Below are positions 1 to 64,000 of a DNA stretch of 64,000 nt, piece after piece (the stretch's first letter is position 1; the number at the start of each line of letters is the position of its first letter). Location: contig NZ_FWFO01000001.1 of assembly GCF_900172225.1 (NCBI RefSeq), positions 1,116,001 through 1,180,000 of the forward strand, written 5' to 3'. Position numbers and translations under genes: made by a program. The notes under the pieces are model-generated. The model saw only the letters and a program-made list of their open reading frames with translations, made no database searches and had not been told where the DNA came from. This DNA is from Falsiruegeria litorea R37. Its GTDB lineage: Bacteria > Pseudomonadota > Alphaproteobacteria > Rhodobacterales > Rhodobacteraceae.

Positions 1-154
1 CGCCATCCGTCGGGGGATGGATATAGCGACGGCAGGAGGCCTCTTAAACCCCCAAACACGCAGGGTTGCAGAACGGCAACGCAAGCAGAGCAAGGCGCCC
101 GCACATAAATTCCGCAGTCGAAAATTATCGTGGCGATACTGCGGCGAAACATTA

Positions 155-182
155 TTGCGCCCGCTTGGGGCGCTGCTATAAG
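155..182 (+). promoter_or_regulatory. candidate sigma-70 promoter of the Lrp gene
   Basis: A -35-like TTGCGC (155-160) and a -10-like TATAAG (177-182) are separated by 16 bases. Transcription would begin near 189, giving a short leader before the ATG at 207. The -10 match is good and the -35 match is weak. Inference from sequence only. Confidence 0.4.
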
Positions 183-206
183 AAACGCAATGTGAGGGAG
201 CTTTTC

Positions 207-707
207 ATGGTCGCAACACGGCTGGATCCGATTGACCGCAAGATACTGTCAGAGCTGCAAGCTGACGGTCGGATGACCAATGTCGAATTGGCCAAGCGGG
301 TGGGTATTTCTGCCCCGCCTTGCCTGCGCCGCGTGCGCACGCTGGAAGAGGCGGGATTTATCCGCGGGTATCACGCGGATGTGAATGCCCGCGAATTGGG
401 ATTCGAGGTTCAGGTGTTCGCCATGGTTGGCCTGGACAGCCAGGCCGAATCGGAATTGGTGGCGTTTGAAGAACGCTGCCGCCAGTGGCCGCTTGTTCGC
501 GAATGCCACATGCTGAATGGCGAAGTGGACTTTATCCTAAAATGTGTGGCCCCCGATCTGAGCAGCTTTCAGAGCTTCCTGACCGGAGAGCTGCTGAGCA
601 CACCGAATGTGGCTAGCGTCAAAACCTCGCTTGTCATTCGCGGTGCGAAGGACGACCCTGGCGTGCCTTTTGATATCCTTGAGGAGCGCCTGAACCGGAC
701 GGCTTGA
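207..707 (+). CDS. Lrp/AsnC family transcriptional regulator
   Basis: This is a 166-residue regulator of the feast/famine (Lrp/AsnC) type, which binds DNA as an oligomer and senses amino acids. Residues 5-60 form the winged helix-turn-helix, beginning LDPIDRKILSELQ with the recognition region VGISAPPCLRRV. The rest is the RAM ligand-binding domain. The ATG at 207 is preceded by GAGGGAG at 194-200 and gives the usual family length; an in-frame extension to 66 has no ribosome site and no family-like residues. No amino-acid gene lies beside it, so the ligand cannot be guessed. The family call is secure and the regulon is unknown. Confidence 0.93.
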   Translation: MVATRLDPIDRKILSELQADGRMTNVELAKRVGISAPPCLRRVRTLEEAGFIRGYHADVNARELGFEVQVFAMVGLDSQAESELVAFEERCRQWPLVRECHMLNGEVDFILKCVAPDLSSFQSFLTGELLSTPNVASVKTSLVIRGAKDDPGVPFDILEERLNRTA

Positions 708-795
708 CCGGTTGAGGTGTCAATTCAGGCGATCGGGCAGGTGGCAGCAGGGTGGCTGCCACGATGCAGCCGACCCACCAAAACAAAATGTCCAT
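634..795 (-). CDS. possible small membrane protein (53 aa) downstream of the Hint gene
   Basis: A 53-codon reading frame starts ATG at 795, only 9 nt after the stop of the Hint gene. An AAGGGGA ribosome site overlaps that stop codon, suggesting translational coupling. Residues 1-18 (MDILFWWVGCIVAATLLP) would make one membrane helix; the remainder is proline- and glycine-rich. Its last 74 nt lie antisense to the 3' end of the Lrp gene, so the C-terminal part may not be under selection. I do not recognise a family. It may be real only in its N-terminal half, or spurious. Confidence 0.35.
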   Translation of the reverse strand: MDILFWWVGCIVAATLLPPARSPELTPQPVKPSGSGAPQGYQKARQGRPSHRE

Positions 796-804
796 GACGT
801 CCCC

Positions 805-1587
805 TTAGGCGGTAAGGCTGTCGATTTCGCCTTCGCCTGCGCGTGGGAAGACTTGAGGGCCGAAATCGGTCAATTTATCGATATGTGCGAATAGGTTGAG
901 GTAGAGGCTACGCATCGCGTGGCTGATGACCCGCACCGCATTGATCCCCGGATGATAGGTTTCGAACTGCAGGCCGTCGACGTTGATCACGGCGTGTTTG
1001 CGTAGGCAGATGTGGAACAACTCAACCGGTGTCGGGGGGGCTGTTTCGATCACGTTCATGCCGTCGATGAATTCTTGCACCGGTGTCAGGATTGGTTGAC
1101 CGTTTGCGATGGCTCGCAAGTGGCCGGGCGTCGACAAGAGCCGGGCCGCGGGGCCAGCAATCACGCCGGACATCGGCTTTTGCATACCAAAGGTATCGGC
1201 CATGAAACGGGTCAGATGATGCGTACGGCCGCGCAGGTCGGGTTTGCCGGGGATCAGCGTGGTCGAACCCTTCCAGAGTACCTCTTGTGCCGAGCCGTCT
1301 TGCGTGATCACGCGATCGCCGGGCAGCAGGTCCTGGATCGCCATCGGGCCACAATCGGTTTCCACAAGCGAGCCGCGACTGAAGGCACAGAATGCGTTTT
1401 CGAACAGGGGGAGGGCTGGGGCGATTTGGCGGGTTTCGACGATATTGCCGTTGTCCAGTAGACTACTGATCTGATAGCGGCGTAGCTGCGGACGGGTCGG
1501 AGCACGCAGGGCCGCGGGATCTTGTAGAATCGTGCTGGTTTCAACGGCATTCCGCGCCGCCCGGGTTAACGAGTGGGGGATTGTCAT
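805..1587 (-). CDS. Hint (Hedgehog/intein) domain protein
   Basis: This 260-residue protein carries a Hint_2-type autoprocessing fold common in roseobacters. The core starts near Cys67 with CAFSRGSLV, followed by the typical blocks IQDLLPGDRVITQDG and EVLWKGSTTLIPG, then a GPAARLLSTPGH segment. In this family the Cys starts splicing or cleavage chemistry; here no obvious extein or adhesin domain is attached, so it is a stand-alone or degenerate Hint. ATG 1587 was chosen because GAAAGG lies upstream; ATG 1608 and TTG 1641 are alternatives. Its partner and substrate are unknown. Confidence 0.8.
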   Translation of the reverse strand: MTIPHSLTRAARNAVETSTILQDPAALRAPTRPQLRRYQISSLLDNGNIVETRQIAPALPLFENAFCAFSRGSLVETDCGPMAIQDLLPGDRVITQDGSAQEVLWKGSTTLIPGKPDLRGRTHHLTRFMADTFGMQKPMSGVIAGPAARLLSTPGHLRAIANGQPILTPVQEFIDGMNVIETAPPTPVELFHICLRKHAVINVDGLQFETYHPGINAVRVISHAMRSLYLNLFAHIDKLTDFGPQVFPRAGEGEIDSLTA

Positions 1588-1643
1588 AGCGTATTCGGCC
1601 CTTTCCATTCGGGTCGCATCTGCGTCGGCCCCCACCGACAACG

Positions 1644-1676
1644 TCAGATGGACTGATTACGTTTAGTCCACATCTG
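1644..1676. promoter_or_regulatory. imperfect inverted repeat upstream of the Hint gene
   Basis: TCAGATGGACT (1644-1654) faces AGTCCACATCTGA (1665-1676) across a 10-base spacer; the arms match except for two extra bases. It lies about 57 bp upstream of the chosen start of the Hint gene, so it could be an operator. The rest of 1588-1907 shows only this and the hairpin at 1825-1852. Confidence 0.3.
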
Positions 1677-1824
1677 AATCGGCTGAGAATATGCCGAGCG
1701 TTGATTAAATTTGTCAAAAAACCTTCTGGTTTTGGGGCGCTGTTTGCAGACAGTCAGGCTGACCTTCGATTTTTGTTTCCGGTTTGGCGGGTAATCCGCC
1801 GGTTTTGCAACAGTTGCCCCCGAA

Positions 1825-1852
1825 CCCGCCTCGCCTCGGTGGGCGAGGCGGG
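1825..1852. terminator. 11-bp GC-rich hairpin, probable terminator
   Basis: CCCGCCTCGCC and its exact complement GGCGAGGCGGG flank a 6-base loop. It lies about 55 bp downstream of the small minus-strand gene ending at 1908. There is no clear U-tract on either strand, so it may act as an mRNA 3'-end stabiliser or a weak terminator. Confidence 0.45.
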
Positions 1853-1907
1853 TGTCAGGCCCGGCCGGTCAGGGGCAGCGTCCGGCGTCGGGCGATGTTG
1901 TGGCGAG

Positions 1908-2057
1908 TTAGGCCGTTTTGACCAGGCGAAGCTTTGCTTCACCGTTGCGGCGCGCAATCATCGCTGCGCGACGGGCACCGCGAGCCCAAGGCATCTGAAC
2001 ATCACACTTATTTGCGGTGTCGACGATCGAATTCAGAAATCGTGCTTTGGGTTTCAT
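1908..2057 (-). CDS. small basic conserved-type protein (49 aa)
   Basis: This short gene reads MKPKARFLNSIV at its start and contains a central PWARGARRAAMIARR segment rich in Arg and Ala. The ATG at 2057 has an AGGAG ribosome site at 2065-2069, seven bases away, and the frame closes with TAA at 1908-1910 just before a strong hairpin. The protein is strongly basic with no membrane segment. I recall similar roughly 50-residue proteins in other roseobacters but know no function; an RNA- or DNA-binding role would only be a guess from charge. The gene structure makes it likely to be real. Confidence 0.65.
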   Translation of the reverse strand: MKPKARFLNSIVDTANKCDVQMPWARGARRAAMIARRNGEAKLRLVKTA

Positions 2058-2338
2058 GGGTGCGCTCCTGCCTTATGTCCGGGCCATTCGGTCCGTGTTT
2101 CGTTTTGCTGAACCTAATATCACGGTGCATTGCGGCAGGGATTTGGCTGTTCCGGGGAAAAATAGGGCAGCGAAAGAATTCATGGTTAACGAAAATTTAG
2201 TAAACATTTACCTTAGGTAAGACATTGAAAATGTGAATGAAAAATACGAATGGACGCGATTTGGCGTCATGGGGTGTAGGTGCTAAGATGACAATTGTGA
2301 CCAAACTGGTGCAGATTTGGTCACAATCGGACTATGGC
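2058..2338. other. AT-rich intergenic region with candidate operator sites
   Basis: This 281-bp stretch is AT-rich compared with its surroundings. It contains TTAA-N7-TTAG at 2186-2200, one base off a CtrA-type full site, a palindrome TTACC-TTA-GGTAA at 2209-2221, and the long inverted repeat at 2294-2327. No further reading frame with a ribosome site was seen. It probably carries the promoter of the small gene at 1908-2057. Confidence 0.3.
2294..2327. terminator. 12-bp perfect inverted repeat after pgeF
   Basis: ATTGTGACCAAA and TTTGGTCACAAT are exact complements around a 10-base spacer. The repeat starts 11 nt beyond the pgeF stop, the expected place for a terminator, but no U-run follows. 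The large loop and mixed base content would also fit a protein-binding site. Confidence 0.45.
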
Positions 2339-3094
2339 TTACAACCTTATGGTTGAAATCAGCCGTCCATAATCGGCTTCTTTGGCGTGCGTGGTGCGCC
2401 GGAACGAATAAAAGCGGTCAGGATCCGAATAAGTGCAGTGCCTTGTCCACTCTGCCTGCCGCACACCTGCCGAGCGGAGCCTGTGCAGCCCGTAGCCGGG
2501 AAGATCGAACAGCATCCGATCTCCTTCACCATTGGCGAAGAAGCGGCCATTGTCGGCATCTGAAACAAGAAATCGGTCGAGAAACTCGGGGCCAACCTCA
2601 TAGGCGCGCTGGGAGATTGTCGGGCCAATGACAGCAACCGTGTTCGCCCGATTGGCTCCCAACGCCTCCATCGCGTCAAGCGTGGCCTCAAGCACCCCGT
2701 CAACGGCCCCCTTCCACCCGGCGTGGGCAGCGCCGATGACGCCGGCGTTTGGATCGGAAAACAGAACGGGCTGACAATCTGCCGTCAGAATCGACAGCAC
2801 AACGCCCGGAGTTGCCGTGACCACACCGTCTGCTTTCGGGCGCTCGTCTGACACGCTGTGCGCGGTTACGACGTCCGCTGAATGAACTTGATGGATGCCC
2901 GCCATCCCATCCGGACCGACTCCCATCGCCTCGGCCACACGGGCCCGGTTGATGGCAACCGCCTCTGTCTGGTCGCTCGAGCCAGTTCCGCAGTTCAACC
3001 CGGCAAAGATGCCGGAGGATGCTCCGCCGCGACGGGTAAAAAAGCCGTGGCGCACGGGCGAGAGGAGATCCGAAGTCAGAATTTCCAGCGTCAT
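2339..3094 (-). CDS. pgeF: peptidoglycan editing factor PgeF (YfiH/laccase-domain family)
   Basis: This 251-residue protein belongs to the PF02578 family. E. coli PgeF removes wrongly incorporated L-Ser from peptidoglycan precursors; related proteins act on purine nucleosides. The metal-binding residues are visible: His71 in HQVHS, Cys107 in TADCQPVLF and His124 in HAGWKG. The start overlaps the stop of the methyltransferase gene by 4 nt (ATGA), so it is the third gene of an lgt-midA-pgeF operon and is translationally coupled. Family assignment is secure; the exact substrate here is inferred. Confidence 0.9.
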   Translation of the reverse strand: MTLEILTSDLLSPVRHGFFTRRGGASSGIFAGLNCGTGSSDQTEAVAINRARVAEAMGVGPDGMAGIHQVHSADVVTAHSVSDERPKADGVVTATPGVVLSILTADCQPVLFSDPNAGVIGAAHAGWKGAVDGVLEATLDAMEALGANRANTVAVIGPTISQRAYEVGPEFLDRFLVSDADNGRFFANGEGDRMLFDLPGYGLHRLRSAGVRQAEWTRHCTYSDPDRFYSFRRTTHAKEADYGRLISTIRL

Positions 3095-4161
3095 GGTTCC
3101 AATCCTGGTGGAGGCATGCCTTGGGCGGGGAAGAGACCCAGCACTTTGAACAGGTTTCCCATTTCTTCGGGATGCGTCAACCGCCGATGCGCATGGATCA
3201 GGTTCTCAAGCCGGGGACCGCTCAACCCCTTGGCCAGGGCCTGTGCGCGGGTCGTGATGCCAAGACGTTCCAAAAACACGCCTTGTGGGGCAAGTCGGCT
3301 GTGTTTGCATCCCGCGTGGGCGGCGGCATTGGCCAAAACCTCAAAATCGACATGCGCCGTCAGATCGGCGTGTCCCGGCGTAGCGAGCGGGTCGACCGGG
3401 GCGTGATTCTTCAGGGCTTGCAGCGTGTCCCCAAGGGAACGCCAATCGCCATAGTCGATCAGTAGGGCGGCGCCACCATGTCGGGCGATGCGCGCGCTGA
3501 TGTCCTGTATGATCCGTGGCGCGGCCTCGCAGGATTCGACCAGATCGCCGTCCTTGGTATCGGTTAGCCGGTGGGTCAGCGCAGGTTGCGCCGCTTGTGT
3601 CCCAAGGCCGAAGATCAACTCTTGCGTCTCTGACGTGCCAACCAAACGTTCCGACCACCCTGTGGCAGACCGGACGAATTGTCGGATCGGCAAGGCGTCA
3701 AAAAACTCGTTGGCGACCAGGAACAGGGGCTGGTCATCCAGTTTCGAAGTGTCGGTGATCCATTTCGGGGCGTAAGCGCCCAGAGTTTGGGACTGCACCC
3801 CGCGTAGACGCGAGGAGGCCTCGACCAGAACGATCTGGGCCGCCTCATGAAACCCAGGAACCCCGATCGTGGCCCGCAGAATATCGGCCATCAACGTACC
3901 TCGTCCCGGTCCCAGTTCGGCCAAAATAAAGGGGGCAGGGCGATTTTGATCCAACCAACATTGCGCCAGCGACAGACCCACCAACTCGCCAAACATCTGG
4001 CTGATTTCGGGGGCGGTTGTGAAATCCCCCTCGGCCCCGAAGGGCTCGTGCGCCACGTAATACCCGTGCTCGGGATGCAGCAGGCAGTCTTGCATGTAGT
4101 CTGCAATCGTCATTGGGCCCGAATGGGCAATACGTTCCTGCAGCAGGGGTTTTAGTGTCAT
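3091..4161 (-). CDS. class I SAM-dependent methyltransferase, MidA/NDUFAF7 family
   Basis: This 356-residue protein matches the DUF185/MidA family. Its mitochondrial relative NDUFAF7 dimethylates an arginine of a complex I subunit; the bacterial role is less certain. Family marks include LLHPEHGYY near residue 28, [15 protein letters not shown] at 45-59 and the SAM loop ELGPGRGTL at 82-90. ATG 4161 overlaps the lgt stop by 4 nt and gives the family length; the longer in-frame extension runs antisense-like through lgt and is not real. It sits mid-operon between lgt and pgeF, a conserved arrangement in this group. Confidence 0.88.
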
Positions 4162-5060
4162 AGCGCGGGCACCTGCCGGGCCCGCGATTTTGCCGAAAAG
4201 ATGAGCCACAGCCCAAGCGCAAGCATCGGCAGGCACAGGATTTGGCCCATCGTCAGACCATAGCCACCCACATGCCAGGCCAGCCCCAAGGGGTTGCCGG
4301 GCGAGATGAACTGCGCGTCCGGTTGGCGCACGAACTCGACCAGGAAACGAGCCAGGCCATAGCCGCTCAGGAACATGCCCACGACGAAACCGGGCATTTT
4401 GAACGCGCCGCGGCGATAGACCAACCACAGCAGGACGACGCCCAGGATCAGCCCCTCCATCGCGGCCTCATAGAGTTGCGAGGGGTGGCGGGCGCACAGG
4501 CCCACCACGTCGGGGCAGTTCTGTGCGGCAGGACCGGGAAAGACAAAAGCCCACGGCACGTCGCTGGGACGGCCCCACAACTCGGCATTGATAAAGTTCG
4601 ACAGCCGCCCCAACAGCAGCCCCGGCGGCACCGCATGGGCCACCAGATCGGCCAGGCTGAGCTTGGGGATGTTGTGGCGCAGCGCATAGATCCAGCTGGC
4701 AATGACCACACCCAGCAAGCCGCCATGAAACGACATGCCGCCCTGCCAGACCATCAGAATCTCGGCCGGGTTCGCCAGGTAATAGGCTGGCTGATAGAAC
4801 AGGACAAATCCAAGGCGCCCACCCAGAATGACGCCCAGGATGATCCAGGTCAGCAGATCCTCCAGCTGTTGGGCGGTCAGTGGTGGGGTGTCTCCGGGCC
4901 ACAGACCGGGACGCCTCAGTGCTGCAATCCCAAGCCGCCAGGCAATCAGGATGCCTGCGATATAGGCCAGTGCATACCAGCGCAGGGCGAAATCGAACCC
5001 GAAAAGCGAGATCGAAAACAGTTCGGGGGAAAAGTCGGGAAAAGTCAGTACTGCCTGCAT
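4158..5060 (-). CDS. lgt: prolipoprotein diacylglyceryl transferase
   Basis: Lgt transfers diacylglycerol from phosphatidylglycerol to the lipobox cysteine of prolipoproteins in the inner membrane. The 300-residue protein has about seven hydrophobic segments. Typical motifs are [11 protein letters not shown] around His112, the Lgt signature [17 protein letters not shown] near 151-167 and HPSQLYEA. It is the first gene of the operon with midA and pgeF. It is divergent from ubiK with 96 bp between the two starts, which must hold both promoters. Its products would include the lipoproteins called at 32217 and 34335. Confidence 0.95.
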
Positions 5061-5156
5061 GTGCGTCTCAATGCCTGTGCCTTGGGGGGCAAGTCAACCT
5101 TGTGGCCGCCCGCGTTGTTGCCCATATAGGGGGCAACTTCGACACGGAGAAGACAG

Positions 5157-5405
5157 ATGCAGACCCGCAACAAGATGCTCGACGACATTTCGCAACTGAT
5201 GACCAACGCCATGGGCGTGGCGCAAGGGGCGAAAGACGAAGCTGAAACCGCTATGAAATCGCTTTTGGATCGTTGGTTGGCCGATCGCGACCTGGTCACC
5301 CGCGAAGAGTTCGACGCGGTTCGGGCCATGGCCCAAAAAGCACGCGAAGAAAACGAGGCCCTGTCGGCCCGCATTGCAGCGCTTGAGGCCAAGCTGGGCA
5401 ACTGA
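5157..5405 (+). CDS. ubiK: UbiK-type accessory factor (BMFP domain)
   Basis: The 82-residue protein has the BMFP/YqiC architecture: a short amphipathic N-terminal segment (QTRNKMLDDISQLMTNAMG) followed by a helical and coiled-coil C-terminus ending ARIAALEAKLGN. In enterobacteria UbiK binds lipid and UbiJ and assists the aerobic ubiquinone hydroxylase complex. The sequence shows VTREEFDAVRAMAQKAREEN, a family hallmark. Placement opposite lgt is common in this group. The role in ubiquinone synthesis is transferred from E. coli. Confidence 0.85.
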   Translation: MQTRNKMLDDISQLMTNAMGVAQGAKDEAETAMKSLLDRWLADRDLVTREEFDAVRAMAQKAREENEALSARIAALEAKLGN

Positions 5406-5740
5406 TCCGGCTGCGCCTGTCGATCAGGCGCGCATGTCCCCGAAATTTGCCGAAAAACACCCTGTCGCGAGAGCCGCCATGGCTGTCGCGTTGGGCGGTA
5501 TCTTGCCACGAATTGTAACATTCGCAAGAAAAAGCTGACAAAACCGTCGATATTTTGGGCGTCGTGTCGAGTTGCCCACAACTTATTGGCTTTATCCCCA
5601 AAAATAGGGGTTGTCAGAGTCTCACCTACACCGCACCATATCTAGTAGAGGTACGGGGGATCGCCCCGGCTTCTAGAGCAGACACCTAGCATTGGGGGCG
5701 CTGCCAGCCCCAAACAGCTAGAGATGAGTGAGGTGGCACC
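5406..5740. other. intergenic region with ubiK hairpin
   Basis: This 335-bp gap holds a hairpin GCGCCTG-TCGAT-CAGGCGC (5413-5431) just after the ubiK stop, likely its terminator although without a U-run. A small palindrome TTGGGG/CCCCAA (5692-5713) precedes the next gene. The region around 5510-5640 is AT-rich and probably carries the ybjN promoter; I see no convincing -35/-10 pair and no further gene. Confidence 0.4.
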
Positions 5741-6241
5741 ATGGCACTTTCCGAGCAGTATCTGGAAGAAGACATTCACCCGATCGACATTGTCGAGCAT
5801 CTGGCCGAGCACCATGATTGGGAATTCGACCGCATCGGCGACGATCAGATCGCAATGGCGGTCGAAGGCCAATGGCGCACATATTCCATCACTCTGGCCT
5901 GGTCCGGCTATGATGAAACCCTGCGGATGGTCTGCACGTTCGAGATGGAGCCGCCCGAAGAGGCGCTGCCGCAGCTTTATGAGCTGCTCAATGCGATGAA
6001 TGACCAATGCTGGGCCGGTGGGTTCACCTATTGGGCGGCGCAGCAGTTGATGGTCTATAAATACGGTTTGGTACTGGCAGGCGGTCAGGTGGCGAGCCCC
6101 GAGCAGATCGACACGATGATCAACGCGGCCGTTCTGAGCGCCGAGCGGTACTACCCTGCAATCCAGTTGATGGTTTACGGTGGTCGTTCCCCGTCCGAGG
6201 CGATGCAGGTCGCCATTGCAGAGGCCTATGGCCGGGCGTAA
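5741..6241 (+). CDS. YbjN domain-containing protein
   Basis: This 166-residue cytosolic protein matches the YbjN / putative sensory transduction regulator family (PF10722). It reads as an alternating alpha/beta fold resembling type III secretion chaperones, with HHDWEFDRIGDDQIAM-like and NDQCWAGGFTYW segments typical of the roseobacter form. ATG 5741 follows GTGAGGTGG; an overlapping frame beginning at 5724 is a shadow. The biochemical role is unknown; E. coli YbjN affects motility and stress. It precedes proC by 40 bp and could be cotranscribed. Confidence 0.8.
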   Translation: MALSEQYLEEDIHPIDIVEHLAEHHDWEFDRIGDDQIAMAVEGQWRTYSITLAWSGYDETLRMVCTFEMEPPEEALPQLYELLNAMNDQCWAGGFTYWAAQQLMVYKYGLVLAGGQVASPEQIDTMINAAVLSAERYYPAIQLMVYGGRSPSEAMQVAIAEAYGRA

Positions 6242-6281
6242 AGCTGTGCCCTGAACCGATATCAGGCGAGGGGCACTTTTT

Positions 6282-7097
6282 ATGGATATGTCTTATGTGG
6301 CGGACCGGGGGCTTGTGCTTCTGGGCTGCGGCAAAATGGGCTCGGCAATGTTGGCGGGTTGGCTCGACGGGGGCTTGCCCGCGACGTCCGTCTGGGTGAT
6401 CGACCCCTATCCGTCCGACTGGGTCAAGGCGCAGGGCGTGCATGTGAATGCACAACTGCCTGCTACCCCGGCCATCGTGCTGATCGCCGTCAAACCGCAG
6501 ATGATGGGCGAGGCACTGCCGTCCATGCAGGCCATGGGCAATGGTGAGACGCTGTTTGTCTCTGTCGCTGCGGGGACGACCATTGGCACATTCGAAGAGG
6601 TCCTGGGGGCGCAAACCCCGATCGTTCGGGCGATGCCAAACACGCCTGCAGCCGTGGCGCGTGGGATAACGGCGATAATCGGCAACTCCAATGTGTCGGG
6701 GGCTCAGCTGGATCTGGCCGAAGGGCTGCTGGCGGCAGTTGGTCAGACCGTGCGTCTGGACAACGAGGCGCAGATGGACGCTGTCACCGGCGTCAGCGGT
6801 TCGGGCCCGGCCTATGTATTCCACTTGATCGAAACGCTTGCAGCGGCGGGTGTGGCGCAGGGCCTGCCCGAGGATATGGCGATGCAACTGGCCAAGGCGA
6901 CCGTAGCCGGGGCCGGGGCATTGGCCGAGGCGGCTGAAGACAGCCCCAGCCAGCTGCGGGTGAACGTGACCTCGCCCAACGGGACAACGCAGGCGGCGCT
7001 AGAAGTTTTGATGAGTGAGAGCGACGGTTTCCCGGCTTTGCTGGACCGCGCCGTGGCGGCTGCAACCAACCGATCGAAGGAGCTGTCGGGTGGCTGA
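6282..7097 (+). CDS. proC: pyrroline-5-carboxylate reductase
   Basis: ProC reduces pyrroline-5-carboxylate to proline with NAD(P)H, the last step of proline synthesis. The 271-residue protein has the N-terminal Rossmann motif LLGCGKMGSAML near residue 13, the middle RAMPNTPAAVARG block and the C-terminal signature TGVSGSGPAYVFHLIE. The ATG at 6282 follows GAGGGGC. The gene overlaps the following tRNA-binding-domain gene by 8 nt, so ybjN-proC-csaA-like-hydroxyacid dehydrogenase may be one transcription unit. Confidence 0.95.
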   Translation: MDMSYVADRGLVLLGCGKMGSAMLAGWLDGGLPATSVWVIDPYPSDWVKAQGVHVNAQLPATPAIVLIAVKPQMMGEALPSMQAMGNGETLFVSVAAGTTIGTFEEVLGAQTPIVRAMPNTPAAVARGITAIIGNSNVSGAQLDLAEGLLAAVGQTVRLDNEAQMDAVTGVSGSGPAYVFHLIETLAAAGVAQGLPEDMAMQLAKATVAGAGALAEAAEDSPSQLRVNVTSPNGTTQAALEVLMSESDGFPALLDRAVAAATNRSKELSGG

Positions 7098-7428
7098 GAT
7101 CAGTTTTGACGACTTCCTGAAGGTGGATATCCGCGTGGGCGAGGTGATCCGGGCCGAAGATTACCCCGAGGCGCGAAAGCCAGCGATCAAGATGTGGATC
7201 GATTTCGGCGGTGAAATCGGCGAGCGCAAGACCTCGGCCCAGGTGACGGCGCATTACGACCCTGCCAGTCTTGTGGGCAAGCAGGTGATGGCGGTGGTGA
7301 ATTTTCCCCCGCGCCAGATCGGCAAGTTCATGTCCGAGGTGCTGGTGCTGGGACTGCCCGATGAAAAGGGCGAGATCGTGCTGATCGGGCCGGACGGCAA
7401 AGTGCCGCTTGGCGGGCGGATGCACTGA
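7090..7428 (+). CDS. tRNA-binding domain protein (CsaA-like)
   Basis: This 112-residue protein is a single OB-fold of the tRNA-binding (PF01588, CsaA/Trbp111) type. It starts AEISFDDFLKVDIRVGEV and ends with the typical PDGKVPLGGRMH. CsaA proteins have been described as export chaperones, while the fold binds tRNA elbows; which applies here is unknown. The GTG at 7090 gives the family-length protein; the upstream ATG at 7015 would add residues read from the proC frame shift. It overlaps proC by 8 nt and the next gene by 1 nt, indicating translational coupling. Confidence 0.85.
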   Translation: MAEISFDDFLKVDIRVGEVIRAEDYPEARKPAIKMWIDFGGEIGERKTSAQVTAHYDPASLVGKQVMAVVNFPPRQIGKFMSEVLVLGLPDEKGEIVLIGPDGKVPLGGRMH

Positions 7429-8381
7429 TGAAGCTCTGGATTACGCGCCCTATGACGGCCGAAGTGGACGCGCGCGCTCGGGCCGAGTTCGATGTGGAGA
7501 TTCGTGAAAACACCCTGCCTCTGACAGCCCAAGAGATGCAGCGCGCATTGACCGAGTTCGATGTAGTGGTGCCTACCCTTGGCGATCTGTTCTCAGCCGA
7601 GATCTTTGCCAACGCGCCCAAGCCCCGCTGCAAGCTGCTGGCCAACTTTGGCGTGGGCTACAATCACATCGACATTACTGCAGCGCAGGGGGCGGGGATT
7701 GAGGTCACCAACACGCCCGGCGCGGTGACCGATGCGACAGCGGATGTGGCCATGACCCTTTTGCTGATGACGGCACGGCGTGCGGGCGAAGGCGAAAGAT
7801 TGGTCCGTTCCGGCGCGTGGCAGGGGTGGCACCCGACGCAGATGCTGGGCCAGCACGCGACCGGCAAGAGGGTCGGCATTGTTGGTATGGGGCGGATAGG
7901 CCAGGCCATCGCGCAGCGCTGTCACTTTGGCTTTGGCATGGACGTGGCTTACGTGGCGCGCACCGAAAAGATGCTGGAGTTTCCGGCCACGCGCGCGGAG
8001 AGCCTGCAGAGCCTGGCTGCTGAGGTCGACTTTCTAGTGCTTGCCGTCCCTGGAGGCGCCGAGACGCGACACCTTGTGGGGCCCGATGTTCTGCGGGCCA
8101 TGAAGCCATCCGCGATCTTGATCAACATCGCGCGGGGCGAAGTGGTGGATCAAGCGGCGCTGATTGCCGCTCTGGAAAGCAGTGATATCGCGGGGGCCGG
8201 TTTGGACGTCTATGAATTCGAACCCAACGTACCCGAGCAGCTGATCCGGATGGAGAACGTCACCCTCTTGCCACATCTGGGCACGGCGACTGAAGAGGTG
8301 CGGTCAAATATGGGCCACATGGCGCTGGACAACGTGGCCGCGTTTTGGGCCGGGCAGGCGCTCCCGAACCCTGTGGCGTGA
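7428..8381 (+). CDS. D-2-hydroxyacid dehydrogenase (glyoxylate/hydroxypyruvate reductase-like)
   Basis: The 317-residue enzyme belongs to the D-isomer-specific 2-hydroxyacid dehydrogenases. It shows the NAD-binding loop VGIVGMGRIGQAIA near 147-160, the catalytic Arg segment LINIARGEVVDQAAL and the late His in LPHLGTATEEV. NANFGVGYNHID-like residues before the nucleotide domain resemble bacterial glyoxylate reductases, so reduction of glyoxylate or hydroxypyruvate is likely. Its ATG overlaps the previous stop by one base. The substrate is inferred, not proven by motifs. Confidence 0.85.
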   Translation: MKLWITRPMTAEVDARARAEFDVEIRENTLPLTAQEMQRALTEFDVVVPTLGDLFSAEIFANAPKPRCKLLANFGVGYNHIDITAAQGAGIEVTNTPGAVTDATADVAMTLLLMTARRAGEGERLVRSGAWQGWHPTQMLGQHATGKRVGIVGMGRIGQAIAQRCHFGFGMDVAYVARTEKMLEFPATRAESLQSLAAEVDFLVLAVPGGAETRHLVGPDVLRAMKPSAILINIARGEVVDQAALIAALESSDIAGAGLDVYEFEPNVPEQLIRMENVTLLPHLGTATEEVRSNMGHMALDNVAAFWAGQALPNPVA

Positions 8382-8389
8382 CCAGGGGG

Positions 8390-8439
8390 CTCCCGCCTGC
8401 GGGAAGACGCATCAAAGATGCGCCACCCGCAGTTGGGCC
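8390..8439 (+). repeat. 50-nt intergenic repeat, copy A
   Basis: This copy begins CTCCCGCC and ends GTTGGGCC exactly 50 nt later, as do the copies at 30662 and 36034. Its middle differs from theirs and forms a nested hairpin: CTGCGGG/CCCGCAG outside and CGCATC-AAA-GATGCG inside. It lies between two convergent genes. Confidence 0.6.
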
Positions 8440-8441
8440 GG

Positions 8442-8463
8442 GCCTGGGCCTTTCGGCCCAGGC
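8442..8463. terminator. hairpin between convergent hydroxyacid dehydrogenase and tdk
   Basis: GCCTGGGCC and GGCCCAGGC form a perfect 9-bp stem with a TTTC loop. It directly follows repeat copy A and lies between two convergent genes, so it can serve both. No U-tract is present. Confidence 0.5.
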
Positions 8464-8577
8464 GGTTCCGCTTGGGGCAGGTGTTTGCATCGTAGATCCC
8501 TAGGGGCCTAACCCTCGGATGCCTACTGTGTCGTCGGCCTGGCTTCTGCCTGCTTACAGCAAGAGAGTGGGCTGACA

Positions 8578-9162
8578 TCAGCGAAAGTCCCCGACCGCTT
8601 CGCGCCAGTGTTTGCGACAGAGGGAGACATAGGTCTCGTTACCGCCGATCTGCACCTGATCACCATCCAGCAGGGCGTTCCCGGCTTCATCCTGTCGAAT
8701 CACCATTGTGGCTTTGCGCCCGCATTTGCAGATGGTGCGCACTTCGCGCATCTCGTCAGCCAGGGCCAAAAGCGTGGCAGAGCCGGGGAAGAGCTTGCCC
8801 TGGAAATCAACCCGCAAGCCGTAGCACAGGATTGGCACCTTGAGATCATCAACCGCGCGTGCCAATTGCCAGACTTGGCTCTCGCTCAGGAATTGGGCCT
8901 CGTCGATGAACACGCAAGCCACAGCCCCCTGGGTAAGGCGCCCTTTGATCATGGCAAAGACGTCATCCCTGGGTCCAAAGACATCTGCGTCCTCGCAGAT
9001 CCCGATACGAGAGGCGATGCGACCGACACCAGAGCGGCCATCAAGCGCAGCCGTCATCAGGTAGGTGTCCATCCCGCGCTCGCGGTAGTTGTGGGAGGCC
9101 TGCAGCAAAACGGTCGATTTGCCGGCGTTCATGGTCGAGTAGTTGAAGTAGAGCTTTGCCAT
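8578..9162 (-). CDS. tdk: thymidine kinase
   Basis: Thymidine kinase phosphorylates thymidine to dTMP in the salvage pathway. The 194-residue protein is the type II enzyme: P-loop NYSTMNAGKST at 7-17, the Walker B / lasso region CVFIDEAQFL, and zinc-binding cysteines in CKCGRKA and near the end in CRKH. Start ATG 9162 gives the normal family length, while the upstream in-frame residues are arginine-rich and unlike the family. The gene stands alone, convergent with the hydroxyacid dehydrogenase. Confidence 0.95.
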   Translation of the reverse strand: MAKLYFNYSTMNAGKSTVLLQASHNYRERGMDTYLMTAALDGRSGVGRIASRIGICEDADVFGPRDDVFAMIKGRLTQGAVACVFIDEAQFLSESQVWQLARAVDDLKVPILCYGLRVDFQGKLFPGSATLLALADEMREVRTICKCGRKATMVIRQDEAGNALLDGDQVQIGGNETYVSLCRKHWREAVGDFR

Positions 9163-9517
9163 GTCCCATCGTCTAAGGGGGCGTCCTTCAAGGGGCAAGA
9201 TGACAACGGGTCGTTGCGGGTAATTTCTATCACAAGGTGCCACCGCCGGAGGCGGGACGGTCCGCAGGTCTGAGCCTGCTGGGGATGGACGACACGCGTT
9301 GTTCCGGTGATGACACCTGTGCATCGCAGAGCGATGGCAACCCAGATGCCGGAAAAGGAATCTTGGCACCCACTCGTTACCGGCTGAAAAATCCGCCGTT
9401 CACTCACTCACAAAATCCCAGAAAACCTGAGGGATAGCCAAGATATGACATTTGGACTAGAACTCATGAATGGGAAATATTTCGGGCCTTTCCCCTAAGC
9501 ACGGGAGGGGAGGCGCG
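9163..9517. other. divergent intergenic region
   Basis: This 355-bp gap separates divergent tdk and the hypothetical gene at 9518. Its left half is GC-rich and its right half (9400-9490) is AT-rich, as expected of a promoter for the rightward genes. I found no convincing reading frame, repeat or riboswitch in it. Confidence 0.3.
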
Positions 9518-9997
9518 ATGGTTTGGGAAAGGGTGCATATGGCCGATATCGGGGCGTACCTCAAGAAGCACACCGAGGCCTTGGTCAAGGACGTGGGAAT
9601 CGAAGCAGCTTGTGAGTTGACGGGGAAGTCAAAAGCAACTCTGGGCAGATACTATTCAGAAAACGCGGAACACTCGGACCGGTTCATGCCGGTGGATTCC
9701 GTGGCGCGGCTTGAGGCGGCGTCGTCTTATCCGCATGTTACCTCGGCTTTGGCAGAGCTGCGCAATATCACCCTGTCTTATGACGACCGCCATCCCAATC
9801 ACGACCGCGAAGGCGGGGTGAATTCTGATGTTATCGCTCTGAGCCAGCGATTTGCCATGTTGATGAGCGAGTATCAGGTCTCGATCGAGGATGGCATCAT
9901 CACCGTGAACGAGGCCAAGCGTCTGTTGCGTGAAACCGTGGCGCTGCAACAGGTCTTGATCGACATGAAACTACATCTGGAACAAGAAAGCGCCTGA
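9518..9997 (+). CDS. hypothetical protein with a possible N-terminal DNA-binding helix-turn-helix
   Basis: This 159-residue soluble protein is not recognised with confidence. Residues 10-60 resemble a helix-turn-helix ([22 protein letters not shown]), and the C-terminus is helical with a [16 protein letters not shown] segment. ATG 9518 has AGGGGAGG four bases away; ATG 9539 ([10 protein letters not shown]) is the alternative start. It ends four bases before arsH, so the two are probably cotranscribed. A regulatory role for the pair is possible but nothing ties it to arsenic. Confidence 0.7.
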
Positions 9998-10001
9998 CAT
10001 C

Positions 10002-10718
10002 GTGGACTTGAGCGATCTTCCTGAAATCGTGCCCGGCGCGTTGCATCCTGTTGCGCCCGAGGGGTTGGTGGCGGAGGGCGACGACGGCCATCCGCCACGC
10101 ATTTTGCTGCTCTATGGCTCGTTGCGAGACGTCAGCTATTCTCGCAAGACGGTCGAGGAATCCGCACGTATTCTGCGCGCTTTGGGATGCGAGACGCGGA
10201 TTTTTGACCCCTCTGGCCTGCCGCTCCCTGATGATGCGGAGGCCGATCACCCCAAGGTGGCGGAATTGCGGGACTTGGCCGTTTGGTCCGAAGGCATGGT
10301 CTGGTCCTCGCCGGAACGGCATGGAGCCATGACCGGCATCATGAAATTGCAGATCGACTGGCTGCCCTTGTCTCTCAAGGGGGGGATCCGCACGACACAA
10401 GGCAAAACGCTTGCAGTTATGCAGGTCTCAGGCGGGTCGCAGTCGTTCAACGCGGTCAACCAGATGCGAATCCTGGGACGTTGGATGCGGATGGTGACGA
10501 TCCCGAACCAAAGCTCGATCCCCAAGGCCTGGCTGGAGTTCGCTGAAGGTGACCGATTGCCCGATGGCTCGTTTTATCGGCGCCTTGTGGACGTGATGGA
10601 GGAACTGGTGAAGTTCACCTACATGTGCCGCGGTCGCAAGGATTATCTGGTGGATCGCTATTCCGAGCGGGTGGAAAGCGTCGAGCAGGTTCACGCACGG
10701 GTGTCGGTGAAAGGCTGA
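10002..10718 (+). CDS. arsH: ArsH-type NADPH-dependent FMN reductase
   Basis: ArsH is a flavodoxin-fold oxidoreductase that oxidises trivalent organoarsenicals or reduces quinones and metals. The 238-residue protein shows [16 protein letters not shown] near 30-45 (flavin phosphate loop), [15 protein letters not shown] and the C-terminal [22 protein letters not shown] typical of ArsH. It starts with GTG at 10002, four bases after the preceding gene. No arsR, arsB or arsC lies nearby, so it is an isolated arsH and its link to arsenic resistance is only by family. Confidence 0.9.
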
Positions 10719-10742
10719 GCCGGACTGGCTGTTATTGAATTG

Positions 10743-10773
10743 TGCGCGCCTGCGGCGCGCGCATTTTTGTTTT
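10743..10773 (+). terminator. intrinsic terminator after arsH
   Basis: TGCGCGC pairs with GCGCGCA and is followed by TTTTTGTTTT, a standard rho-independent terminator 25 bp after the arsH stop. The remaining 200 bp up to 10978 shows no gene. Confidence 0.8.
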
Positions 10774-10978
10774 GCATGATCGCAACGGAACTCACCAAAG
10801 CAGCAACTGCTTGGTCCCCGTCCTTGCATGATCCTTGCCTGCCAGACTGGGATCCACCCTGCAAGCACAATGGCCGTCTCCACGGCTGCGCCGCGGAGCC
10901 TCGGCAATTCTGCTTGCAGCGCGCGCCCCAGCCAGACCGTTCAGGCTCAAGCGAGGACGGCTCTGAAGCAGCAGCAGT

Positions 10979-12103
10979 TTAGGCGTGGCGGCGCAGGATG
11001 ACGGAGCCGACAGAGTAGCCTGCGCCAAAGGAGCAGATCAGGCCAACGTCGCCTTCGGCCAAATCGTCAGAGTTTTGTGAGAACGCAATGATCGAGCCGG
11101 CCGATGAAGTGTTGGCGTAATCCTGCAGGATGTTGGGTTGCTCGCCCTCTTCGGGGGTGCGGCCAAGGACTTTTTTGCCGATGAAGTCGTTCATCGTTTT
11201 ATTGGCCTGGTGAAGCCAGATGCGTTTGAGGTCGGTGTTGACCACACCGTTGTCGCCCATGTGCTCGGTGATGTGCTGCGAGACCATAGGCAGCACCTCT
11301 TTGAACACTTTGCGGCCGTTTTGCATGAATTGCATGTCGCGGCGGTCTTTCACGCCATCGGGGCGCGAGCGGCGCAGGAAGCCGTTGTTGTTTCGGATGT
11401 TGTTGGAAAACTGCGTGGCGCAGCGGGTCGACAGGATTTCAAAGTGGGGCCCTTTGGCATCCTCGATACGTTCGATCAGCGTGGCGGTGGCCACATCGCC
11501 AAAGATAAAGTGGCAGTCGCGGTCGCGCCATTCCAGGTGGGCCGAGCAGATCTCGGGGTTGACCACAAGAGCCGATCGGATGGAGCCGGACCGCACCATG
11601 TCGGCGGCGGCCTGAATGCCAAAGGTCGCCGAAGAGCAGGCGACGTTCATGTCAAAGGCAAAGCCTTCGATCCCAAGTGCCTGCTGGATTTCTATGGCCA
11701 CGGCCGGATAAGCGCGTTCCAGGTTCGAGGCTGCGCAGATCACTGCATCGACATCCGCAGCTGTCTTTCCTGCCTGCTCCAGCGCCTTTTTCGCGGCGTC
11801 CACGGCCATTTCAGTCATGATGCCCGGCTCATCGTCGGACCGCTGCCGCAGGAGTGGGTGCATCACATCCGGATCCAGCACACCGGTCTTGTCCATCACG
11901 AACCGACGCTCGATGCCCGAGGCTTTGACTATGAACTCTTCGGACGAATGGTCCATCGGCTCCATCTCTCCGGCGGCGATGGCGTCGGCGTTCTGGGCGT
12001 TCATCTTGTCGGCGTAGGCGTTGAACGCCTCGACCAGTTCGGCGTTGGTGATGACGTGCTCGGGCGTAAAGACGCCGGTCCCGGTGATGGCGGGTGTGTA
12101 CAT
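10979..12103 (-). CDS. beta-ketoacyl-ACP synthase III family (PA3286-like beta-ketodecanoyl synthase)
   Basis: The 374-residue protein is a FabH-type condensing enzyme. The catalytic triad is visible: Cys in NVACSSATFG, His in LHQANKTMND and Asn in YANTSSAGS. Length and residues such as ASGIERRFVMDK and TQFSNNIRNNNGFLRR match the Pseudomonas aeruginosa PA3286 group, which uses octanoyl-CoA from beta-oxidation to start fatty-acid synthesis, rather than classical acetyl-CoA-using FabH (about 320 aa). ATG 12103 has AGGAG. It is divergent from the marR-RND operon. Confidence 0.85.
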   Translation of the reverse strand: MYTPAITGTGVFTPEHVITNAELVEAFNAYADKMNAQNADAIAAGEMEPMDHSSEEFIVKASGIERRFVMDKTGVLDPDVMHPLLRQRSDDEPGIMTEMAVDAAKKALEQAGKTAADVDAVICAASNLERAYPAVAIEIQQALGIEGFAFDMNVACSSATFGIQAAADMVRSGSIRSALVVNPEICSAHLEWRDRDCHFIFGDVATATLIERIEDAKGPHFEILSTRCATQFSNNIRNNNGFLRRSRPDGVKDRRDMQFMQNGRKVFKEVLPMVSQHITEHMGDNGVVNTDLKRIWLHQANKTMNDFIGKKVLGRTPEEGEQPNILQDYANTSSAGSIIAFSQNSDDLAEGDVGLICSFGAGYSVGSVILRRHA

Positions 12104-12208
12104 TGCAGACTCCTGAAAACTGCCGGATTTGCCCAAAATGCGTGCATAATGTGCCATGATCAAGGGGAGGTGACCCTGCGGCACCCAGTGTTGGGGTTTG
12201 AAATTTAC

Positions 12209-12239
12209 CTTCGGCTCTTGAATGTTTCGAAATCCGAAG
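12209..12239. promoter_or_regulatory. candidate MarR operator
   Basis: CTTCGG (12209-12214) and CCGAAG (12234-12239) form an inverted repeat enclosing a smaller TTCG-AAAT-CCGAA near-palindrome (12226-12238). It lies 30 bp upstream of marR, within the divergent control region shared with the ketoacyl synthase gene. Autoregulation is inferred. Confidence 0.3.
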
Positions 12240-12268
12240 TATATCGCGCGAAAATCTATGGGACAGAA

Positions 12269-12739
12269 ATGATGGCAGACGACGAACCCTTTGTCCTGGA
12301 TGGGCTCAGCCCCGAGATCCAGGCGATGATGGGGGTCTATGCGCTTTATTGGAAAGTTGATGAGAGCATTGACGCCATTCGGCCGGATCTGACACGGCAG
12401 GAAAGCCACATGCTCATCAAGCTGGATCGGCCCAAGCGGATGGGCGTTCTGGCCTGCGACATGATGATGGCTCCGTCCAGCCTGACCGCATCAGCGGACG
12501 CGCTGGAGCAGGCAGGTCACATCACCCGGCAACGCGACCCCGAAGATCGGCGCGCCTGGCTGTTGGTGTTGACCGAGCAGGGCGAAGCCGCCCGCAACGA
12601 TCTGGTAACCAAGGCAGGAGAGCTGTTTCGCCATGCTTCTGGCTTGAACACTCAAGAGACAGAGGTCTTCGCCGAATTGGCGCGCAAGATCCGTGATAAC
12701 ATCCTGAAAACAGGTATTCCCGAAGGACTGAAGAAATGA
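12269..12739 (+). CDS. MarR family transcriptional regulator
   Basis: This 156-residue winged-helix protein has the MarR core: LTRQESHMLIKLDRP (helices before the HTH), the recognition segment APSSLTASADALEQAG and the wing RDPEDRRAWLLVLTEQG. MarR proteins repress efflux genes until a phenolic or drug ligand binds. Its stop overlaps the ATG of the membrane-fusion gene by 4 nt, so it is the first gene of an efflux operon. The start is ATG 12269 or 12272; the in-frame upstream extension is antisense to the ketoacyl synthase and not real. Confidence 0.88.
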   Translation: MMADDEPFVLDGLSPEIQAMMGVYALYWKVDESIDAIRPDLTRQESHMLIKLDRPKRMGVLACDMMMAPSSLTASADALEQAGHITRQRDPEDRRAWLLVLTEQGEAARNDLVTKAGELFRHASGLNTQETEVFAELARKIRDNILKTGIPEGLKK

Positions 12740-13773
12740 AACTCCTCCAGACATTTGCCGTTGGCATGGGCCTTTTCGCCTTGCCACTGGCCGCGCAAGA
12801 GACGCCCAAGCCCGTCAAACTGATGCAGGTGTCCGAAACGGCCCCTGGATTTTCCCGTCAGTTTTATGGGCAGGTTGCCGCGCGCCAGACCGTTGATCTG
12901 GCATTTCAGGTCGCGGGTCAAATCGTCGACTTCCCGGTGACCGAAGGCAATGTCGTCCCCAAGGGGAGCCTGATCGCGCAGCTGGATCAAGAACCGTTTG
13001 AGCTGCAACTCAACCGTGCGCGTCTGCAAAAGGAACAGGCGGATCGGACCGTCGCGCGCCTCAGCCGTTTGAAAGGCACGACCGTCAGTCAGGTGTCGCT
13101 GGATGACGCCGGGACAAATGCGGCCCTGGCTGCCATTGCGTTGCGCGATGCGGAATATGCCTTGGAACACGCCACTTTGAACGCGCCGTTCGACGCGCTG
13201 GTGTCGCGCCGCAGTGTCGCGGCCTTTACCACTGTTTCGACCGGTACACCCATCGTCCGCATTCACGACATGTCCGAATTGCGGATCGAGGTCGATGTGC
13301 CCGAGATCCTGTTCCAGCGTGCGGGTCAGCAGGATGATGTGACCATCACTGCCAAGTTCCCGTTCAGTGACCAGGTATTTCCGCTGGAGATTCGCGAATT
13401 TGACGCCGAGACATCCAGCGTTGGCCAGACGTTTCGCATCAATTTTGGTCTGACCCCGCCCGAGGGGCGCCAGATCCTGCCGGGCTCGTCGGTGACGGTT
13501 TCGGTTCAGGTCAAGGATGGGCGCACTGGTATCGTGATCCCGCCGACCGCAGTTGTCACAACGCCCGAAGGGGGCATCGGCGTCATGGTGTTCGACCCCG
13601 TTGGGGGCGATGAAGGGTCCGTGACCTGGACCCAGGTCGAAATTGAACCCACCGTCAGCGGTGATGTGCGCGTGTCCAACGGTCTGTCGGATGGCGAGGA
13701 GATCGTGGTCACAGGCGGCAATTCCCTGACCGATGGGCAATCTGTGCGCCGGTTCACCGGCTTTGCGAACTAA
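12736..13773 (+). CDS. RND efflux periplasmic adaptor (membrane fusion protein)
   Basis: The 345-residue protein is an HlyD/AcrA-family adaptor that bridges an RND pump and an outer-membrane channel. It has a signal peptide (residues 1-20, ending PLAAQE), a biotinyl-lipoyl-like domain (QVAGQIVDFPVTEGNVVPKG), a helical hairpin at about 95-130, and a C-terminal barrel with LEIREFDAETSS and GSSVTVSVQV. It overlaps marR by 4 nt and is followed 12 bp later by the pump gene. No outer-membrane factor is encoded here, so a TolC-like protein elsewhere must serve. Confidence 0.9.
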   Translation: MKLLQTFAVGMGLFALPLAAQETPKPVKLMQVSETAPGFSRQFYGQVAARQTVDLAFQVAGQIVDFPVTEGNVVPKGSLIAQLDQEPFELQLNRARLQKEQADRTVARLSRLKGTTVSQVSLDDAGTNAALAAIALRDAEYALEHATLNAPFDALVSRRSVAAFTTVSTGTPIVRIHDMSELRIEVDVPEILFQRAGQQDDVTITAKFPFSDQVFPLEIREFDAETSSVGQTFRINFGLTPPEGRQILPGSSVTVSVQVKDGRTGIVIPPTAVVTTPEGGIGVMVFDPVGGDEGSVTWTQVEIEPTVSGDVRVSNGLSDGEEIVVTGGNSLTDGQSVRRFTGFAN

Positions 13774-13785
13774 GGATCGGGACAG

Positions 13786-16700
13786 ATGAAAATCGCACGC
13801 GCGTCTATCGAAAAGCCGCTTTATACGTGGCTGATCATCCTGATCTCGCTGTTGGGGGGGATCTGGGGGTTCTCGTCATTGGGTCGTCTCGAAGATCCGG
13901 CCTTTACCATCAAACAGGCGGTCATCGCCACGCAATACCCCGGCGCCACGGCCGAACAGGTGGCGTTGGAGGTGTCCGAGCCACTGGAATCCGCGATCCA
14001 GAAAATGGGTGAAGTGGACAAGATCACATCTGTCAACCAGCCGGGAAGCTCGCTGATCGAGGTCGAGATCAAGTCGACCTATGATGGAACAGAGCTGCCC
14101 GAGATCTGGACCAAACTGCGCGCCCGTGTCCGGGATGCGGCGCGGCAATTGCCGCAAGGCGTGAGCCAGCCTTATGTGAACGACGCTTTCGGTGATGTGT
14201 TCGGCCTGTTCTATGCGGTGACAGCAGACGGCTATACGGATGCAGAAAAGCACGAATTGGCGACATTCCTGCGGCGCGAGTTGCTGACGGTTGACGGTGT
14301 TGCTGACGTCGAGGTCGCGGGCCTGCCTGCCGAGGCGATTTTTGTCGAACCTGACCTGGCGCTGTCGGTGAACCAGAACGTGCCCCTCAACGCGATTGCC
14401 AACGCGATTGCCACGTCAGATTCGGTCAAGGATTCCGGTATCGTCCGCTCGGACACAGGCAAGACCCGCATCCTGGCCGCCGAAGGGTCGGACACCGTGT
14501 CGGCCATTGCCGGGCTGTCGGTGGGCACCCAAGGCAAGGTCATCAACCTTTTCGACATGGCCAACGTCTATCGGGGGCGCCAGACCGACCCCGAGCTGAT
14601 CGTGCGGTTTGACGGGTCCGAGGCCTTTACCTTGGGCGTTGCGGGCCTTGCCACTGAAAACATCGTCGAAGTGGGCAAACGCGTGGATGCCAAGATGGCC
14701 GAGCTGGACGCCGACATCCCCTATGGGGTCGAGGTCCTGCCGATCTATCAACAGCATGTTGTAGTCGAAGAGGCCTCCAACAACTTTCTGGTGAACCTGG
14801 CGATGTCCGTTGCCATCGTGGTTGCGGTGCTTGCCATATTCATGGGTTGGCGCGCGGCCATCGTAGTGGGCTCGACCCTGTTGCTGACGGTTGTCGGCAC
14901 GCTGCTGTTCATGGCGATCTTCTCGATCGAGATGGAGCGGATTTCGCTGGGGGCGCTGATCATCGCCATGGGGATGCTGGTCGACAACGCCATTGTTGTG
15001 GCCGAAGGGATGCAGATCGCCATGCAACGAGGCAAGACCTCGCACGATGCGGCTGATGACGCTGCGGGCAAGACGCAGATCCCGCTGCTTGGGGCCACGG
15101 TGATTGGCATCATGGCCTTTGCGGGGATCGGGCTCAGCCCCGATGCGACGGGCGAGTTCTTGTTTTCTCTCTTTGCGGTGATCGGCATTTCACTGCTGCT
15201 GAGCTGGGTGCTGGCGCTGACGGTGACGCCGCTTTTGGGGCACTACTTCTTCAAACAGGGCTCTGGGGATGACGTCGACGCTTATGGCGGGCTGATCTTT
15301 CGGGCGTATGGGGCAACCTTGCGTGCGGCGCTGAAACTACGCTGGCTGGTCATTCCGGGGCTGGTGGCGATTACGGCGGCCTGTTTCATGGGGTTCGGCC
15401 TGATGAAGCAGCAGTTCTTCCCGAACTCGAACACGCCGCTGTTCTTTGTTCACTACAAGCTGCCGCAAGGCACGCCAATTGACCTGACCTCGGACCATCT
15501 GGGCGAGGTCGAGGAATGGCTGGCAGAGCGGGACGATGTGGTGTCTGTGGCCACCTTTGTGGGGCAGGGGGCAACGCGCTTCATGCTGACCTATTCGGCG
15601 GAAAAACCGAACCCCAGCTATGGCCACATGATCATCCGCACCGAGACGCTGGATGACATTCCGGCGCTGCAAGCCGACCTTGAGGCATTCGGCACGGCCA
15701 AATTCCCCGAGGGCGAGTTTCGCACCAAACGCCTGGTCTTTGGCCCCGGCGGCGGCGACCCGATCCAGGCGCGGTTCTCGGGCAGCGACCCGCAAGTGCT
15801 GCGGGAACTGGCGGCCGAGGCCAGCACGCGGATGGCGGCGGCCTCGGACAACCTGATCGGCATCCGTACGGATTGGCGTGAACAGGAACTGGCGTTGCGA
15901 CCGATCTATGCCACGGACCGTGCCCAGACCGCAGGGGTCACCCGCGATGACATCGCCGACATGCTGCTGTTTTCAACCGATGGCTCTCAGGGGGGTGTGT
16001 TCCGCGAACGTGAACGTCTGATTCCCATAATCGTCCGCCGCCCCGCGGATGGCGACTACAGCATCGTTGACCAGGTGGTTTACTCCACGCAGGCCGAGAA
16101 ATTCGTGCCGGTCGAACAGATGGTCGATGGCTTTCGCTACGAGGTCGAGAACACTCTGGTCCATCGCCGCGACAGGGTGCCGACCATCACCGTCGGTGCT
16201 GACATCCCACCCGATCTGACAGCGGCCCAGGTCCATGCCGAAGTGCGCGAAACGATTGAGGCGATGGAACTGCCGCCGGGTTACAAGCTGGAATGGGGTG
16301 GCGAGTTCGAAAGCTCGCGTGATGCGCAGGAAAGCCTGGCGGGGCAACTGCCGCTCAGCCTGATCATCATGGTGCTGATCTCGGTCCTGCTGTTCAACGC
16401 GATCCGTCAACCGGTGATCATCTGGCTGTTGGTGCCAATGTCGGTCAATGGTGTTGTGATCGGACTGCTTGGGACGGGCCTGCCGTTCACCTTCACCGCG
16501 CTTTTGGGGCTGCTCAGCCTCTCGGGCATGCTGATCAAGAACGGCATCGTGCTGGTCGAGGAGATCGACCTGGTCCGCGCCGAGGGCAAACCGCTGCGTG
16601 AGGCGATTGTCGAGGCGTCGGTCTCGCGTTTGCGCCCTGTGATGCTGGCCGCCGTGACCACCATTCTGGGCATGGCCCCGCTGCTGACGGACGCCTTCTT

Positions 16701-16827
16701 TGTCTCGATGGCGGTGACGATCATGGGCGGGCTTGCGTTTGCCACCATCCTGACGCTGATCGCAGCACCGGTGTTCTATCTGGTGTTCTTTGCCAAGGAT
16801 GAGCGGCGCGAAATGGCTGCGTCATGA
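13786..16827 (+). CDS. RND efflux transporter permease
   Basis: This 1013-residue inner-membrane pump is of the AcrB/HAE family. There is one N-terminal helix, then two periplasmic halves, each followed by a six-helix bundle. TM4 contains GMLVDNAIVVAEGM, with a single proton-relay Asp followed by Asn as in many non-enterobacterial pumps, and TM10 contains GMLIKNGIVLVEE with the conserved Lys. The gene is the third of the MarR-controlled operon and ends at a strong hairpin. Substrates are unknown. Confidence 0.92.
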   Translation: MKIARASIEKPLYTWLIILISLLGGIWGFSSLGRLEDPAFTIKQAVIATQYPGATAEQVALEVSEPLESAIQKMGEVDKITSVNQPGSSLIEVEIKSTYDGTELPEIWTKLRARVRDAARQLPQGVSQPYVNDAFGDVFGLFYAVTADGYTDAEKHELATFLRRELLTVDGVADVEVAGLPAEAIFVEPDLALSVNQNVPLNAIANAIATSDSVKDSGIVRSDTGKTRILAAEGSDTVSAIAGLSVGTQGKVINLFDMANVYRGRQTDPELIVRFDGSEAFTLGVAGLATENIVEVGKRVDAKMAELDADIPYGVEVLPIYQQHVVVEEASNNFLVNLAMSVAIVVAVLAIFMGWRAAIVVGSTLLLTVVGTLLFMAIFSIEMERISLGALIIAMGMLVDNAIVVAEGMQIAMQRGKTSHDAADDAAGKTQIPLLGATVIGIMAFAGIGLSPDATGEFLFSLFAVIGISLLLSWVLALTVTPLLGHYFFKQGSGDDVDAYGGLIFRAYGATLRAALKLRWLVIPGLVAITAACFMGFGLMKQQFFPNSNTPLFFVHYKLPQGTPIDLTSDHLGEVEEWLAERDDVVSVATFVGQGATRFMLTYSAEKPNPSYGHMIIRTETLDDIPALQADLEAFGTAKFPEGEFRTKRLVFGPGGGDPIQARFSGSDPQVLRELAAEASTRMAAASDNLIGIRTDWREQELALRPIYATDRAQTAGVTRDDIADMLLFSTDGSQGGVFRERERLIPIIVRRPADGDYSIVDQVVYSTQAEKFVPVEQMVDGFRYEVENTLVHRRDRVPTITVGADIPPDLTAAQVHAEVRETIEAMELPPGYKLEWGGEFESSRDAQESLAGQLPLSLIIMVLISVLLFNAIRQPVIIWLLVPMSVNGVVIGLLGTGLPFTFTALLGLLSLSGMLIKNGIVLVEEIDLVRAEGKPLREAIVEASVSRLRPVMLAAVTTILGMAPLLTDAFFVSMAVTIMGGLAFATILTLIAAPVFYLVFFAKDERREMAAS

Positions 16828-16835
16828 TTAGGAAG

Positions 16836-16857
16836 GCCCTCCGCTAGCGCGGAGGGC
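16836..16857 (+). terminator. hairpin at the end of the efflux operon
   Basis: GCCCTCCGC and GCGGAGGGC pair perfectly around a TAGC loop, 9 bp after the pump stop. It is followed by TAACC rather than a U-run. The position fits termination. Confidence 0.6.
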
Positions 16858-16942
16858 TAACCGTTAGGCACTTGGTCATTTAGGTGTCCATCACGTCTGA
16901 AACAGTCTTGAAGCAAAAGATGATGACATCACTGACCTCGAC

Positions 16943-18688
16943 TCAGACAGCAGCCAATTCCGGCCAGAGTTTGGGGTCAAGACCATCAAGGAAAGGTTTC
17001 AGCAGATCTTCCTTGCCTGGCCACTTTCCAACTGATCGACTGTGCACGGGTTGGCGCAGTTGGTACGCTGTCAATGTTCTTACCGTGTTTGCGCTTGTTT
17101 CGGGATGCGCCATTGCATCCAACCAGGTCACATCACATAAATCTGCCAACCTTTTGCTGACAGATACGGGGTCAGAGACCACGTCTTCGTAGTGCACAAC
17201 ATGGATCTCGTCGGGATACAGGCGCTGCCACATTTGCATCATCTCTGCGTACAAATTGAAGCGATGCGCCATATCTGAAAAATCATAGGTATAGGCCAAC
17301 GCCCCATCCGCGAAACGAGCGCGCCACATCGACAAAGCGGTGTCGCGTGGGTCTCTTTTGACGTGTATGATACGGCAGTCGGGATACGCGGTCTTTAGAA
17401 AGCCGATCATGCGATGGTTCTCGGGCATCTTGTCGGTATAGAACCTGCTGCCTTTGGCCTCTTCTGACAACTCAGCTTGGTCACGTCTGACAAATTCGTC
17501 GGTCGCCGTTTTGTCGAAGACAAGATTGCCGTCAATAACTGGATACAATAAATCGCAACTGTCTCTTTCACCCAATGGGGATATGTCGGGATGGTTGCCC
17601 AAAATCGTTTCGATCAGCGTCGTGCCTGAACGAGGTAGGCCAAGGATGAAGATCGGGCAGGGGCCCTTGTGGTTCTCACTTTGCTCAGAGGGTTTTACAT
17701 CGGCATACCGACCCATGATCTTGTCATTGACTGTCTGTTCGGATTTGCGCGAGTAGGGGGTGAGCTTTGCCATTTCACGATTGGCTGCCGAGAGGTAAGA
17801 CTGTGCTGCTGCGTTGTCGCCCTTTTGCTCGGCAATAGCCGTGAGTGCAAACCCAAGAATGGCCCGATTTCGACCCTTTGCACTTTTGAAAAGGCTCGCC
17901 ACAGAAGGCTCCAGGCCTGCGTTCTCTTCGGTGGTCTGAAGTTTTGCCAGTTGATCAATCGTTTCCGGTTCACCGGGATTGAGAGTCAGTGCCCGGCGAT
18001 ACCCTTGGATGGCTTCGCTGCGAAACCCGGCTCCCAGCAATAGATTTGCCTGTTGCATGATGGCGCGCGGATAGTCTGGAGCAATGCTCACGGCCTGCTC
18101 TGCGGTCTGCAATGCAGCATCGTGTTCGCCACGCTCAGCGTTCAGCATACTCAGCCTGATCCAAAGTTCGGGGTCGTTGGGCACTTTCGCAATTGCGTGC
18201 ATGACATCTTCAGCAGCTTCTTTCAGGCGATTGCCTGCTTCAAATATGTCAGCGCGAAGCAAATAACCCTGCACATCATCGGGTTGCAGTTGCAAAAAGT
18301 GCGTTGCTGCCTCGGACGCCGCGTCAAGTTGGCGTTCGGAAAATTTGGCCAAGGCCGTGAGTTTTGCAATTGCAGGATCATCGGGTAAGGCTGCAGATGC
18401 GCGGCGCAACACGCTAACAACCTGTTTTGCTTGACCAAGTTTTATCAGGACGGTGGCATACGCCTTTGCCGCATCATGAAAGTCGGGGTCAAGTTTCAAC
18501 GCTTTTTGGAAATTTGGTATAGCCTCTCTTTGTTTTCCTGCTGCGCATTGAGCAAGAGCGGAGATATGAAAAAGGGCAGGATGCTGACCATATCGGCGTA
18601 TGGCCGCCTTTGCTTGAGCAAGCGCCTTTTTGGACTTTCCCTGACTCACCATGCTGAACAAGCGGTTCAGTTCATTCTGCAGGGACAT
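16943..18688 (-). CDS. TPR-repeat sulfotransferase
   Basis: The 581-residue protein joins an N-terminal array of tetratricopeptide repeats (about 1-300, e.g. HPALFHISALAQCAAGKQREA and PELWIRLSMLNAERGEHDAA) to a PAPS-dependent sulfotransferase domain. The 5'-phosphosulfate loop is FILGLPRSGTTLIETILG, followed by ISPLGERD and the 3'-phosphate loop VKRDPRDTALSMW. Such bacterial fusions sulfate glycans or peptides; the acceptor is unknown. ATG 18688 has AGGAG. Base use is slightly less GC-rich than in neighbours. It stands alone after carB on the same strand. Confidence 0.88.
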   Translation of the reverse strand: MSLQNELNRLFSMVSQGKSKKALAQAKAAIRRYGQHPALFHISALAQCAAGKQREAIPNFQKALKLDPDFHDAAKAYATVLIKLGQAKQVVSVLRRASAALPDDPAIAKLTALAKFSERQLDAASEAATHFLQLQPDDVQGYLLRADIFEAGNRLKEAAEDVMHAIAKVPNDPELWIRLSMLNAERGEHDAALQTAEQAVSIAPDYPRAIMQQANLLLGAGFRSEAIQGYRRALTLNPGEPETIDQLAKLQTTEENAGLEPSVASLFKSAKGRNRAILGFALTAIAEQKGDNAAAQSYLSAANREMAKLTPYSRKSEQTVNDKIMGRYADVKPSEQSENHKGPCPIFILGLPRSGTTLIETILGNHPDISPLGERDSCDLLYPVIDGNLVFDKTATDEFVRRDQAELSEEAKGSRFYTDKMPENHRMIGFLKTAYPDCRIIHVKRDPRDTALSMWRARFADGALAYTYDFSDMAHRFNLYAEMMQMWQRLYPDEIHVVHYEDVVSDPVSVSKRLADLCDVTWLDAMAHPETSANTVRTLTAYQLRQPVHSRSVGKWPGKEDLLKPFLDGLDPKLWPELAAV

Positions 18689-18768
18689 GGCGGCTCCTTT
18701 GGCTGACTGCTTTGAACCTGCCTGCGAGCAATGCGCTTGACAAGGTGCGTCTGGGCCATTGGGAGTTC

Positions 18769-18803
18769 GAAAAAAAAGCCCCGGCAATCTCTTGTCGGGG
18801 CTT
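18769..18803 (-). terminator. intrinsic terminator of carB
   Basis: On the minus strand AAGCCCCG and CGGGGCTT flank a 12-base loop and are followed by a run of eight T. It starts 15 bp after the carB stop and separates carB from the sulfotransferase gene. Confidence 0.88.
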
Positions 18804-18818
18804 GTGGTCAGACCGGGG

Positions 18819-21800
18819 TCAGCCTTGCAAGCTTTTAACCTCGACATCGCCCTCGGCCTGCGCCTTGATCGCCAGGGCGGCGGCGTTGGAGCCAGCAGCC
18901 GTGGTGAAATAGGGGATCTTGTCATAGAGGGCGACCGAGCGGATGCCCTTGCTGTCCTCGACCGCCTGCGCGCCTTCGGTGGTGTTCATCAGCAGGTGCA
19001 CCTGACCGTCTTTGAGCATGTCGACCACGTCCGGGCGACCCTCATAGACCTTGTTGACGGTGTCACAGGGCACGCCCTGTTCCGCCAGCCAGCTTTGGGT
19101 GCCGCGGGTTGCGACCAGCGTAAAGCCCTGCGCCACCAGCACCTGCGCCGCCTCAAGCATCAGCGCGCCCTTGTCGGCGTCCTTGATCGAGATGAACGCG
19201 CGACCTTCGGATGGTAGCACCATGCCAGCGCCCATCTGCGCCTTGAGGAAAGCGCGCGGGAAATCGCGGTCCCAACCCATGACCTCACCGGTTGAGCGCA
19301 TTTCCGGGCCCAGGATGGTGTCGACACCGGGGAAGCGGGCAAAAGGCATCACAGCCTCTTTGACCGAGAACCACGGCATGTTGGGGTCGGCCAGCGTCAT
19401 CTGGTCGGCAATCTTGGTGTCCTGACCTTCCTTGTACGGCGGGCGCTTGGGGAAGTTCGAAAGCTTCTCACCTGCCATCACACGCGCAGCAATGGATGCA
19501 ATCGCACTGTCGGTGGCTTTGGCCACAAACGGCACGGTGCGCGAGGCGCGGGGGTTGACCTCGATCAGGTAGATCTCATCGTCCTTGATCGCGAACTGCA
19601 CGTTCATCAGGCCCACAACGTTGAGCGCCTTGGCCAGTTTGAATGCTTGCTCTTCGATTTCTGCGATGATCTCTTTCGACAGAGAGTAGGGCGGCAGCGA
19701 GCAGGCGCTATCGCCCGAGTGCACGCCGGCCTCTTCGATGTGCTGCATGATGCCCGCGACATGCACGTCGGTGCCGTCACAGATCGCATCCACATCCAAT
19801 TCAACCGCGCCCGCCAGATAGCTGTCGAGCAGAACCGGGCTGTCACCTGACACAACAACCGCCTCGGCGATGTAACGTTCCAGCTGACCCATATCGCGCA
19901 CAATCTCCATCGCGCGGCCACCCAGCACGTAAGACGGGCGGATCACCAGCGGGAAACCGATGTCTTCGGCAATTTCCAGCGCCTGCGCGTCGGTCGAGGC
20001 GATGCCGTTCTTGGGCTGCTTCAGGCCCAGTTCGTTGACCAGCGCCTGGAACCGCTCGCGATCTTCGGCCAGGTCGATGGCGTCGGGCGAGGTGCCCAGG
20101 ATCGGGATGCCCTCGGCCTCCAAAGCGTTGGCGAGCTTCAGCGGAGTCTGACCACCGTACTGAACGACGACACCGTGAAGCGTGCCGTTCTGCTTCTCGG
20201 TGGTCAGAATCTCCATCACATGTTCGAACGTCAGCGGTTCAAAATACAGGCGGTCCGAGGTGTCATAGTCGGTCGACACCGTCTCGGGGTTGCAGTTGAC
20301 CATGATGGTCTCATACCCGGCCTCGGTCAGCGCGAAACAGGCGTGACAGCAGCAGTAATCGAACTCGATGCCTTGACCGATCCGGTTTGGACCGCCGCCC
20401 AGGATGACGACCTTTTTGCGGTCCGAGGGCCGCGCTTCGCACTCGACTTCACCCATCATGGGCGCTTCATAGGTCGAATACATGTAGGGCGTTTGCGCTT
20501 CGAACTCGGCCGCGCAGGTGTCGATGCGCTTGAACACGGCAGTGACGCCCAGGTTGTGGCGGGCGCGGCGCACGTTGTCCTCGTCCCGGCCGGTCAGCTC
20601 ACCCAGGCGGGCATCGGTGAAGCCCAGCATTTTCAGCGCGCGGATGCCCTCAGCCGTCACCGGCAGACCGTTCTTGCGCAGGTCACGCTCGGCATCGACG
20701 ATCTCGCGGATGCGGGCCAGGAACCAGGGGTCGAACATGGTGACGCCGTGGATTTCGTCGTCGCTCAACCCGTGACGCATCGCCTGGGCAATGGTGCGCA
20801 GGCGGTCGGGGGTTTGCTGGCTGATCGCCTTGATGACGGACGCCTTATCGTCGGCCTCGTCCCAGACACCGACGGTCAGGCCCGGAATTTCGATTTCGTT
20901 GAACCCGGTCAGGCCCGATTCCATCGAGGCCAGCGCCTTTTGCATCGATTCGTGGATGGTCCGGCCAATCGACATCGCCTCACCCACCGATTTCATCGCG
21001 GTGGTCAGGTAGGGTTCCGAGCCGGGGAACTTCTCAAAGGCGAATTTCGGGATCTTGGTGACGACATAGTCGATGGTCGGCTCAAACGACGCGGGCGTCA
21101 CTTTGGTGATGTCATTGTCCAGCTCATCCAGCGTGTAGCCGACGGCCAGTTTCGCCGCGATCTTGGCGATCGGGAAACCGGTCGCCTTGGACGCCAGAGC
21201 GGACGAGCGCGACACGCGCGGGTTCATCTCGATCACGACCATGCGGCCGTCGGCGGGGTTCACGGCCCACTGCACGTTTGACCCGCCGGTCTCGACGCCG
21301 ATCTCACGCAGAACGTTGATCGAGTGGGTGCGCATGATCTGGAACTCTTTGTCCGTCAGGGTCAGCGCAGGGGCCACGGTGATCGAGTCACCGGTGTGCA
21401 CGCCCATCGGATCCACGTTTTCGATCGAGCAGACGATGATGGCATTGTCGGCAGTGTCGCGCACCACCTCCATCTCGTATTCTTTCCATCCCAGCAGGCT
21501 TTCGTCGACCAGGATCTGGTTCACTGGCGAGGCATCCATGCCCGAGCGGCAGAAGTGGATGTAATCGTCGCGGTTATAAGCCACGCCGCCGCCTGTGCCG
21601 CCCAGGGTAAAGGCGGGGCGGATGATTGCGGGTAGGCCAATCTCATCGAGCGCCTCCAGCGCGATCCGCACACCTTCGTCCAGATCAGCGGTGCCGTTGT
21701 CTTTCTTGGGGGCGGTGACGATTGTGGCTTTGGGGTTTTCGATGCCTAAGCGGTCCATCGCTTCGCGGAACAGCTTGCGGTCTTCGGCCATTTCGATGGC

Positions 21801-22163
21801 GTCGCGCTTGGCGCCGATCATCTCGACATTGAACTTGTCGAGCACGCCCATCTCTTCGAGTGCCAGCGAGGTGTTCAGGCCGGTCTGACCACCCATCGTC
21901 GGCAGCAGCGCGTCGGGGCGCTCTTTCTCGATGATCTTTGCGACAACCTCGGGCGTGATCGGCTCGATGTATGTGGCGTCGGCCAGACCCGGATCGGTCA
22001 TGATGGTCGCCGGGTTCGAGTTCACCAGGATGACCCGATAGCCTTCTTCGCGCAGCGCCTTACAGGCCTGAGCACCCGAGTAGTCAAATTCACAGGCCTG
22101 ACCAATAACAATGGGTCCCGCCCCAATGATCATGATCGACTGGATGTCGGTTCTCTTCGGCAT
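18819..22163 (-). CDS. carB: carbamoyl-phosphate synthase large subunit
   Basis: CarB makes carbamoyl phosphate from ammonia, bicarbonate and two ATP, feeding arginine and pyrimidine synthesis. The 1114-residue protein shows the duplicated ATP-grasp halves: the first starts [21 protein letters not shown], the second [19 protein letters not shown]. Metal-binding motifs are [18 protein letters not shown] and [18 protein letters not shown]. The C-terminal MGS-like allosteric domain follows (about 960-1114). carA is not adjacent, a common arrangement in this group. argF, a user of its product, is 35 kb away. Confidence 0.97.
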
Positions 22164-22334
22164 GGCCTGGTTCCTTTGATTGTCCGCGAGTCAGGGCACC
22201 GCCCAAGCGCCCAAATTGTCCTGCGTTATAGGCACCGCGCGAAAAGGTGCAAGGGCCTTCGCAATATGACCGCTATTCGCCGCATTCCCCCCTTTTCGTC
22301 GGCTCTGAATTGAGTATACGGCAAGCCTGCCGAA

Positions 22335-23468
22335 ATGGGGTCGAAATTGCAGATACGCTTTGATCAGGGGCCAGCGGGGCCCGGCACAACCTTCGCTGAA
22401 CCTGTCTATGTGGTTCGGGCGGACGAGGCGTGCCATGTGCCTGAAGCTTTGCACGAAATCGACGCGGCACAAAAGAACGGCGCGTGGGTGGCGGGCTATG
22501 CCAGTTACGAGCTGGGATATGCACTGGAGCCGAAACTGGCAGAACGGATGCCCAAGGGTCGCAAGCTGCCGCTGATCTGTATGGGCGTTTATGGCGCGCC
22601 GGTTCAGCGACCTTTGGCCGCTGCTGGAGGAGGGTTCACGGCGTTCCAACCCCGTTGGGACGAGGCGCGATATGGTCGGGCCTTTGCCAAGGTGCATGAC
22701 GCCATAGGGGCAGGGGACATCTATCAGGCCAACCTGACCTTTCCCATCGACGCCGAGGTCGACGGGACATCCGAGCAGCTTTATGCGGCCTTGTCCGAGC
22801 GTCAGATGGTGGGGCATGGCGCGCTTGTTCGGCAAGAGGGGCTGCCCGACATCCTTAGCCGCTCGCCCGAACTGTTCTTTCGCACCGACGCCGCCGGTTC
22901 GATCGAAACGCGTCCTATGAAGGGCACGCAGCCACGCAGCGCCGACCCGGTCGAAGATGCGCGGCGCAAGGCGTTCCTGTCCCAGGACGAAAAGAACCGG
23001 GCCGAGAACCTGATGATCGTGGATCTGCTGCGCAACGACATCAGCCGCGTGGCACGGCCCGGCTCGGTTGGTGTGCCCGAGCTGTTCAAGGTCGAAACCT
23101 ATGCCACCGTGCATCAGATGGTCTCGCTGGTGCGGGCCAAACTGAACCCGGACGCCGGGCTTGCCGACATTTTGCGCGCGCTCTTTCCTTGCGGGTCCAT
23201 CACCGGCGCGCCCAAGATCCGCGCGATGGAGATCCTGTCGGATCTCGAACCCTGGCCGCGCGACATCTATTGCGGCACCATCGGCTGGGCTGCGCCCGAT
23301 AGCCGGTCCGAATTCAACGTGGCTATCCGCACGTTGATGGTTGAGGGGGCAAAGGCCACACTCAATGTGGGTGGCGGCGTCGTCTGGGACAGCACCGCCC
23401 CGTCGGAATATGAGGAGGCCCTATGGAAAGCCCGCTTTGCAAGCCAGTTGAGCCTGACTTCCGCCTGA
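22335..23468 (+). CDS. pabB: aminodeoxychorismate synthase component I
   Basis: PabB converts chorismate and ammonia to 4-amino-4-deoxychorismate for folate. The 377-residue protein is the chorismate-binding type: DIYQANLTF near 130, SRSPELFF, the loop ETRPMKGTQPRS, EKNRAENLMIVDLLRND and the signature GSITGAPKIRAMEI. It is shorter than enterobacterial PabB, as usual for the alphaproteobacterial form. It overlaps the aminotransferase gene downstream by 46 nt in a different frame, so the two products of p-aminobenzoate synthesis are made together. The glutaminase PabA is not here. Confidence 0.92.
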   Translation: MGSKLQIRFDQGPAGPGTTFAEPVYVVRADEACHVPEALHEIDAAQKNGAWVAGYASYELGYALEPKLAERMPKGRKLPLICMGVYGAPVQRPLAAAGGGFTAFQPRWDEARYGRAFAKVHDAIGAGDIYQANLTFPIDAEVDGTSEQLYAALSERQMVGHGALVRQEGLPDILSRSPELFFRTDAAGSIETRPMKGTQPRSADPVEDARRKAFLSQDEKNRAENLMIVDLLRNDISRVARPGSVGVPELFKVETYATVHQMVSLVRAKLNPDAGLADILRALFPCGSITGAPKIRAMEILSDLEPWPRDIYCGTIGWAAPDSRSEFNVAIRTLMVEGAKATLNVGGGVVWDSTAPSEYEEALWKARFASQLSLTSA

Positions 23469-24085
23469 TCGAAACCTTTCGGATCGATCCCGAAACTGGC
23501 GCACACGACCTGTCGCGACATCTGCGCCGCATGGAGCGTTCAGCCCAGGCATTCGAAATCGACTTTGATCGGCGCGCGACCGAAGCGGAGATACGCAGGA
23601 TAAAGGCGCCAGAGGTCTTGCGAGCCCGTCTGACGTTGGACGTTGCGGGAAGCTCTGAAATCACTATGGCCCCCCTCGAGCCTAGGTCTGGACCGTGGAT
23701 CGTTCAAATCGCAGACCACCGCCTCAACTCCGATGACGTTTGGCTGCAACATAAAACCACCCGCCGTATGCTCTATGATCAAACTCGCGCCAATCTGCCA
23801 ACAGGCGTGGATGAACTTTTATTCCTGAACGAACGCGACGAGTTGTGCGAAGGCACGATCACCAACCTCTTCGTCAAACTGCAGGCGGGGCCAAAGGTGA
23901 CACCCCCGTTAAGCAGCGGATGCTTGCCCGGCATTTTGCGTCAAAGGCTTTTGGAAAAGAACCGGGTGATCGAGCAGGTTGTGACACTCAAGGACCTGCG
24001 ACACGCCCAATGGATTACCGTCGGGAATTCCCTGCGCGGGGAAATTGGGGTCACCTATCAGGGACCGCGCTGGCCCTTGATCTAA
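23423..24085 (+). CDS. pabC: class IV aminotransferase, probable aminodeoxychorismate lyase
   Basis: The 220-residue protein belongs to the PLP fold-type IV family. The PLP lysine is seen in QHKTTRRMLYD and the phosphate-binding block in ERDELCEGTITNLF, with SSGCLPGILRQRLL after it. Its position fused by a 46-nt overlap to pabB makes 4-amino-4-deoxychorismate lyase (p-aminobenzoate plus pyruvate) the likely reaction. It is shorter than E. coli PabC (269 aa), as in the PabB-linked alphaproteobacterial form. D-amino-acid or branched-chain transaminase activity cannot be excluded by motif. Confidence 0.83.
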   Translation: MESPLCKPVEPDFRLIETFRIDPETGAHDLSRHLRRMERSAQAFEIDFDRRATEAEIRRIKAPEVLRARLTLDVAGSSEITMAPLEPRSGPWIVQIADHRLNSDDVWLQHKTTRRMLYDQTRANLPTGVDELLFLNERDELCEGTITNLFVKLQAGPKVTPPLSSGCLPGILRQRLLEKNRVIEQVVTLKDLRHAQWITVGNSLRGEIGVTYQGPRWPLI

Positions 24086-24092
24086 TCCCCCG

Positions 24093-24158
24093 TTCTTCCT
24101 CTTGCTCCAAATATCCCAGGGGTGAATTGGCCGCAGGCCAAGAGGGGGCAGCGCCCCC
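24093..24158 (+). repeat. CCAAATA-type intergenic palindromic repeat, copy 1
   Basis: This copy reads CTTGCTCCAAATA, then a GGGG stretch, a hairpin TTGGCC-GCA-GGCCAA (24127-24141) and a second hairpin GGGGGC-AGC-GCCCCC (24144-24158). The same order recurs at 56927 and, inverted, at 41224. A TTTTTT-C-AAAAAA mini-hairpin follows. It separates pabC from aspS and could act as a terminator. Confidence 0.6.
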
Positions 24159-24280
24159 AAGCCGGGTTTTTTCAAAAAATCCGCCACCGCGCCCCCGCCA
24201 AGGTCACTCTCCCTTGACTTCTGTGTGCTGGCGCGGTGTATCGGCGCGACGCTATTTTACGCCCCCAAGGGATATCCGAC

Positions 24281-26065
24281 ATGCATGCCTATCGCTCGCA
24301 CAGCTGTGCCGACCTGAACAAATCCAACGTTGGTGAGACCGTCCGTCTGTCGGGCTGGGTGCACCGCGTGCGCGATCACGGCGGGCTGCTCTTCATCGAC
24401 CTTCGCGACCACTACGGCATGACACAGGTCATGGCCGACCCCGACAGCCCCGTCTTTGCGCAGATCGAGAAGGTCCGCTCTGAATGGTGCATCCGCATCG
24501 ACGGCGAGGTGAAGGCCCGCGACGAGAGCCTGATCAACCCCAAGATCTCGACCGGCGAGATCGAGGTCTTTATTCGCGACATTGAAGTTCTGGGTGCCGC
24601 CGACGAGCTGCCGTTGATGGTGTTCGGCGATCAGGAGTACCCCGAAGAAACCCGCCTGCGCTATCGCTACCTCGACCTGCGTCGCGAGAAGATGCAAAAC
24701 AGCATGACCTTGCGCTCGGACGTGGTCGCATCGATGCGCCGCCGGATGTGGGATCAGAACTTCCGCGAATTCCAGACGCCGATCATCACCGCATCTTCGC
24801 CTGAGGGCGCGCGCGACTTCCTGGTGCCGTCGCGCCTGCATCCGGGTAAGTTCTATGCCCTGCCGCAGGCCCCGCAGCAGTTCAAACAGCTGATCATGGT
24901 CTCGGGCTTTGACAAGTATTTCCAGATCGCGCCCTGCTTCCGCGACGAAGATCCGCGGGCCGACCGTTCGCCGACCGACTTCTACCAGCTTGACCTGGAG
25001 ATGTCGTTTGTCACGCAGCAGGACGTGTTCGACACCATCTCACCGGTGCTGGCGGGCGTGTTCGAAGAGTTCGGCGGCGGCAAAAAAGTCGACGCGCCGC
25101 AGGACTGGCCGCAGATCCCTTATGCCGAAGCGGCAATGAAATACGGCTCGGACAAGCCCGACCTGCGCAACCCGATTGAAATGCAGGACTGCTCGGAACA
25201 TTTCCGTGGTTCCGGCTTTGCCATCTTTGCCAAGCTGCTGGAGCAGGACGGCACGCAAATCCGTGCGATCCCGGCGCCCACGGGCGGCAGCCGCAAATTC
25301 TGTGACCGCATGAACAAATTTGCCCAGGGCGAAGGCCTGCCGGGCATGGGATATATCTTCTGGCGCGATCAGGGCGAAGGTATGGAGGCTGCGGGTCCGC
25401 TGGCCAAGAACATTGGCCCCGAGCGCACTGAGGCGATCCGCCAACAGCTGGGTCTGGATGTGGGCGACGCGGCCTTCTTTCTGGGTGGCAAGCCCAAAGC
25501 GTTCGAAAAGGTTGCTGGCAAAGCGCGTGACGTCATCGGTGAGGAACTGGGCCTGACCGACAAGGACCGGTTTGCCTTTGCCTGGATCGTCGATTTCCCG
25601 ATCTACGAGCAGGACGAGGAAAGCGGTGCCATCGATTTCGAACACAACCCCTTCTCGATGCCCCAAGGCGGGATGGACGCGCTGAACGGCGACCCGCTTG
25701 CCGTTAAGGGCTATCAGTACGACCTGGCCTGCAACGGGTACGAGCTGGTGTCCGGCGCGATCCGGAACCACAAGCCCGAGATCATGCTCAAAGCGTTCGA
25801 GCTGGCCGGATACGGCGCGGATGAAGTCAAGAGCCGCTTTGGTGCGCTGTTCAACGCGTTCCACTATGGCGCCCCGCCGCACGGTGGCTGTGCTGCTGGT
25901 ATCGACCGCATCGTCATGCTTCTGGCGGATGAGGCCAACATCCGCGAAGTGATGATGTTCCCGATGAACCAGCGCGCCGAAGACCTGATGATGGACGCGC
26001 CGTCCGATCCGACATCGGATCAGCTGATGGAACTGGGCTTACGGGTCATTCCTCAGGATCAATAA
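24281..26065 (+). CDS. aspS: aspartate--tRNA ligase
   Basis: AspS charges tRNA(Asp). The 594-residue class II synthetase has the N-terminal OB anticodon-binding domain ([21 protein letters not shown]), the bacterial insertion (GAD) domain at about 290-420, motif 2 [20 protein letters not shown] and motif 3 [12 protein letters not shown] 24281 gives the standard N-terminus; an in-frame ATG 45 bases upstream lacks a ribosome site. Whether it also charges tRNA(Asn) depends on the presence of GatCAB or AsnRS elsewhere and cannot be seen here. Confidence 0.96.
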
Positions 26066-26087
26066 GTCTGATCATGTGAAATCAAGG

Positions 26088-26114
26088 CGACCTGTCCGAT
26101 GGGCAGGTCGTTTT
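26088..26114 (+). terminator. intrinsic terminator of aspS
   Basis: CGACCTG and CAGGTCG pair around a 9-base loop that can extend the stem with CC/GG, followed by TTTT. It begins 22 bp after the aspS stop. Confidence 0.8.
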
Positions 26115-26165
26115 ACTTCGCCTGCCTCGAACTGTCTGCTACCCTGTCCTGCAAAGGACGGAAAC

Positions 26166-27548
26166 ATGGGCTTTTCACCGGAATTGGCCGAATTACGATT
26201 TGGGTGCGGTTTGTCACCCGGCCTTGCGCCGCCCGACAGCACCGAGCAGATGTTGGGCGCTTTGTCCGGCCCGGACGTTGCTGCGCTTAGGTATCCGATC
26301 GAAGATTTCCCAGAATTCCGGGCGCGCCTGGTTCAACAACAGCGCCTGACCCGTGCGATACGCAAGGCCAAGACCCCGGCCCGCAAGGCGGCTTTGCGCG
26401 ACGAAAACCGCAAACGCAACAAGGCAACGCGGCGCCAAAGCATTGCCTGGTTTGGCCAAGCGCTGTTGCGCTGGACCCATACACCGCAAGGCTTTCGCGA
26501 ACGTCTGGTGCGGTTCTGGGCCGATCACTTTACCGCCCAGGGTAAACGGGGCGTCATGATCCATGGCGGGCTTCCCTATCAAGAGGAGGTCATCCGTCCC
26601 AATATCTTAGGCCGGTTCGAAGATCTGCTGTTTGCCGCTGCGACCCATCCCCTGATGGTGCATTACCTTGATCAACGCCATTCGGTGGGACCCAACAGCC
26701 AGATCGGCCAGAAAAAGCGCGGCCTGGGACTGAATGAAAACCTGGCGCGTGAGGTGATCGAGCTTCACACGTTGGGGGTCGATGGGCCTTATGATCAGGC
26801 GGACGTGCGCCAATTGGCCGAGCTGTTTACCGGGATCAGCTATGTGCCGGAGAAAGGGTTCGTCTATCGTGCCAAGGCGGCAGAGCCGGGGGCAGAGACT
26901 GTTCTGGGCAAAACCTATGGCGGGGACGACGCGCGGTTTCGTGACATTCGGGCGGTGTTGCGGGACCTTGCGCGGCACCCGGCGACCGCTGACCACATCG
27001 CGCGAAAGCTTGCGGTGCATTTCTTGTCCGACGCACCTCCGCAGGAGCTGGTTGCACATGTGGCCGCGCGGTACCGCGAAACGGGCGGGGCGTTGGTCGA
27101 GGTCTATCATGCGCTGCTCAGCCATCCTCTGGCGTGGGCCCCAAAGTTGGGGAACGTCAAACCGGCGTTTGATTTTGTCGCCTCAGCCTGCCGCGCCTTG
27201 GCAGTGCCGGCGACTAAGGTGACCGAGGCCAAGCCAGGTTTGGTGAAACGTGTATTCCTTGGGCCTCTTCGGCTAATGGGTCAGCCTTGGTTGCGACCGG
27301 CGGGACCAGATGGCTGGTCCGAAGTCGATGCGGATTGGTTGTCGCCACAAGGGCAGGCGGCGCGCATCGGGTGGGCCATGTCCGGGCCTTCAATTCTGAC
27401 ACCGGACCTTGTCGATCCGCGTGTTTTCCTGAGGCATGCATTGGGCAGCTACGCCTCGCCGCTTTTGCAGCACGAGGTTCATGGCGCCGAAAGCCGGGCC
27501 GATGGCATCGGACTGGTGCTCATGTCTCCAAGTTTTCAACGCAGATAA
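26166..27548 (+). CDS. DUF1800 family protein
   Basis: This 460-residue protein matches DUF1800. The family usually occurs next to a DUF1501 gene, as here. Recognisable marks are the long basic helical N-terminus, RLVRFWADHFT near residue 115, GLNENLAREVIELHTLGVDGPYDQADVR-like residues (about 190-220) and the HPATADHIARKLAVHFL segment. ATG 26166 follows AAAGGACGG; no signal peptide is visible. Function is unknown; export together with the Tat-bearing partner is a possibility. Confidence 0.85.
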   Translation: MGFSPELAELRFGCGLSPGLAPPDSTEQMLGALSGPDVAALRYPIEDFPEFRARLVQQQRLTRAIRKAKTPARKAALRDENRKRNKATRRQSIAWFGQALLRWTHTPQGFRERLVRFWADHFTAQGKRGVMIHGGLPYQEEVIRPNILGRFEDLLFAAATHPLMVHYLDQRHSVGPNSQIGQKKRGLGLNENLAREVIELHTLGVDGPYDQADVRQLAELFTGISYVPEKGFVYRAKAAEPGAETVLGKTYGGDDARFRDIRAVLRDLARHPATADHIARKLAVHFLSDAPPQELVAHVAARYRETGGALVEVYHALLSHPLAWAPKLGNVKPAFDFVASACRALAVPATKVTEAKPGLVKRVFLGPLRLMGQPWLRPAGPDGWSEVDADWLSPQGQAARIGWAMSGPSILTPDLVDPRVFLRHALGSYASPLLQHEVHGAESRADGIGLVLMSPSFQRR

Positions 27549-27561
27549 AAAGGGGCGATTA

Positions 27562-28740
27562 ATGGTTGGTGATATGACCCGCAGACATGTTTTGTCCCGG
27601 TCCTTGGCACTTGGGTGTACGGCTGCTGCCAGTCCGTTTGTGTCTTCCGTCAGCTTCGCGCAGACATCTGGGGAAAACCGGCTGGTTGTGATCATCTTGC
27701 GCGGAGGGATGGATGGCATTGACGTGATCCGCCCCTTTGGAGATCCCAACTATTCGTTGGCGCGCCCAACTCTTGCCTCGGATCCATCGCGCGCTGATCT
27801 GGATGGTTTCTTTGGATTGCACCCGGCGTTTGGGGGCTTGATGCCCTTGTGGGACGCTGGTGAGTTGGCCGCTGTTCATGCTGTTGCAACGCCCTATCGC
27901 AACAAGCGAAGTCACTTTGATGGGCAGGACCTGCTTGAGGCAGGTTTGACGACCTTGGATTCTGAGCATGGCGGATGGTTGAATCGCGCGCTGCAACTGG
28001 TGCCGGGGGCCGAGATGCGAACGGCCATGGGGTTGGGGCAGGGCGTGCAGCGGGTCTTGGACGGAACAGCCCCCGCCGGGCATTGGGCCCCTGATGCGGA
28101 TCTGTCGCTGTCCTTGGAAACGATGGAACGCGCGCGGCGTGTGATGTCCGAGGAGACGGCGTTTCTGAATGCGTTCACGCAGGCCGAGATGCTTTCATCT
28201 CCTGTCGGTGGCTCCGGCCAGATGGCAGCGCTGCATAAAGGCGGGATGCACGTCAACATTGCGCGTTATGCGGCAGATCAGTTGCAACAGGATACAAGGA
28301 TCGTTGCATTTTCGTTGAACGGTTGGGACACCCACCGTGATCAACGACGAGGCATGGCGAAAGCCGCCGAGCTGTTGATCGAAGCTATTTTGACGTTGAA
28401 GCGCGAGTTGAGACCAGACATCTGGGGGCAAACCACCGTCGTCACGATGAGCGAGTTTGGTCGCACTGTGGCCGAGAACGGGTCAAAGGGCACGGATCAT
28501 GGAACAGGCGGCGTCATGCTTTTGGCAGGTGGGGCGGTGCGCGGGGGCTGCGTCTACGGAGAATGGCCGGGTTTGGACGAGGCCCAGTTGTATGACCGCC
28601 GCGATTTGCTGCCAACCGCAGACGTGCGTGAAATGACCGCTTGGGTTTTGCGCGCGTCTTTGGGCATAGACGCGGGCGATTTGGAGCGCACGGTGTTCCC
28701 GGGGCTGAAACTTGGGCGTGATCCCGGGCTCATGATGTGA
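27562..28740 (+). CDS. DUF1501 family protein with Tat-type signal
   Basis: The 392-residue protein is a DUF1501 (sulfatase-like alkaline-phosphatase fold) member. The N-terminus has a twin-arginine signal, TRRHVLSRSLALG, with cleavage probably after VSSVSFAQ. Core marks are VVIILRGGMDGIDVI, RSHFDGQDLLEAG, FSLNGWDTH and MSEFGRTVAENGSKGTDHG, which contain likely metal ligands. It starts 13 bp after the DUF1800 gene and forms an operon with it. The substrate is unknown; periplasmic location is inferred from the signal. Confidence 0.87.
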   Translation: MVGDMTRRHVLSRSLALGCTAAASPFVSSVSFAQTSGENRLVVIILRGGMDGIDVIRPFGDPNYSLARPTLASDPSRADLDGFFGLHPAFGGLMPLWDAGELAAVHAVATPYRNKRSHFDGQDLLEAGLTTLDSEHGGWLNRALQLVPGAEMRTAMGLGQGVQRVLDGTAPAGHWAPDADLSLSLETMERARRVMSEETAFLNAFTQAEMLSSPVGGSGQMAALHKGGMHVNIARYAADQLQQDTRIVAFSLNGWDTHRDQRRGMAKAAELLIEAILTLKRELRPDIWGQTTVVTMSEFGRTVAENGSKGTDHGTGGVMLLAGGAVRGGCVYGEWPGLDEAQLYDRRDLLPTADVREMTAWVLRASLGIDAGDLERTVFPGLKLGRDPGLMM

Positions 28741-28824
28741 GTGGTCGAAGTCCTTGCCTGTTTACGCTTTCAGAGCAATGCATGCCGAAGCCGGGTCCTG
28801 TTTGCTTGAACGGCACGCGAAGCC

Positions 28825-28986
28825 CTAGCGTTTTTGCGTCACCGGGCGATACGGCAACACCAGATCCTTTTTCAATTGCACGGTCATGGACGAGCGATTG
28901 CGGCGAATTTCGCGTGCCGCAATGCGTGCCTGAACGAATAGAACGATGCCGAGGGTGCTGAGGGCGATCAAGAACGTCTCGAGCAT
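28825..28986 (-). CDS. small membrane protein (53 aa) coupled to the response regulator
   Basis: ATG 28986 lies one base after the stop of the response-regulator gene (TGAcATG), a spacing typical of translational coupling. The product starts with a hydrophobic helix, residues 4-19 (TFLIALSTLGIVLFVQ), followed by a basic stretch with AAREIRRNRSS and ending VLPYRPVTQKR. The positive-inside rule would place the C-terminus in the cytoplasm. No family is recognised. The tight linkage and a clean helix make it likely to be real; a role together with the regulator is a guess. Confidence 0.5.
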   Translation of the reverse strand: MLETFLIALSTLGIVLFVQARIAAREIRRNRSSMTVQLKKDLVLPYRPVTQKR

Positions 28987-28987
28987 G

Positions 28988-29707
28988 TCAGATGGCCTTT
29001 CTGCGATCCAATCGCTCCTGGATCAGCCCGGCAACCCGTGCGGCATCGGTCGCCACCGGGGCGCCTTTAGCGCGTGCCTTGGCCAGGTCGCGGGCGGCGT
29101 TGGCCAAGACCGTGTCTGACGCGCTACGGGCAACGCCGCTGACAAATTGTGCAACGTAGTCCAGGGTTTTGCCATCACAGGTATCGGTCAACACATCTGC
29201 GACATGTGCCATGTCGTCCTGATAGGCGATGGGATCAGGATCGATGGTTTCATCATGCATGACTCGTGGTCCCGACGGGTGCCGGTCCGCTGGCAGCTTC
29301 GACAAAACAGCGGTTTGGAAGACAGCCAGCGAAGTGATGGGTTTGGCCAGAAAACCGTCTGCCCCGGCGGCGATGGCGGTGTCTTCGGCAAACTCGTCGC
29401 CTGAGGTGCCCAGAATGACGCCCACGCGTGGCGTGGCATTGGCAAGCTCTTCGATCAGGTCCGCGCCCGATCCGTCGGGCAAGCCAAGGTCGACGATGAT
29501 GACCGACGGGCGATAGATCTGCAGATGTCTGCGGGCCGATTTCAGGCAATCCGCACGTCGAATGCGCGCACCGCTGCGCAAACACAATAGACGCATGGCC
29601 TCGCAGGCATAGCGGCTGTCTTCGACCACCAGGATGGTGAGGCCGAGCAGCGGGCGAGTGGCCGTGGGAATACGGAGAGGTGAGGCGAAGGGGTCCGAAT
29701 CGTTCAT
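28988..29707 (-). CDS. response regulator with N-terminal receiver domain
   Basis: Residues 20-135 of this 239-residue protein form a receiver domain: acidic pair Glu29-Asp30, phospho-acceptor Asp73 in VDLGLPDGSG, Thr101 in GTSGDE and Lys122 in AKPITS. The C-terminal 100 residues are helical and alanine-rich (VADVLTDTCDGKTLDYVAQFVSG) with no DNA-binding motif. It may act through protein contact, as receivers with short helical tails do. ATG 29707 has AGGAG. No histidine kinase is nearby. It is followed by the coupled 53-residue membrane protein. Confidence 0.85.
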   Translation of the reverse strand: MNDSDPFASPLRIPTATRPLLGLTILVVEDSRYACEAMRLLCLRSGARIRRADCLKSARRHLQIYRPSVIIVDLGLPDGSGADLIEELANATPRVGVILGTSGDEFAEDTAIAAGADGFLAKPITSLAVFQTAVLSKLPADRHPSGPRVMHDETIDPDPIAYQDDMAHVADVLTDTCDGKTLDYVAQFVSGVARSASDTVLANAARDLAKARAKGAPVATDAARVAGLIQERLDRRKAI

Positions 29708-29865
29708 GACAAGCTCCTCTTGGCAGACTGCTGCCACGCTATGAAACCCTGGCTAACAAGGCGTTAACGCCCAAGCCCGGGCAGATGGGCGATATGGCGC
29801 ACTTGCTCTTGCGGGACGGACCCCCCATAACCCGCTGCAACCAACAGGAGCTTAGGAGATTTGCC

Positions 29866-30270
29866 ATGATCGGCCGTCTGAACCATGTCGCCATTGCCGT
29901 GCCCGACCTCGAGGCAGCCTCGGCACAGTATCGCAACGCTTTGGGCGCCAAAGTGGGCGAGCCGCAGGACGAACCCGATCACGGTGTGACCGTGGTGTTC
30001 ATCGAATTGCCAAATACCAAGATCGAACTGCTCTATCCGCTGGGTGACAACAGCCCGATCAACGGGTTTCTGGAAAAGAACCCCGCAGGCGGCATTCACC
30101 ACGTGTGCTACGAAGTCGAGGATATCATCGCGGCCCGTGATCACCTGAAGGAAACTGGTGCCCGCGTTCTGGGATCGGGTGAGCCCAAGATCGGCGCGCA
30201 TGGCAAGCCGGTGCTTTTCCTGCACCCCAAGGATTTCAACGGCTGCCTGGTGGAACTCGAACAGGTCTGA
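29866..30270 (+). CDS. mce: methylmalonyl-CoA epimerase
   Basis: The enzyme interconverts (S)- and (R)-methylmalonyl-CoA in propionate and ethylmalonyl-CoA metabolism. The 134-residue protein is a vicinal-oxygen-chelate fold: metal ligands are likely His7 in GRLNHVAIAVPD, His79 in GGIHHVCYEV and the late Glu in CLVELEQV. ATG 29866 follows TAGGAG. The following DUF1467 gene is its usual neighbour in roseobacters. The mutase is not in the window. Confidence 0.93.
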   Translation: MIGRLNHVAIAVPDLEAASAQYRNALGAKVGEPQDEPDHGVTVVFIELPNTKIELLYPLGDNSPINGFLEKNPAGGIHHVCYEVEDIIAARDHLKETGARVLGSGEPKIGAHGKPVLFLHPKDFNGCLVELEQV

Positions 30271-30284
30271 CCCATCTAACAAAA

Positions 30285-30307
30285 CGGCCCCCTAAGTGTG
30301 GGGGCCG
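30285..30307 (+). terminator. hairpin between mce and DUF1467
   Basis: CGGCCCCC and GGGGGCCG form an 8-bp stem with a TAAGTGT loop, 15 bp after mce and 22 bp before the next start. It may attenuate the operon or protect the mce message. Confidence 0.55.
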
Positions 30308-30328
30308 ATCCCATGCAGGAGCGCTCGC

Positions 30329-30604
30329 ATGTCCATCACTTCGGCCTTGGTTTTGTACGCCGTCATCTGGTTCATGACCCTGCTCATCGTCCTTCCAATC
30401 CGGGTCAAAACCCAAGGGGATATGGGCGAGATTGTACCGGGGACTCATGCCGGGGCGCCCGAAGTTCATCACATGAAACAAAAGATGTGGATCACGACCG
30501 GGGTAGCCTTCGTTCTTTGGGTGATCATTGGCGGCATCATCCTGAGCGGCTGGATCTCGATCAGCGATTTTGATTGGACGAAAAACCTCCAGTCCAACCA
30601 GTGA
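30329..30604 (+). CDS. DUF1467 family membrane protein
   Basis: This 91-residue protein has two membrane helices: residues 2-23 (SITSALVLYAVIWFMTLLIV) and 52-75 (MWITTGVAFVLWVIIGG). Between them lies LPIRVKTQGDMGEIVPGTHAGAP, the typical DUF1467 loop. The ATG at 30329 is preceded by AGGAG. It regularly follows mce in this group, but I know no function. The sequence fits the family in length and loop residues. Confidence 0.85.
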   Translation: MSITSALVLYAVIWFMTLLIVLPIRVKTQGDMGEIVPGTHAGAPEVHHMKQKMWITTGVAFVLWVIIGGIILSGWISISDFDWTKNLQSNQ

Positions 30605-30661
30605 TCCAAGATCCCCTAGGTCAGTTGTCTTGCAGGATGCTGACCTCTTAATCGCGAAGCA

Positions 30662-30711
30662 CTCCCGCTCGTCGTCAACGCCCCTGGCGGGACGTCTCCT
30701 CCCGTTGGGCC
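30662..30711 (+). repeat. 50-nt intergenic repeat, copy B
   Basis: It begins CTCCCGCTCGTCGTCAA and ends CTCCTCCCGTTGGGCC with 17 bases between. Copy C at 36034 has the same two blocks and the same 17-base spacing but an unrelated middle. It lies between convergent genes and abuts a long hairpin. Confidence 0.65.
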
Positions 30712-30747
30712 AGGCTCATGCGGGCTTTGCCCGCATGAGCCTGGCCC
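30707..30747. terminator. 19-bp perfect hairpin between convergent genes
   Basis: Two exactly complementary 19-base arms (30707-30725 and 30729-30747) flank a TTT loop. The genes on either side are convergent (ends at 30604 and 30791), so a bidirectional terminator is the simplest reading. The left arm shares five bases with the end of repeat copy B. Confidence 0.65.
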
Positions 30748-30790
30748 CCTGCCGTCCGCAGGACGCAAGGCCGATAGGCCGCGCAGGTTT

Positions 30791-31489
30791 CTAGGAGGGT
30801 CGCCCGTCAAGGTGATGGTAAATGTGCGTGAACGTTGCTGCTCCGATGATCGGGATCAACAGGTTGACCAAGGGTACCGACAGCGGCACTGCCATCAGGA
30901 TTCCAGCCATCCAGATCGTGACCGAGTGTTTCGAGCGCAATTTGCGCGCGCCTTCACGTCCAAGGCGGCGCATAGCGGCGAGGGTGAAATACTCTCGTCC
31001 CAGAAGGAAACCATTCAGCGCCCAGAAGATGAAAGGGGCCAATGGTGCAAATATGACATAAAGGATCAGCGCCACAAGGTTTGCTGCAAGCAACACGCCG
31101 AGGAAACTGAGCGAGTCTCTCAGCCCTTCGCTCAAAGGAACGCCGGGCACTGGTGGCAGCTGAGGATAATGCCGATCCTCGACGGCCTGAGCGACCTCGT
31201 CCAGAAACATCGAGGTAAATGCCGATGCCACAGGTACCATCAGAAACACGGACAGAACCATCATCAGCAGCACCGAAGAAACACCAGCAGCATCCCCGAG
31301 CCAGGTTATTTCACCAATCCAGGGCAGGGTTACGGCCGGGCCCACCAGAAATTGCACCAGCCAGACAAAGCCGAACGTGGTGGCGACAAGCAACCCCAGT
31401 GTCAGACCCACGCCCAAAAACAGGACTTTACGAAAGCGGGGATCTCCCATCTGACCCAAGGCGGCAAAAAACGAATTGAGAATGATCAT
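30791..31489 (-). CDS. EI24/CysZ-family membrane protein
   Basis: The 232-residue protein has four to five hydrophobic segments, including LFLGVGLTLGLLVATTFGFVW and SVLLMMVLSVFLMVPVAS. EI24-family marks are FLDEVAQAVEDRHYP and FIFWALNGFLLGREYFTLAAMRR. The related CysZ imports sulfate, but the residues around here match the general EI24 group and sulfate transport should not be assumed. It overlaps the upstream nitroreductase gene by 4 nt, so the two are translationally coupled. Confidence 0.85.
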   Translation of the reverse strand: MIILNSFFAALGQMGDPRFRKVLFLGVGLTLGLLVATTFGFVWLVQFLVGPAVTLPWIGEITWLGDAAGVSSVLLMMVLSVFLMVPVASAFTSMFLDEVAQAVEDRHYPQLPPVPGVPLSEGLRDSLSFLGVLLAANLVALILYVIFAPLAPFIFWALNGFLLGREYFTLAAMRRLGREGARKLRSKHSVTIWMAGILMAVPLSVPLVNLLIPIIGAATFTHIYHHLDGRPS

Positions 31490-32064
31490 TGGGACACCCA
31501 GTTTGTAATGGCGGCCACGTCGGGGCGGGGACGTTCGGGCGGCGCCGCACCTTCGGTGGCGATATGGACAAAGCCCGCGATGCGCTCGTGTTCAGCCAAT
31601 CCCAGGGCTTGTTCACGGAACACACGATCATGGCTGACCCAGCCCGAGAGCCAATTTGCGCCCCAACCCGCCGCCAAGGCCGCGTTCAAAAGCGCAAGGC
31701 AGACCGCGCCTGCCGAATAGGTTTGTTCGATGGCTGGAATCTTTTCCGAGGGTTTCTGCACCTCGATCACTGCAACGGCCAATTGCCCTAGATCGAATTG
31801 GTTTCGGCCCTTTGCGATATCTTCCGAGGATTTTCCCAAAGCCTGTCCTCGCTCTTCGGTCAGAGACGCCAAGCGCGGCATCGCGCCCTGTTCCAGCACG
31901 ACGAACCGCCAGGGTTCCAGCTTGCCGTGATCGGGGCTGCGGGCGGCAGCTGTCAGGAGCGGCATCAATTGCGCGCGCGTCGGGGCCGGAGCCACCAGCG
32001 TCTTGGCCGGGCGTGACCTTCGTGACAGCAGAAATTCCAGGGCGGCAGGGTTCTCAAGGGGCAT
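31486..32064 (-). CDS. nitroreductase family protein
   Basis: This 192-residue FMN-dependent oxidoreductase starts with LEFLLSRRSRPAKTL, has AARSPDHGKLEPWRFVV (FMN binding) and ends with a WGANWLSGW-type core and a C-terminal arm. It resembles the YdjA group of small nitroreductases, which reduce nitroaromatics weakly; the natural substrate is unknown. It is the first gene of a two-gene unit with EI24. Its start at 32064 has no strong ribosome site. Confidence 0.87.
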   Translation of the reverse strand: MPLENPAALEFLLSRRSRPAKTLVAPAPTRAQLMPLLTAAARSPDHGKLEPWRFVVLEQGAMPRLASLTEERGQALGKSSEDIAKGRNQFDLGQLAVAVIEVQKPSEKIPAIEQTYSAGAVCLALLNAALAAGWGANWLSGWVSHDRVFREQALGLAEHERIAGFVHIATEGAAPPERPRPDVAAITNWVSQ

Positions 32065-32216
32065 ATGTGAAACCTATTTACATGCGAGTTGCCTTGTATC
32101 TCGGTCAGTGCGGCCCAAGTTTCAAGGGTAAATCCTGCGTCATAGCCGAGCGATCCGGGTTGTTTTCGACCCAAGATGCCAGATACCTAGGCTCTCAACA
32201 GTACTACGAGGCTTTC

Positions 32217-32414
32217 ATGATCAAATCGTTTTCCCATCTCATTTGCGCTGCATCGTTGTTGGCGGCTTGTCAGCCAACAACTTCAAGCTCGGTCAATGTG
32301 GGGTTTTCGTCTCCTGTCTTTGCAGTGGGCAGCGCTCCACCGCCGGGCCGAACCGAGGCAGAGCGCTCTGCTCGGCGCAAATATTATCAAGGCCCGCGCG
32401 GGGACGAATGGTGA
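32217..32414 (+). CDS. small lipoprotein (65 aa)
   Basis: The 65-residue product starts MIKSFSHLICAASLLAAC, a lipoprotein signal with lipobox LAAC ending at Cys18. The mature part is short, with Ser/Pro-rich sequence and a basic end (EAERSARRKYYQG). I do not recognise it. It ends exactly where the convergent deacetylase gene ends (32415). The ribosome site ACGAGG is weak, but the signal is clear. Confidence 0.6.
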   Translation: MIKSFSHLICAASLLAACQPTTSSSVNVGFSSPVFAVGSAPPPGRTEAERSARRKYYQGPRGDEW

Positions 32415-33539
32415 TCAACCGGGTGTAATTGCGCCGGGGTTCAGTTCGTGTGCCATGTCTTCGACCAGTTCCAAAAGGAAACGGTCAAACCGGGCCGAGG
32501 GTTGGCGCGCCTCCAGAACTTCGGTCAGCGGATCGGGTGCGCTGATGTCGCTGCCTGACAAAGCTTCCAGTGTGGCGTGGGCGCAAAAGGGTACGTGAAC
32601 CTCAGAGTACCCACCTTCGTGTACCAGAACCAATTTGCCCGCGCACAGCCGATCGGCTGCAGCCTTTGTCCTGAGCGTCATCTGCCGATAGGTGTCCGAA
32701 GTCGCCAGCATCCGCGCCAGAGGATCCACGCCCGAAGCGTCATAGCCACAGGCCACAATGATCATTTCCGGCCGATAGGCATCCAGCGCGGGCAGAACAA
32801 TTTGATCCATGACCGCCATATACGCCGTGTGGCCCGCGCCAGCAGGCAACGGAACGTTCAAATTGTACCCTTCGCCGGGTCCTTTGCCCCGGTCAGCGAA
32901 GTCACCGCTGTCCATCGGATAGTTGCCTTCTTGATGCATCGAGATCGTCAGCACATCGGCGCGGTTGTAAAAAATGCCCTCGGTGCCGTTCCCGTGGTGT
33001 ACATCCCAATCTATGACCGCGACACGGCCCAATCCGAGGCTGGATTTTGCGGCTTCAATTGCGATGGCAATGTTAGCCAACAGGCAAAAGCCATTGGGAA
33101 AATCTGGCAGGCAATGATGACCAGGAGGGCGCGAAAGCGCATAGGCATTGGGCATTTCACCGGTCCAAACGGCCCGAACAGCTTCAACGCTCAGACCGGC
33201 AGACAAAGCTGCGATCTCATACCCGCCCGAGCCAAAGGGGGTGCGACGCCCCAACTCTCCACCTGTGCCATCCGAGAGACGTTTGAATTCATCAAGATAG
33301 CCGACGGGGTGGACACGCAACAGATCAGTCCGCGTCGCGGGTTCAGCCCCGCGCATGACCAGATCGCGGGGCAGGCCGGTTACATTCATCAAGTTGATCA
33401 GTCGGCGTTTGGTTTCGGGGCTTTCAGGAAAACCACCTGCGGCCAGCGGCTGCACCAACCCCCCCACTGGCAGGGTAAAGGCATAGTTGCCGCCACTGTG
33501 CCAAAAGCACTTTTCGTCCCAAAAGAACCCGGTTTTCAT
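32415..33539 (-). CDS. class II histone-deacetylase-like amidohydrolase
   Basis: The 374-residue protein belongs to the HDAC/AcuC/APAH superfamily. Zinc-site and catalytic motifs are SRPPGHHC, DWDVHHGNGTEGIF (Asp and His ligands), ISMHQEGNYPMDSG and GYDASGVDPLARML. Length and N-terminus (FFWDEKCFWHSGG) agree best with bacterial HDAC-like amidohydrolases of the Bordetella/Alcaligenes type. Possible substrates are acetyl-lysine or small acyl amides; none can be chosen from sequence. ATG 33539 follows GGGGAGAGG. It is a single gene convergent with the small lipoprotein. Confidence 0.9.
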   Translation of the reverse strand: MKTGFFWDEKCFWHSGGNYAFTLPVGGLVQPLAAGGFPESPETKRRLINLMNVTGLPRDLVMRGAEPATRTDLLRVHPVGYLDEFKRLSDGTGGELGRRTPFGSGGYEIAALSAGLSVEAVRAVWTGEMPNAYALSRPPGHHCLPDFPNGFCLLANIAIAIEAAKSSLGLGRVAVIDWDVHHGNGTEGIFYNRADVLTISMHQEGNYPMDSGDFADRGKGPGEGYNLNVPLPAGAGHTAYMAVMDQIVLPALDAYRPEMIIVACGYDASGVDPLARMLATSDTYRQMTLRTKAAADRLCAGKLVLVHEGGYSEVHVPFCAHATLEALSGSDISAPDPLTEVLEARQPSARFDRFLLELVEDMAHELNPGAITPG

Positions 33540-33613
33540 CTGCTTGCCTCTCCCCTGGACGCGCCGCACAATAGCGGTGGTGCTTGCGGCTCAGTCTTGT
33601 CACACTCGGCCTC

Positions 33614-33892
33614 ATGGCAAGAGCAAAAGTCAAAAACCTGCTGGATCTGTCTGAACACGCGCGCCCTGGACAGGAAATCACGGTCAAGGTCACTCCGAAC
33701 GCTGCACAGACCTCTTTGATGCTCAAGGGAGAGGTCTTGCATGCCTCAGTCACGGCGCCTCCTGAAAACGGCAAAGCAAATGCAGCGGTTGCGCGCCTAT
33801 TGGCGCAGGCTTTGGGGATAGCCCCCAGTGGATTGAGCCTGATGCGTGGTCAAACCTCGAGGCACAAGACGTTCCGAGTAGTCAGCTTTTGA
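33614..33892 (+). CDS. DUF167 (YggU) family protein
   Basis: This 92-residue protein matches the DUF167/UPF0235 family: ITVKVTPNAAQTSLM, APPENGKANAAVARLLAQALG and the basic end QTSRHKTFRV. Structures are known for the family but no biochemical role. ATG 33614 was chosen over one 30 bases upstream because it gives the family N-terminus. It is monocistronic and is followed by a degenerate intergenic repeat. Confidence 0.85.
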   Translation: MARAKVKNLLDLSEHARPGQEITVKVTPNAAQTSLMLKGEVLHASVTAPPENGKANAAVARLLAQALGIAPSGLSLMRGQTSRHKTFRVVSF

Positions 33893-33908
33893 GCATGACA
33901 CTCCGCGC

Positions 33909-33966
33909 ATTTTTCTTGTTTGAAGCACGGCGGGGAGGCGCCTGGCACCGAGGGCAGAGCCCCCAA
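33909..33966 (+). repeat. CCAAATA-type repeat, degenerate copy
   Basis: It reads TTTTTCTTGTTTGAAGCA, then CGGCGGGG, and closes with GGGC-AGA-GCCC, the same order as the copies at 24093 and 56927 with several changes. It lies between convergent genes. Confidence 0.45.
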
Positions 33967-33974
33967 AGCCGCCT

Positions 33975-34214
33975 CTATTCCGGGGTCAGGCGCAGTTGAT
34001 AGACCCCTTCGGGCAGATCCAGCGCCGCCGCCAGATCGCGCAATTGCTCGGGCGACAACGTGATCTTTTGCACGCTGTCCGTGCGGGGATCAAATTGTTC
34101 CAGCGTTACACATTCCGCAAAGCTGTTGATGGTGACATCTTCCTGAAGCGGTGTTTCGCCTTCGTCCACCAGGGTGATGACGGTGGCGTCAAATTCATGC
34201 TCGATTGTAAACAT
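33975..34214 (-). CDS. conserved-type hypothetical protein (79 aa)
   Basis: This acidic 79-residue protein begins MFTIEHEFDATVITLVDEG and contains VTINSFAECVTLEQFDP and a helical LSPEQLRDLAAALDLPEG. It has no signal, membrane segment or known motif. I believe similar proteins occur in other roseobacters but cannot name a family. It is convergent with the DUF167 gene and divergent from the M48 lipoprotein gene. Confidence 0.65.
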   Translation of the reverse strand: MFTIEHEFDATVITLVDEGETPLQEDVTINSFAECVTLEQFDPRTDSVQKITLSPEQLRDLAAALDLPEGVYQLRLTPE

Positions 34215-34334
34215 AAACCTAGAGTGCCCAGCCCAAAGCGCCAATGCAACCAAAAGCCGCGCTGTTTCCGGGTGGCAGCTGCATTTCTGGCGCGCTAGGT
34301 TCTGAAACAGGTCTCAACAGGGAAAGGCTCCTCT

Positions 34335-35039
34335 ATGCGTCGGATGCTATTGCTGCTGGCAGTCGTCATGTCTGCTTGCGGTCAGATCCCTGAGGCGAGC
34401 CTGCCCACGGGTGGCAAATTGCCGGCTGACTTTGATGCAGATGCCGCTGCGTTGAGTTTCCGCCAAGTCAGTGGTGCAGTTGGCCCCGCGGCCGAGCGTA
34501 TCTGCCGCGATCGGACCAGGGGCATCAATTGCAACTTTCGCATCGCCATCAACCTGGACCCAGAGGCGCCAATCAACGCCTTTCAAACCCTTGATGACAA
34601 GGGAAACCCGGTGGTCATATTTACGGTCGCCATGTTGGCCGATGTGCGCAACACGGATGAGTTGGCCTTTGTCATGAGCCACGAGGCCGCGCATCACATT
34701 CTGGGGCATTTGGATAAACAGGCCAATAACGCGGCAGCAGGGGCGGAATTCTATGCCGACCGAGAAGCGCGCAAAGGCGGTACCCCCAGTGATATTCGAC
34801 AGGCGCAAGAGTTGGGGGCCGTGGTCGGATCGCGCATTTTCTCCAAGGAGTTTGAGCTGGAGGCAGACGCTCTGGGTTCGATCATCGCGATGGAGGCCGG
34901 ATACGATCCGCTTCGAGGCGCGCAGTTTTTCTTTCGCTTGCCGGATCCGGGGGACAAGTTTCTGGGATCCCATCCTCCCAACGCCGAGCGACTGGAGATC
35001 GTGCGGTTGGCGGTTCGCAATCCCGGATTGTTGCAATGA
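34335..35039 (+). CDS. M48-family metallopeptidase lipoprotein
   Basis: The 234-residue protein is a periplasmic zinc peptidase of the M48 (Oma1/BepA/LoiP-like) type. The zinc motif is MSHEAAHHILGH (HExxH) and the third ligand Glu lies in FELEADALGSIIA. The N-terminus, RRMLLLLAVVMSACG, is a lipoprotein signal with Cys15. It lacks the TPR tail of BepA. It overlaps the next gene by 4 nt. A role in quality control of envelope proteins is inferred from the family. Confidence 0.9.
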   Translation: MRRMLLLLAVVMSACGQIPEASLPTGGKLPADFDADAAALSFRQVSGAVGPAAERICRDRTRGINCNFRIAINLDPEAPINAFQTLDDKGNPVVIFTVAMLADVRNTDELAFVMSHEAAHHILGHLDKQANNAAAGAEFYADREARKGGTPSDIRQAQELGAVVGSRIFSKEFELEADALGSIIAMEAGYDPLRGAQFFFRLPDPGDKFLGSHPPNAERLEIVRLAVRNPGLLQ

Positions 35040-35404
35040 GCGATTTGATCCGACTGGGCGTAATCTTGACCGATCGCGGCTCAAAATACGCGGTGACCGG
35101 TGCGCGGGTAACCAGCCGGTCCGAAGTGGACGCGGTTCTGACCGAGCTCAAGCAGGACCGTGCCTACGCTAAGGCCACGCACAACACTTGGGCGGCGGTG
35201 CTGCCGCAAGGCGCACTCAAGGCAGATGATGGTGAAAGTGGTGCAGGGATCGTGATCCTGCGGATGATGGAACGGGCGGAGATGAGCGATCATGTGATCA
35301 TCGTCACCCGGTGGTACGGGGGCAAGAAATTGGGTGGTGACCGGTTTCGGCGAGTGCAGGATGCGGTGCGGGCCTATTTTGACGACCGAGGAATCGGGCA
35401 TTGA
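35036..35404 (+). CDS. YigZ/IMPACT-like family protein
   Basis: This 122-residue protein matches the UPF0029 (YigZ/IMPACT N-terminal) domain: TRSEVDAVLTELKQDRAYAKATHNTWA-like start, DDGESGAGIVILRMMER and the hallmark VTRWYGGKKLGGDRF. YigZ family members are linked to translation control in eukaryotes; the bacterial role is unknown. It is shorter than E. coli YigZ (about 200 aa) because the C-terminal domain is absent. Its ATG overlaps the peptidase stop by 4 nt, so the pair is coupled. Confidence 0.85.
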   Translation: MSDLIRLGVILTDRGSKYAVTGARVTSRSEVDAVLTELKQDRAYAKATHNTWAAVLPQGALKADDGESGAGIVILRMMERAEMSDHVIIVTRWYGGKKLGGDRFRRVQDAVRAYFDDRGIGH

Positions 35405-35468
35405 TCTGAATCAAGGCGACGTGGGGCGCCTGCGATACCCTTTGAGTCGCGACACGCGCGATCAGAGG

Positions 35469-35732
35469 ATGAAACTCATGCAAAACCGTGAACAGCTTAA
35501 ACGCCACGCCGATCTTGTCGACCGGATGGCAACCGTCCGTGGCATCGACCTCGAGGAGCAGGCGCTGCGCGGCAATGTCTCGATCGACGAAATCACCGAT
35601 GCGGTGTTCAGCTGCACCAATTGCACGAACCCCGAACACTGCCAGCAATGGCTGAACGGGCGCGACAGTGCACCTGCGACGCCGGAATATTGTCGCAACG
35701 CGGATCTGTTCTCGGCCTTGGCCCCGAAATAG
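35469..35732 (+). CDS. DUF6455-type cysteine-containing protein, copy 1
   Basis: The 87-residue protein has a helical start (NREQLKRHADLVDRMA), then IDEITDAVFSCTNCTNPEHCQQWL and a final Cys in PEYCRNADLF. The spaced cysteines suggest a metal or disulfide site. It matches the small DUF6455 family of Rhodobacterales, whose function is unknown. ATG 35469 follows AGAGG; ATG 35478 is possible. A paralogue follows 10 bp later. Confidence 0.75.
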   Translation: MKLMQNREQLKRHADLVDRMATVRGIDLEEQALRGNVSIDEITDAVFSCTNCTNPEHCQQWLNGRDSAPATPEYCRNADLFSALAPK

Positions 35733-35742
35733 AGAGCTTGTA

Positions 35743-36012
35743 ATGACCGCACGCGACACCCTTGGCCCAATCAACCGCCACTTTTGGCTGACTCGGTCGG
35801 TGGCGCGTTGCATGGGGGTGTCGTTGACCGAGGCGATGGCAACGGGCCGCCTGACCGAAGGGGAATATGCCCGCATGGTCACAACCTGCCGTCGTGCCGA
35901 ATGCGCCGAGACCTGTCAGGAGTGGCTGGCGCAACAGTGCAGCGTCGTGGACGAAGCACCGATGCATTGCGCCAACGCAGAACTGCTGAACCGCCTGCGT
36001 GGAACCGGATAG
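35743..36012 (+). CDS. DUF6455-type cysteine-containing protein, copy 2
   Basis: This 89-residue protein is a paralogue of the preceding gene product. It has the same layout: NRHFWLTRSVARCMGV, a helical middle, then VTTCRRAECAETCQEWLAQQ and a final Cys in PMHCANAELL. Both share the C-x2/4-C...C-Q-x-W-L core. It begins 10 bp after copy 1 and ends before a 50-nt repeat. The pair probably arose by tandem duplication and may form a heteromer. Confidence 0.78.
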   Translation: MTARDTLGPINRHFWLTRSVARCMGVSLTEAMATGRLTEGEYARMVTTCRRAECAETCQEWLAQQCSVVDEAPMHCANAELLNRLRGTG

Positions 36013-36033
36013 GGCATCACAAAGGGCGAGCGG

Positions 36034-36083
36034 CTCCCGCCCGTCGTCAATTTTTCTGATGAAAAACCTCCTCCCGTTGGGCC
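36034..36083 (+). repeat. 50-nt intergenic repeat, copy C
   Basis: It starts CTCCCGCCCGTCGTCAA and ends CTCCTCCCGTTGGGCC with a 17-base middle TTTTTCTGATGAAAAAC that forms its own 6-bp hairpin. Ends and length equal copy B, while the middle differs. It lies between convergent genes. Confidence 0.65.
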
Positions 36084-36142
36084 CGGCCTCGCTACGCTCG
36101 GCGGGTTGCGCGTGTTGCGAAACAGGTGCCCCAAGCGAAACC

Positions 36143-36163
36143 GCGCCGGGCATCGCCCGGCGC
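36143..36163. terminator. hairpin before the CDGSH gene end
   Basis: GCGCCGGGC and GCCCGGCGC form a 9-bp stem with an ATC loop. It lies 72 bp beyond the 3' end of the convergent CDGSH gene, and no U-run follows. Confidence 0.45.
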
Positions 36164-36234
36164 TGGGCCCAAGGCCGCCAGCGGTGCTGACGCAGTCAGG
36201 ATCGTGCGGGCGCGGGAGCCCCCCTTGTTGACCC

Positions 36235-36477
36235 TCAGAGCTTGGAGTGGCTGCCGTCGCAGAGGGGGGATTTGTCGCTGGCCTTGCAGCCGCAGAAGAA
36301 GACCTTTTTGTCCGCGGGCGCCGTGTATTTGACCGGGTTCAGGCCGGTGTCCTTGTGCGATCCATCGCAAAAAGGTTGTTTCTGAGACTTCCCGCAGGCG
36401 CACCAGAAATAGGTTTTCCCCTCGGTCACCTCGACCGGATAGGGGGCTTTCTGGGCGATGATGGGCGCGTCGGACAT
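36235..36477 (-). CDS. CDGSH iron-sulfur domain protein with two domains
   Basis: The 80-residue protein contains two CDGSH motifs: CACGKSQKQPFCDGSH (about 26-41) and CGCKASDKSPLCDGSH (about 62-77). Each supplies three Cys and one His to a [2Fe-2S] cluster, as in the MitoNEET family. Bacterial double-CDGSH proteins fold as a single chain mimic of the eukaryotic dimer. A redox or cluster-transfer role is likely; the partner is unknown. ATG 36477 has a ribosome site AAGGAG. Confidence 0.9.
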   Translation of the reverse strand: MSDAPIIAQKAPYPVEVTEGKTYFWCACGKSQKQPFCDGSHKDTGLNPVKYTAPADKKVFFCGCKASDKSPLCDGSHSKL

Positions 36478-36809
36478 GTGGCTCTCCTTGGATGGCGTGT
36501 GTCTGATCCAGAGGATAGCGGAGTGGGGGAGGATTGGTAGGTTGTTGGCTGTGGCGTTGCGGTCTTTCCGGGCAGTGGTTTTGCGCAGATGCGGCAGATA
36601 GACCCAATGTTGCCGTGTCTACTGGAAAACAACACGTTACTTCTTAAGTAAATGTACACGTGTCTGTGTGTATGCAATGCTGAAAGCGACGTACGTACTT
36701 TTGATACGTAGTAACGTTTGAAAATCGTTGCCAAAGTGTAAGCATCTGCTAAGACGCGGTACAGTACCAGTGTAGTTTTGAACTGTAACTTTGTAGGAGG
36801 GCGTATGTT
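36478..36809. other. AT-rich leader of the ImmA/IrrE module
   Basis: From about 36610 base composition drops sharply in GC and stays low to about 37740. The stretch contains two TACGTA palindromes eight bases apart (36692-36697, 36705-36710) and the promoter-like site listed separately. No gene with a ribosome site was seen. The frame antisense to it (36426-37070, minus) is a shadow. Confidence 0.5.
36728..36768 (+). promoter_or_regulatory. candidate promoter with overlapping operator
   Basis: TTGCCA (36728-36733) and TAAGAC (36750-36755) are spaced by 16 bases, and the perfect palindrome GGTAC-A-GTACC (36758-36768) lies at the expected start of transcription. A repressor bound there could block initiation. 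Inference only. Confidence 0.35.
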
Positions 36810-37271
36810 ATGACAGATATCAAGCTGCGAGCTGAGCTTCTTCGCAAGAAGTACGATCTGACCAAACCGCCGTACAATGCGGAAACTATTGCCGAAAATG
36901 AAGGGGTTGACGTTCAATTTGTGAACTTTTCTCCAGAGGCAAGCAAGAAGATTCATGGTTTCTACGATCATGACGAAAAGAGAATCTACGTAAACACCGA
37001 CGATGAACCGCAGGAAAAACTCTTCACTATAGCTCATGAGCTGGGCCATCATTTGTTGCATATTGAACATGCAGCTAGTGCAGAATATGTACCCCGGCTA
37101 AAGTTCGAAGTTGACACAGAGATGGAGCGGGAAGCTGACTTTTTTGCTGAATGCTTGTTGGCACCATCCGACGAAGTGAAGAAGTATTACCCGGCACTTA
37201 CCGAAAAACAGTTGAGTTCAATGTTTTTGGTGTCGCCTGATATCATTTCAAAGGCGCTCACCCGCGTGTGA
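36810..37271 (+). CDS. ImmA/IrrE-family metallopeptidase
   Basis: The 153-residue protein is a zinc peptidase-like domain: zinc motif IAHELGHHLLH near 77-87 and third-ligand segment MEREADFFAECLLAP near 107-121, with the family insert GFYDHDEKRIYVN. ImmA and IrrE cut repressor-like proteins in response to DNA damage; usually an HTH repressor lies beside them, but here none does. AGGAGG lies nine bases upstream; an ATG at 36805 opens only a two-codon frame (ATG TTA TGA). Base composition is unlike the neighbours, suggesting transfer. The stop overlaps a terminator hairpin. Confidence 0.88.
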   Translation: MTDIKLRAELLRKKYDLTKPPYNAETIAENEGVDVQFVNFSPEASKKIHGFYDHDEKRIYVNTDDEPQEKLFTIAHELGHHLLHIEHAASAEYVPRLKFEVDTEMEREADFFAECLLAPSDEVKKYYPALTEKQLSSMFLVSPDIISKALTRV

Positions 37272-37281
37272 GCGCTTTTTT
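37254..37281 (+). terminator. intrinsic terminator between the two island genes
   Basis: GCGCTCAC and GTGAGCGC form an 8-bp stem around CCGCGT, followed by six T. The hairpin includes the last codons and stop of the peptidase gene, and the next gene starts 8 bp after the T-run. Confidence 0.8.
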
Positions 37282-37288
37282 CGTATAA

Positions 37289-37720
37289 GTGACGACTGTG
37301 ACTGAAAATTTTGAAGACAACTACAAAAAATTCAACCTAGATTTTGCAAAAAGCTCGTTGCTACGAGACAGTGTCCAAGATCGAGACAGCGATCTAGACG
37401 ATAGCTTGAAGGCGGCGGAGCAAGTAACGCACAAGTATCGTGAAGACATTATTGAGCTTCACTTGGATAGTATCAGGCTGTCGCACGAAGACCAAAAAGA
37501 TAACCGTCGGATGAGGTGGAACTACTCACAGTGGGTTTTTAGTTATCTTGTGTGCTACTCTATGTTCGTTTTTGTGTTGTTGATCTTTGATGGATTCGAG
37601 CAAGTGACTTTTGATTTACCAGCCTCAGTTCTGGAGTTTTTGGTTGGAAGCACGGCAGTAAGCTCGATCGGGTTGGTCGCGGCAGTTGTCGCTGGGTTGT
37701 TCAATAAGCGTGAAAAATAA
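37289..37720 (+). CDS. two-helix membrane protein of unknown function
   Basis: The 143-residue protein has a charged, helical cytoplasmic N-terminus (1-78), then two membrane helices: about 81-103 (WVFSYLVCYSMFVFVLLIF) and 113-137 (VLEFLVGSTAVSSIGLVAAVV). It ends NKREK. From memory, a C-terminal VGSTxxSxIGL-type hairpin occurs in many small membrane proteins of defence-like loci, but I cannot assign a family. It starts with GTG (37289, or 37298) just after a terminator, so expression relative to the peptidase may be uneven. It shares the low GC of the peptidase. Confidence 0.75.
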   Translation: MTTVTENFEDNYKKFNLDFAKSSLLRDSVQDRDSDLDDSLKAAEQVTHKYREDIIELHLDSIRLSHEDQKDNRRMRWNYSQWVFSYLVCYSMFVFVLLIFDGFEQVTFDLPASVLEFLVGSTAVSSIGLVAAVVAGLFNKREK

Positions 37721-37743
37721 GAGGCACTGCGTGCGCTTCTCCT

Positions 37744-39165
37744 TTAGTCGGCTGATGGAGCTTGGGCCATGCGCCCCCACAAATCATACTCCCCCGCCTC
37801 ATCTACTTCGACCGTGACGATCTCGCCAACACTCAACTCTTCGGTCCCTTCATCAATGAACAGGTTCCCGTCGATCTCGGGTGCGTCGGCCTTGGTGCGG
37901 CAGGTGGCGACGCCGTCTTCGTCGATGTCGTCCACGATCACGTCCATGACCTGACCCACCTTGGCCTCTAGCTTGGCCTCGGAAATCGCCTGCGCCTTTT
38001 CCATGAAGCGGTCCCAGCGGTCCTGTTTGACCTCGGCCGGAACGTGATCGGCCAAATCGTTTGACCGCGCGCCGTCGACGTTTTCGTATTGGAAGCAGCC
38101 GACGCGGTCCAATTGCGCCTCGTCCATCCAGTCGAGCAGATATTGGAATTCGGCCTCGGTCTCGCCCGGATAGCCCACGATAAAGGTCGAGCGCAGGGTG
38201 ATGTCGGAGCAGACCGCGCGCCAGGCGGCGATCTCGTCCAGGGTTTTGGCCGAGGCCGCGGGGCGGGCCATGCGTTTCAGGACATCGGGGTGGGCGTGCT
38301 GGAACGGGATGTCGAGATAGGGCAGCACCGCACTCTCTGGGTCCGCCATCAGCGGGATCAGCTCGCGCACGGACGGGTAGGGATAGACATAGTGCAGCCG
38401 CACCCAGAGGTCGCGGGCGTTGCCCAGCTTGCCCAGCTCGCGCGTCAGATCGGTGATGTGGCTGCGCACCTCGCCGTCTTTCCACGGGTTCACATCGTAT
38501 TTGCGGTCGAGGCCATAGGCGGATGTGTCCTGGCTGATCACCAGCAGTTCGCGCACGCCTGCGCCGACCAGCTTTTCGGCCTCGCGCAGCACCGCATGAG
38601 CCGGGCGGCTGGCCAGTTTTCCGCGCATGTCGGGGATGATGCAGAACTTGCACTTGTGGTTACAGCCCTCGGAAATCTTGAGGTAACTGTAGTGGCGCGG
38701 GGTGAGCTTGACGCCGCTGGCGGGCAGCAGGTCGACAAACGGGTCGGGCGAGGGGGGCACGGCGCCGTGCACCGCATCGAGCACCTGTTCGTATTGGTGC
38801 GGGCCGGTGACGGCCAGGATGCGGGGGTGATGCTCGCGGATGTAATCCGGCTCGGCCCCCAGGCAGCCGGTCACGATGACCTTGCCGTTCTCGGTCAACG
38901 CCTCGCCAATGGCGTCGAGGCTTTCGGCCTTGGCGCTGTCGAGAAACCCGCAGGTGTTGACGATCACCGCATCGGCACCCGCATAGTCGGGCGAGACGCC
39001 GTACCCTTCGGCCCGCAGCCGGGTCAGGATGCGTTCGCTGTCGACAAGCGCCTTGGGGCATCCCAGGGACACCATTCCAATCGTTGGCTGGCCTGCGCGG
39101 GGCTGCTCGGTCATCCGGGCGGCGGGGGCAAGGTCGGGGCGGAGATTTGGCGGGTTTGTGCTCAT
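37744..39165 (-). CDS. rimO: ribosomal protein S12 methylthiotransferase
   Basis: RimO adds a methylthio group to Asp88/89 of ribosomal protein S12. The 473-residue radical-SAM enzyme has the N-terminal MTTase domain with three Cys ([32 protein letters not shown]), the radical SAM triad [16 protein letters not shown] and a C-terminal TRAM domain. SRP-type QDTSAYGLD and [10 protein letters not shown]-like blocks separate it from MiaB. The ATG at 39165 is chosen by homology. It is divergent from the AsmA gene. Confidence 0.94.
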
Positions 39166-39264
39166 GCTCGCGCGTATAGTGGGGTTTGGTGGCCCTTGCA
39201 AACGTTGTGCGGAGGACGGTGCGCTGGCATAGAATTGGGCAAAAGACGGCTAAGGAGCAGTGTC

Positions 39265-41220
39265 ATGGGGTGGTTGGTTCGGATCAGTGTGATCCTGATT
39301 GTGGTTGTTGGGCTGGTGGTTGGTGTCCTTTTGCTGCTGCCGGGAGACAAGATTGCCTCTCTCGCTGCGGATCAGATCAAGGCGCAGACCGGGCGCGACG
39401 TCGATTTCGGCAAGGATGTCAAAGTCACGCTATGGCCCGTTTTGGGGGTTGAAACCGGGACAGTGACCGTTGGCAACGCGGATTGGGCCAGTGACGCACC
39501 GATGCTGACGGCCGATGCCCTTTCGATCGGCGTTGCCGCCGCGCCTTTGTTGTCCGGCGAGGTGCAAATCAAACGTGTGATCGCGCAAAACCCGGTGCTT
39601 CGTCTGGAAGAGGCCAAAGGGCGGAAGAATTGGGATTTCTCGACATCGCCTTCTGCGGGCGGTGGGGCGTCCAGCGGCACCGCGGTCGTGTCCGCCCCCG
39701 ATGCGTTTGGCGTGACGCTGGAACGTCTCGAACTGCGCAATGCGCGCCTGATCCACGTGAAGGACGGGCAGAGGGACTTGGATTTTGCAGGTGTCACGCT
39801 GAAAGCGCGCTGGCCAGAGCCAACCGCGCCGCTGGATGTCGAGGCCTCATTGGCGATCGGTGCGGACAGCATCGACGTGGCCATGACACTGCCTGACCTG
39901 CCAGGCTTTGCGGCGGGGCGCGTGACGGACATGAACTTTACCCTGACCGCGCCAGAGACCACCATCAGCTACACAGGCAAGGTCAGCAGCGCGGGCGAGA
40001 TTGCCGGGCAAGCCAAACTGTCGGCCAAGGACACGGCTCGGATGTTGGCCGCCTTTGGCCAGCCGGGTGTTCGCCTGCCCAAGGGGCTGGGGCAAGCGGC
40101 AGAAGTTGCGTCGCAAATCACCTATACGCAGGATGGCAAGCTGGCCCTGCGCGGGTTGACGGCTAACTTGGACCAGAACACATTTTCAGGGAACGCGGAT
40201 CTGTTGGTTGCGGACCCACCGCAGGTGACTGCGCGCCTGTCGACGGGCACTCTGGATTTGACGGAGCTGTCCGGGGGAAGCGGGGCCGGGGCAGGGCGCG
40301 AAGCGGTGGCGGGGCCCTCAAGCGGATGGTCCAAGGCGCCGATTGATGCTTCGGGGCTGGCTTTGGCCAACGGCAGCATTCGGTTGACGGCACAGGCCAT
40401 CAAGACCACGACGTTGAACCTTGGGCCCAGTGATCTGACACTTGAGCTGGATCGGTCGCGCGGAGTGCTGAAGCTGGCGCCGGTGTCGATTTTTGGCGGA
40501 ACCGTGACAGGGCAGCTTGTGGCCAACAACCGCAATGGGCTGTCGGTGGGGGGCAAGCTGCAGATGGACGGGATCGAGGCCCAAGATGCGATGGTGACTT
40601 TCGCCGACATTGACCGTTTGTCAGGCAAGCTGAACGGCAATTTCGAGTTTCTGGGCGTGGGGCAGACAGAGGATGCGATCTTGCGTTCCCTGTCCGGGAA
40701 GGGCGCGTTGCAGATGGGGCGTGGTGTGATCTCGGGGATTGATCTGGACGGTCTGATGGGCAGTGGTAGCGGGTCGGGGGGGGCAACTGTGTTCAACAGC
40801 CTGACCGCCAGCTACACGATCCAGAATGGCAATTTGGACAACCGCGATCTGTTGTTGCAACTCGACAATTACCGCGCGGATGGCACAGGCCGGGTTGGTC
40901 TCGGCGCGCGTGACATCGACTATCTGTTTACGCCTATCGCGTTGCGTGCCAACGCGGGCCAGGGGCTTTCCATACCGGTGCGTATCGTGGGGCCTTGGGC
41001 GGATCCGGCGATCAAACCTGACCTGAGTCAGGTGATCGAGGCTGCTGCCGGGGTCGAAATCGACAAGATCGAGCAAGAGGCCAAGGATCGTGCGCTCGAG
41101 AAGCTGGGCCAAGAACTGGATACCACCGTGACCGAGGATCAGAACATCGAAGAGCTGATCAAGGACCGGCTCGAGGATGAAGCCAAGAAAGGCGTGCTAA
41201 AGCTTTTTGGGCTCGACTGA
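39265..41220 (+). CDS. AsmA family protein
   Basis: The 651-residue protein has one N-terminal membrane anchor (4-26, LVRISVILIVVVGLVVGVLLL) and a long periplasmic beta-rich body. AsmA/TamB-like marks are LASLAADQIKAQTGRDVDF-type start, VGNADWASDAPMLTADAL and the C-terminal GNFEFLGVGQTEDAILRSLSGKG. Family members help lipid transport to or assembly of the outer membrane. ATG 39265 has TAAGGAG; an in-frame extension far upstream is antisense to rimO and not real. It is monocistronic. Confidence 0.88.
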   Translation: MGWLVRISVILIVVVGLVVGVLLLLPGDKIASLAADQIKAQTGRDVDFGKDVKVTLWPVLGVETGTVTVGNADWASDAPMLTADALSIGVAAAPLLSGEVQIKRVIAQNPVLRLEEAKGRKNWDFSTSPSAGGGASSGTAVVSAPDAFGVTLERLELRNARLIHVKDGQRDLDFAGVTLKARWPEPTAPLDVEASLAIGADSIDVAMTLPDLPGFAAGRVTDMNFTLTAPETTISYTGKVSSAGEIAGQAKLSAKDTARMLAAFGQPGVRLPKGLGQAAEVASQITYTQDGKLALRGLTANLDQNTFSGNADLLVADPPQVTARLSTGTLDLTELSGGSGAGAGREAVAGPSSGWSKAPIDASGLALANGSIRLTAQAIKTTTLNLGPSDLTLELDRSRGVLKLAPVSIFGGTVTGQLVANNRNGLSVGGKLQMDGIEAQDAMVTFADIDRLSGKLNGNFEFLGVGQTEDAILRSLSGKGALQMGRGVISGIDLDGLMGSGSGSGGATVFNSLTASYTIQNGNLDNRDLLLQLDNYRADGTGRVGLGARDIDYLFTPIALRANAGQGLSIPVRIVGPWADPAIKPDLSQVIEAAAGVEIDKIEQEAKDRALEKLGQELDTTVTEDQNIEELIKDRLEDEAKKGVLKLFGLD

Positions 41221-41223
41221 GTT

Positions 41224-41296
41224 TGCAGAGAAGGGGGCTCTGCCCCCATTACGGCATGCTGCGATCCCCCCGCCGTATTTGGGCAAAAACAAACAA
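41224..41296 (-). repeat. CCAAATA-type repeat, copy 2 (inverted)
   Basis: Read on the minus strand it gives CCCAAATACGGCGGGGGG and closes with the hairpin GGGGGC-AGA-GCCCCC (41233-41247 on plus). Order and spacing follow copy 1. It begins three bases after the AsmA stop, between convergent genes; the remaining gap to 41447 shows no gene. Confidence 0.6.
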
Positions 41297-41447
41297 GGAC
41301 CGGTCGCCTGGGGACGCCTTGTCGGAATGGCATGAGACCTGAGCGACCGGGGCGAACCGCCGCGCGGAACGCGCGGCCCGGCCCAACCCCGAAAGGGGCT
41401 CTCGTCAGAGAGGTCGTTGAGGAGGCGGGAGTGCGCCCCCTCTTGGC

Positions 41448-42944
41448 TCAGATCGTCTGATCGTAGTCGCCGACGCCCGGTTCCGTGCGGATCACCGCGT
41501 CGATGTCGGCAAAGATGGCGCGCATCTCGGCCTCGCTTTCGCTGCTTTCGCAGACCACCACCAAGTTCGGGGTGTTGGACGAGGCCCGCACCAAGCCCCA
41601 ACTGCCATTGTCCAGGATCACGCGGGCGCCGTTGACGGTGACAACCTCTTTGATCGGACGGCCAGCCAGCGTTTCGCCAGCGTCATGTTTGGCCACCAGC
41701 TTGTCCACCAGTCGCGCCAGAATGTCGTATTTTTCGGTGTCGGCAGCATAGGGCGACATGGTCGGTGTTGACCACGTCTTGGGCAGGGCCTTGCGCAGGT
41801 CAGACATGCTCTTGTCGGGGTTTCGGTCCATCAGCTTGCAGATCTCGACCGCAACGCGCATGCCGCAGTCGTAGCCACGCCCAACGGGCTCGGCCAGAAA
41901 GTAGTGACCGGATTTCTCGAAACCTGCCAACGCGCCAATTTCTTTGACCCGGCGCTTCATGTGGCTGTGGCCGGTTTTCCAATAGTCTGCTGTCACGCCA
42001 TTGGCCTGCAACTCGGGGTCGCTCGCGAAAAGTCCTGTGGATTTCACATCCGCCACAAAGGTCGCGTTGGGGTAGAGCTTTGACAGGTCGCGGGCCATGA
42101 TCACGCCAACCTTGTCGGCAAAAATCTCTTCGCCCTCGTCGTCCACCACACCGCAGCGGTCGCCATCACCGTCGAACCCAAGCGCCATATCCGCGCCAGA
42201 GGCTTTCACGGACGCCGACATGTCATGCAGCATTTCCATGGCTTCGGGGTTGGGGTTGTAATTGGGGAAAGTATAGTCGAGCCGGTTGTGGCTATCGACC
42301 ACTTCGACACCGATGCGCTCGAATACCTCGGGCCCAAAGGCGGCTGCGGTGCCATTGCCCGTGGCGCAAACGACCTTGAGTGGGCGGGACATTTTGAAGT
42401 CACCGACCAGATCGTCGATATAGGCCTCTTTGACGCCATCAACGAATTCATATGATCCGCCCGACCGCGCCACGCCTTCGCCATTCAAAACGATGTCACG
42501 CAGTTCGGCCATCTCGTCCGGGCCATGGGTGAGGGGGCGGTCAAAGCCCATCTTGACCCCGGTCCAGCCGTTGGGGTTGTGGCTGGCCGTGACCATCGCG
42601 ACGGCTGGTACATCCAAATGGAACTGTGCGAAATAGGCCATGGGCGACACCGCAGGCCCGATGTCCTTGACCTGAATGCCCGCCTGCATCAACCCTAGGA
42701 TCAGGGCGTTTTTGATGCTGAGCGAATAGTCGCGATAATCGTTGCCGACTGCGATCAACGGCTCGATCCCGCGCTTGTGCATCTGCGTGCCCAGGCCCAG
42801 GCCCAAAGCGGTCATGCCAGGCAGGTTGATTTCGTCAGGGTATTTCCAACGCGCATCATATTCGCGAAAGCCTGTGGGCTTGATCATGGCGTCGCGCAGA
42901 AAGTTCCAGGTGTTCGGGGTCACCTCGGCAAGGGGTTTGGGCAT
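41448..42944 (-). CDS. phosphomannomutase/phosphoglucomutase
   Basis: The 498-residue enzyme is an alpha-D-phosphohexomutase: phospho-Ser loop MVTASHNPNGWTGVK, magnesium loop GFDGDGDRCGVVDDEG, sugar loop EKSGHYFLAEP and phosphate loop RASSNTPNL. It interconverts 1- and 6-phosphates of mannose or glucose, giving precursors for surface polysaccharide. It lies 19 bp after kdsA and is the last gene of the unit with the capsule-type export genes, which supports a glycan role. AlgC-like specificity cannot be fixed by motif. Confidence 0.9.
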   Translation of the reverse strand: MPKPLAEVTPNTWNFLRDAMIKPTGFREYDARWKYPDEINLPGMTALGLGLGTQMHKRGIEPLIAVGNDYRDYSLSIKNALILGLMQAGIQVKDIGPAVSPMAYFAQFHLDVPAVAMVTASHNPNGWTGVKMGFDRPLTHGPDEMAELRDIVLNGEGVARSGGSYEFVDGVKEAYIDDLVGDFKMSRPLKVVCATGNGTAAAFGPEVFERIGVEVVDSHNRLDYTFPNYNPNPEAMEMLHDMSASVKASGADMALGFDGDGDRCGVVDDEGEEIFADKVGVIMARDLSKLYPNATFVADVKSTGLFASDPELQANGVTADYWKTGHSHMKRRVKEIGALAGFEKSGHYFLAEPVGRGYDCGMRVAVEICKLMDRNPDKSMSDLRKALPKTWSTPTMSPYAADTEKYDILARLVDKLVAKHDAGETLAGRPIKEVVTVNGARVILDNGSWGLVRASSNTPNLVVVCESSESEAEMRAIFADIDAVIRTEPGVGDYDQTI

Positions 42945-42963
42945 AACAGAATTCTCGTTAAGG

Positions 42964-43797
42964 TCAGATGAAAATGGGGTTGGCTTTGGCAAGCCGATCG
43001 AAATCCATCAGGCTCTTGATCAGGTCTGGCATCTGATCAAGGTAGATCATGTTCGGTCCGTCACATGGTGCGTTGTCGGGGTCCTGGTGGGTTTCCATGA
43101 ACACACCGGCCACGCCGATTGCAACGGCAGACCGCGCCATGATCGGAGCAAACTCGCGCTGTCCGCCAGATGATCCACCAAGGCCGCCGGGCTGGGCGAC
43201 GGTGTGGGTTGCATCCATGATCACGGGATATCCGGTGCGCGCCATTTCAGGTAGCGATTGGGGATCCACCACCAGGCGGTTGTAGCCAAAGCTCACACCG
43301 CGTTCGGTCAGCATGATGTTGGTGTTGCCGGTGCTCTCGATCTTGGAGGCGACATTGACCATATCCCAAGGCGCCAGAAATTGGCCCTTTTTGACATTGA
43401 CCGTGGCACCGGTGGCGCCTGCCGCTTTGAGCAGTGCTGTTTGGCGGCACAGGAAGGCTGGGATCTGCAGGATGTCGCAAACCTCGGCCACTGGCGCGCA
43501 TTGTTCTTTTTCGTGCACATCTGTGGTCACCGGCACGCCGATGCTCTCCTTGACCGATTGCAGAACCGCCAACCCTTTTTCCAAGCCCAAGGCAGGGGCC
43601 GCATTGACCGAGGTTCGGTTGGCCTTGTCGAAAGACCCTTTGAACACGAACTGCGCACCAGCGGTGTCGCAGGCCTCTTTCAAGGTGCCTGCAATCATTT
43701 GCGCGTGGTCCGCGCTTTCCAGCTGACAGGGGCCCGCGATGATTGTGAGCGGGAGATCATTGCCGATCGTGCGATCAGCTACTGAGACGTGTTTCAT
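42964..43797 (-). CDS. kdsA: 3-deoxy-8-phosphooctulonate synthase
   Basis: KdsA condenses arabinose-5-phosphate and phosphoenolpyruvate to Kdo-8-phosphate. The 277-residue protein shows IIAGPCQLES, FKGSFDKANRTS, VTTDVHEKEQC, FLCRQTALL and TERGVSFGYNRLVVD. It begins four bases after the polysaccharide export gene. Kdo is used in LPS core and also in the linker of ABC-dependent capsules, so its place beside kpsE/kpsT-like genes makes sense. kdsB, kdsC and kdsD are not in the window. Confidence 0.95.
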   Translation of the reverse strand: MKHVSVADRTIGNDLPLTIIAGPCQLESADHAQMIAGTLKEACDTAGAQFVFKGSFDKANRTSVNAAPALGLEKGLAVLQSVKESIGVPVTTDVHEKEQCAPVAEVCDILQIPAFLCRQTALLKAAGATGATVNVKKGQFLAPWDMVNVASKIESTGNTNIMLTERGVSFGYNRLVVDPQSLPEMARTGYPVIMDATHTVAQPGGLGGSSGGQREFAPIMARSAVAIGVAGVFMETHQDPDNAPCDGPNMIYLDQMPDLIKSLMDFDRLAKANPIFI

Positions 43798-43801
43798 TGG
43801 A

Positions 43802-45472
43802 CTACGATGTTACCTGTTCACGAAGGATGGATGCTGTAAGCGAGATCATCAGGTAGATACCGGAAAACACCAGGAATGCCAAAATCGTATTTTCAAAGGC
43901 CCTGGGATAGCTGGGTTCCTGACTGGGGACGGGGTAGACGGATGTGGTCAGGTAACGCACCTGACGGTTGGCTTCCATCCGCGTCGTCTCCATTTGCTGC
44001 AAAGACGCTTGCAGCATGGCATCGCGTGTCACCAGGTCGGCCTGCGCCATTTGAATGCGAACAGCCAACTGCGCAAGCGAGTTTTCGCCGTTGGATGCAT
44101 CGGTCATCTGAGCGTTGAGTTCGTCCAGCACATTGCCCAACCGTTCGATGTCGCCGCGTACACCGTCGACTTTGGCGCGGTTCGGACGGGTATTGTCCAG
44201 CAGCGCTGCAAGTTCCAGTTCCTTTTCCTGAAGCTGGATTTCGACCGAGTTGATGCGGCTTCGCAGGCTGGCGATCACCCCTTCTGGATCCAGCAGGGCG
44301 CCTTTGATCTGCAACTCCACCAGATTTTCCTGTGCCTCGCGCCGTTTGTCTTCGGCGATCTGCAACCCTTCTTGCGCGTCTTTCATTTGATCTGAACGCT
44401 TCTTGACGGACAGGTTGTTCACCCGCTCTTCAGCATACGAGATAAGCTTCTCTGAAAACTCGCTTGCGATTCCAGGGTCGGGGGCAATCACCTCCATCCG
44501 GATCACACCATCGGCGGGGTCATAGCCTATTTTCACGTTGCGGCTGTAAGTCTTGTAGGCTTCTTCATTGGTGGCATCAGCGGACAGTCTTTGAATTGGA
44601 TCGATCCACGGTTGAGAAAACTCGTTTCGAAAGCCGACATCGCGATCCAGTCGCAACATGCCGTCCTTGGATTCCAGATAGGACTGCACTGCGATCGAGT
44701 CCTGACTGGTGGCAAATTGCGTGCCAGACAAAAGCCCGCCAATGCCGCTGGCGTTGTCGGCCTGAAGGATCAAGAATTCAGACTTGGACGAATACATCGG
44801 TGTTGCGATGACGTAAAAATACCATCCCACGATCAAGGTCGGCAGGAACACAAATGCGCTCAAGCGTGTCAGCAGGAGCAAGAGTTTCTTGCGACGACGT
44901 TTGGCGATGTCGCGTTGAATTTGGCTGATTTCGCGATCGCGACGCTCAGCTGGGCTGAGCTCGGTCGACGGCAAGTTCTGTTTCTGTGGCGCAACCGTCT
45001 GTGGCAGTTGCACCTTGGATGACGGATTGTCTTCTTTTGGCTGAACCTGCTTCTCGCCCTCATTTTTGGGGACGACCAGTTCCAGCATGTTCGACCGTTT
45101 CAGCGGGTCTATGCCGCTCAGACGCAACAGCCGTACAGCGTCATAGTCAGACGTGGCTGGCAGGTTGTGTTTTTGGGCGACGCGCCGCGCCATTCGCAGC
45201 TGGCGACCGGTCAGCCCTTCTTTCTTGATGGCTTCGATCTCGGTTTCGGCATTGGTTTCGCGTGCCGAAGACACTTGCCCCTTCATTGCGGGACGTGCGG
45301 CTTGTTCTGCGCGGGCGCGTGCCGAAGGGTCGGTCGCCGGAGTGGGAGCCTTTGTCTCTTCGGCAGGCGCAGGTGCAGGCGCGGATTTGCGCACCGGCTC
45401 GGCGGGGCCCTCAGCCGGGCTGGCCGGATTGCGGCGGATGCGGAATTTCTTAGCCTTGGGTTTCGTAGTCAT
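43802..45472 (-). CDS. polysaccharide export inner-membrane protein (KpsE/BexC/CtrB-like)
   Basis: The 556-residue protein has two membrane helices, about 197-222 and 531-549, flanking a periplasmic region with coiled coil, as in polysaccharide co-polymerase type KpsE. Family marks are ATPMYSSKSEFLILQ, ENSLAQLAVRIQMAQADLVTRDAMLQ-like coiled coil and PSYPRAFENTILAFLVFSG. Unlike E. coli KpsE (382 aa) it has a roughly 195-residue Pro/Ala-rich cytoplasmic extension. It overlaps the ATPase gene by 23 nt. Role: joins the ABC exporter to the outer-membrane channel. Confidence 0.88.
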   Translation of the reverse strand: MTTKPKAKKFRIRRNPASPAEGPAEPVRKSAPAPAPAEETKAPTPATDPSARARAEQAARPAMKGQVSSARETNAETEIEAIKKEGLTGRQLRMARRVAQKHNLPATSDYDAVRLLRLSGIDPLKRSNMLELVVPKNEGEKQVQPKEDNPSSKVQLPQTVAPQKQNLPSTELSPAERRDREISQIQRDIAKRRRKKLLLLLTRLSAFVFLPTLIVGWYFYVIATPMYSSKSEFLILQADNASGIGGLLSGTQFATSQDSIAVQSYLESKDGMLRLDRDVGFRNEFSQPWIDPIQRLSADATNEEAYKTYSRNVKIGYDPADGVIRMEVIAPDPGIASEFSEKLISYAEERVNNLSVKKRSDQMKDAQEGLQIAEDKRREAQENLVELQIKGALLDPEGVIASLRSRINSVEIQLQEKELELAALLDNTRPNRAKVDGVRGDIERLGNVLDELNAQMTDASNGENSLAQLAVRIQMAQADLVTRDAMLQASLQQMETTRMEANRQVRYLTTSVYPVPSQEPSYPRAFENTILAFLVFSGIYLMISLTASILREQVTS

Positions 45473-46109
45473 AGAGCTGCTTTGCCTCTTCCAAGGTATC
45501 GAACATGTGCAGGTGACCATCTAGCAGGACGGCGGCCTGACGCGCAAATTTTTCAAGTGTTTCGGCCTGGTGCGAGACGATGATGATCGTTGTTGTACGC
45601 AGGCGCTCCTCAAGGATCGAACCAGCCCGTTTGTTGAATTCCACATCCGTGGAGCCGGGCATGCCCTCGTCAATAAGGTAGATGTCGAAATCCAATGCCA
45701 GCATCAGCGCAAAAGAAAACCGTGCCCGCATCCCAGACGAGTATGTGCCCAAAGGCTGATCAAAATACTCGCCCAAACCACAAAGCCACCGACAGTACGC
45801 TTCGACATAGTCCGGATCAAGCCCATACAGCTTGGCTATGTAGCGCGAATTCTCCATTGCCGAGACGCGCCCGATGACGCCCCCCATGAAGCCCAGTGGG
45901 AACGAGATGTTGCAGTTGCGCCGAATCTCACCCTCATCTGGCTTTTCCAGACCCGCGATCATGTTGATCATTGTCGTTTTGCCGGTGCCATTCGGCGCCA
46001 GGATTCCCAGCGATTTTCCCAATTCAACGCGAAAGGAAACCCGATCCAAGATCACCTTGTGATGGCTTCCGGTCCAAAAGGACTTGCTGACATTGTCGAA
46101 CTCGAGCAT
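45450..46109 (-). CDS. polysaccharide ABC exporter ATPase (KpsT-like)
   Basis: This 219-residue ATPase has Walker A APNGTGKTT (38-46), signature YSSGMRARFSFALML, Walker B DIYLIDEGMPG and H-loop IIVSHQ. The Y-S-S-G-M-R-x-R signature is typical of KpsT/Wzt capsule exporters. It is the first gene of the unit with kpsE-like, kdsA and the mutase. The permease (KpsM) normally next to it is missing from the window. It is divergent from the UDG gene. Confidence 0.9.
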   Translation of the reverse strand: MLEFDNVSKSFWTGSHHKVILDRVSFRVELGKSLGILAPNGTGKTTMINMIAGLEKPDEGEIRRNCNISFPLGFMGGVIGRVSAMENSRYIAKLYGLDPDYVEAYCRWLCGLGEYFDQPLGTYSSGMRARFSFALMLALDFDIYLIDEGMPGSTDVEFNKRAGSILEERLRTTTIIIVSHQAETLEKFARQAAVLLDGHLHMFDTLEEAKQLYDYETQG

Positions 46110-46456
46110 CGGTTTACTGCTTTGTGCCTTGTCGGATGGCCGGGTGTCGGCCGTTGGTCGCTGGCAGCCCCTCTTTGTCGGGGGCGTTTGGCCGGTCTAT
46201 AGGGCGATTTTGGCCACATTATGTCGAAATGTGAAACAAATATTCAACGCGTTGTTTTCCGGGCAAACCTTGACCTCTCAACATAGGAAGCATTTTATCG
46301 GATCACAAAGCGCTGTCGGTCTGCTGCCTTGATATAAGTTGTTTCCCATTGGTAAACAATTACCCGTGTAGGGCGGTTCTGACTCTGGACCGGCAACTGA
46401 ATGTCCCTATTCTTGACCCAATTCTCAGAGAGCCTCAAGCGAGGGAAGGGCGCGCT
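46110..46456. other. divergent control region with inverted repeat
   Basis: The 347-bp gap between the export operon and the UDG gene is AT-rich in 46190-46360. It contains an inverted repeat TTGTTTCCC-ATT-GGTAAACAA (46339-46359, eight of nine matched pairs), a candidate operator. No gene was seen, although the UDG frame can be extended back to TTG 46349. Confidence 0.4.
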
Positions 46457-47053
46457 TTGACGCAAGTTGCATCGCTGAAATCCAACATACGCGCGTGCAC
46501 ATTGTGTTCAGATCGCTTTTCCAAGACGGCCTCGGCACATGAGCCACGCCCTGTGGTGTGGTTTCGACCCAACGCACGCATTCTGATCGCTGGCCAGGCA
46601 CCGGGCGCGCGTGTACATGCCTCGGGGCGGCCCTTTACTGACCCATCAGGAGACCGGCTGCGAGCGTGGCTGGGTGTGGATGGGTCGACATTTTATGACA
46701 AGGACCGGGTGGCAATCGTTCCGATGGCCTTTTGCTTTCCAGGCTATGACGCGCGCAAGGCTGATCTGCCGCCTCCGCCCATCTGCGGCAAGACCTGGCA
46801 CGCGCAAGTGATGTCAGCTTTAGATAAAGTGCAACTCACGATCCTGGTGGGGGGCTATGCACAGAAATACCACATCGGAGCCAAAGGGTCTGTTACGCAG
46901 ACGGTTGCCGGGTGGCGCGACCATGCGCCCGACCTCTTTGCCTTGCCTCATCCGTCGTGGCGCAATACGGCGTGGCTGAAGAAAAACCCGTGGTTCGAGA
47001 CTGAGCTTTTGCCGGCGCTCAGAGCCCGCGTGAATGAGGTGCTCAATGACTGA
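46457..47053 (+). CDS. uracil-DNA glycosylase, family 4 type
   Basis: The 198-residue protein matches family 4 UDGs, which excise uracil and carry a [4Fe-4S] cluster. Four candidate cluster cysteines are Cys14 and Cys17 (CTLC), Cys93 and Cys110. The active-site block is LIAGQAPGARVHASGRPF and the late motif is LPHPSWRN. Family 4 usually has GEAPG; here Gln replaces Glu. TTG 46457 after GAGGGAAGGG gives the family start; TTG 46349 is the alternative. It overlaps the SseB gene by 8 nt. Confidence 0.85.
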   Translation: MTQVASLKSNIRACTLCSDRFSKTASAHEPRPVVWFRPNARILIAGQAPGARVHASGRPFTDPSGDRLRAWLGVDGSTFYDKDRVAIVPMAFCFPGYDARKADLPPPPICGKTWHAQVMSALDKVQLTILVGGYAQKYHIGAKGSVTQTVAGWRDHAPDLFALPHPSWRNTAWLKKNPWFETELLPALRARVNEVLND

Positions 47054-47834
47054 TCCAACACCGCTTGATGTTGCTCATGCCGCAATGGAAGCTGAACCGA
47101 CGGATGACAAGGCGCGGCTGAGCTTCTTTGAGCGGTTGGGAGATTGCGAATTGTTCTTGCTGCTGACTGAAGAGGCCAAGAACGAGAACATCTCGCCCGA
47201 ACTGTTCGAAGTGGCAGATGGAAAGTTCGTGTTGGCCTTTGATCGCGAAGAACGGTTGGCACAATTTGTGGGACAACCTGCGCCCTATGCCGCGTTGTCA
47301 GGACGCATTTTGGCGATGATGCTGGCGGGGCAGGGAATTGGTTTAGGACTCAATCTGGAAGTCGCACCTTCTTCGATCCTTATACCGTCCGAAGCGTTGG
47401 CCTGGCTTCAACAGACGTTGGAACACGTTCCGGATGAGGTCGAGGCTCGGGTTGACGCGTTTACACCGCCTGCGGGGCTGCCCGACCATCTGATCACATC
47501 CCTTGATACCAAGCTCAGCACGGCGCAGGGTCTGGCGACAACAGCCTATCTGGTTGGGGTGACATATCCCGGTGGTGGTCAAGGGCATCTGCTGGGGTTT
47601 GTCGGGGCGATTGAAGACGCGCAGGGGGCCTTGGCCAAGGCCGCGTCCGAGGCGCTGACCTTCTCGGGCGTGGATGCAGGTGCGATGGATGTCGGGTTTT
47701 TTGATGCTGGTGACCCGGTCACGGCAAAACTTGAAACAGTCGGGCTAAAGTTCGATTTACCGCAGGTGCAAACGTCTGAAATGGCCAGGCCCGCGCCGGG
47801 CCGCGACCCGGATAAACCGCCGCGATTGAAGTGA
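47046..47834 (+). CDS. SseB family protein
   Basis: The 262-residue protein matches the SseB domain (PF07179): LSFFERLGDCELFLLL near the start, VLAFDREERLAQFVG and GIGLGLNLEVAPSSILIPSEALAWLQ. E. coli SseB is linked to serine sensitivity without a known reaction. It overlaps the UDG gene by 8 nt, so both are likely one transcript ending at the long hairpin downstream. Function here is unknown. Confidence 0.82.
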   Translation: MTDPTPLDVAHAAMEAEPTDDKARLSFFERLGDCELFLLLTEEAKNENISPELFEVADGKFVLAFDREERLAQFVGQPAPYAALSGRILAMMLAGQGIGLGLNLEVAPSSILIPSEALAWLQQTLEHVPDEVEARVDAFTPPAGLPDHLITSLDTKLSTAQGLATTAYLVGVTYPGGGQGHLLGFVGAIEDAQGALAKAASEALTFSGVDAGAMDVGFFDAGDPVTAKLETVGLKFDLPQVQTSEMARPAPGRDPDKPPRLK

Positions 47835-47838
47835 GGGG

Positions 47839-47891
47839 GCGCGGGGGTCGGGGGCATGGCCGCAACGCGGCCATGCCCCCGACCCCCGCGC
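47839..47891. terminator. 25-bp perfect hairpin between convergent genes
   Basis: Two exact 25-base complementary arms (47839-47863 and 47867-47891) flank an AAC loop. The left arm starts five bases after the SseB stop and the right ends eight bases before the yghU end, so it is a natural bidirectional terminator. Confidence 0.75.
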
Positions 47892-47898
47892 GTCCGCT

Positions 47899-48777
47899 CT
47901 ATTCTTCGGCCGGCTCGAGCTTGTCTTGCGTCTTGGTCTCGAAATCTCCGGCGTCGTGGCGTTCGCGCAGCTGTGTGTGCAATTCGCCAAAGGCGCGGTT
48001 GACCATGCGGCCGCGGCTGACAGCGGGGCGGGCGTCGATTTCTTTGGCCCACCGTAAAACGTTCTCATAACTGGTTACGTCCAGGAACTCGGCCGCATCA
48101 TAGAGCCGTCCCAACACCAGTTGCCCATACCAGGCCCAGATCGCCATGTCGGCGATGGTGTACTCTGCGCCTGCGATAAAGGTGGTTTCGGCCAATTGTC
48201 GGTCTAGCACATCCAATTGGCGCTTGGTTTCCATCGCAAAGCGATCAATTGGATACTGCCATTTCTCTGGCGCGTAGGCATAGAAGTGGCCAAATCCTCC
48301 GCCCAGATACGGCGCGCTGCCCATCTGCCAGAACAGCCAGTTCATCACCTCGGTTCGCGCTGCGCCGTCCTTGGGCAGGAAGGCATCGAACTTCTCGGCC
48401 AGATGCACCAGGATCGATCCGGATTCGAACACGCGCACGGGCGTATCACCCGAATGATCCATCATTGCCGGGATCTTGGAGTTGGGGTTGGCCCCCACAA
48501 AGCCCGAGCCAAACTGTTCGCCTTCGCCGATGTTGACGAGCCAGGCGTCATATTCCGCACCTTCGTGACCAAGTGCCAGCAGTTCTTCGAGCATCACCGT
48601 GACCTTCACCCCATTGGGCGTTGCCAGCGAATAGAGCTGCAGCGGGTGCTTGCCCACCGGCAGGTCCTTGTCATGGGTGGCGCCTGCGATGGGGCGGTTG
48701 ATGTTGGCAAAGCGTCCACCGCTTTCGGCGTCCCAGGTCCAGACTTTGGGTGGGGTGTAGGTTGTATCGTCGCTCAT
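47899..48777 (-). CDS. yghU: YghU-type glutathione-dependent disulfide-bond oxidoreductase
   Basis: The 292-residue protein is a Nu-class glutathione S-transferase. It closely follows E. coli YghU as I remember it: KVWTWDAESGGRFANINRP, LPVGKHPLQLYSLATPNG, NPNSKIPA, FESGSILVHLAEKF and TIADMAIWAWYG. Such enzymes bind two GSH and reduce disulfide bonds of small molecules with low classical GST activity. ATG 48777 is chosen over one 12 bases upstream. It is monocistronic. Confidence 0.93.
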   Translation of the reverse strand: MSDDTTYTPPKVWTWDAESGGRFANINRPIAGATHDKDLPVGKHPLQLYSLATPNGVKVTVMLEELLALGHEGAEYDAWLVNIGEGEQFGSGFVGANPNSKIPAMMDHSGDTPVRVFESGSILVHLAEKFDAFLPKDGAARTEVMNWLFWQMGSAPYLGGGFGHFYAYAPEKWQYPIDRFAMETKRQLDVLDRQLAETTFIAGAEYTIADMAIWAWYGQLVLGRLYDAAEFLDVTSYENVLRWAKEIDARPAVSRGRMVNRAFGELHTQLRERHDAGDFETKTQDKLEPAEE

Positions 48778-49031
48778 GTCGCGTGTCATCCGTATCTGAT
48801 TGAGGCCTGCAGCCCCGGTTCCGAGCTAGTCCAGAGGCGATCAAAGTCCAACCGCGCGGCGGGGGCAAGGGGGACATTGAAACAAAACGGCGCGTCTTGA
48901 TCACGAATTCTCGTGTCCCCTCACAGCCGCGTTAGCCCCCCTTCGCAGGGAAGATTTTTCACATATTGTTTGGGAACGCCCGGTACAGATGCCGGATAGC
49001 CCAGAGATTTGAACCCAGACAGGACCCCGCC

Positions 49032-49550
49032 ATGAAACGTTTTGCCCTGGCCTTTGCCGCCGCCTCGATGTTCGCTTTGCCTGCCCTTGCAGGTCCTCAA
49101 TATGTTGACGAAACCGGCTTTGCCGTATCTGGCTATGATGTCGTGGCCTATCGCAGCCTGGCTCAGGTTCCGGTCGGCCAATCCCAGCCCGAAGGTGTCA
49201 AAGGCCGCGCTGACCTCACCGCTGAATACAACGGGTCGACCTTTGCCTTCTCAACCGAAGCCAACCGGGATGCCTTTGTGGCAAACCCCGCATTCTATGC
49301 GCCGCAGTACGACGGCCACTGTGCCTATGGCGTCTCCAAAGGTGGCAAGGTGCCCGGCAACCCGAACCTGTGGCGCATCGTTGACGACAAGCTGTACCTG
49401 AACATCACCGACGTTGTGGTTGGCTTCTGGGAAGAAGACATTCCCGCCAACCTGAACCTGGCGCAAGGGAATTGGCCCGGCATCGAGGGCAAGGATGCCT
49501 CGACAAACACGATCCCGAAATTCACCTCGCAGGCGCCGATCAAGAACTGA
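49032..49550 (+). CDS. YHS domain-containing exported protein
   Basis: The 172-residue protein has a signal peptide (MKRFALAFAAASMFALPALA) and a YHS domain: GYDVVAYRS, AEYNGSTFAFSTEANRDAFVANP and YDGHCAYGVSKGGKVPGNP. YHS domains often bind metal, with a Cys in HCAYG. The C-terminus is short and hydrophilic. It is probably periplasmic; the partner is unknown. It is followed by an intrinsic terminator. Confidence 0.88.
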   Translation: MKRFALAFAAASMFALPALAGPQYVDETGFAVSGYDVVAYRSLAQVPVGQSQPEGVKGRADLTAEYNGSTFAFSTEANRDAFVANPAFYAPQYDGHCAYGVSKGGKVPGNPNLWRIVDDKLYLNITDVVVGFWEEDIPANLNLAQGNWPGIEGKDASTNTIPKFTSQAPIKN

Positions 49551-49577
49551 TCCGCCCGTCATCGTTGGACATCAAGG

Positions 49578-49606
49578 CGCCCGAATTTGCTTCGGGCGTC
49601 TTTTTT
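49578..49606 (+). terminator. intrinsic terminator of the YHS gene
   Basis: CGCCCGAA and TTCGGGCG form an 8-bp stem with a TTTGC loop, followed after TC by six T. It begins 27 bp after the YHS stop. Confidence 0.87.
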
Positions 49607-49665
49607 GTCGCCTTGTCCTGTTGTTGTGATCGGACCGACAGAAACAAGCGCAAGGGGCGCTTGGC

Positions 49666-50283
49666 ATGTGGTCACGTATATTGGCGGCAACGGCAGTGAT
49701 GGCGGGCTGTGCTACGCCGGTGCTTGCAGAGCCCTTGTATCCGAATTCGGTTGTGTCCAACGACTTGGAGTTCATCACGACCAGCGACGAAAACGCCTTT
49801 GGCTGTTTGATCTTTCAAGACCGTGTTCGGGCCGAAATGCCGGACAAACGCCGGGATGAGCGTGCCTTTCTGTTTCAATAGCGCTGTACGGACAGGACGC
49901 AGGTGGATATCTATGAGCACTCCAACGCAGGTGAGGCGCAGCGGGCCAAGGAGTTGGTAAATGCCATATCGCGCCCAATTGGTGTGTTGCCCACCCTGAT
50001 GCGCCAGAAGCTGCGGCACGTGGTGGTGCATATCAGGGATGAAACGGCGTTTGCCGAAGGTCTCAGGCGGTCTTTACCGTCCATCCCGAATACATAGCGA
50101 CAAGAATCGAACACCATGATCTCGGGGAGATCGTCTTTCACGAAACTGTTCACGCCACATTGGAACTGCCTTGGATCGACGGTGCAGAATGGAAGCGGGC
50201 GTAAAAGGTTGACGGTTTCGATTCAGCAGCCCATCGGTGCGTATCAGGGATGCAATGGCTGACAGCGCGGACGTGGCTTAAAC
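49666..50283 (+). pseudogene. decayed gene for an exported HExxH-motif protein
   Basis: Frame 1 from ATG 49666 encodes a signal peptide (MWSRILAATAVMAGCATPVLA) and about 50 further residues before TAG at 49879. The same frame resumes (VDIYEHSNAG to RDETAFAEG, about 49903-50060). The reading then moves to another frame with QAVFTVHPEYIATRIEHHD, EIVFHETVHATLELPWIDG, where HETVH (50139-50153) is a metalloprotease-like motif, and stops at TAA 50202. Beyond it KVDGFDSAAHRC and, in a third frame, DAMADSADVA look like further remnants. At least one stop and several frameshifts are needed to join them. Confidence 0.72.
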
Positions 50284-50285
50284 AC

Positions 50286-50313
50286 AAAAGCCCGCGACGT
50301 GGCGCGGGCTTTT
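50286..50313. terminator. bidirectional terminator at the gcrA end
   Basis: AAAAGCCCGCG and CGCGGGCTTTT pair over 11 bp around ACGTGG, giving a U-run on both strands. It lies 20 bp beyond the gcrA stop and right after the pseudogene. Confidence 0.85.
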
Positions 50314-50332
50314 GGGAACTCACTGAGCAATC

Positions 50333-50917
50333 TTAGCGGCGGCGGTCGCGGCGGGCGCTCATGGGTTGGAACGCCACGCCGACATGGGCCTCGCAATAGG
50401 GTTTGCCCTGTTGCACGGGTAGGCCGCAGAACCAGAAGTCGTCCGTAGCCGGGTCGCCCACGGGCCATTTGCATGTCCGCTCGGTCAGTTCCATCAAGGT
50501 CAGCTTCTTGGCTTTCTTTTCGACCTCATTGACCTTTGCCAGCGCCTCGGGGCTGATTTCATTGGCCGACGGCTGCGGCGGCAGCGGCTGACCGGCCGGG
50601 ATGATCTGCTTGCGCGCCGGGATCGGCTTGGTCTCGGCCGCGGGGGCCGCGGGCTCGGGTGCCGGTTTGCGAGCGGGCTCTGTCTTAGGTGTGGGTTTGG
50701 CGCGTGGTTCCGCCTTGGCCGCGGGTGCGGGCTTTTCCTTAGGCTCGGCCTTGGTCGAGGCGTTGCTGGTCGCGCGGTTCGACAGGCCTAGGCGATGCAC
50801 CTTGCCGATGACGGCGTTGCGTGTCACGCCGCCCAGTTCCTTGGCGATCTGGCTGGCCGACTGGCCCTCGCCCCACATTTTCTTGAGCAGTTCTACGCGC
50901 TCGTCGGTCCAGGACAT
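50333..50917 (-). CDS. gcrA: GcrA cell cycle regulator
   Basis: GcrA is the alphaproteobacterial cofactor that binds sigma-70 holoenzyme at GANTC-methylated promoters. The 194-residue protein has the N-terminal domain SWTDERVELLKKMWGEGQSA and TRNAVIGKVHRLGLSNRA, a long Ala/Pro/Lys-rich linker (about 50-125), and the C-terminal block CKWPVGDPATDDFWFCG with PYCEAHVGVAF. Both conserved ends are intact. It supports the alphaproteobacterial origin of the window. Confidence 0.94.
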   Translation of the reverse strand: MSWTDERVELLKKMWGEGQSASQIAKELGGVTRNAVIGKVHRLGLSNRATSNASTKAEPKEKPAPAAKAEPRAKPTPKTEPARKPAPEPAAPAAETKPIPARKQIIPAGQPLPPQPSANEISPEALAKVNEVEKKAKKLTLMELTERTCKWPVGDPATDDFWFCGLPVQQGKPYCEAHVGVAFQPMSARRDRRR

Positions 50918-51056
50918 GGCATGCCTTTCAAAGCGGGAAAGCGGCCCCCATCGCGGCCGCCTTCGGAATTTGTCTCAGCGCCCTATTTTAATCACTGCGC
51001 CGCGAGTTACAAGGCGTCTTAGAATCAGTTTCGCAGCAAAGCGTGAGGCAGAGCAG

Positions 51057-51860
51057 ATGTCGGATTTCATGGAACTTGGCGAGCGCCGGTTTGGGCGGGT
51101 CAACTGGCTGGGTCTTAGGACACTGGCACATCGTGAAACGGCGCGTTTCATGGTGGTTTGGACGCAAACGCTGTTGGCGCCCTTGGTTACGGCGGGCCTG
51201 TTCCTGCTGATCTTTACCATTGCCGTCGGGGCCAAGCGTGGCGACGTCATGGGCGTGCCCTTCCTGACGTTTCTGGCGCCGGGTATCCTGACCATGACGG
51301 TGATCCAGAACGCATTTGCCAATACCTCATCCTCGATTGTGATATCCAAGGTGCAGGGCAATATCGTGGATACGCTGATGCCGCCGCTTTCCGCCATTGA
51401 GCAATTGCTGGGCTATCTCGCGGGCGGCGTTGCGCGCGGCTTGCTGGTGGCCATTGCTATCAGCATAGCTCTCGCACTAGTGCTTGGGATTGTGCCCCAG
51501 CATCCGTTGGTCGCCTTGCTGTTTGTGGTGATGGGCGCAACGTTTCTGGGCGCCTTGGGGATTGTCGCGGGCATCTTCGCCAACAAGTTCGATCAGATGG
51601 CGGCGATCACCAACTTCATCGTGACGCCTTTGGCCTTTTTGTCGGGCACGTTCTATTCGGTTGAGGCGTTGCCGCCGGTTCTGAATGTTATCAGTCACAT
51701 GAACCCGGTGTTTTACTTGATCGACGGTGTGCGGTTCGGTGTCATCGGCGTGTCCGACAGCTCACCGTGGTTGGGGTTGATGGTGTGTTCGGGGTCGACC
51801 TTCGCCGTATGTGCGGTGGCGTGGTGGATGTTGAAAACCGGTTACCGGCTGAAATCCTAG
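51057..51860 (+). CDS. ABC-2 type transporter permease
   Basis: The 267-residue protein has six predicted helices and ABC-2 permease marks: TQTLLAPLVTAGLFLLIFTIA, FLAPGILTMTVIQNAFANTS, GNIVDTLMPPLS and PLAFLSGTFYSVEALPP, like drug or polysaccharide-type YadH permeases. No ATPase gene is adjacent, so it must pair with one elsewhere. Its stop overlaps that of the convergent MFS gene by 4 nt. KpsM identity is unlikely because the loop residues follow the YadH pattern. Confidence 0.85.
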   Translation: MSDFMELGERRFGRVNWLGLRTLAHRETARFMVVWTQTLLAPLVTAGLFLLIFTIAVGAKRGDVMGVPFLTFLAPGILTMTVIQNAFANTSSSIVISKVQGNIVDTLMPPLSAIEQLLGYLAGGVARGLLVAIAISIALALVLGIVPQHPLVALLFVVMGATFLGALGIVAGIFANKFDQMAAITNFIVTPLAFLSGTFYSVEALPPVLNVISHMNPVFYLIDGVRFGVIGVSDSSPWLGLMVCSGSTFAVCAVAWWMLKTGYRLKS

Positions 51861-53104
51861 GCCGCTTCGGCGTGGGGCTGCACCAGTTCACCTGGTCGCA
51901 AGGGCGTCCTTGGTTGCCCCAGGCGAGGGTGTAGCCGGGCTGCGATTCCCCAGGCGACGGCCAACGCAACGCCACCAGCCGCAAAAATGCCCGCGACGGG
52001 AAAGAACCAAAGAACGGCCCAGGCCGCTCCGGGGGTCAAGATGCCGCTGACATCACGGTACGAACTGTAGACGGCGCTCATTTCGGTGCGTTCAGATGGC
52101 TTTACGGCCATCAAGAATGGCAACCCGGCGCAGATATCCAATACGATCATCCAAAGGGACCCGACCACCATGACCACAACGGCCACCCAGGGCATGGGGG
52201 ACACGATGGTTGCAGCGACAAAGCAGGCAGCGGCGGCTGCAAATCCAATGCGGACCGATTGTTTGACGGATCGGCGCTGCATCCATTTCAGGATCAGCGG
52301 AGAGGCAAAGAGCATCCCGTTGGTGAAAGACAGCAAGATACCTCCCAGTTGCTCACTCAATCCGTTCTGGATCGCAAAGATGGGCAGATACACCACATAA
52401 ATCCACCATCCGCAGGACCGGATCACGGCAAATAGCCATCCCGCAACAAGGCGGGGCTGAGCAAAGAACCTTGGTAGATAGGCGAGCGGGTTGGCGGCCT
52501 GACTGCGCGCGCGAGAGATCAGTTTGCCGTTGCCCAGGCGCATGGCCCAAAACACGGCCAACATCACGAGCGAAGCAAGTGCGCTGATCAGAAACGGCGC
52601 CGGAGTCCAATACTCCAGCAACAGCACGCCCGCCATCGGACCCGCAGTCCAGCCGATCGCGCTGTAGAACATTCGGCTGGTTTCACATTTGCCCAACTCG
52701 ATTCGATCAATGTAATCCAACACATAGGCGTTGAAGCAGACAAAGGTCGTAACAGCCGCAACGGTGTTCAATCCCAAGGCGCCAATCACAGCGACCGGGG
52801 TTTCGAGAAGTGCAAGCACAGCAGATGCGGTGAACATCAAAGCGCCTGCCGAATAAGCCCACCTGCGGGGCACATAGCGGACGGCGTAAGGGACCATCAG
52901 CCCCGCAACAAGCGAGACGATACCGATCAGAAAGTAGATGAAGGACACAGTGCCGGCATCGCCCAGGGTGCGATACATGATCAGCGGGAACACCGAGATC
53001 AGGATGCCGCGCACCACCGCTTCGAGCCCTGCAAGAATACCGAAATCCCGAACCGAGGGAGCAGGGGCGTGGCGGACCCATTCAGGGATGCGGCGTTCAT
53101 GCAT
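51857..53104 (-). CDS. major facilitator superfamily transporter
   Basis: The 415-residue protein has about 12 membrane helices, starting at residue 20 (FGILAGLEAVVRGILISVFPL). Between the first helices lies MVPYAVRYVPRRW, a variant of the MFS loop, and the middle is a basic cytoplasmic loop (RARSQAANPLAYLPRF). It is not close to a subfamily I can name. Substrate unknown. It is convergent with the ABC-2 permease gene. Confidence 0.82.
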   Translation of the reverse strand: MHERRIPEWVRHAPAPSVRDFGILAGLEAVVRGILISVFPLIMYRTLGDAGTVSFIYFLIGIVSLVAGLMVPYAVRYVPRRWAYSAGALMFTASAVLALLETPVAVIGALGLNTVAAVTTFVCFNAYVLDYIDRIELGKCETSRMFYSAIGWTAGPMAGVLLLEYWTPAPFLISALASLVMLAVFWAMRLGNGKLISRARSQAANPLAYLPRFFAQPRLVAGWLFAVIRSCGWWIYVVYLPIFAIQNGLSEQLGGILLSFTNGMLFASPLILKWMQRRSVKQSVRIGFAAAAACFVAATIVSPMPWVAVVVMVVGSLWMIVLDICAGLPFLMAVKPSERTEMSAVYSSYRDVSGILTPGAAWAVLWFFPVAGIFAAGGVALAVAWGIAARLHPRLGQPRTPLRPGELVQPHAEAA

Positions 53105-53213
53105 GACACAGTCTCACTTGTTTCGTGACATCAGTGTGTATGCTTCGGGATACCGAGCTTGGGGGTTTGCGACATGGGGGTCGCGCGCAGACCCCATACG
53201 GGAAAAAAGGTGA

Positions 53214-54098
53214 TCAGCGCTTGGTTTGGCGACCCTCGCGCCAGGCCAGAACCAAGGCACCGCTTAGGATGATCGCCGCCCCGGTCAGGCTGACAGCGTC
53301 CGGGATGACGTCAAAGCCGATCAAGTCGTAAAGAGCGGCAAATATCAACGTGGCATAACTGAACGGGGCCACAAACGATGCGTCTGCCCGCGCCATGCCA
53401 TTGACAAAACAGGCCTGAGCGCAAGCCATCAGCAAGCCTATGCCTGCAAGGGCGGCCCATTGCTCGGCTGTTGGCATCTGCCACACAGGAAGCACGGCCA
53501 GCGTGGCAATGACCAGTCCCATCGTGTTGTTCACAAGAAGGATCTGGAACGGCGATTCCCGAGACGAGAGCTTCTTGATGAAGATCAGCTCCATCCCCAT
53601 CACCATGGCCGCAGCCAGAGCCAGAAGGGCAGCGGGTTGAAAACTGTCCGGGGTTGGGCGCAAAAGGATCAGTGCGCCCACCAGCGCAACCGTGGCCGCG
53701 CCCCACCGCCAGGGGCCAACCCGTTCTCCCAGCAGGGGGATGGCCAGAACCATGGCAAAAACGGGGTTCAGAAAAGAAATAGCCGTTGCGTCGGCCATCG
53801 GGATGTAGGCCACGCTGGCAAACATCAGCGTCACACCGGTCCATCCAAAGGTGGTTCGACCAATATGCAGCCCCCAATGTGGCCGCCTTAAAGGCGGGCG
53901 AACAGCTGCGACGACGGTGCCTATGACGATGAATGCAAACAGGAAACGACCATGGCTGATCTGCATGGAATGCAGCGCTGGCCCAAGCGCCCCAGTGCCA
54001 AGCGCTTTGGCCAGCAAGGTGGTCCCGGCGATGAACGCCGTAGCTGTAAAGATCAGCGTTGCGGCCAGGGCCGGGTTCTGTTTGGTCGGTTCATACAT
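53214..54098 (-). CDS. EamA/DMT family transporter
   Basis: This 294-residue protein has ten predicted helices in two EamA repeats: ATLIFTATAFIAGTTLLAKAL with ISHGRFLFAFIVIG, and later LLALAAAMVMGMELIFIKKL. Marks are AISFLNPVFAMVLAIPLLGERV and FVAPFSYATLIFAALYDLIGF. DMT transporters export small metabolites. ATG 54098 is preferred to TTG 54134, but neither has a clear ribosome site. The gene is one of four transporter genes in 51-55.5 kb. Confidence 0.85.
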   Translation of the reverse strand: MYEPTKQNPALAATLIFTATAFIAGTTLLAKALGTGALGPALHSMQISHGRFLFAFIVIGTVVAAVRPPLRRPHWGLHIGRTTFGWTGVTLMFASVAYIPMADATAISFLNPVFAMVLAIPLLGERVGPWRWGAATVALVGALILLRPTPDSFQPAALLALAAAMVMGMELIFIKKLSSRESPFQILLVNNTMGLVIATLAVLPVWQMPTAEQWAALAGIGLLMACAQACFVNGMARADASFVAPFSYATLIFAALYDLIGFDVIPDAVSLTGAAIILSGALVLAWREGRQTKR

Positions 54099-54224
54099 GG
54101 TGCCAGCGGTGGACGAGCCGCTTTCGATTGGCAAGCGGGAAAATGTGTGGGGTACAAACGGGGTTCTGTCCCGGCCTGTGCGGGCCTTTTCCTGGATATT
54201 TTTAGCAAGAGGATGAGGCTAGTA

Positions 54225-55535
54225 TTACAGGCGAAGCTGTTGCCATGCGTAAAGCCAGATTGCACCCATTCCGCCCGCGCCGAGTAAGTAAGGGAGCCGC
54301 AAGGCACTTTCGCGCCCCACAGTCGGTTCGACGAGCGAAACAATTGCTCCGCCGATGAGCGCGCCAAAAGGCATCATGCCCCAGCCAAAGAACCGATAAA
54401 GGCTGTTGACGCGGCCCAGCAATTCATCCGGGATCAACCGCTGGCGGTATGAGACGGTGACCACGTTCCACAGGAGCGCCGCGAACATCTCGATAAAAAG
54501 CGCTACGGCGACCAGCCAGACCGACGTTGCGATCCAGATCACGGCAAGGGCGGCTCCAAGCAAGGCAAGCGCAATCAAAAGAGAGGCGCGGCGACCCAGG
54601 CGCGCGGCGATATTGGGACACAGCAATCCGCCCGCGACACCCCCAGCAGCGCCAGCAGTCAGCAGAAGACCGTGACCTGCGGCGCCCAATCCAAGGATTT
54701 CCTGACTGTAGAGGATCAGAACGGTCAAGGTCATCAACGACACCGTGTTCATCAATCCTAGCATAATGGCCAGTTGCAGGATGATCCGATGCCAGCGCAG
54801 CCAAGTGATTCCTTCGCGCGCCTCGATCAACCACGACCGGCGCTTGGAGTTTAGACGTGGTGCAATCGCCATACACCAGACCAAACCGGCGGCGAGGGCA
54901 AAACTGGCGGCGTCCAGCACAAAGGGCGCAGGCACGGCTGTGGCAATCAGCAGACCAGCCAGAGGTGGGCCGACAAAAGACCCCATGATCTGCTCAATGC
55001 TCCAGAGCTGCCCGTTGGCCTGCTCCAATTGGTCCGCTGAGACCACCGCAGGCAAAGCGGTTTGGGCCGCGTTGTCGCGCAGCACTTCGGCCGAACCCAG
55101 CAAGAAAGCCAGCACCGAAATCGCCGCAATGTAAAGCTCGGCCCTCGCCACCGGAAACTCGGGCGCGCTCAGAATTACTGCCACCACGCCAAAGGTCAGC
55201 AGCATCCTAACCAGATCGGCCTGCACCATCAGGCGGCGACGATCCATCCGATCGGTCCAGACGCCGGCTGGAATGGAAAACAGCAGCCACGGCAGACGCG
55301 TGGCAAAGGCGACCATGGCGATCAGCATCGGATCGCGGGTGATCAAGGTGGCGAGCCAGGGAAAGGCCAGGGCGGATACTCCGTCCCCCAGGTTGGAAAT
55401 GGCAGAAGCGGAAAAGAGCAGGCGATAATTGCGCAAAGACCAAAGTGTTGTCATGCCCGCATTGGCGGTCAAATCACGCAGAACGTCAAGGCGGGTGACA
55501 AAATGCAGGCCCGCCCCTTCAAAAGGGGTTTTCAA
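54225..55535 (-). CDS. MFS transporter of the EntS-like (MFS_3) group
   Basis: The 436-residue protein has about 12 helices and marks of the MFS_3 group: LRNYRLLFSASAISNLGDG, GVWTDRMDRRRLM (MFS loop motif) and the second-half SYRQRLIPDELLGRVNSLYRFF. This group exports siderophores or drugs; EntS exports enterobactin. TTG 55535 with AAGGA nearby is the long start; ATG 55454 gives a shorter N-terminus closer to the family. No siderophore gene is nearby. Confidence 0.83.
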   Translation of the reverse strand: MKTPFEGAGLHFVTRLDVLRDLTANAGMTTLWSLRNYRLLFSASAISNLGDGVSALAFPWLATLITRDPMLIAMVAFATRLPWLLFSIPAGVWTDRMDRRRLMVQADLVRMLLTFGVVAVILSAPEFPVARAELYIAAISVLAFLLGSAEVLRDNAAQTALPAVVSADQLEQANGQLWSIEQIMGSFVGPPLAGLLIATAVPAPFVLDAASFALAAGLVWCMAIAPRLNSKRRSWLIEAREGITWLRWHRIILQLAIMLGLMNTVSLMTLTVLILYSQEILGLGAAGHGLLLTAGAAGGVAGGLLCPNIAARLGRRASLLIALALLGAALAVIWIATSVWLVAVALFIEMFAALLWNVVTVSYRQRLIPDELLGRVNSLYRFFGWGMMPFGALIGGAIVSLVEPTVGRESALRLPYLLGAGGMGAIWLYAWQQLRL

Positions 55536-55736
55536 GCTCCGATTCCTTCGTTATGGAGCCATTCTATGATCAAAGTTGCACATATCACCCTGCTCCGACG
55601 CCGACGCTTTACTGCGTAATCGGCCCGTTTGATCCTGCGCGTTCCTTAATCTGCGCAAACCCACCTCAAAATGTTGACGAAACCGCCCTCTGTGTTGCAC
55701 TGATCGGGCTTCAACTCTTCGAAAAGGATGATCCAG

Positions 55737-56924
55737 ATGATCCCGTCCGTTCTGCCGACCTATAATCGTGCGCCCCTTCAGTTCGTGAAGGGCGAAGGCG
55801 CTTGGCTGATCGAGGCAGACGGCCGACGTTTCCTGGATCTGGGCGCAGGCATCGCGGTGAACGCGCTGGGCCATGCGCATCCGGCTCTGGTGCAGGCGCT
55901 GACCGATCAGGCGCAGGCCCTGTGGCATGTGTCGAACCTTTACGAGATCCCGCAGCAACAGGCGCTGGCCGACAAGCTGGTCGAACATACCTTTGCCGAC
56001 ACGGTATTTTTCACCAATTCGGGCACCGAGTCCTGCGAATTGGCGGTCAAGATGGCCCGCAAGTATTTCTTTGACAAAGGCCAGCCGGAAAAGGTCGAGA
56101 TCATCACCTTTGACGGCTCGTTCCACGGTCGGTCGTCGGCAGGCATCGCCGCTGCTGGGTCCGAGAAAATGACCAAGGGCTTTGGTCCGTTGCTGGGTGG
56201 CTTTGTCCACCTGACATTTGGTGACCTGGATGGGGTGACCAATGCCATTTCAGAAAACACCGCCGCGATCATGATCGAGCCGGTACAGGGGGAGGGCGGC
56301 ATTCGCCCTGTGCCAGACGCTGAACTCAAGGCCCTGCGCCAGATCTGCGACGAGCATGGCCTGCTGTTGATCCTCGATGAGGTGCAATGCGGCGTTGGCC
56401 GGACCGGCAAGCTGTTTGCCCATGAATGGGCCGGTATCACGCCTGACATCATGATGGTTGCCAAGGGCATCGGCGGCGGTTTCCCTCTGGGTGCTGTACT
56501 GGCCACCGAAGAGGCCGCATCGGGTATGGTCGCGGGCACCCATGGCTCCACCTACGGCGGCAACCCGCTGGGATGTGCCGTTGGTTGCGCTGTCATCGAC
56601 CATGTGGCGAACCCCGATTTTTTGGCCGAGGTGAACCGCAAATCCGGGCTTCTGAGGCAGAAGCTCGAAGGTTTGATCGCCGATCATCCGCAGGTTTTCG
56701 AAGAAGTGCGCGGATCCGGCATGATGCTGGGTATAAAGTGCAAGACCACCAACATTGACGTGGTGAACGCAGGCAATGACAACCAGGTCATCACTGTTCC
56801 TGCGGCTGACAACGTCATCCGCCTGTTGCCACCGCTGACCCTGACCGAGGATGACATCGCCGAGGCCACCAACCGCCTCGACGCCGCCGCCAAACAGGTC
56901 GAAAACCAGCTGGAAATCGCCTGA
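55737..56924 (+). CDS. argD: acetylornithine aminotransferase
   Basis: ArgD transaminates N-acetylglutamate semialdehyde to N-acetylornithine; it may also act on N-succinyl-diaminopimelate precursors. The 395-residue enzyme has [19 protein letters not shown] (PLP phosphate), [30 protein letters not shown] and the PLP-lysine block [13 protein letters not shown]. Start ATG 55737 has AAAAGGA eight bases upstream. It is followed by argF, separated by a repeat, and they are likely cotranscribed. Confidence 0.94.
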
Positions 56925-56926
56925 TC

Positions 56927-56972
56927 TTCTTTTTGTTCCAAATACGGCGGGGGTTCGGGGGCAGCGCCCCCG
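56927..56972 (+). repeat. CCAAATA-type repeat, copy 3
   Basis: It reads TTCTTTTTGTTCCAAATA, CGGCGGGGG and ends in the hairpin CGGGGGC-AGC-GCCCCCG (56956-56972). It lies inside the argD-argF gap, so if it terminates transcription it does so within an apparent operon. Confidence 0.62.
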
Positions 56973-57000
56973 GCCTCGGCCAGCCAAAAGCGATACCGAT

Positions 57001-57927
57001 ATGAACCATTTCCTCGACATCCACAAAACCGATGCCGCCGACCTGCGCAGCATCATCGACCAGGCGGCCAAGACCAAGGCTGCGCGCGTGGGTCAGCCAA
57101 AGGCCGCCCTTGACGACGAACAGCCACTCAAGGACCGCATGGTCGCGCTGATCTTTGAAAAACCATCGACCCGGACGCGCGTGTCTTTTGACGTGGGCGT
57201 GCGCCAGATGGGCGGACAGACCATGGTGCTCAGCGGCAAGGACATGCAGCTTGGCCACGGCGAAACCATCGCTGACACCGCCCGCGTCCTGTCGCGTTAT
57301 GTCGACATGATCATGATCCGCACGTTCGACGAAACCGTCCTGACCGAGATGGCGGAATACGCCAGCGTGCCCGTCATCAACGGTCTGACTGACCGCACCC
57401 ATCCATGCCAGATCATGGCTGACGTGCTCACCTATGAAGAACACCGTGGCCCTATCAAAGGCAAAAAGGTGGTTTGGACTGGCGACGGCAACAACGTCTG
57501 CGCGTCTTTCTTGCACGCCGCTGGTCAGTTCGGCTTTGACCTGACCTTTACCGGTCCGTCGCAGTTGGACCCAGAAGAAGAGTTCATGGGCTTTGCACGC
57601 CAACAGGGCTCGACCATCCAAGTCGAGCGCGATGCGTTCAAAGCTGTCGAAGGGGCCGATCTGGTGGTCGCCGACACCTGGGTGTCGATGCATGACGCGC
57701 AATCGGCCAAGGAACGTCGCCACAACATGCTGCGCCCCTACCAGGTCAACGCCGAGCTGATGTCTCATGCCAAACCCGACGCGCTGTTCATGCATTGCCT
57801 GCCCGCACACCGCGAGGAGGAGGCGACATCCGAGGTGATGGACGGCCCGAACTCGGTGATCTTTGACGAGGCCGAAAACCGCCTGCATGCGCAAAAAGCC
57901 ATCATGCGCTGGTGCCTGGGCAACTAA
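57001..57927 (+). CDS. argF: ornithine carbamoyltransferase
   Basis: ArgF makes citrulline from ornithine and carbamoyl phosphate. The 308-residue protein shows the carbamoyl-phosphate loop [26 protein letters not shown], the ornithine loop DTWVSM and the catalytic [10 protein letters not shown]. It lies 76 bp after argD and 21 bp before the ACT-GNAT gene, so the three may share a transcript. carB upstream supplies its second substrate. Confidence 0.96.
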
Positions 57928-57948
57928 GCCAAGCTAAGGACAAACAAC

Positions 57949-58833
57949 ATGACTGTGCAGCTCGTGCTGAACGCGCTGCCGGGAGCCTATGCGGTGACCC
58001 GGCGCGCGCGCAATATGCCTGTGCCGGATTGGGCGCATGGCGAGGGGTTGGTGAGTGTTACTCAAGCCCCCGATGAAACCTCGATCCTGTGCCTTGAGGA
58101 TCGCGTGCCCGCAGCCGAGCAATGCTCGGGCGGATGGCAGGCGGTGCAGGTGTCGAACCTGGTTGATCTGGATGTGCCTGGCGTGGTGCTCTCGGCGGTG
58201 CAGCCGATTTCCCAGGCCGGTTTGGGGATTTTTGTCACCTCGACCTTTGATCGTGACTATCTGCTGGTGCGCGCGGCTGAGAGCATTGCCGCGCGAATGG
58301 CCTGGATCACCGCAGGGCATCACTATTGCGACGGCAAAGTGACCTATCGCCTGGCGATGCCTTCGGATGGTGAGGCGCTGGCCCAGGTCCATTTCGAAAC
58401 CTGGCAGGAGACCTATGCCAAGATCGCCCCGCCCGAGGTGCGTCTGGCTTTGAATTTGGCCCACCGAAAGCGGTATTGGCAGGCCCGACTGGAGACGGCT
58501 GCGCAGACGCTGGTGGCCGAAGTCGGTGGACGTATCATAGGTCTGTGTGCCCTGTCAGGATGCGCGGCTGAGGTCGACCACCTTTATGTCCTGAACACCG
58601 CCCGTGGCGCTGGAGTAGGTGCGCATCTTCTACGGTTGGCCCGGAACTTCTCAGCCACTGTGGGCAATACGCAAGTGACATTGGCCGTGGTCAAAGAGAA
58701 CACTCAAGCGGTCGGGTTCTATGCGGCGCAGGGCGGTCGCGTCGTGGCTGAAAAGCAAGACAAGGGGCCGCTATGGAAATCTGACAACCTGATCTTTGGC
58801 TGGCCTGTGGCGAAGCAGGTCGCTACCGCGTGA
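57949..58833 (+). CDS. ACT-domain and GNAT acetyltransferase fusion protein
   Basis: The 294-residue protein has two parts. Residues 1-125 form an ACT_7/DUF2241-type domain (LNALPGAYAVTRRA, SILCLEDRVP, WQAVQVSNLVDL, IFVTSTFDRDYLLV), a fold related to the arginine-sensor CASTOR. Residues 130-290 form a GNAT domain with the acetyl-CoA loop RGAGVGAHLL and ENTQAVGFYAAQGG. GNAT enzymes acetylate amines. It follows argF by 21 bp. An amino-acid-controlled acetyltransferase is a reasonable inference; the substrate is unknown. Confidence 0.8.
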   Translation: MTVQLVLNALPGAYAVTRRARNMPVPDWAHGEGLVSVTQAPDETSILCLEDRVPAAEQCSGGWQAVQVSNLVDLDVPGVVLSAVQPISQAGLGIFVTSTFDRDYLLVRAAESIAARMAWITAGHHYCDGKVTYRLAMPSDGEALAQVHFETWQETYAKIAPPEVRLALNLAHRKRYWQARLETAAQTLVAEVGGRIIGLCALSGCAAEVDHLYVLNTARGAGVGAHLLRLARNFSATVGNTQVTLAVVKENTQAVGFYAAQGGRVVAEKQDKGPLWKSDNLIFGWPVAKQVATA

Positions 58834-59749
58834 TCAGCGCGCGGGCCTCAGGTCCGGCGAACCATTCGTGCAGCTGGTCCTGAAACACCTGCACCAAGCG
58901 GCGCGGAGAGCCAGCTGCCCGCCCTGTGACCAGATGCAGGGGCTCTCCATCGATCAACGGCAAAGCCTGGACCAGGTCACCGCCATAACTCTGCTCTGTG
59001 CGGGGCCGCATGTTAAGAACGGCCACGCCAGCGCCCGCGCCAACCAGCGAGCGCACCATCTCGACGCTTGTGCAAGTGGCGGCGATCCGTGGCGTGACCC
59101 CGGCGGCGCGCAGCAGACGGCGAACATAGGCCCCGGCTACGGGCAGGTCGAGCAGGACCAGGGGCACGTTGTGTAGATCAGACAAACCCAGCTTTGATTT
59201 TGTGCTCAGTTCGTGTCCTTCGGGGGCAAGCACATAAGGCGGCAGGTCCATCAGTGGGCGTGTGTCCACTCCGGCCAACAGCTCGTCCCCGGCAAAGATG
59301 GCCACGTCCAGCGTGCCATCCAAAAGCCCAGATTGCGCCGTGATATTGTCGCATTCTTGCACATTGAAATTCAAATCATGGCTATCGTCACCCAAATTTT
59401 GCAAGATATGCGGCAAAAACGCCGGAGCAATGGGGGCGTAGTAGCCAACGTGCAGCGTGCCGCGCAAACCCTGGTTCAGGGCATAACCCTGCTGCATGAC
59501 GTCCGAATACGTCTCGATCAATGGCTTGATCCGCGCGGCCAATGCCCGCCCCGCCGGGGTGGCGGTGATGCCACGGGCCCGCGCGCGAACCAGCAATGTT
59601 GCCCCAAATTCCGCCTCGACCCGATCAATGGCTGAGGCCACGGCTGAGGGTGCCACATTCAACACCTCAGCCGCACCGGTGATTGAGCCACAGTCGACGG
59701 CGACCGTATAGGCGCGCAGCAGTCGCAGAGACAGGCGAAGATCGTCCAT
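58823..59749 (-). CDS. LysR family transcriptional regulator
   Basis: The 308-residue regulator has an N-terminal winged HTH (residues 4-63: RLLRAYTVAVDCGSITGAAE, SAVASAIDRVEAEFGATLLV) and a periplasmic-binding-like effector domain. ATG 59749 is divergent from the lipid hydroxylase gene, its likely target, with about 110 bp between the two. Its 3' end overlaps the ACT-GNAT gene by 11 nt on the opposite strand. The effector is unknown. Confidence 0.9.
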   Translation of the reverse strand: MDDLRLSLRLLRAYTVAVDCGSITGAAEVLNVAPSAVASAIDRVEAEFGATLLVRARARGITATPAGRALAARIKPLIETYSDVMQQGYALNQGLRGTLHVGYYAPIAPAFLPHILQNLGDDSHDLNFNVQECDNITAQSGLLDGTLDVAIFAGDELLAGVDTRPLMDLPPYVLAPEGHELSTKSKLGLSDLHNVPLVLLDLPVAGAYVRRLLRAAGVTPRIAATCTSVEMVRSLVGAGAGVAVLNMRPRTEQSYGGDLVQALPLIDGEPLHLVTGRAAGSPRRLVQVFQDQLHEWFAGPEARALITR

Positions 59750-59861
59750 CGTGCATAACCTCAGAAAATCAGATGTTATTTATAAATTGGTTCTGTTTTT
59801 CAGGTGTAAGTCGATGTGACAGGCTGAGTCAACGCAATTGAGCAAGCAACAAAGGCCCACC

Positions 59862-60842
59862 ATGTCCGATCACCCAAAGTTGCCCGGTTGGGCGCATACA
59901 CCTGATGTGCCTATTGCGGTCTCGCCGTTCTTCAGCTGGCCACCAGATCCGGCGCGCATGGCGCAGTGGCTCGTGGTGCGGTGGCTGGGGTTGGCGGAAA
60001 ACGTCCTTGTCCTGCTGATCGCCTTCATCAGCTGGACCTGGTTGACCCCCGCGATGGAGCGGATGGCGGTCCTTTCTTTCGACTGGATCGCCTTGATCTG
60101 GCTGCGCAATCTGGCCTTGATGATTCTGGTGGCGGGCGGGCTGCATCTGTTCTTTTTTCGCGCCCGCAAACAGGGTGAACGGCTCAAGTTTGATCCGCGT
60201 CCCCTGGCAGGCAAAGGAAAGCAATTCACCTTTGCAAATCAGGTGCACGACAACATGTTCTGGACGTTGGTCAGCGGGGTCGGATGCTGGACCTTCTTCG
60301 AAGTGCTGATGTTCCACGGCATGGCGCGGGGGTGGGTTCCCATGCTTGTCCCCTCGGAACACCCCGTTCTGTTTGTGCTCTTCTTCCTGCTCACACCGGT
60401 CTGGATCTCGTTCCACTTCTACTGGATTCACCGAGCGCTGCATTGGGGGCCGCTTTATCGTCTGGCACACGCGCTGCACCACCGTAACGTCAATGTCGGC
60501 CCGTGGTCGGGGCTGTCCATGCATCCGGTCGAGGCGTTCTTTTTCTTCACTTCGATCCTGATCCACCTGGTGGTGCCCGCCCATCCGCTGCACATCCTGT
60601 TCCATCTGCAGCACCAGGGGTTGACGGCGGCAACCTCTCACACAGGGTTCGAAAGCTTGTTGGTCAAGGACCGCAAAACGCTGGCGCTTGGGACATTCCA
60701 TCATCAGATGCATCACCGGTATTTCGAAGTGAACTATGGCAACCTGGAAATGCCCTGGGACAAGTGGTTCGGCTCGTTTCACGATGGCACGCCCGAGGCG
60801 CATGCACGCCTCAAGGAGCGCAGGCAAAGGCGGGCAGGCTGA
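59862..60842 (+). CDS. sterol desaturase/fatty-acid hydroxylase family protein
   Basis: The 326-residue membrane protein has about five helices and the eight-His di-iron pattern: HFYWIHRALH, LAHALHHRNVN and FHHQMHHRYFEVNYG, with HPVEAF in between. Enzymes of this family hydroxylate or desaturate lipids. ATG 59862 has AAAGG; TTG 59838 is possible. Control by the divergent LysR gene is inferred from position. Substrate unknown. Confidence 0.88.
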   Translation: MSDHPKLPGWAHTPDVPIAVSPFFSWPPDPARMAQWLVVRWLGLAENVLVLLIAFISWTWLTPAMERMAVLSFDWIALIWLRNLALMILVAGGLHLFFFRARKQGERLKFDPRPLAGKGKQFTFANQVHDNMFWTLVSGVGCWTFFEVLMFHGMARGWVPMLVPSEHPVLFVLFFLLTPVWISFHFYWIHRALHWGPLYRLAHALHHRNVNVGPWSGLSMHPVEAFFFFTSILIHLVVPAHPLHILFHLQHQGLTAATSHTGFESLLVKDRKTLALGTFHHQMHHRYFEVNYGNLEMPWDKWFGSFHDGTPEAHARLKERRQRRAG

Positions 60843-60883
60843 CGGTGTGTCTGGACGGGACCACGCCGAGCCACAGGCGAGGC

Positions 60884-60935
60884 GCCCGACCGAACCGAGC
60901 AAGGGCCCGCCAGGGCATGCAGCGAGGGCGGGAGC
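60884..60935 (-). repeat. 50-nt intergenic repeat, degenerate copy D
   Basis: On the minus strand it starts CTCCCGCC (60935-60928), then passes a GCATGCCC...GGGC stretch and reaches GTTCGG near the other end, about 50 nt away. Ends match copies A-C only in part. It separates two plus-strand genes. Confidence 0.35.
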
Positions 60936-61013
60936 GCCCCTTGATTTGTCGTGTGGTCATGGTTGCCTCTCTGCCCGGTCGGTCGCAAGATCATCCGGAG
61001 GGGAGAGGCCGCA

Positions 61014-61982
61014 ATGCGTATTGTTATAGCAGGAGCCGGAAGCATCGGCTGTTTCACAGGGGGGCTGTTGGCCGCCGCAGGCCAGCCCGTCACGCTGTTG
61101 GGGCGGGCGCGTATTCTTGATCAGATCGGCGAGCACGGCCTGACGGTTTCGGATTTCTCGGGGCTGGAGCAGGTGGTGCAAGCCGATCAATTGGGGCTGA
61201 GTGATGACCCAAGTTGTCTTTCCCAAGCGGATCTGGTGGTCGTGACTGTCAAATCCGGCGCGACAGAGGAGATGGCGCGCCTGATTGCCGAATACGCACC
61301 CGCCGATGCTCCGGTCCTGTCGTGGCAGAACGGGATCGAAAATGCGGCCACCTTGCGCGCCATCCTGACGGGCCGTGACGTGCGTGCAGGTATGGTGCCC
61401 TTCAACGTTGTCCCCTCGGGTATGGGTTTTCACCGGGCCACGTCGGGGGATATCGTGATCGAGCAGGGCCCGGGTGATCTGGGAAAGACCCTTAGCGTGC
61501 CGCATCTCTCGGTGACCGAAAGCGACCGGATCGAGGCGGTGCAATGGGGCAAGTTGGTCATCAACCTCAACAATGCGCTGAATGCGCTCAGCGGTCTGAC
61601 CTTGCAGCAACAACTCCTGGATCGGGATTGGCGCCGCGTGATGGCGGACCAGATGGCCGAGGCATTGAATGTATTGCAACGCTCCGGTCTCGAAGTGGCC
61701 TCAACCACGCCTCTGCCTGCCTGGATGACACCGCACATCCTGCGCTTGCCAACGCCGCTGTTCAGCCGGATCGCGGCCAAGATGCTGACGATCGATCCGT
61801 CCGCGCGGACGTCGATGGCCTATGACCTGATGGCAGGGCGCCCGACCGAGATTGACAGCCTGCAAGGCGAAATCATGCGTTTGGGGCAACAGGCCGGGGT
61901 TGCGACCCCGATCTGCAGCAGGGTGGCCAATCTGATCGAAACAGCAGACCCACCCCTGACCGCAAACGAAGTCAGAGGCTAG
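61014..61982 (+). CDS. 2-dehydropantoate 2-reductase family (PanE-like)
   Basis: The 322-residue protein has the ketopantoate reductase fold: NADP loop IVIAGAGSIGCFTGGLL, TVKSGATEEMA, SWQNGIENA and KLVINLNNALNALSG. PanE reduces ketopantoate to pantoate for coenzyme A. Some family members reduce other ketoacids, so the name is by family only. ATG 61014 has GGAGGGGAGAGG upstream. It is convergent with the phosphate transporter. Confidence 0.85.
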   Translation: MRIVIAGAGSIGCFTGGLLAAAGQPVTLLGRARILDQIGEHGLTVSDFSGLEQVVQADQLGLSDDPSCLSQADLVVVTVKSGATEEMARLIAEYAPADAPVLSWQNGIENAATLRAILTGRDVRAGMVPFNVVPSGMGFHRATSGDIVIEQGPGDLGKTLSVPHLSVTESDRIEAVQWGKLVINLNNALNALSGLTLQQQLLDRDWRRVMADQMAEALNVLQRSGLEVASTTPLPAWMTPHILRLPTPLFSRIAAKMLTIDPSARTSMAYDLMAGRPTEIDSLQGEIMRLGQQAGVATPICSRVANLIETADPPLTANEVRG

Positions 61983-61992
61983 CCCAACAGCC

Positions 61993-63471
61993 TCACAGCA
62001 TTAGCGAAAGCAGCCAGAAGATGCTGGCCGACATGAGAGCAGCGGCGGGCACCGTGATGACCCAGGCCGCCACGATGGTCATGAAATGCGACCGACGAAC
62101 CAGCTTGCGACGGCGGCGTTCCTCGCGCGCGATGCGTTTCTCAACGGGGCGATTGGCGCTGGATTTCTGTAGGCGCCGCTCCATGTGCCATTCGCGATAG
62201 AACCCCACGCCGAACACGCCGCCAACGGCAATGTGGGTCGAACTGACCGGCAGCCCCAACCAGCTTGCGACGATCACGGTGATGGCGGCAGATAGCGCGA
62301 CGCAATAGGCCCGCATCGGGTTCAGCTTAGTGATCTGGCTGCCCACCATACGGATCAGCTTGGGGCCAAACAGGAACAGACCAAACGAGATACCAAAGGC
62401 ACCAATCACCATGACCCAGGTCGGGATTGCAACCTTGGCGGCAAAATCTCCGAATTCGGTGGCGTGAACGATGGCGGCCAGCGGACCAACCGCGTTGGCC
62501 ACATCATTGGCACCATGCGCAAAGCTGAGCAGGGCGGCAGAAACGACCAGAGGCAACCCAAAAAGCGTTTTGACCGATTTATTGCGGTTCTCCAGCCCCT
62601 CGGATTGGCGACGGATCAGCGGCACACAGAGCGCCCAAACCGCCAGGCCCCCGACTACCCCGATCAAAAGGGCAATCTCCAGCTCGATCTTGACGATCCG
62701 CTTGAGACCTTTGACCGCGAGATAGGCGGAAAATGCGCCGGCCATCACACCCACAAGGATCGGAACCCAACGGCGCGAGGCGGCAATTTTGTCGTCCTGA
62801 TACAAGATGCGTGCCTTGATCAAGGCCAGGAAACCGGCTGCGATCGCACCACCCAAAACCGGTGAAATGACCCAACTGGCGGCAATCTTGCCCATCGTGG
62901 GCCAATTGACGGCCGTCATGCCGGCCGCTGCGATCCCGGCCCCCATAACTCCGCCCACAACCGAATGTGTGGTCGACACCGGCGCGCCCACCCATGTCGC
63001 CAGATTGACCCACAGTGCCGATGAAATGAGCGCGGCCATCATCGCCCAGATGAAAATCTCGCTGTTTTGCATGCCCGAGGGGTCGATGATCCCCTTGGAG
63101 ATGGTTGAGACGACATCTCCCCCGGCCAGCAGCGCGCCTGCGCTTTCTGCGATGGCGGCAATGGCGATGGCGCCACCCATAGTCAGCGCGTTGGCCCCAA
63201 CTGCGGGGCCCATATTGTTGGCAACATCATTGGCGCCGATGTTAATCGCCATATAGGCGCCAAACGCCGCTGCGGCGGCGATGATCAAGCTTCCCGATGT
63301 CGAACCAAAGGCCAGCATCGCCAATAGGGCAGCGATAACCATAAAGGCCAGAGCAATACCGGGGCCGACCATAGGGCGCGCAACATAGGCTGTTGCGACT
63401 TCAACCCGGGAAATCCGGTTCAAGTCGCGATCAAGAGTTGTCCACTTGTTGCTGTTTTCAGCGTCAGCCAT
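61993..63471 (-). CDS. inorganic phosphate transporter (PiT family)
   Basis: This 492-residue protein imports phosphate, often as metal phosphate, driven by protons or sodium. It carries both PiT signatures, NIGANDVANNMGP and AHGANDVANAVGP, and the paired PVSTTHSVVGG and PVSSTHIAVGG blocks, with about ten helices and a basic loop (about 430-465). No DUF47/PhoU-like gene, a frequent partner, lies next to it. A Pho-box-like site lies 78 bp upstream. Confidence 0.93.
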   Translation of the reverse strand: MADAENSNKWTTLDRDLNRISRVEVATAYVARPMVGPGIALAFMVIAALLAMLAFGSTSGSLIIAAAAAFGAYMAINIGANDVANNMGPAVGANALTMGGAIAIAAIAESAGALLAGGDVVSTISKGIIDPSGMQNSEIFIWAMMAALISSALWVNLATWVGAPVSTTHSVVGGVMGAGIAAAGMTAVNWPTMGKIAASWVISPVLGGAIAAGFLALIKARILYQDDKIAASRRWVPILVGVMAGAFSAYLAVKGLKRIVKIELEIALLIGVVGGLAVWALCVPLIRRQSEGLENRNKSVKTLFGLPLVVSAALLSFAHGANDVANAVGPLAAIVHATEFGDFAAKVAIPTWVMVIGAFGISFGLFLFGPKLIRMVGSQITKLNPMRAYCVALSAAITVIVASWLGLPVSSTHIAVGGVFGVGFYREWHMERRLQKSSANRPVEKRIAREERRRRKLVRRSHFMTIVAAWVITVPAAALMSASIFWLLSLML

Positions 63472-63548
63472 GTGTCCGCCATCCCTTCCGTATCTAGCGC
63501 GCGCTACTAGTGGCAGATTGGAACAGGCACAAGTCGATCTTCATAAAA

Positions 63549-63566
63549 CTGTCGTGAAACTGTTAC
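63549..63566 (+). promoter_or_regulatory. Pho-box-like direct repeat
   Basis: CTGTCGT-GAAA-CTGTTAC fits the PhoB pattern of two 7-base repeats spaced by four. It overlaps the NUDIX stop and lies 78 bp upstream of the PiT gene. Its orientation is opposite to PiT transcription, which is unusual for activation. Confidence 0.4.
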
Positions 63567-64000
63567 AAGCTCAGCAAAATGGCCTTGAGTTGCGGCTCTC
63601 GCACCAGGTTTGCGGCTTCGCCCGCCGACATCCACTGTCTTTGTCGCTGGCTTGCTTCGGGATATTCATCCGACAACTCGGAAACGTTGATCTTGTAGAC
63701 CTGCGTTTCCACCGGTTCGGATGTCCCGTTGGACAGAACCTTGTCGTAGTTGTATCGACCAATTGGGCTCTTTTGCGCATGCGCGTCTTTGACACCCGCC
63801 TCTTCCCAGGCCTCTTGCAGGGCGGTCTCGGGGCCATTCAGACCCTCAATCGGCCACCCCTTGGGAACGATCCAGCGCCCGGTTCCACGGCTGGTTATCA
63901 TCAAGACTTCGTGGCCATCTGTCCCGTCTCGCAGACACAACGCAGCGACCTGAACCCGTTTGGGGCGGAAGAAGAGTGGCCGGACGACTTCCTGCCAAGC
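63563..64000 (-). CDS. NUDIX hydrolase (5' end beyond the window)
   Basis: The visible 145 codons encode a NUDIX domain: LMITSRGTGRWIVPKGWPIEG, then the NUDIX box ending TALQEAWEEAGV and IGRYNYDKVL. The frame stays open to the right edge (WQEVVRPLFFRPKRVQVAAL precedes the domain), so the true start lies outside. In the box an expected Arg is replaced by Gln-Glu, but the metal-binding EE pair is present. Related enzymes cleave diphosphoinositol or dinucleoside polyphosphates. Substrate unknown. Confidence 0.85.
   Translation of the reverse strand, partial: AWQEVVRPLFFRPKRVQVAALCLRDGTDGHEVLMITSRGTGRWIVPKGWPIEGLNGPETALQEAWEEAGVKDAHAQKSPIGRYNYDKVLSNGTSEPVETQVYKINVSELSDEYPEASQRQRQWMSAGEAANLVREPQLKAILLSL

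Follow-up and report, generated by a model that had tools for sequence, protein, structure and literature searches.

ImmA has been described as a hub antitoxin domain that occurs in variable gene order (Ernits et al., 2023; PMC10440598). The same study tested the RosmerTA pair of Gordonia phage Kita: the toxin has a C-terminus with a predicted membrane location, is toxic by itself and leaves cells depolarised and permeabilised, the ImmA partner acts as the antitoxin, and a few coliphages are blocked by the two together (PMC10440598). Panacea is likewise an experimentally established antitoxin domain, and the toxins that it neutralises include membrane toxins whose N-terminus is charged and which have a C-terminal transmembrane (TM) region (PMC8832971).

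Here, we describe a pair of genes encoding the proteins P0001 and P0002, which lies between a CDGSH gene and rimO in a 64-kb window (the whole stretch of DNA that was analysed; Table 1) and which is probably a divergent toxin–antitoxin module, type II-like and acquired horizontally, of the Kita RosmerTA kind. The GC content is 0.455 in the peptidase gene and 0.440 in the gene of the membrane protein, and the four lowest of all 500-nt tiles of the window (GC 0.444–0.460; mean over the window 0.594, SD 0.035) fall in the pair. The third-position GC content is 0.49–0.51 in the two genes, whereas rimO and the CDGSH gene have 0.82. No HTH gene adjoins the pair, either in the ORF listing or in the surrounding sequence, and there is no tRNA within the 64-kb window. 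The original prediction had pointed to two genes of low GC at this position and to a peptidase without a neighbouring HTH repressor gene, and both observations hold. The earlier reading of the pair as an island is supported, and the island is horizontally acquired.

Comparison with related genomes locates the insertion. Three congeners (G001–G003) keep the CDGSH gene and rimO, lack P0002 and carry different AT-rich cargo in the intervening DNA, which places an insertion hotspot at the 3' end of rimO. Homology breaks off at the end of the DLWG codons of RimO, whose C-terminal tail varies with each cargo. The corresponding interval in G008 is only about 286 bp and serves as an empty-site comparison. 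A search for marks of site-specific integration found no integrase at the junction and no flanking direct repeat at the rimO junction in the loci examined, those of G005, G006 and G007 being uninformative since the motif search missed the junction. In a survey of 30 genomes of the family (that of the window and 29 from other genera), AT-rich genes lie right behind rimO in several, and the 3' end of rimO is a possible defence hotspot of the Rhodobacteraceae. Such cargo in other genera includes L097, an AbiU2-like HEPN protein, and L095, a DUF5655/NucS-like protein. The proteins found at this place in G002 and in G006, from another genus, are related to each other (28% identity, E = 3e-34) and are a candidate unknown defence gene.

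Table 1. Features of the locus, cargo at the rimO 3' end in other genomes and loci with an upstream TM gene.
Feature	Position	Strand	Basis or remark
AT-rich DNA stretch	from about 36558-36640 to 37771		slight correction of the earlier extent
Insertion boundary, CDGSH side	36541..36640	.	blastn against G001-G003 loci; congener homology ends at 36541-36557
AGGAGG ribosome-binding site of peptidase gene, 9-nt spacer	36795..36800	+	sequence, script
P0001, standalone ImmA/IrrE (M78) zinc peptidase, 153 aa, ATG start	36810..37271	+	Pfam, PADLOC, fold match
Terminator-like hairpin, 12-bp stem and T-run, spanning the peptidase stop codon	37250..37281	+	inverted repeat, folding
P0002, 143-aa membrane protein, GTG start	37289..37720	+	profile of ImmA-linked 2TM proteins
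Insertion boundary, rimO side	37771..37775	.	blastn, compared RimO tails; directly after conserved DLWG codons
Hotspot interval, window	36541-37775
Hotspot interval, L016	6077-7285
Hotspot interval, L017	6065-7341
Hotspot interval, L018	2517-4226
Hotspot interval, L019	6543-7565
Cargo in G001, TM protein plus VTT-domain protein
Cargo in G002, 322-aa protein	L016 6265-7233	-	no significant Pfam/PADLOC match
Cargo in G003, FRG-domain protein	L017 6208-7104	-	candidate defence family PDC-S15, E = 2e-96
Cargo in G006 (another genus), 340-aa protein	L019 6543-7565	-	no significant Pfam/PADLOC match
Loci with small TM gene directly upstream of ImmA	L031, L063, L065-L068, L070, L073, L078, L080, L086

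P0001 matches the Pfam family Peptidase_M78 with E = 2.6e-17 (63.2 bits against a cut-off of 22). Its zinc motif HELGHH provides His76-Glu77-x-x-His80, and the downstream residues Glu106 and Glu108 are invariant in the four aligned homologues. The AlphaFold2 model (pLDDT 87) matches IrrE/PprI and CapP in the PDB (E ≤ 1e-4), together with mycobacterial ImmA-type regulators that contain the same domain. Domain, motif with glutamate and IrrE-like fold thus all place P0001 in the ImmA/IrrE (peptidase M78) family, and the intact HELGHH peptidase with a third Glu ligand that had been read from the DNA is confirmed. Among the PADLOC models the best match is CapP (4.2e-19), followed by RmrA (4e-15). 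The catalytic residues are fully conserved among the aligned relatives, which suggests that catalysis matters. P0001 is presumed to be the antitoxin and to be RmrA-like.

P0002 has the layout that had been predicted for it, with a charged N-terminal half followed by a C-terminal TM hairpin formed by hydrophobic segments at about residues 80–100 and 112–135. An in-frame TAA lies just upstream of its GTG start codon. A test profile of two-TM (2TM) proteins linked to ImmA, constructed from 12 relatives with P0002 left out, gives P0002 a score of 32.5 bits (E = 2e-9); among more than 400 other TM ORFs the best non-member reaches 7 bits. By sequence, P0002 therefore belongs to this 2TM family, most members of which have the motif '[VIL]GL ... 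LF' in the second helix. P0002 has no match in PADLOC (E ≤ 10), in NCBIfam or at the gathering level in Pfam, and a fold search with its poor model (pLDDT 64) gave no significant match. Membership in the SLATT group was rejected (SLATT_5, E = 0.16, 11.8 bits versus a cut-off of 29.5). P0002 is presumed to be a membrane toxin similar to RmrT D5.

The two genes lie on the same strand and are separated by a 17-nt gap, unlike most relatives of the pair, where the genes overlap by 4–23 nt. The hairpin at the junction folds with −19.7 kcal/mol (z = −2.9), and no comparable perfect hairpin is present at five other junctions inspected. No ribosome-binding site was detected by a sequence script upstream of P0002. 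The hairpin, the missing ribosome-binding site of the toxin gene and the rimO hotspot are the unusual traits of this locus. Co-expressed genes would not be expected to have a terminator between them, which counts against the toxin–antitoxin reading. Together with a second gene that lacks a ribosome-binding site, the terminator-like hairpin would agree with decayed or neutral acquired DNA and no working partnership. We consider this highly improbable, since both ORFs are intact, the catalytic motif and the hairpin motif are conserved and the pairing persists across families.

This pairing was followed in several sets of genomes. The nearest relatives of P0001 at the level of the order, L025 (38%) and L026 (41%), both have a small protein with a C-terminal hairpin encoded directly downstream of the ImmA gene, and the same adjacency of ImmA and 2TM genes recurs in L059 and in prophages. 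Class-wide searches run separately with a peptidase profile and with the 2TM profile arrived at neighbouring genes in G230, from a different family. The 2TM family lies immediately downstream of ImmA in 14 of 80 prophage and viral loci (IMG/VR, searched with the 2TM profile). A small TM gene follows within 60 nt in 25 of the 48 non-redundant short ImmA genes on viral contigs, while the longer ImmA proteins of that set (about 300 residues and more) are mostly without one. In the cellular set 16/35 ImmA loci have a small TM gene next to them on either side, compared with none of 64 ordinary ORFs; this control was made with a crude ORF caller and gives a rough background only. On these counts the adjacency of ImmA and 2TM genes is more than chance. 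The original prediction had been staked on the membrane gene being found beside ImmA genes elsewhere, and the viral tally bears it out. The recurrent pairing is thus supported, whereas its proposal of the membrane protein as toxic effector in a toxin–antitoxin or abortive-infection pair is supported by analogy only.

Sequence searches with single proteins were less productive. Searches with tblastn of P0002, P0001 and their relatives found no match in plasmids or phages, which we attribute to a limit of sensitivity because phage Kita, in the same collection, encodes a relative at the profile level. A scan of the viral set with P0002 alone also found nothing, no additional genome of the class sample gave a match to PHROG 26171, and four weak blast matches (L004–L007) were taken as chance. 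A different layout recurs as well, in which a standalone ImmA gene is directly preceded by the gene of a small TM protein (Table 1). In these proteins the TM segment is N-terminal or central and the C-terminal helix is charged. No family name was found for them, and they possibly represent a second ImmA-linked type of membrane toxin, in toxin-first order.

The frequent occurrence of this cassette in prophage and viral contigs would also suit a prophage remnant serving superinfection exclusion or lysogeny, in which the membrane protein, its expression controlled by the peptidase, blocks the entry of DNA from related phages. The ORF listing of the window, however, contains no integrase or repressor gene flanking the pair, expression of the Kita toxin by itself is toxic (PMC10440598) and the 2TM family also occurs with Panacea. 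Such a role is therefore quite improbable.

The link to Panacea comes from the closest single relative of P0002 (L003/L024, from Aquimixticola soesokkakensis), which shares 47% identity over the hairpin and adjoins a SocA_Panacea gene (Panacea E = 1.5e-19). A further member found with the 2TM profile, L090, lies in another Panacea operon (E = 3.8e-18). As the 2TM family thus has either Panacea or ImmA upstream of it, we infer by the logic of NetFlax that ImmA occupies the antitoxin position. Besides the Panacea gene, the L090 operon (629–1698) contains an 81-aa 2TM gene and a RelE/YafQ-looking gene without a Pfam match; a single antitoxin possibly serves two toxins there. Homology of P0002 to four other Panacea-linked TM proteins of the order (L034, L041, L044 and L048) was rejected: hhalign of mixed alignments looked positive, unlike hmmsearch, which gave 4.7 bits. 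These four proteins were compared with P0002 in architecture alone because hmmsearch gave no support.

The exchange of partners also bears on a rival mechanism, in which infection or stress causes the peptidase to cut the membrane protein and so frees a pore-forming activity. The full conservation of the catalytic residues of P0001 suggests that activity matters, and its closest PADLOC model, CapP, is a CBASS-associated protease. Against this, the ImmA partner of RosmerTA acts as an antitoxin (PMC10440598), and the pairing of the 2TM family with Panacea, a non-protease antitoxin, points to neutralisation. Activation by cleavage is thus an improbable reading of the pair.

Gene structure, family membership by sequence, recurrent adjacency, the swapping of partners with Panacea and the insertion hotspot are established by the analysis, and a toxin–antitoxin mechanism can be sketched on this basis. 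By comparison with the Kita toxin and PanT, the C-terminal hairpin of P0002 would insert into the inner membrane and depolarise or permeabilise it. P0001 would keep P0002 inactive, either by binding to its charged N-terminus or by cleavage. Phage infection or another stress would remove or divert P0001, so that the membrane collapses and the infection is aborted. The hairpin at the junction and the missing ribosome-binding site of P0002, combined with the strong AGGAGG preceding P0001, may keep the level of the toxin below that of the antitoxin, as toxin–antitoxin modules need. A more specific version, in which a standalone ImmA protease without a DNA-binding domain neutralises the membrane toxin by cleaving it, the toxin family swaps between this protease and Panacea as a binding antitoxin, and the rimO site is a shelf for small defence cassettes exchanged by the Rhodobacteraceae, is rather unlikely as a whole.

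The anonymous two-gene island thus becomes a testable toxin–antitoxin pair. Cassettes of a standalone ImmA and a C-terminal hairpin protein are widespread in alphaproteobacteria and prophages, although their toxin is not recognised by the annotation libraries that were used. One toxin family adjoins two unrelated types of antitoxin, ImmA and Panacea, and the 3' end of rimO is a place to seek further small defence genes.

CapP works with the HTH repressor CapH and with CBASS genes. It resembles P0001 as its best PADLOC match and as a fold match in the PDB, but neither an HTH repressor nor CBASS genes lie beside the P0001–P0002 pair. ImmR/ImmA of ICEBs1 shares the M78 peptidase domain with P0001, but no HTH repressor substrate adjoins P0001; the adjacent repressor that characterises ImmR/ImmA and CapH/CapP is therefore absent here. 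The PanT T3/T12 toxins (Kurata 2022; PMC8832971) resemble P0002 in their charged N-terminus and C-terminal TM segment, but their antitoxin is Panacea rather than a presumed peptidase antitoxin such as P0001. The RmrA models of PADLOC have the ImmA domain in common with P0001 (best E = 4e-15) but are about 360–400 residues long, and P0001, with 153 residues and no HTH domain, matches an inner stretch of about 125–270. The locus consequently departs from the canonical PADLOC model of RosmerTA, with no full-length RmrA and no RmrT match for P0002.

The closest counterpart is the pair of phage Kita, which was analysed over positions 24000–40000 of KU963257. Gene 32 encodes a standalone 178-aa ImmA protein (M78 E = 4.6e-18; ImmA family profile E = 1e-18), and gene 33, which overlaps it by 4 nt, encodes a 119-aa protein with a C-terminal hairpin. 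From coordinates and domains we infer that genes 32–33 are the published RosmerTA pair (RmrA D25/RmrT D5), because gene 33 is the C-terminal TM partner. The other HExxH protein among the translated genes of this region, gene 44, adjoins the immunity repressor. As in Kita, the ImmA gene at our locus has a small toxin-like gene next to it in the same orientation, and the ImmA protein is standalone, of similar size, without an HTH domain and placed first. The lack of a neighbouring HTH gene is usual for the Kita-type RosmerTA subtype. The product of gene 33 shares with P0002 the charged N-terminus, the TM hairpin and the end motif '[IVL]GL...LF', and the same 2TM profile detects both, although for gene 33 the relationship is weak in sequence (E = 6e-5, 18 bits; hhalign probability just 36%). 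The Kita genes overlap, whereas a gap and a terminator-like hairpin separate P0001 and P0002, and the Kita pair differs in host and resides in a phage rather than in a chromosomal rimO hotspot. The original prediction of an undescribed system is not supported: an ImmA-type antitoxin with a membrane toxin is of the RosmerTA kind, already described and tested in the Kita pair (PMC10440598), to which this locus, as a probable divergent member, adds the hairpin at the junction and the rimO hotspot.
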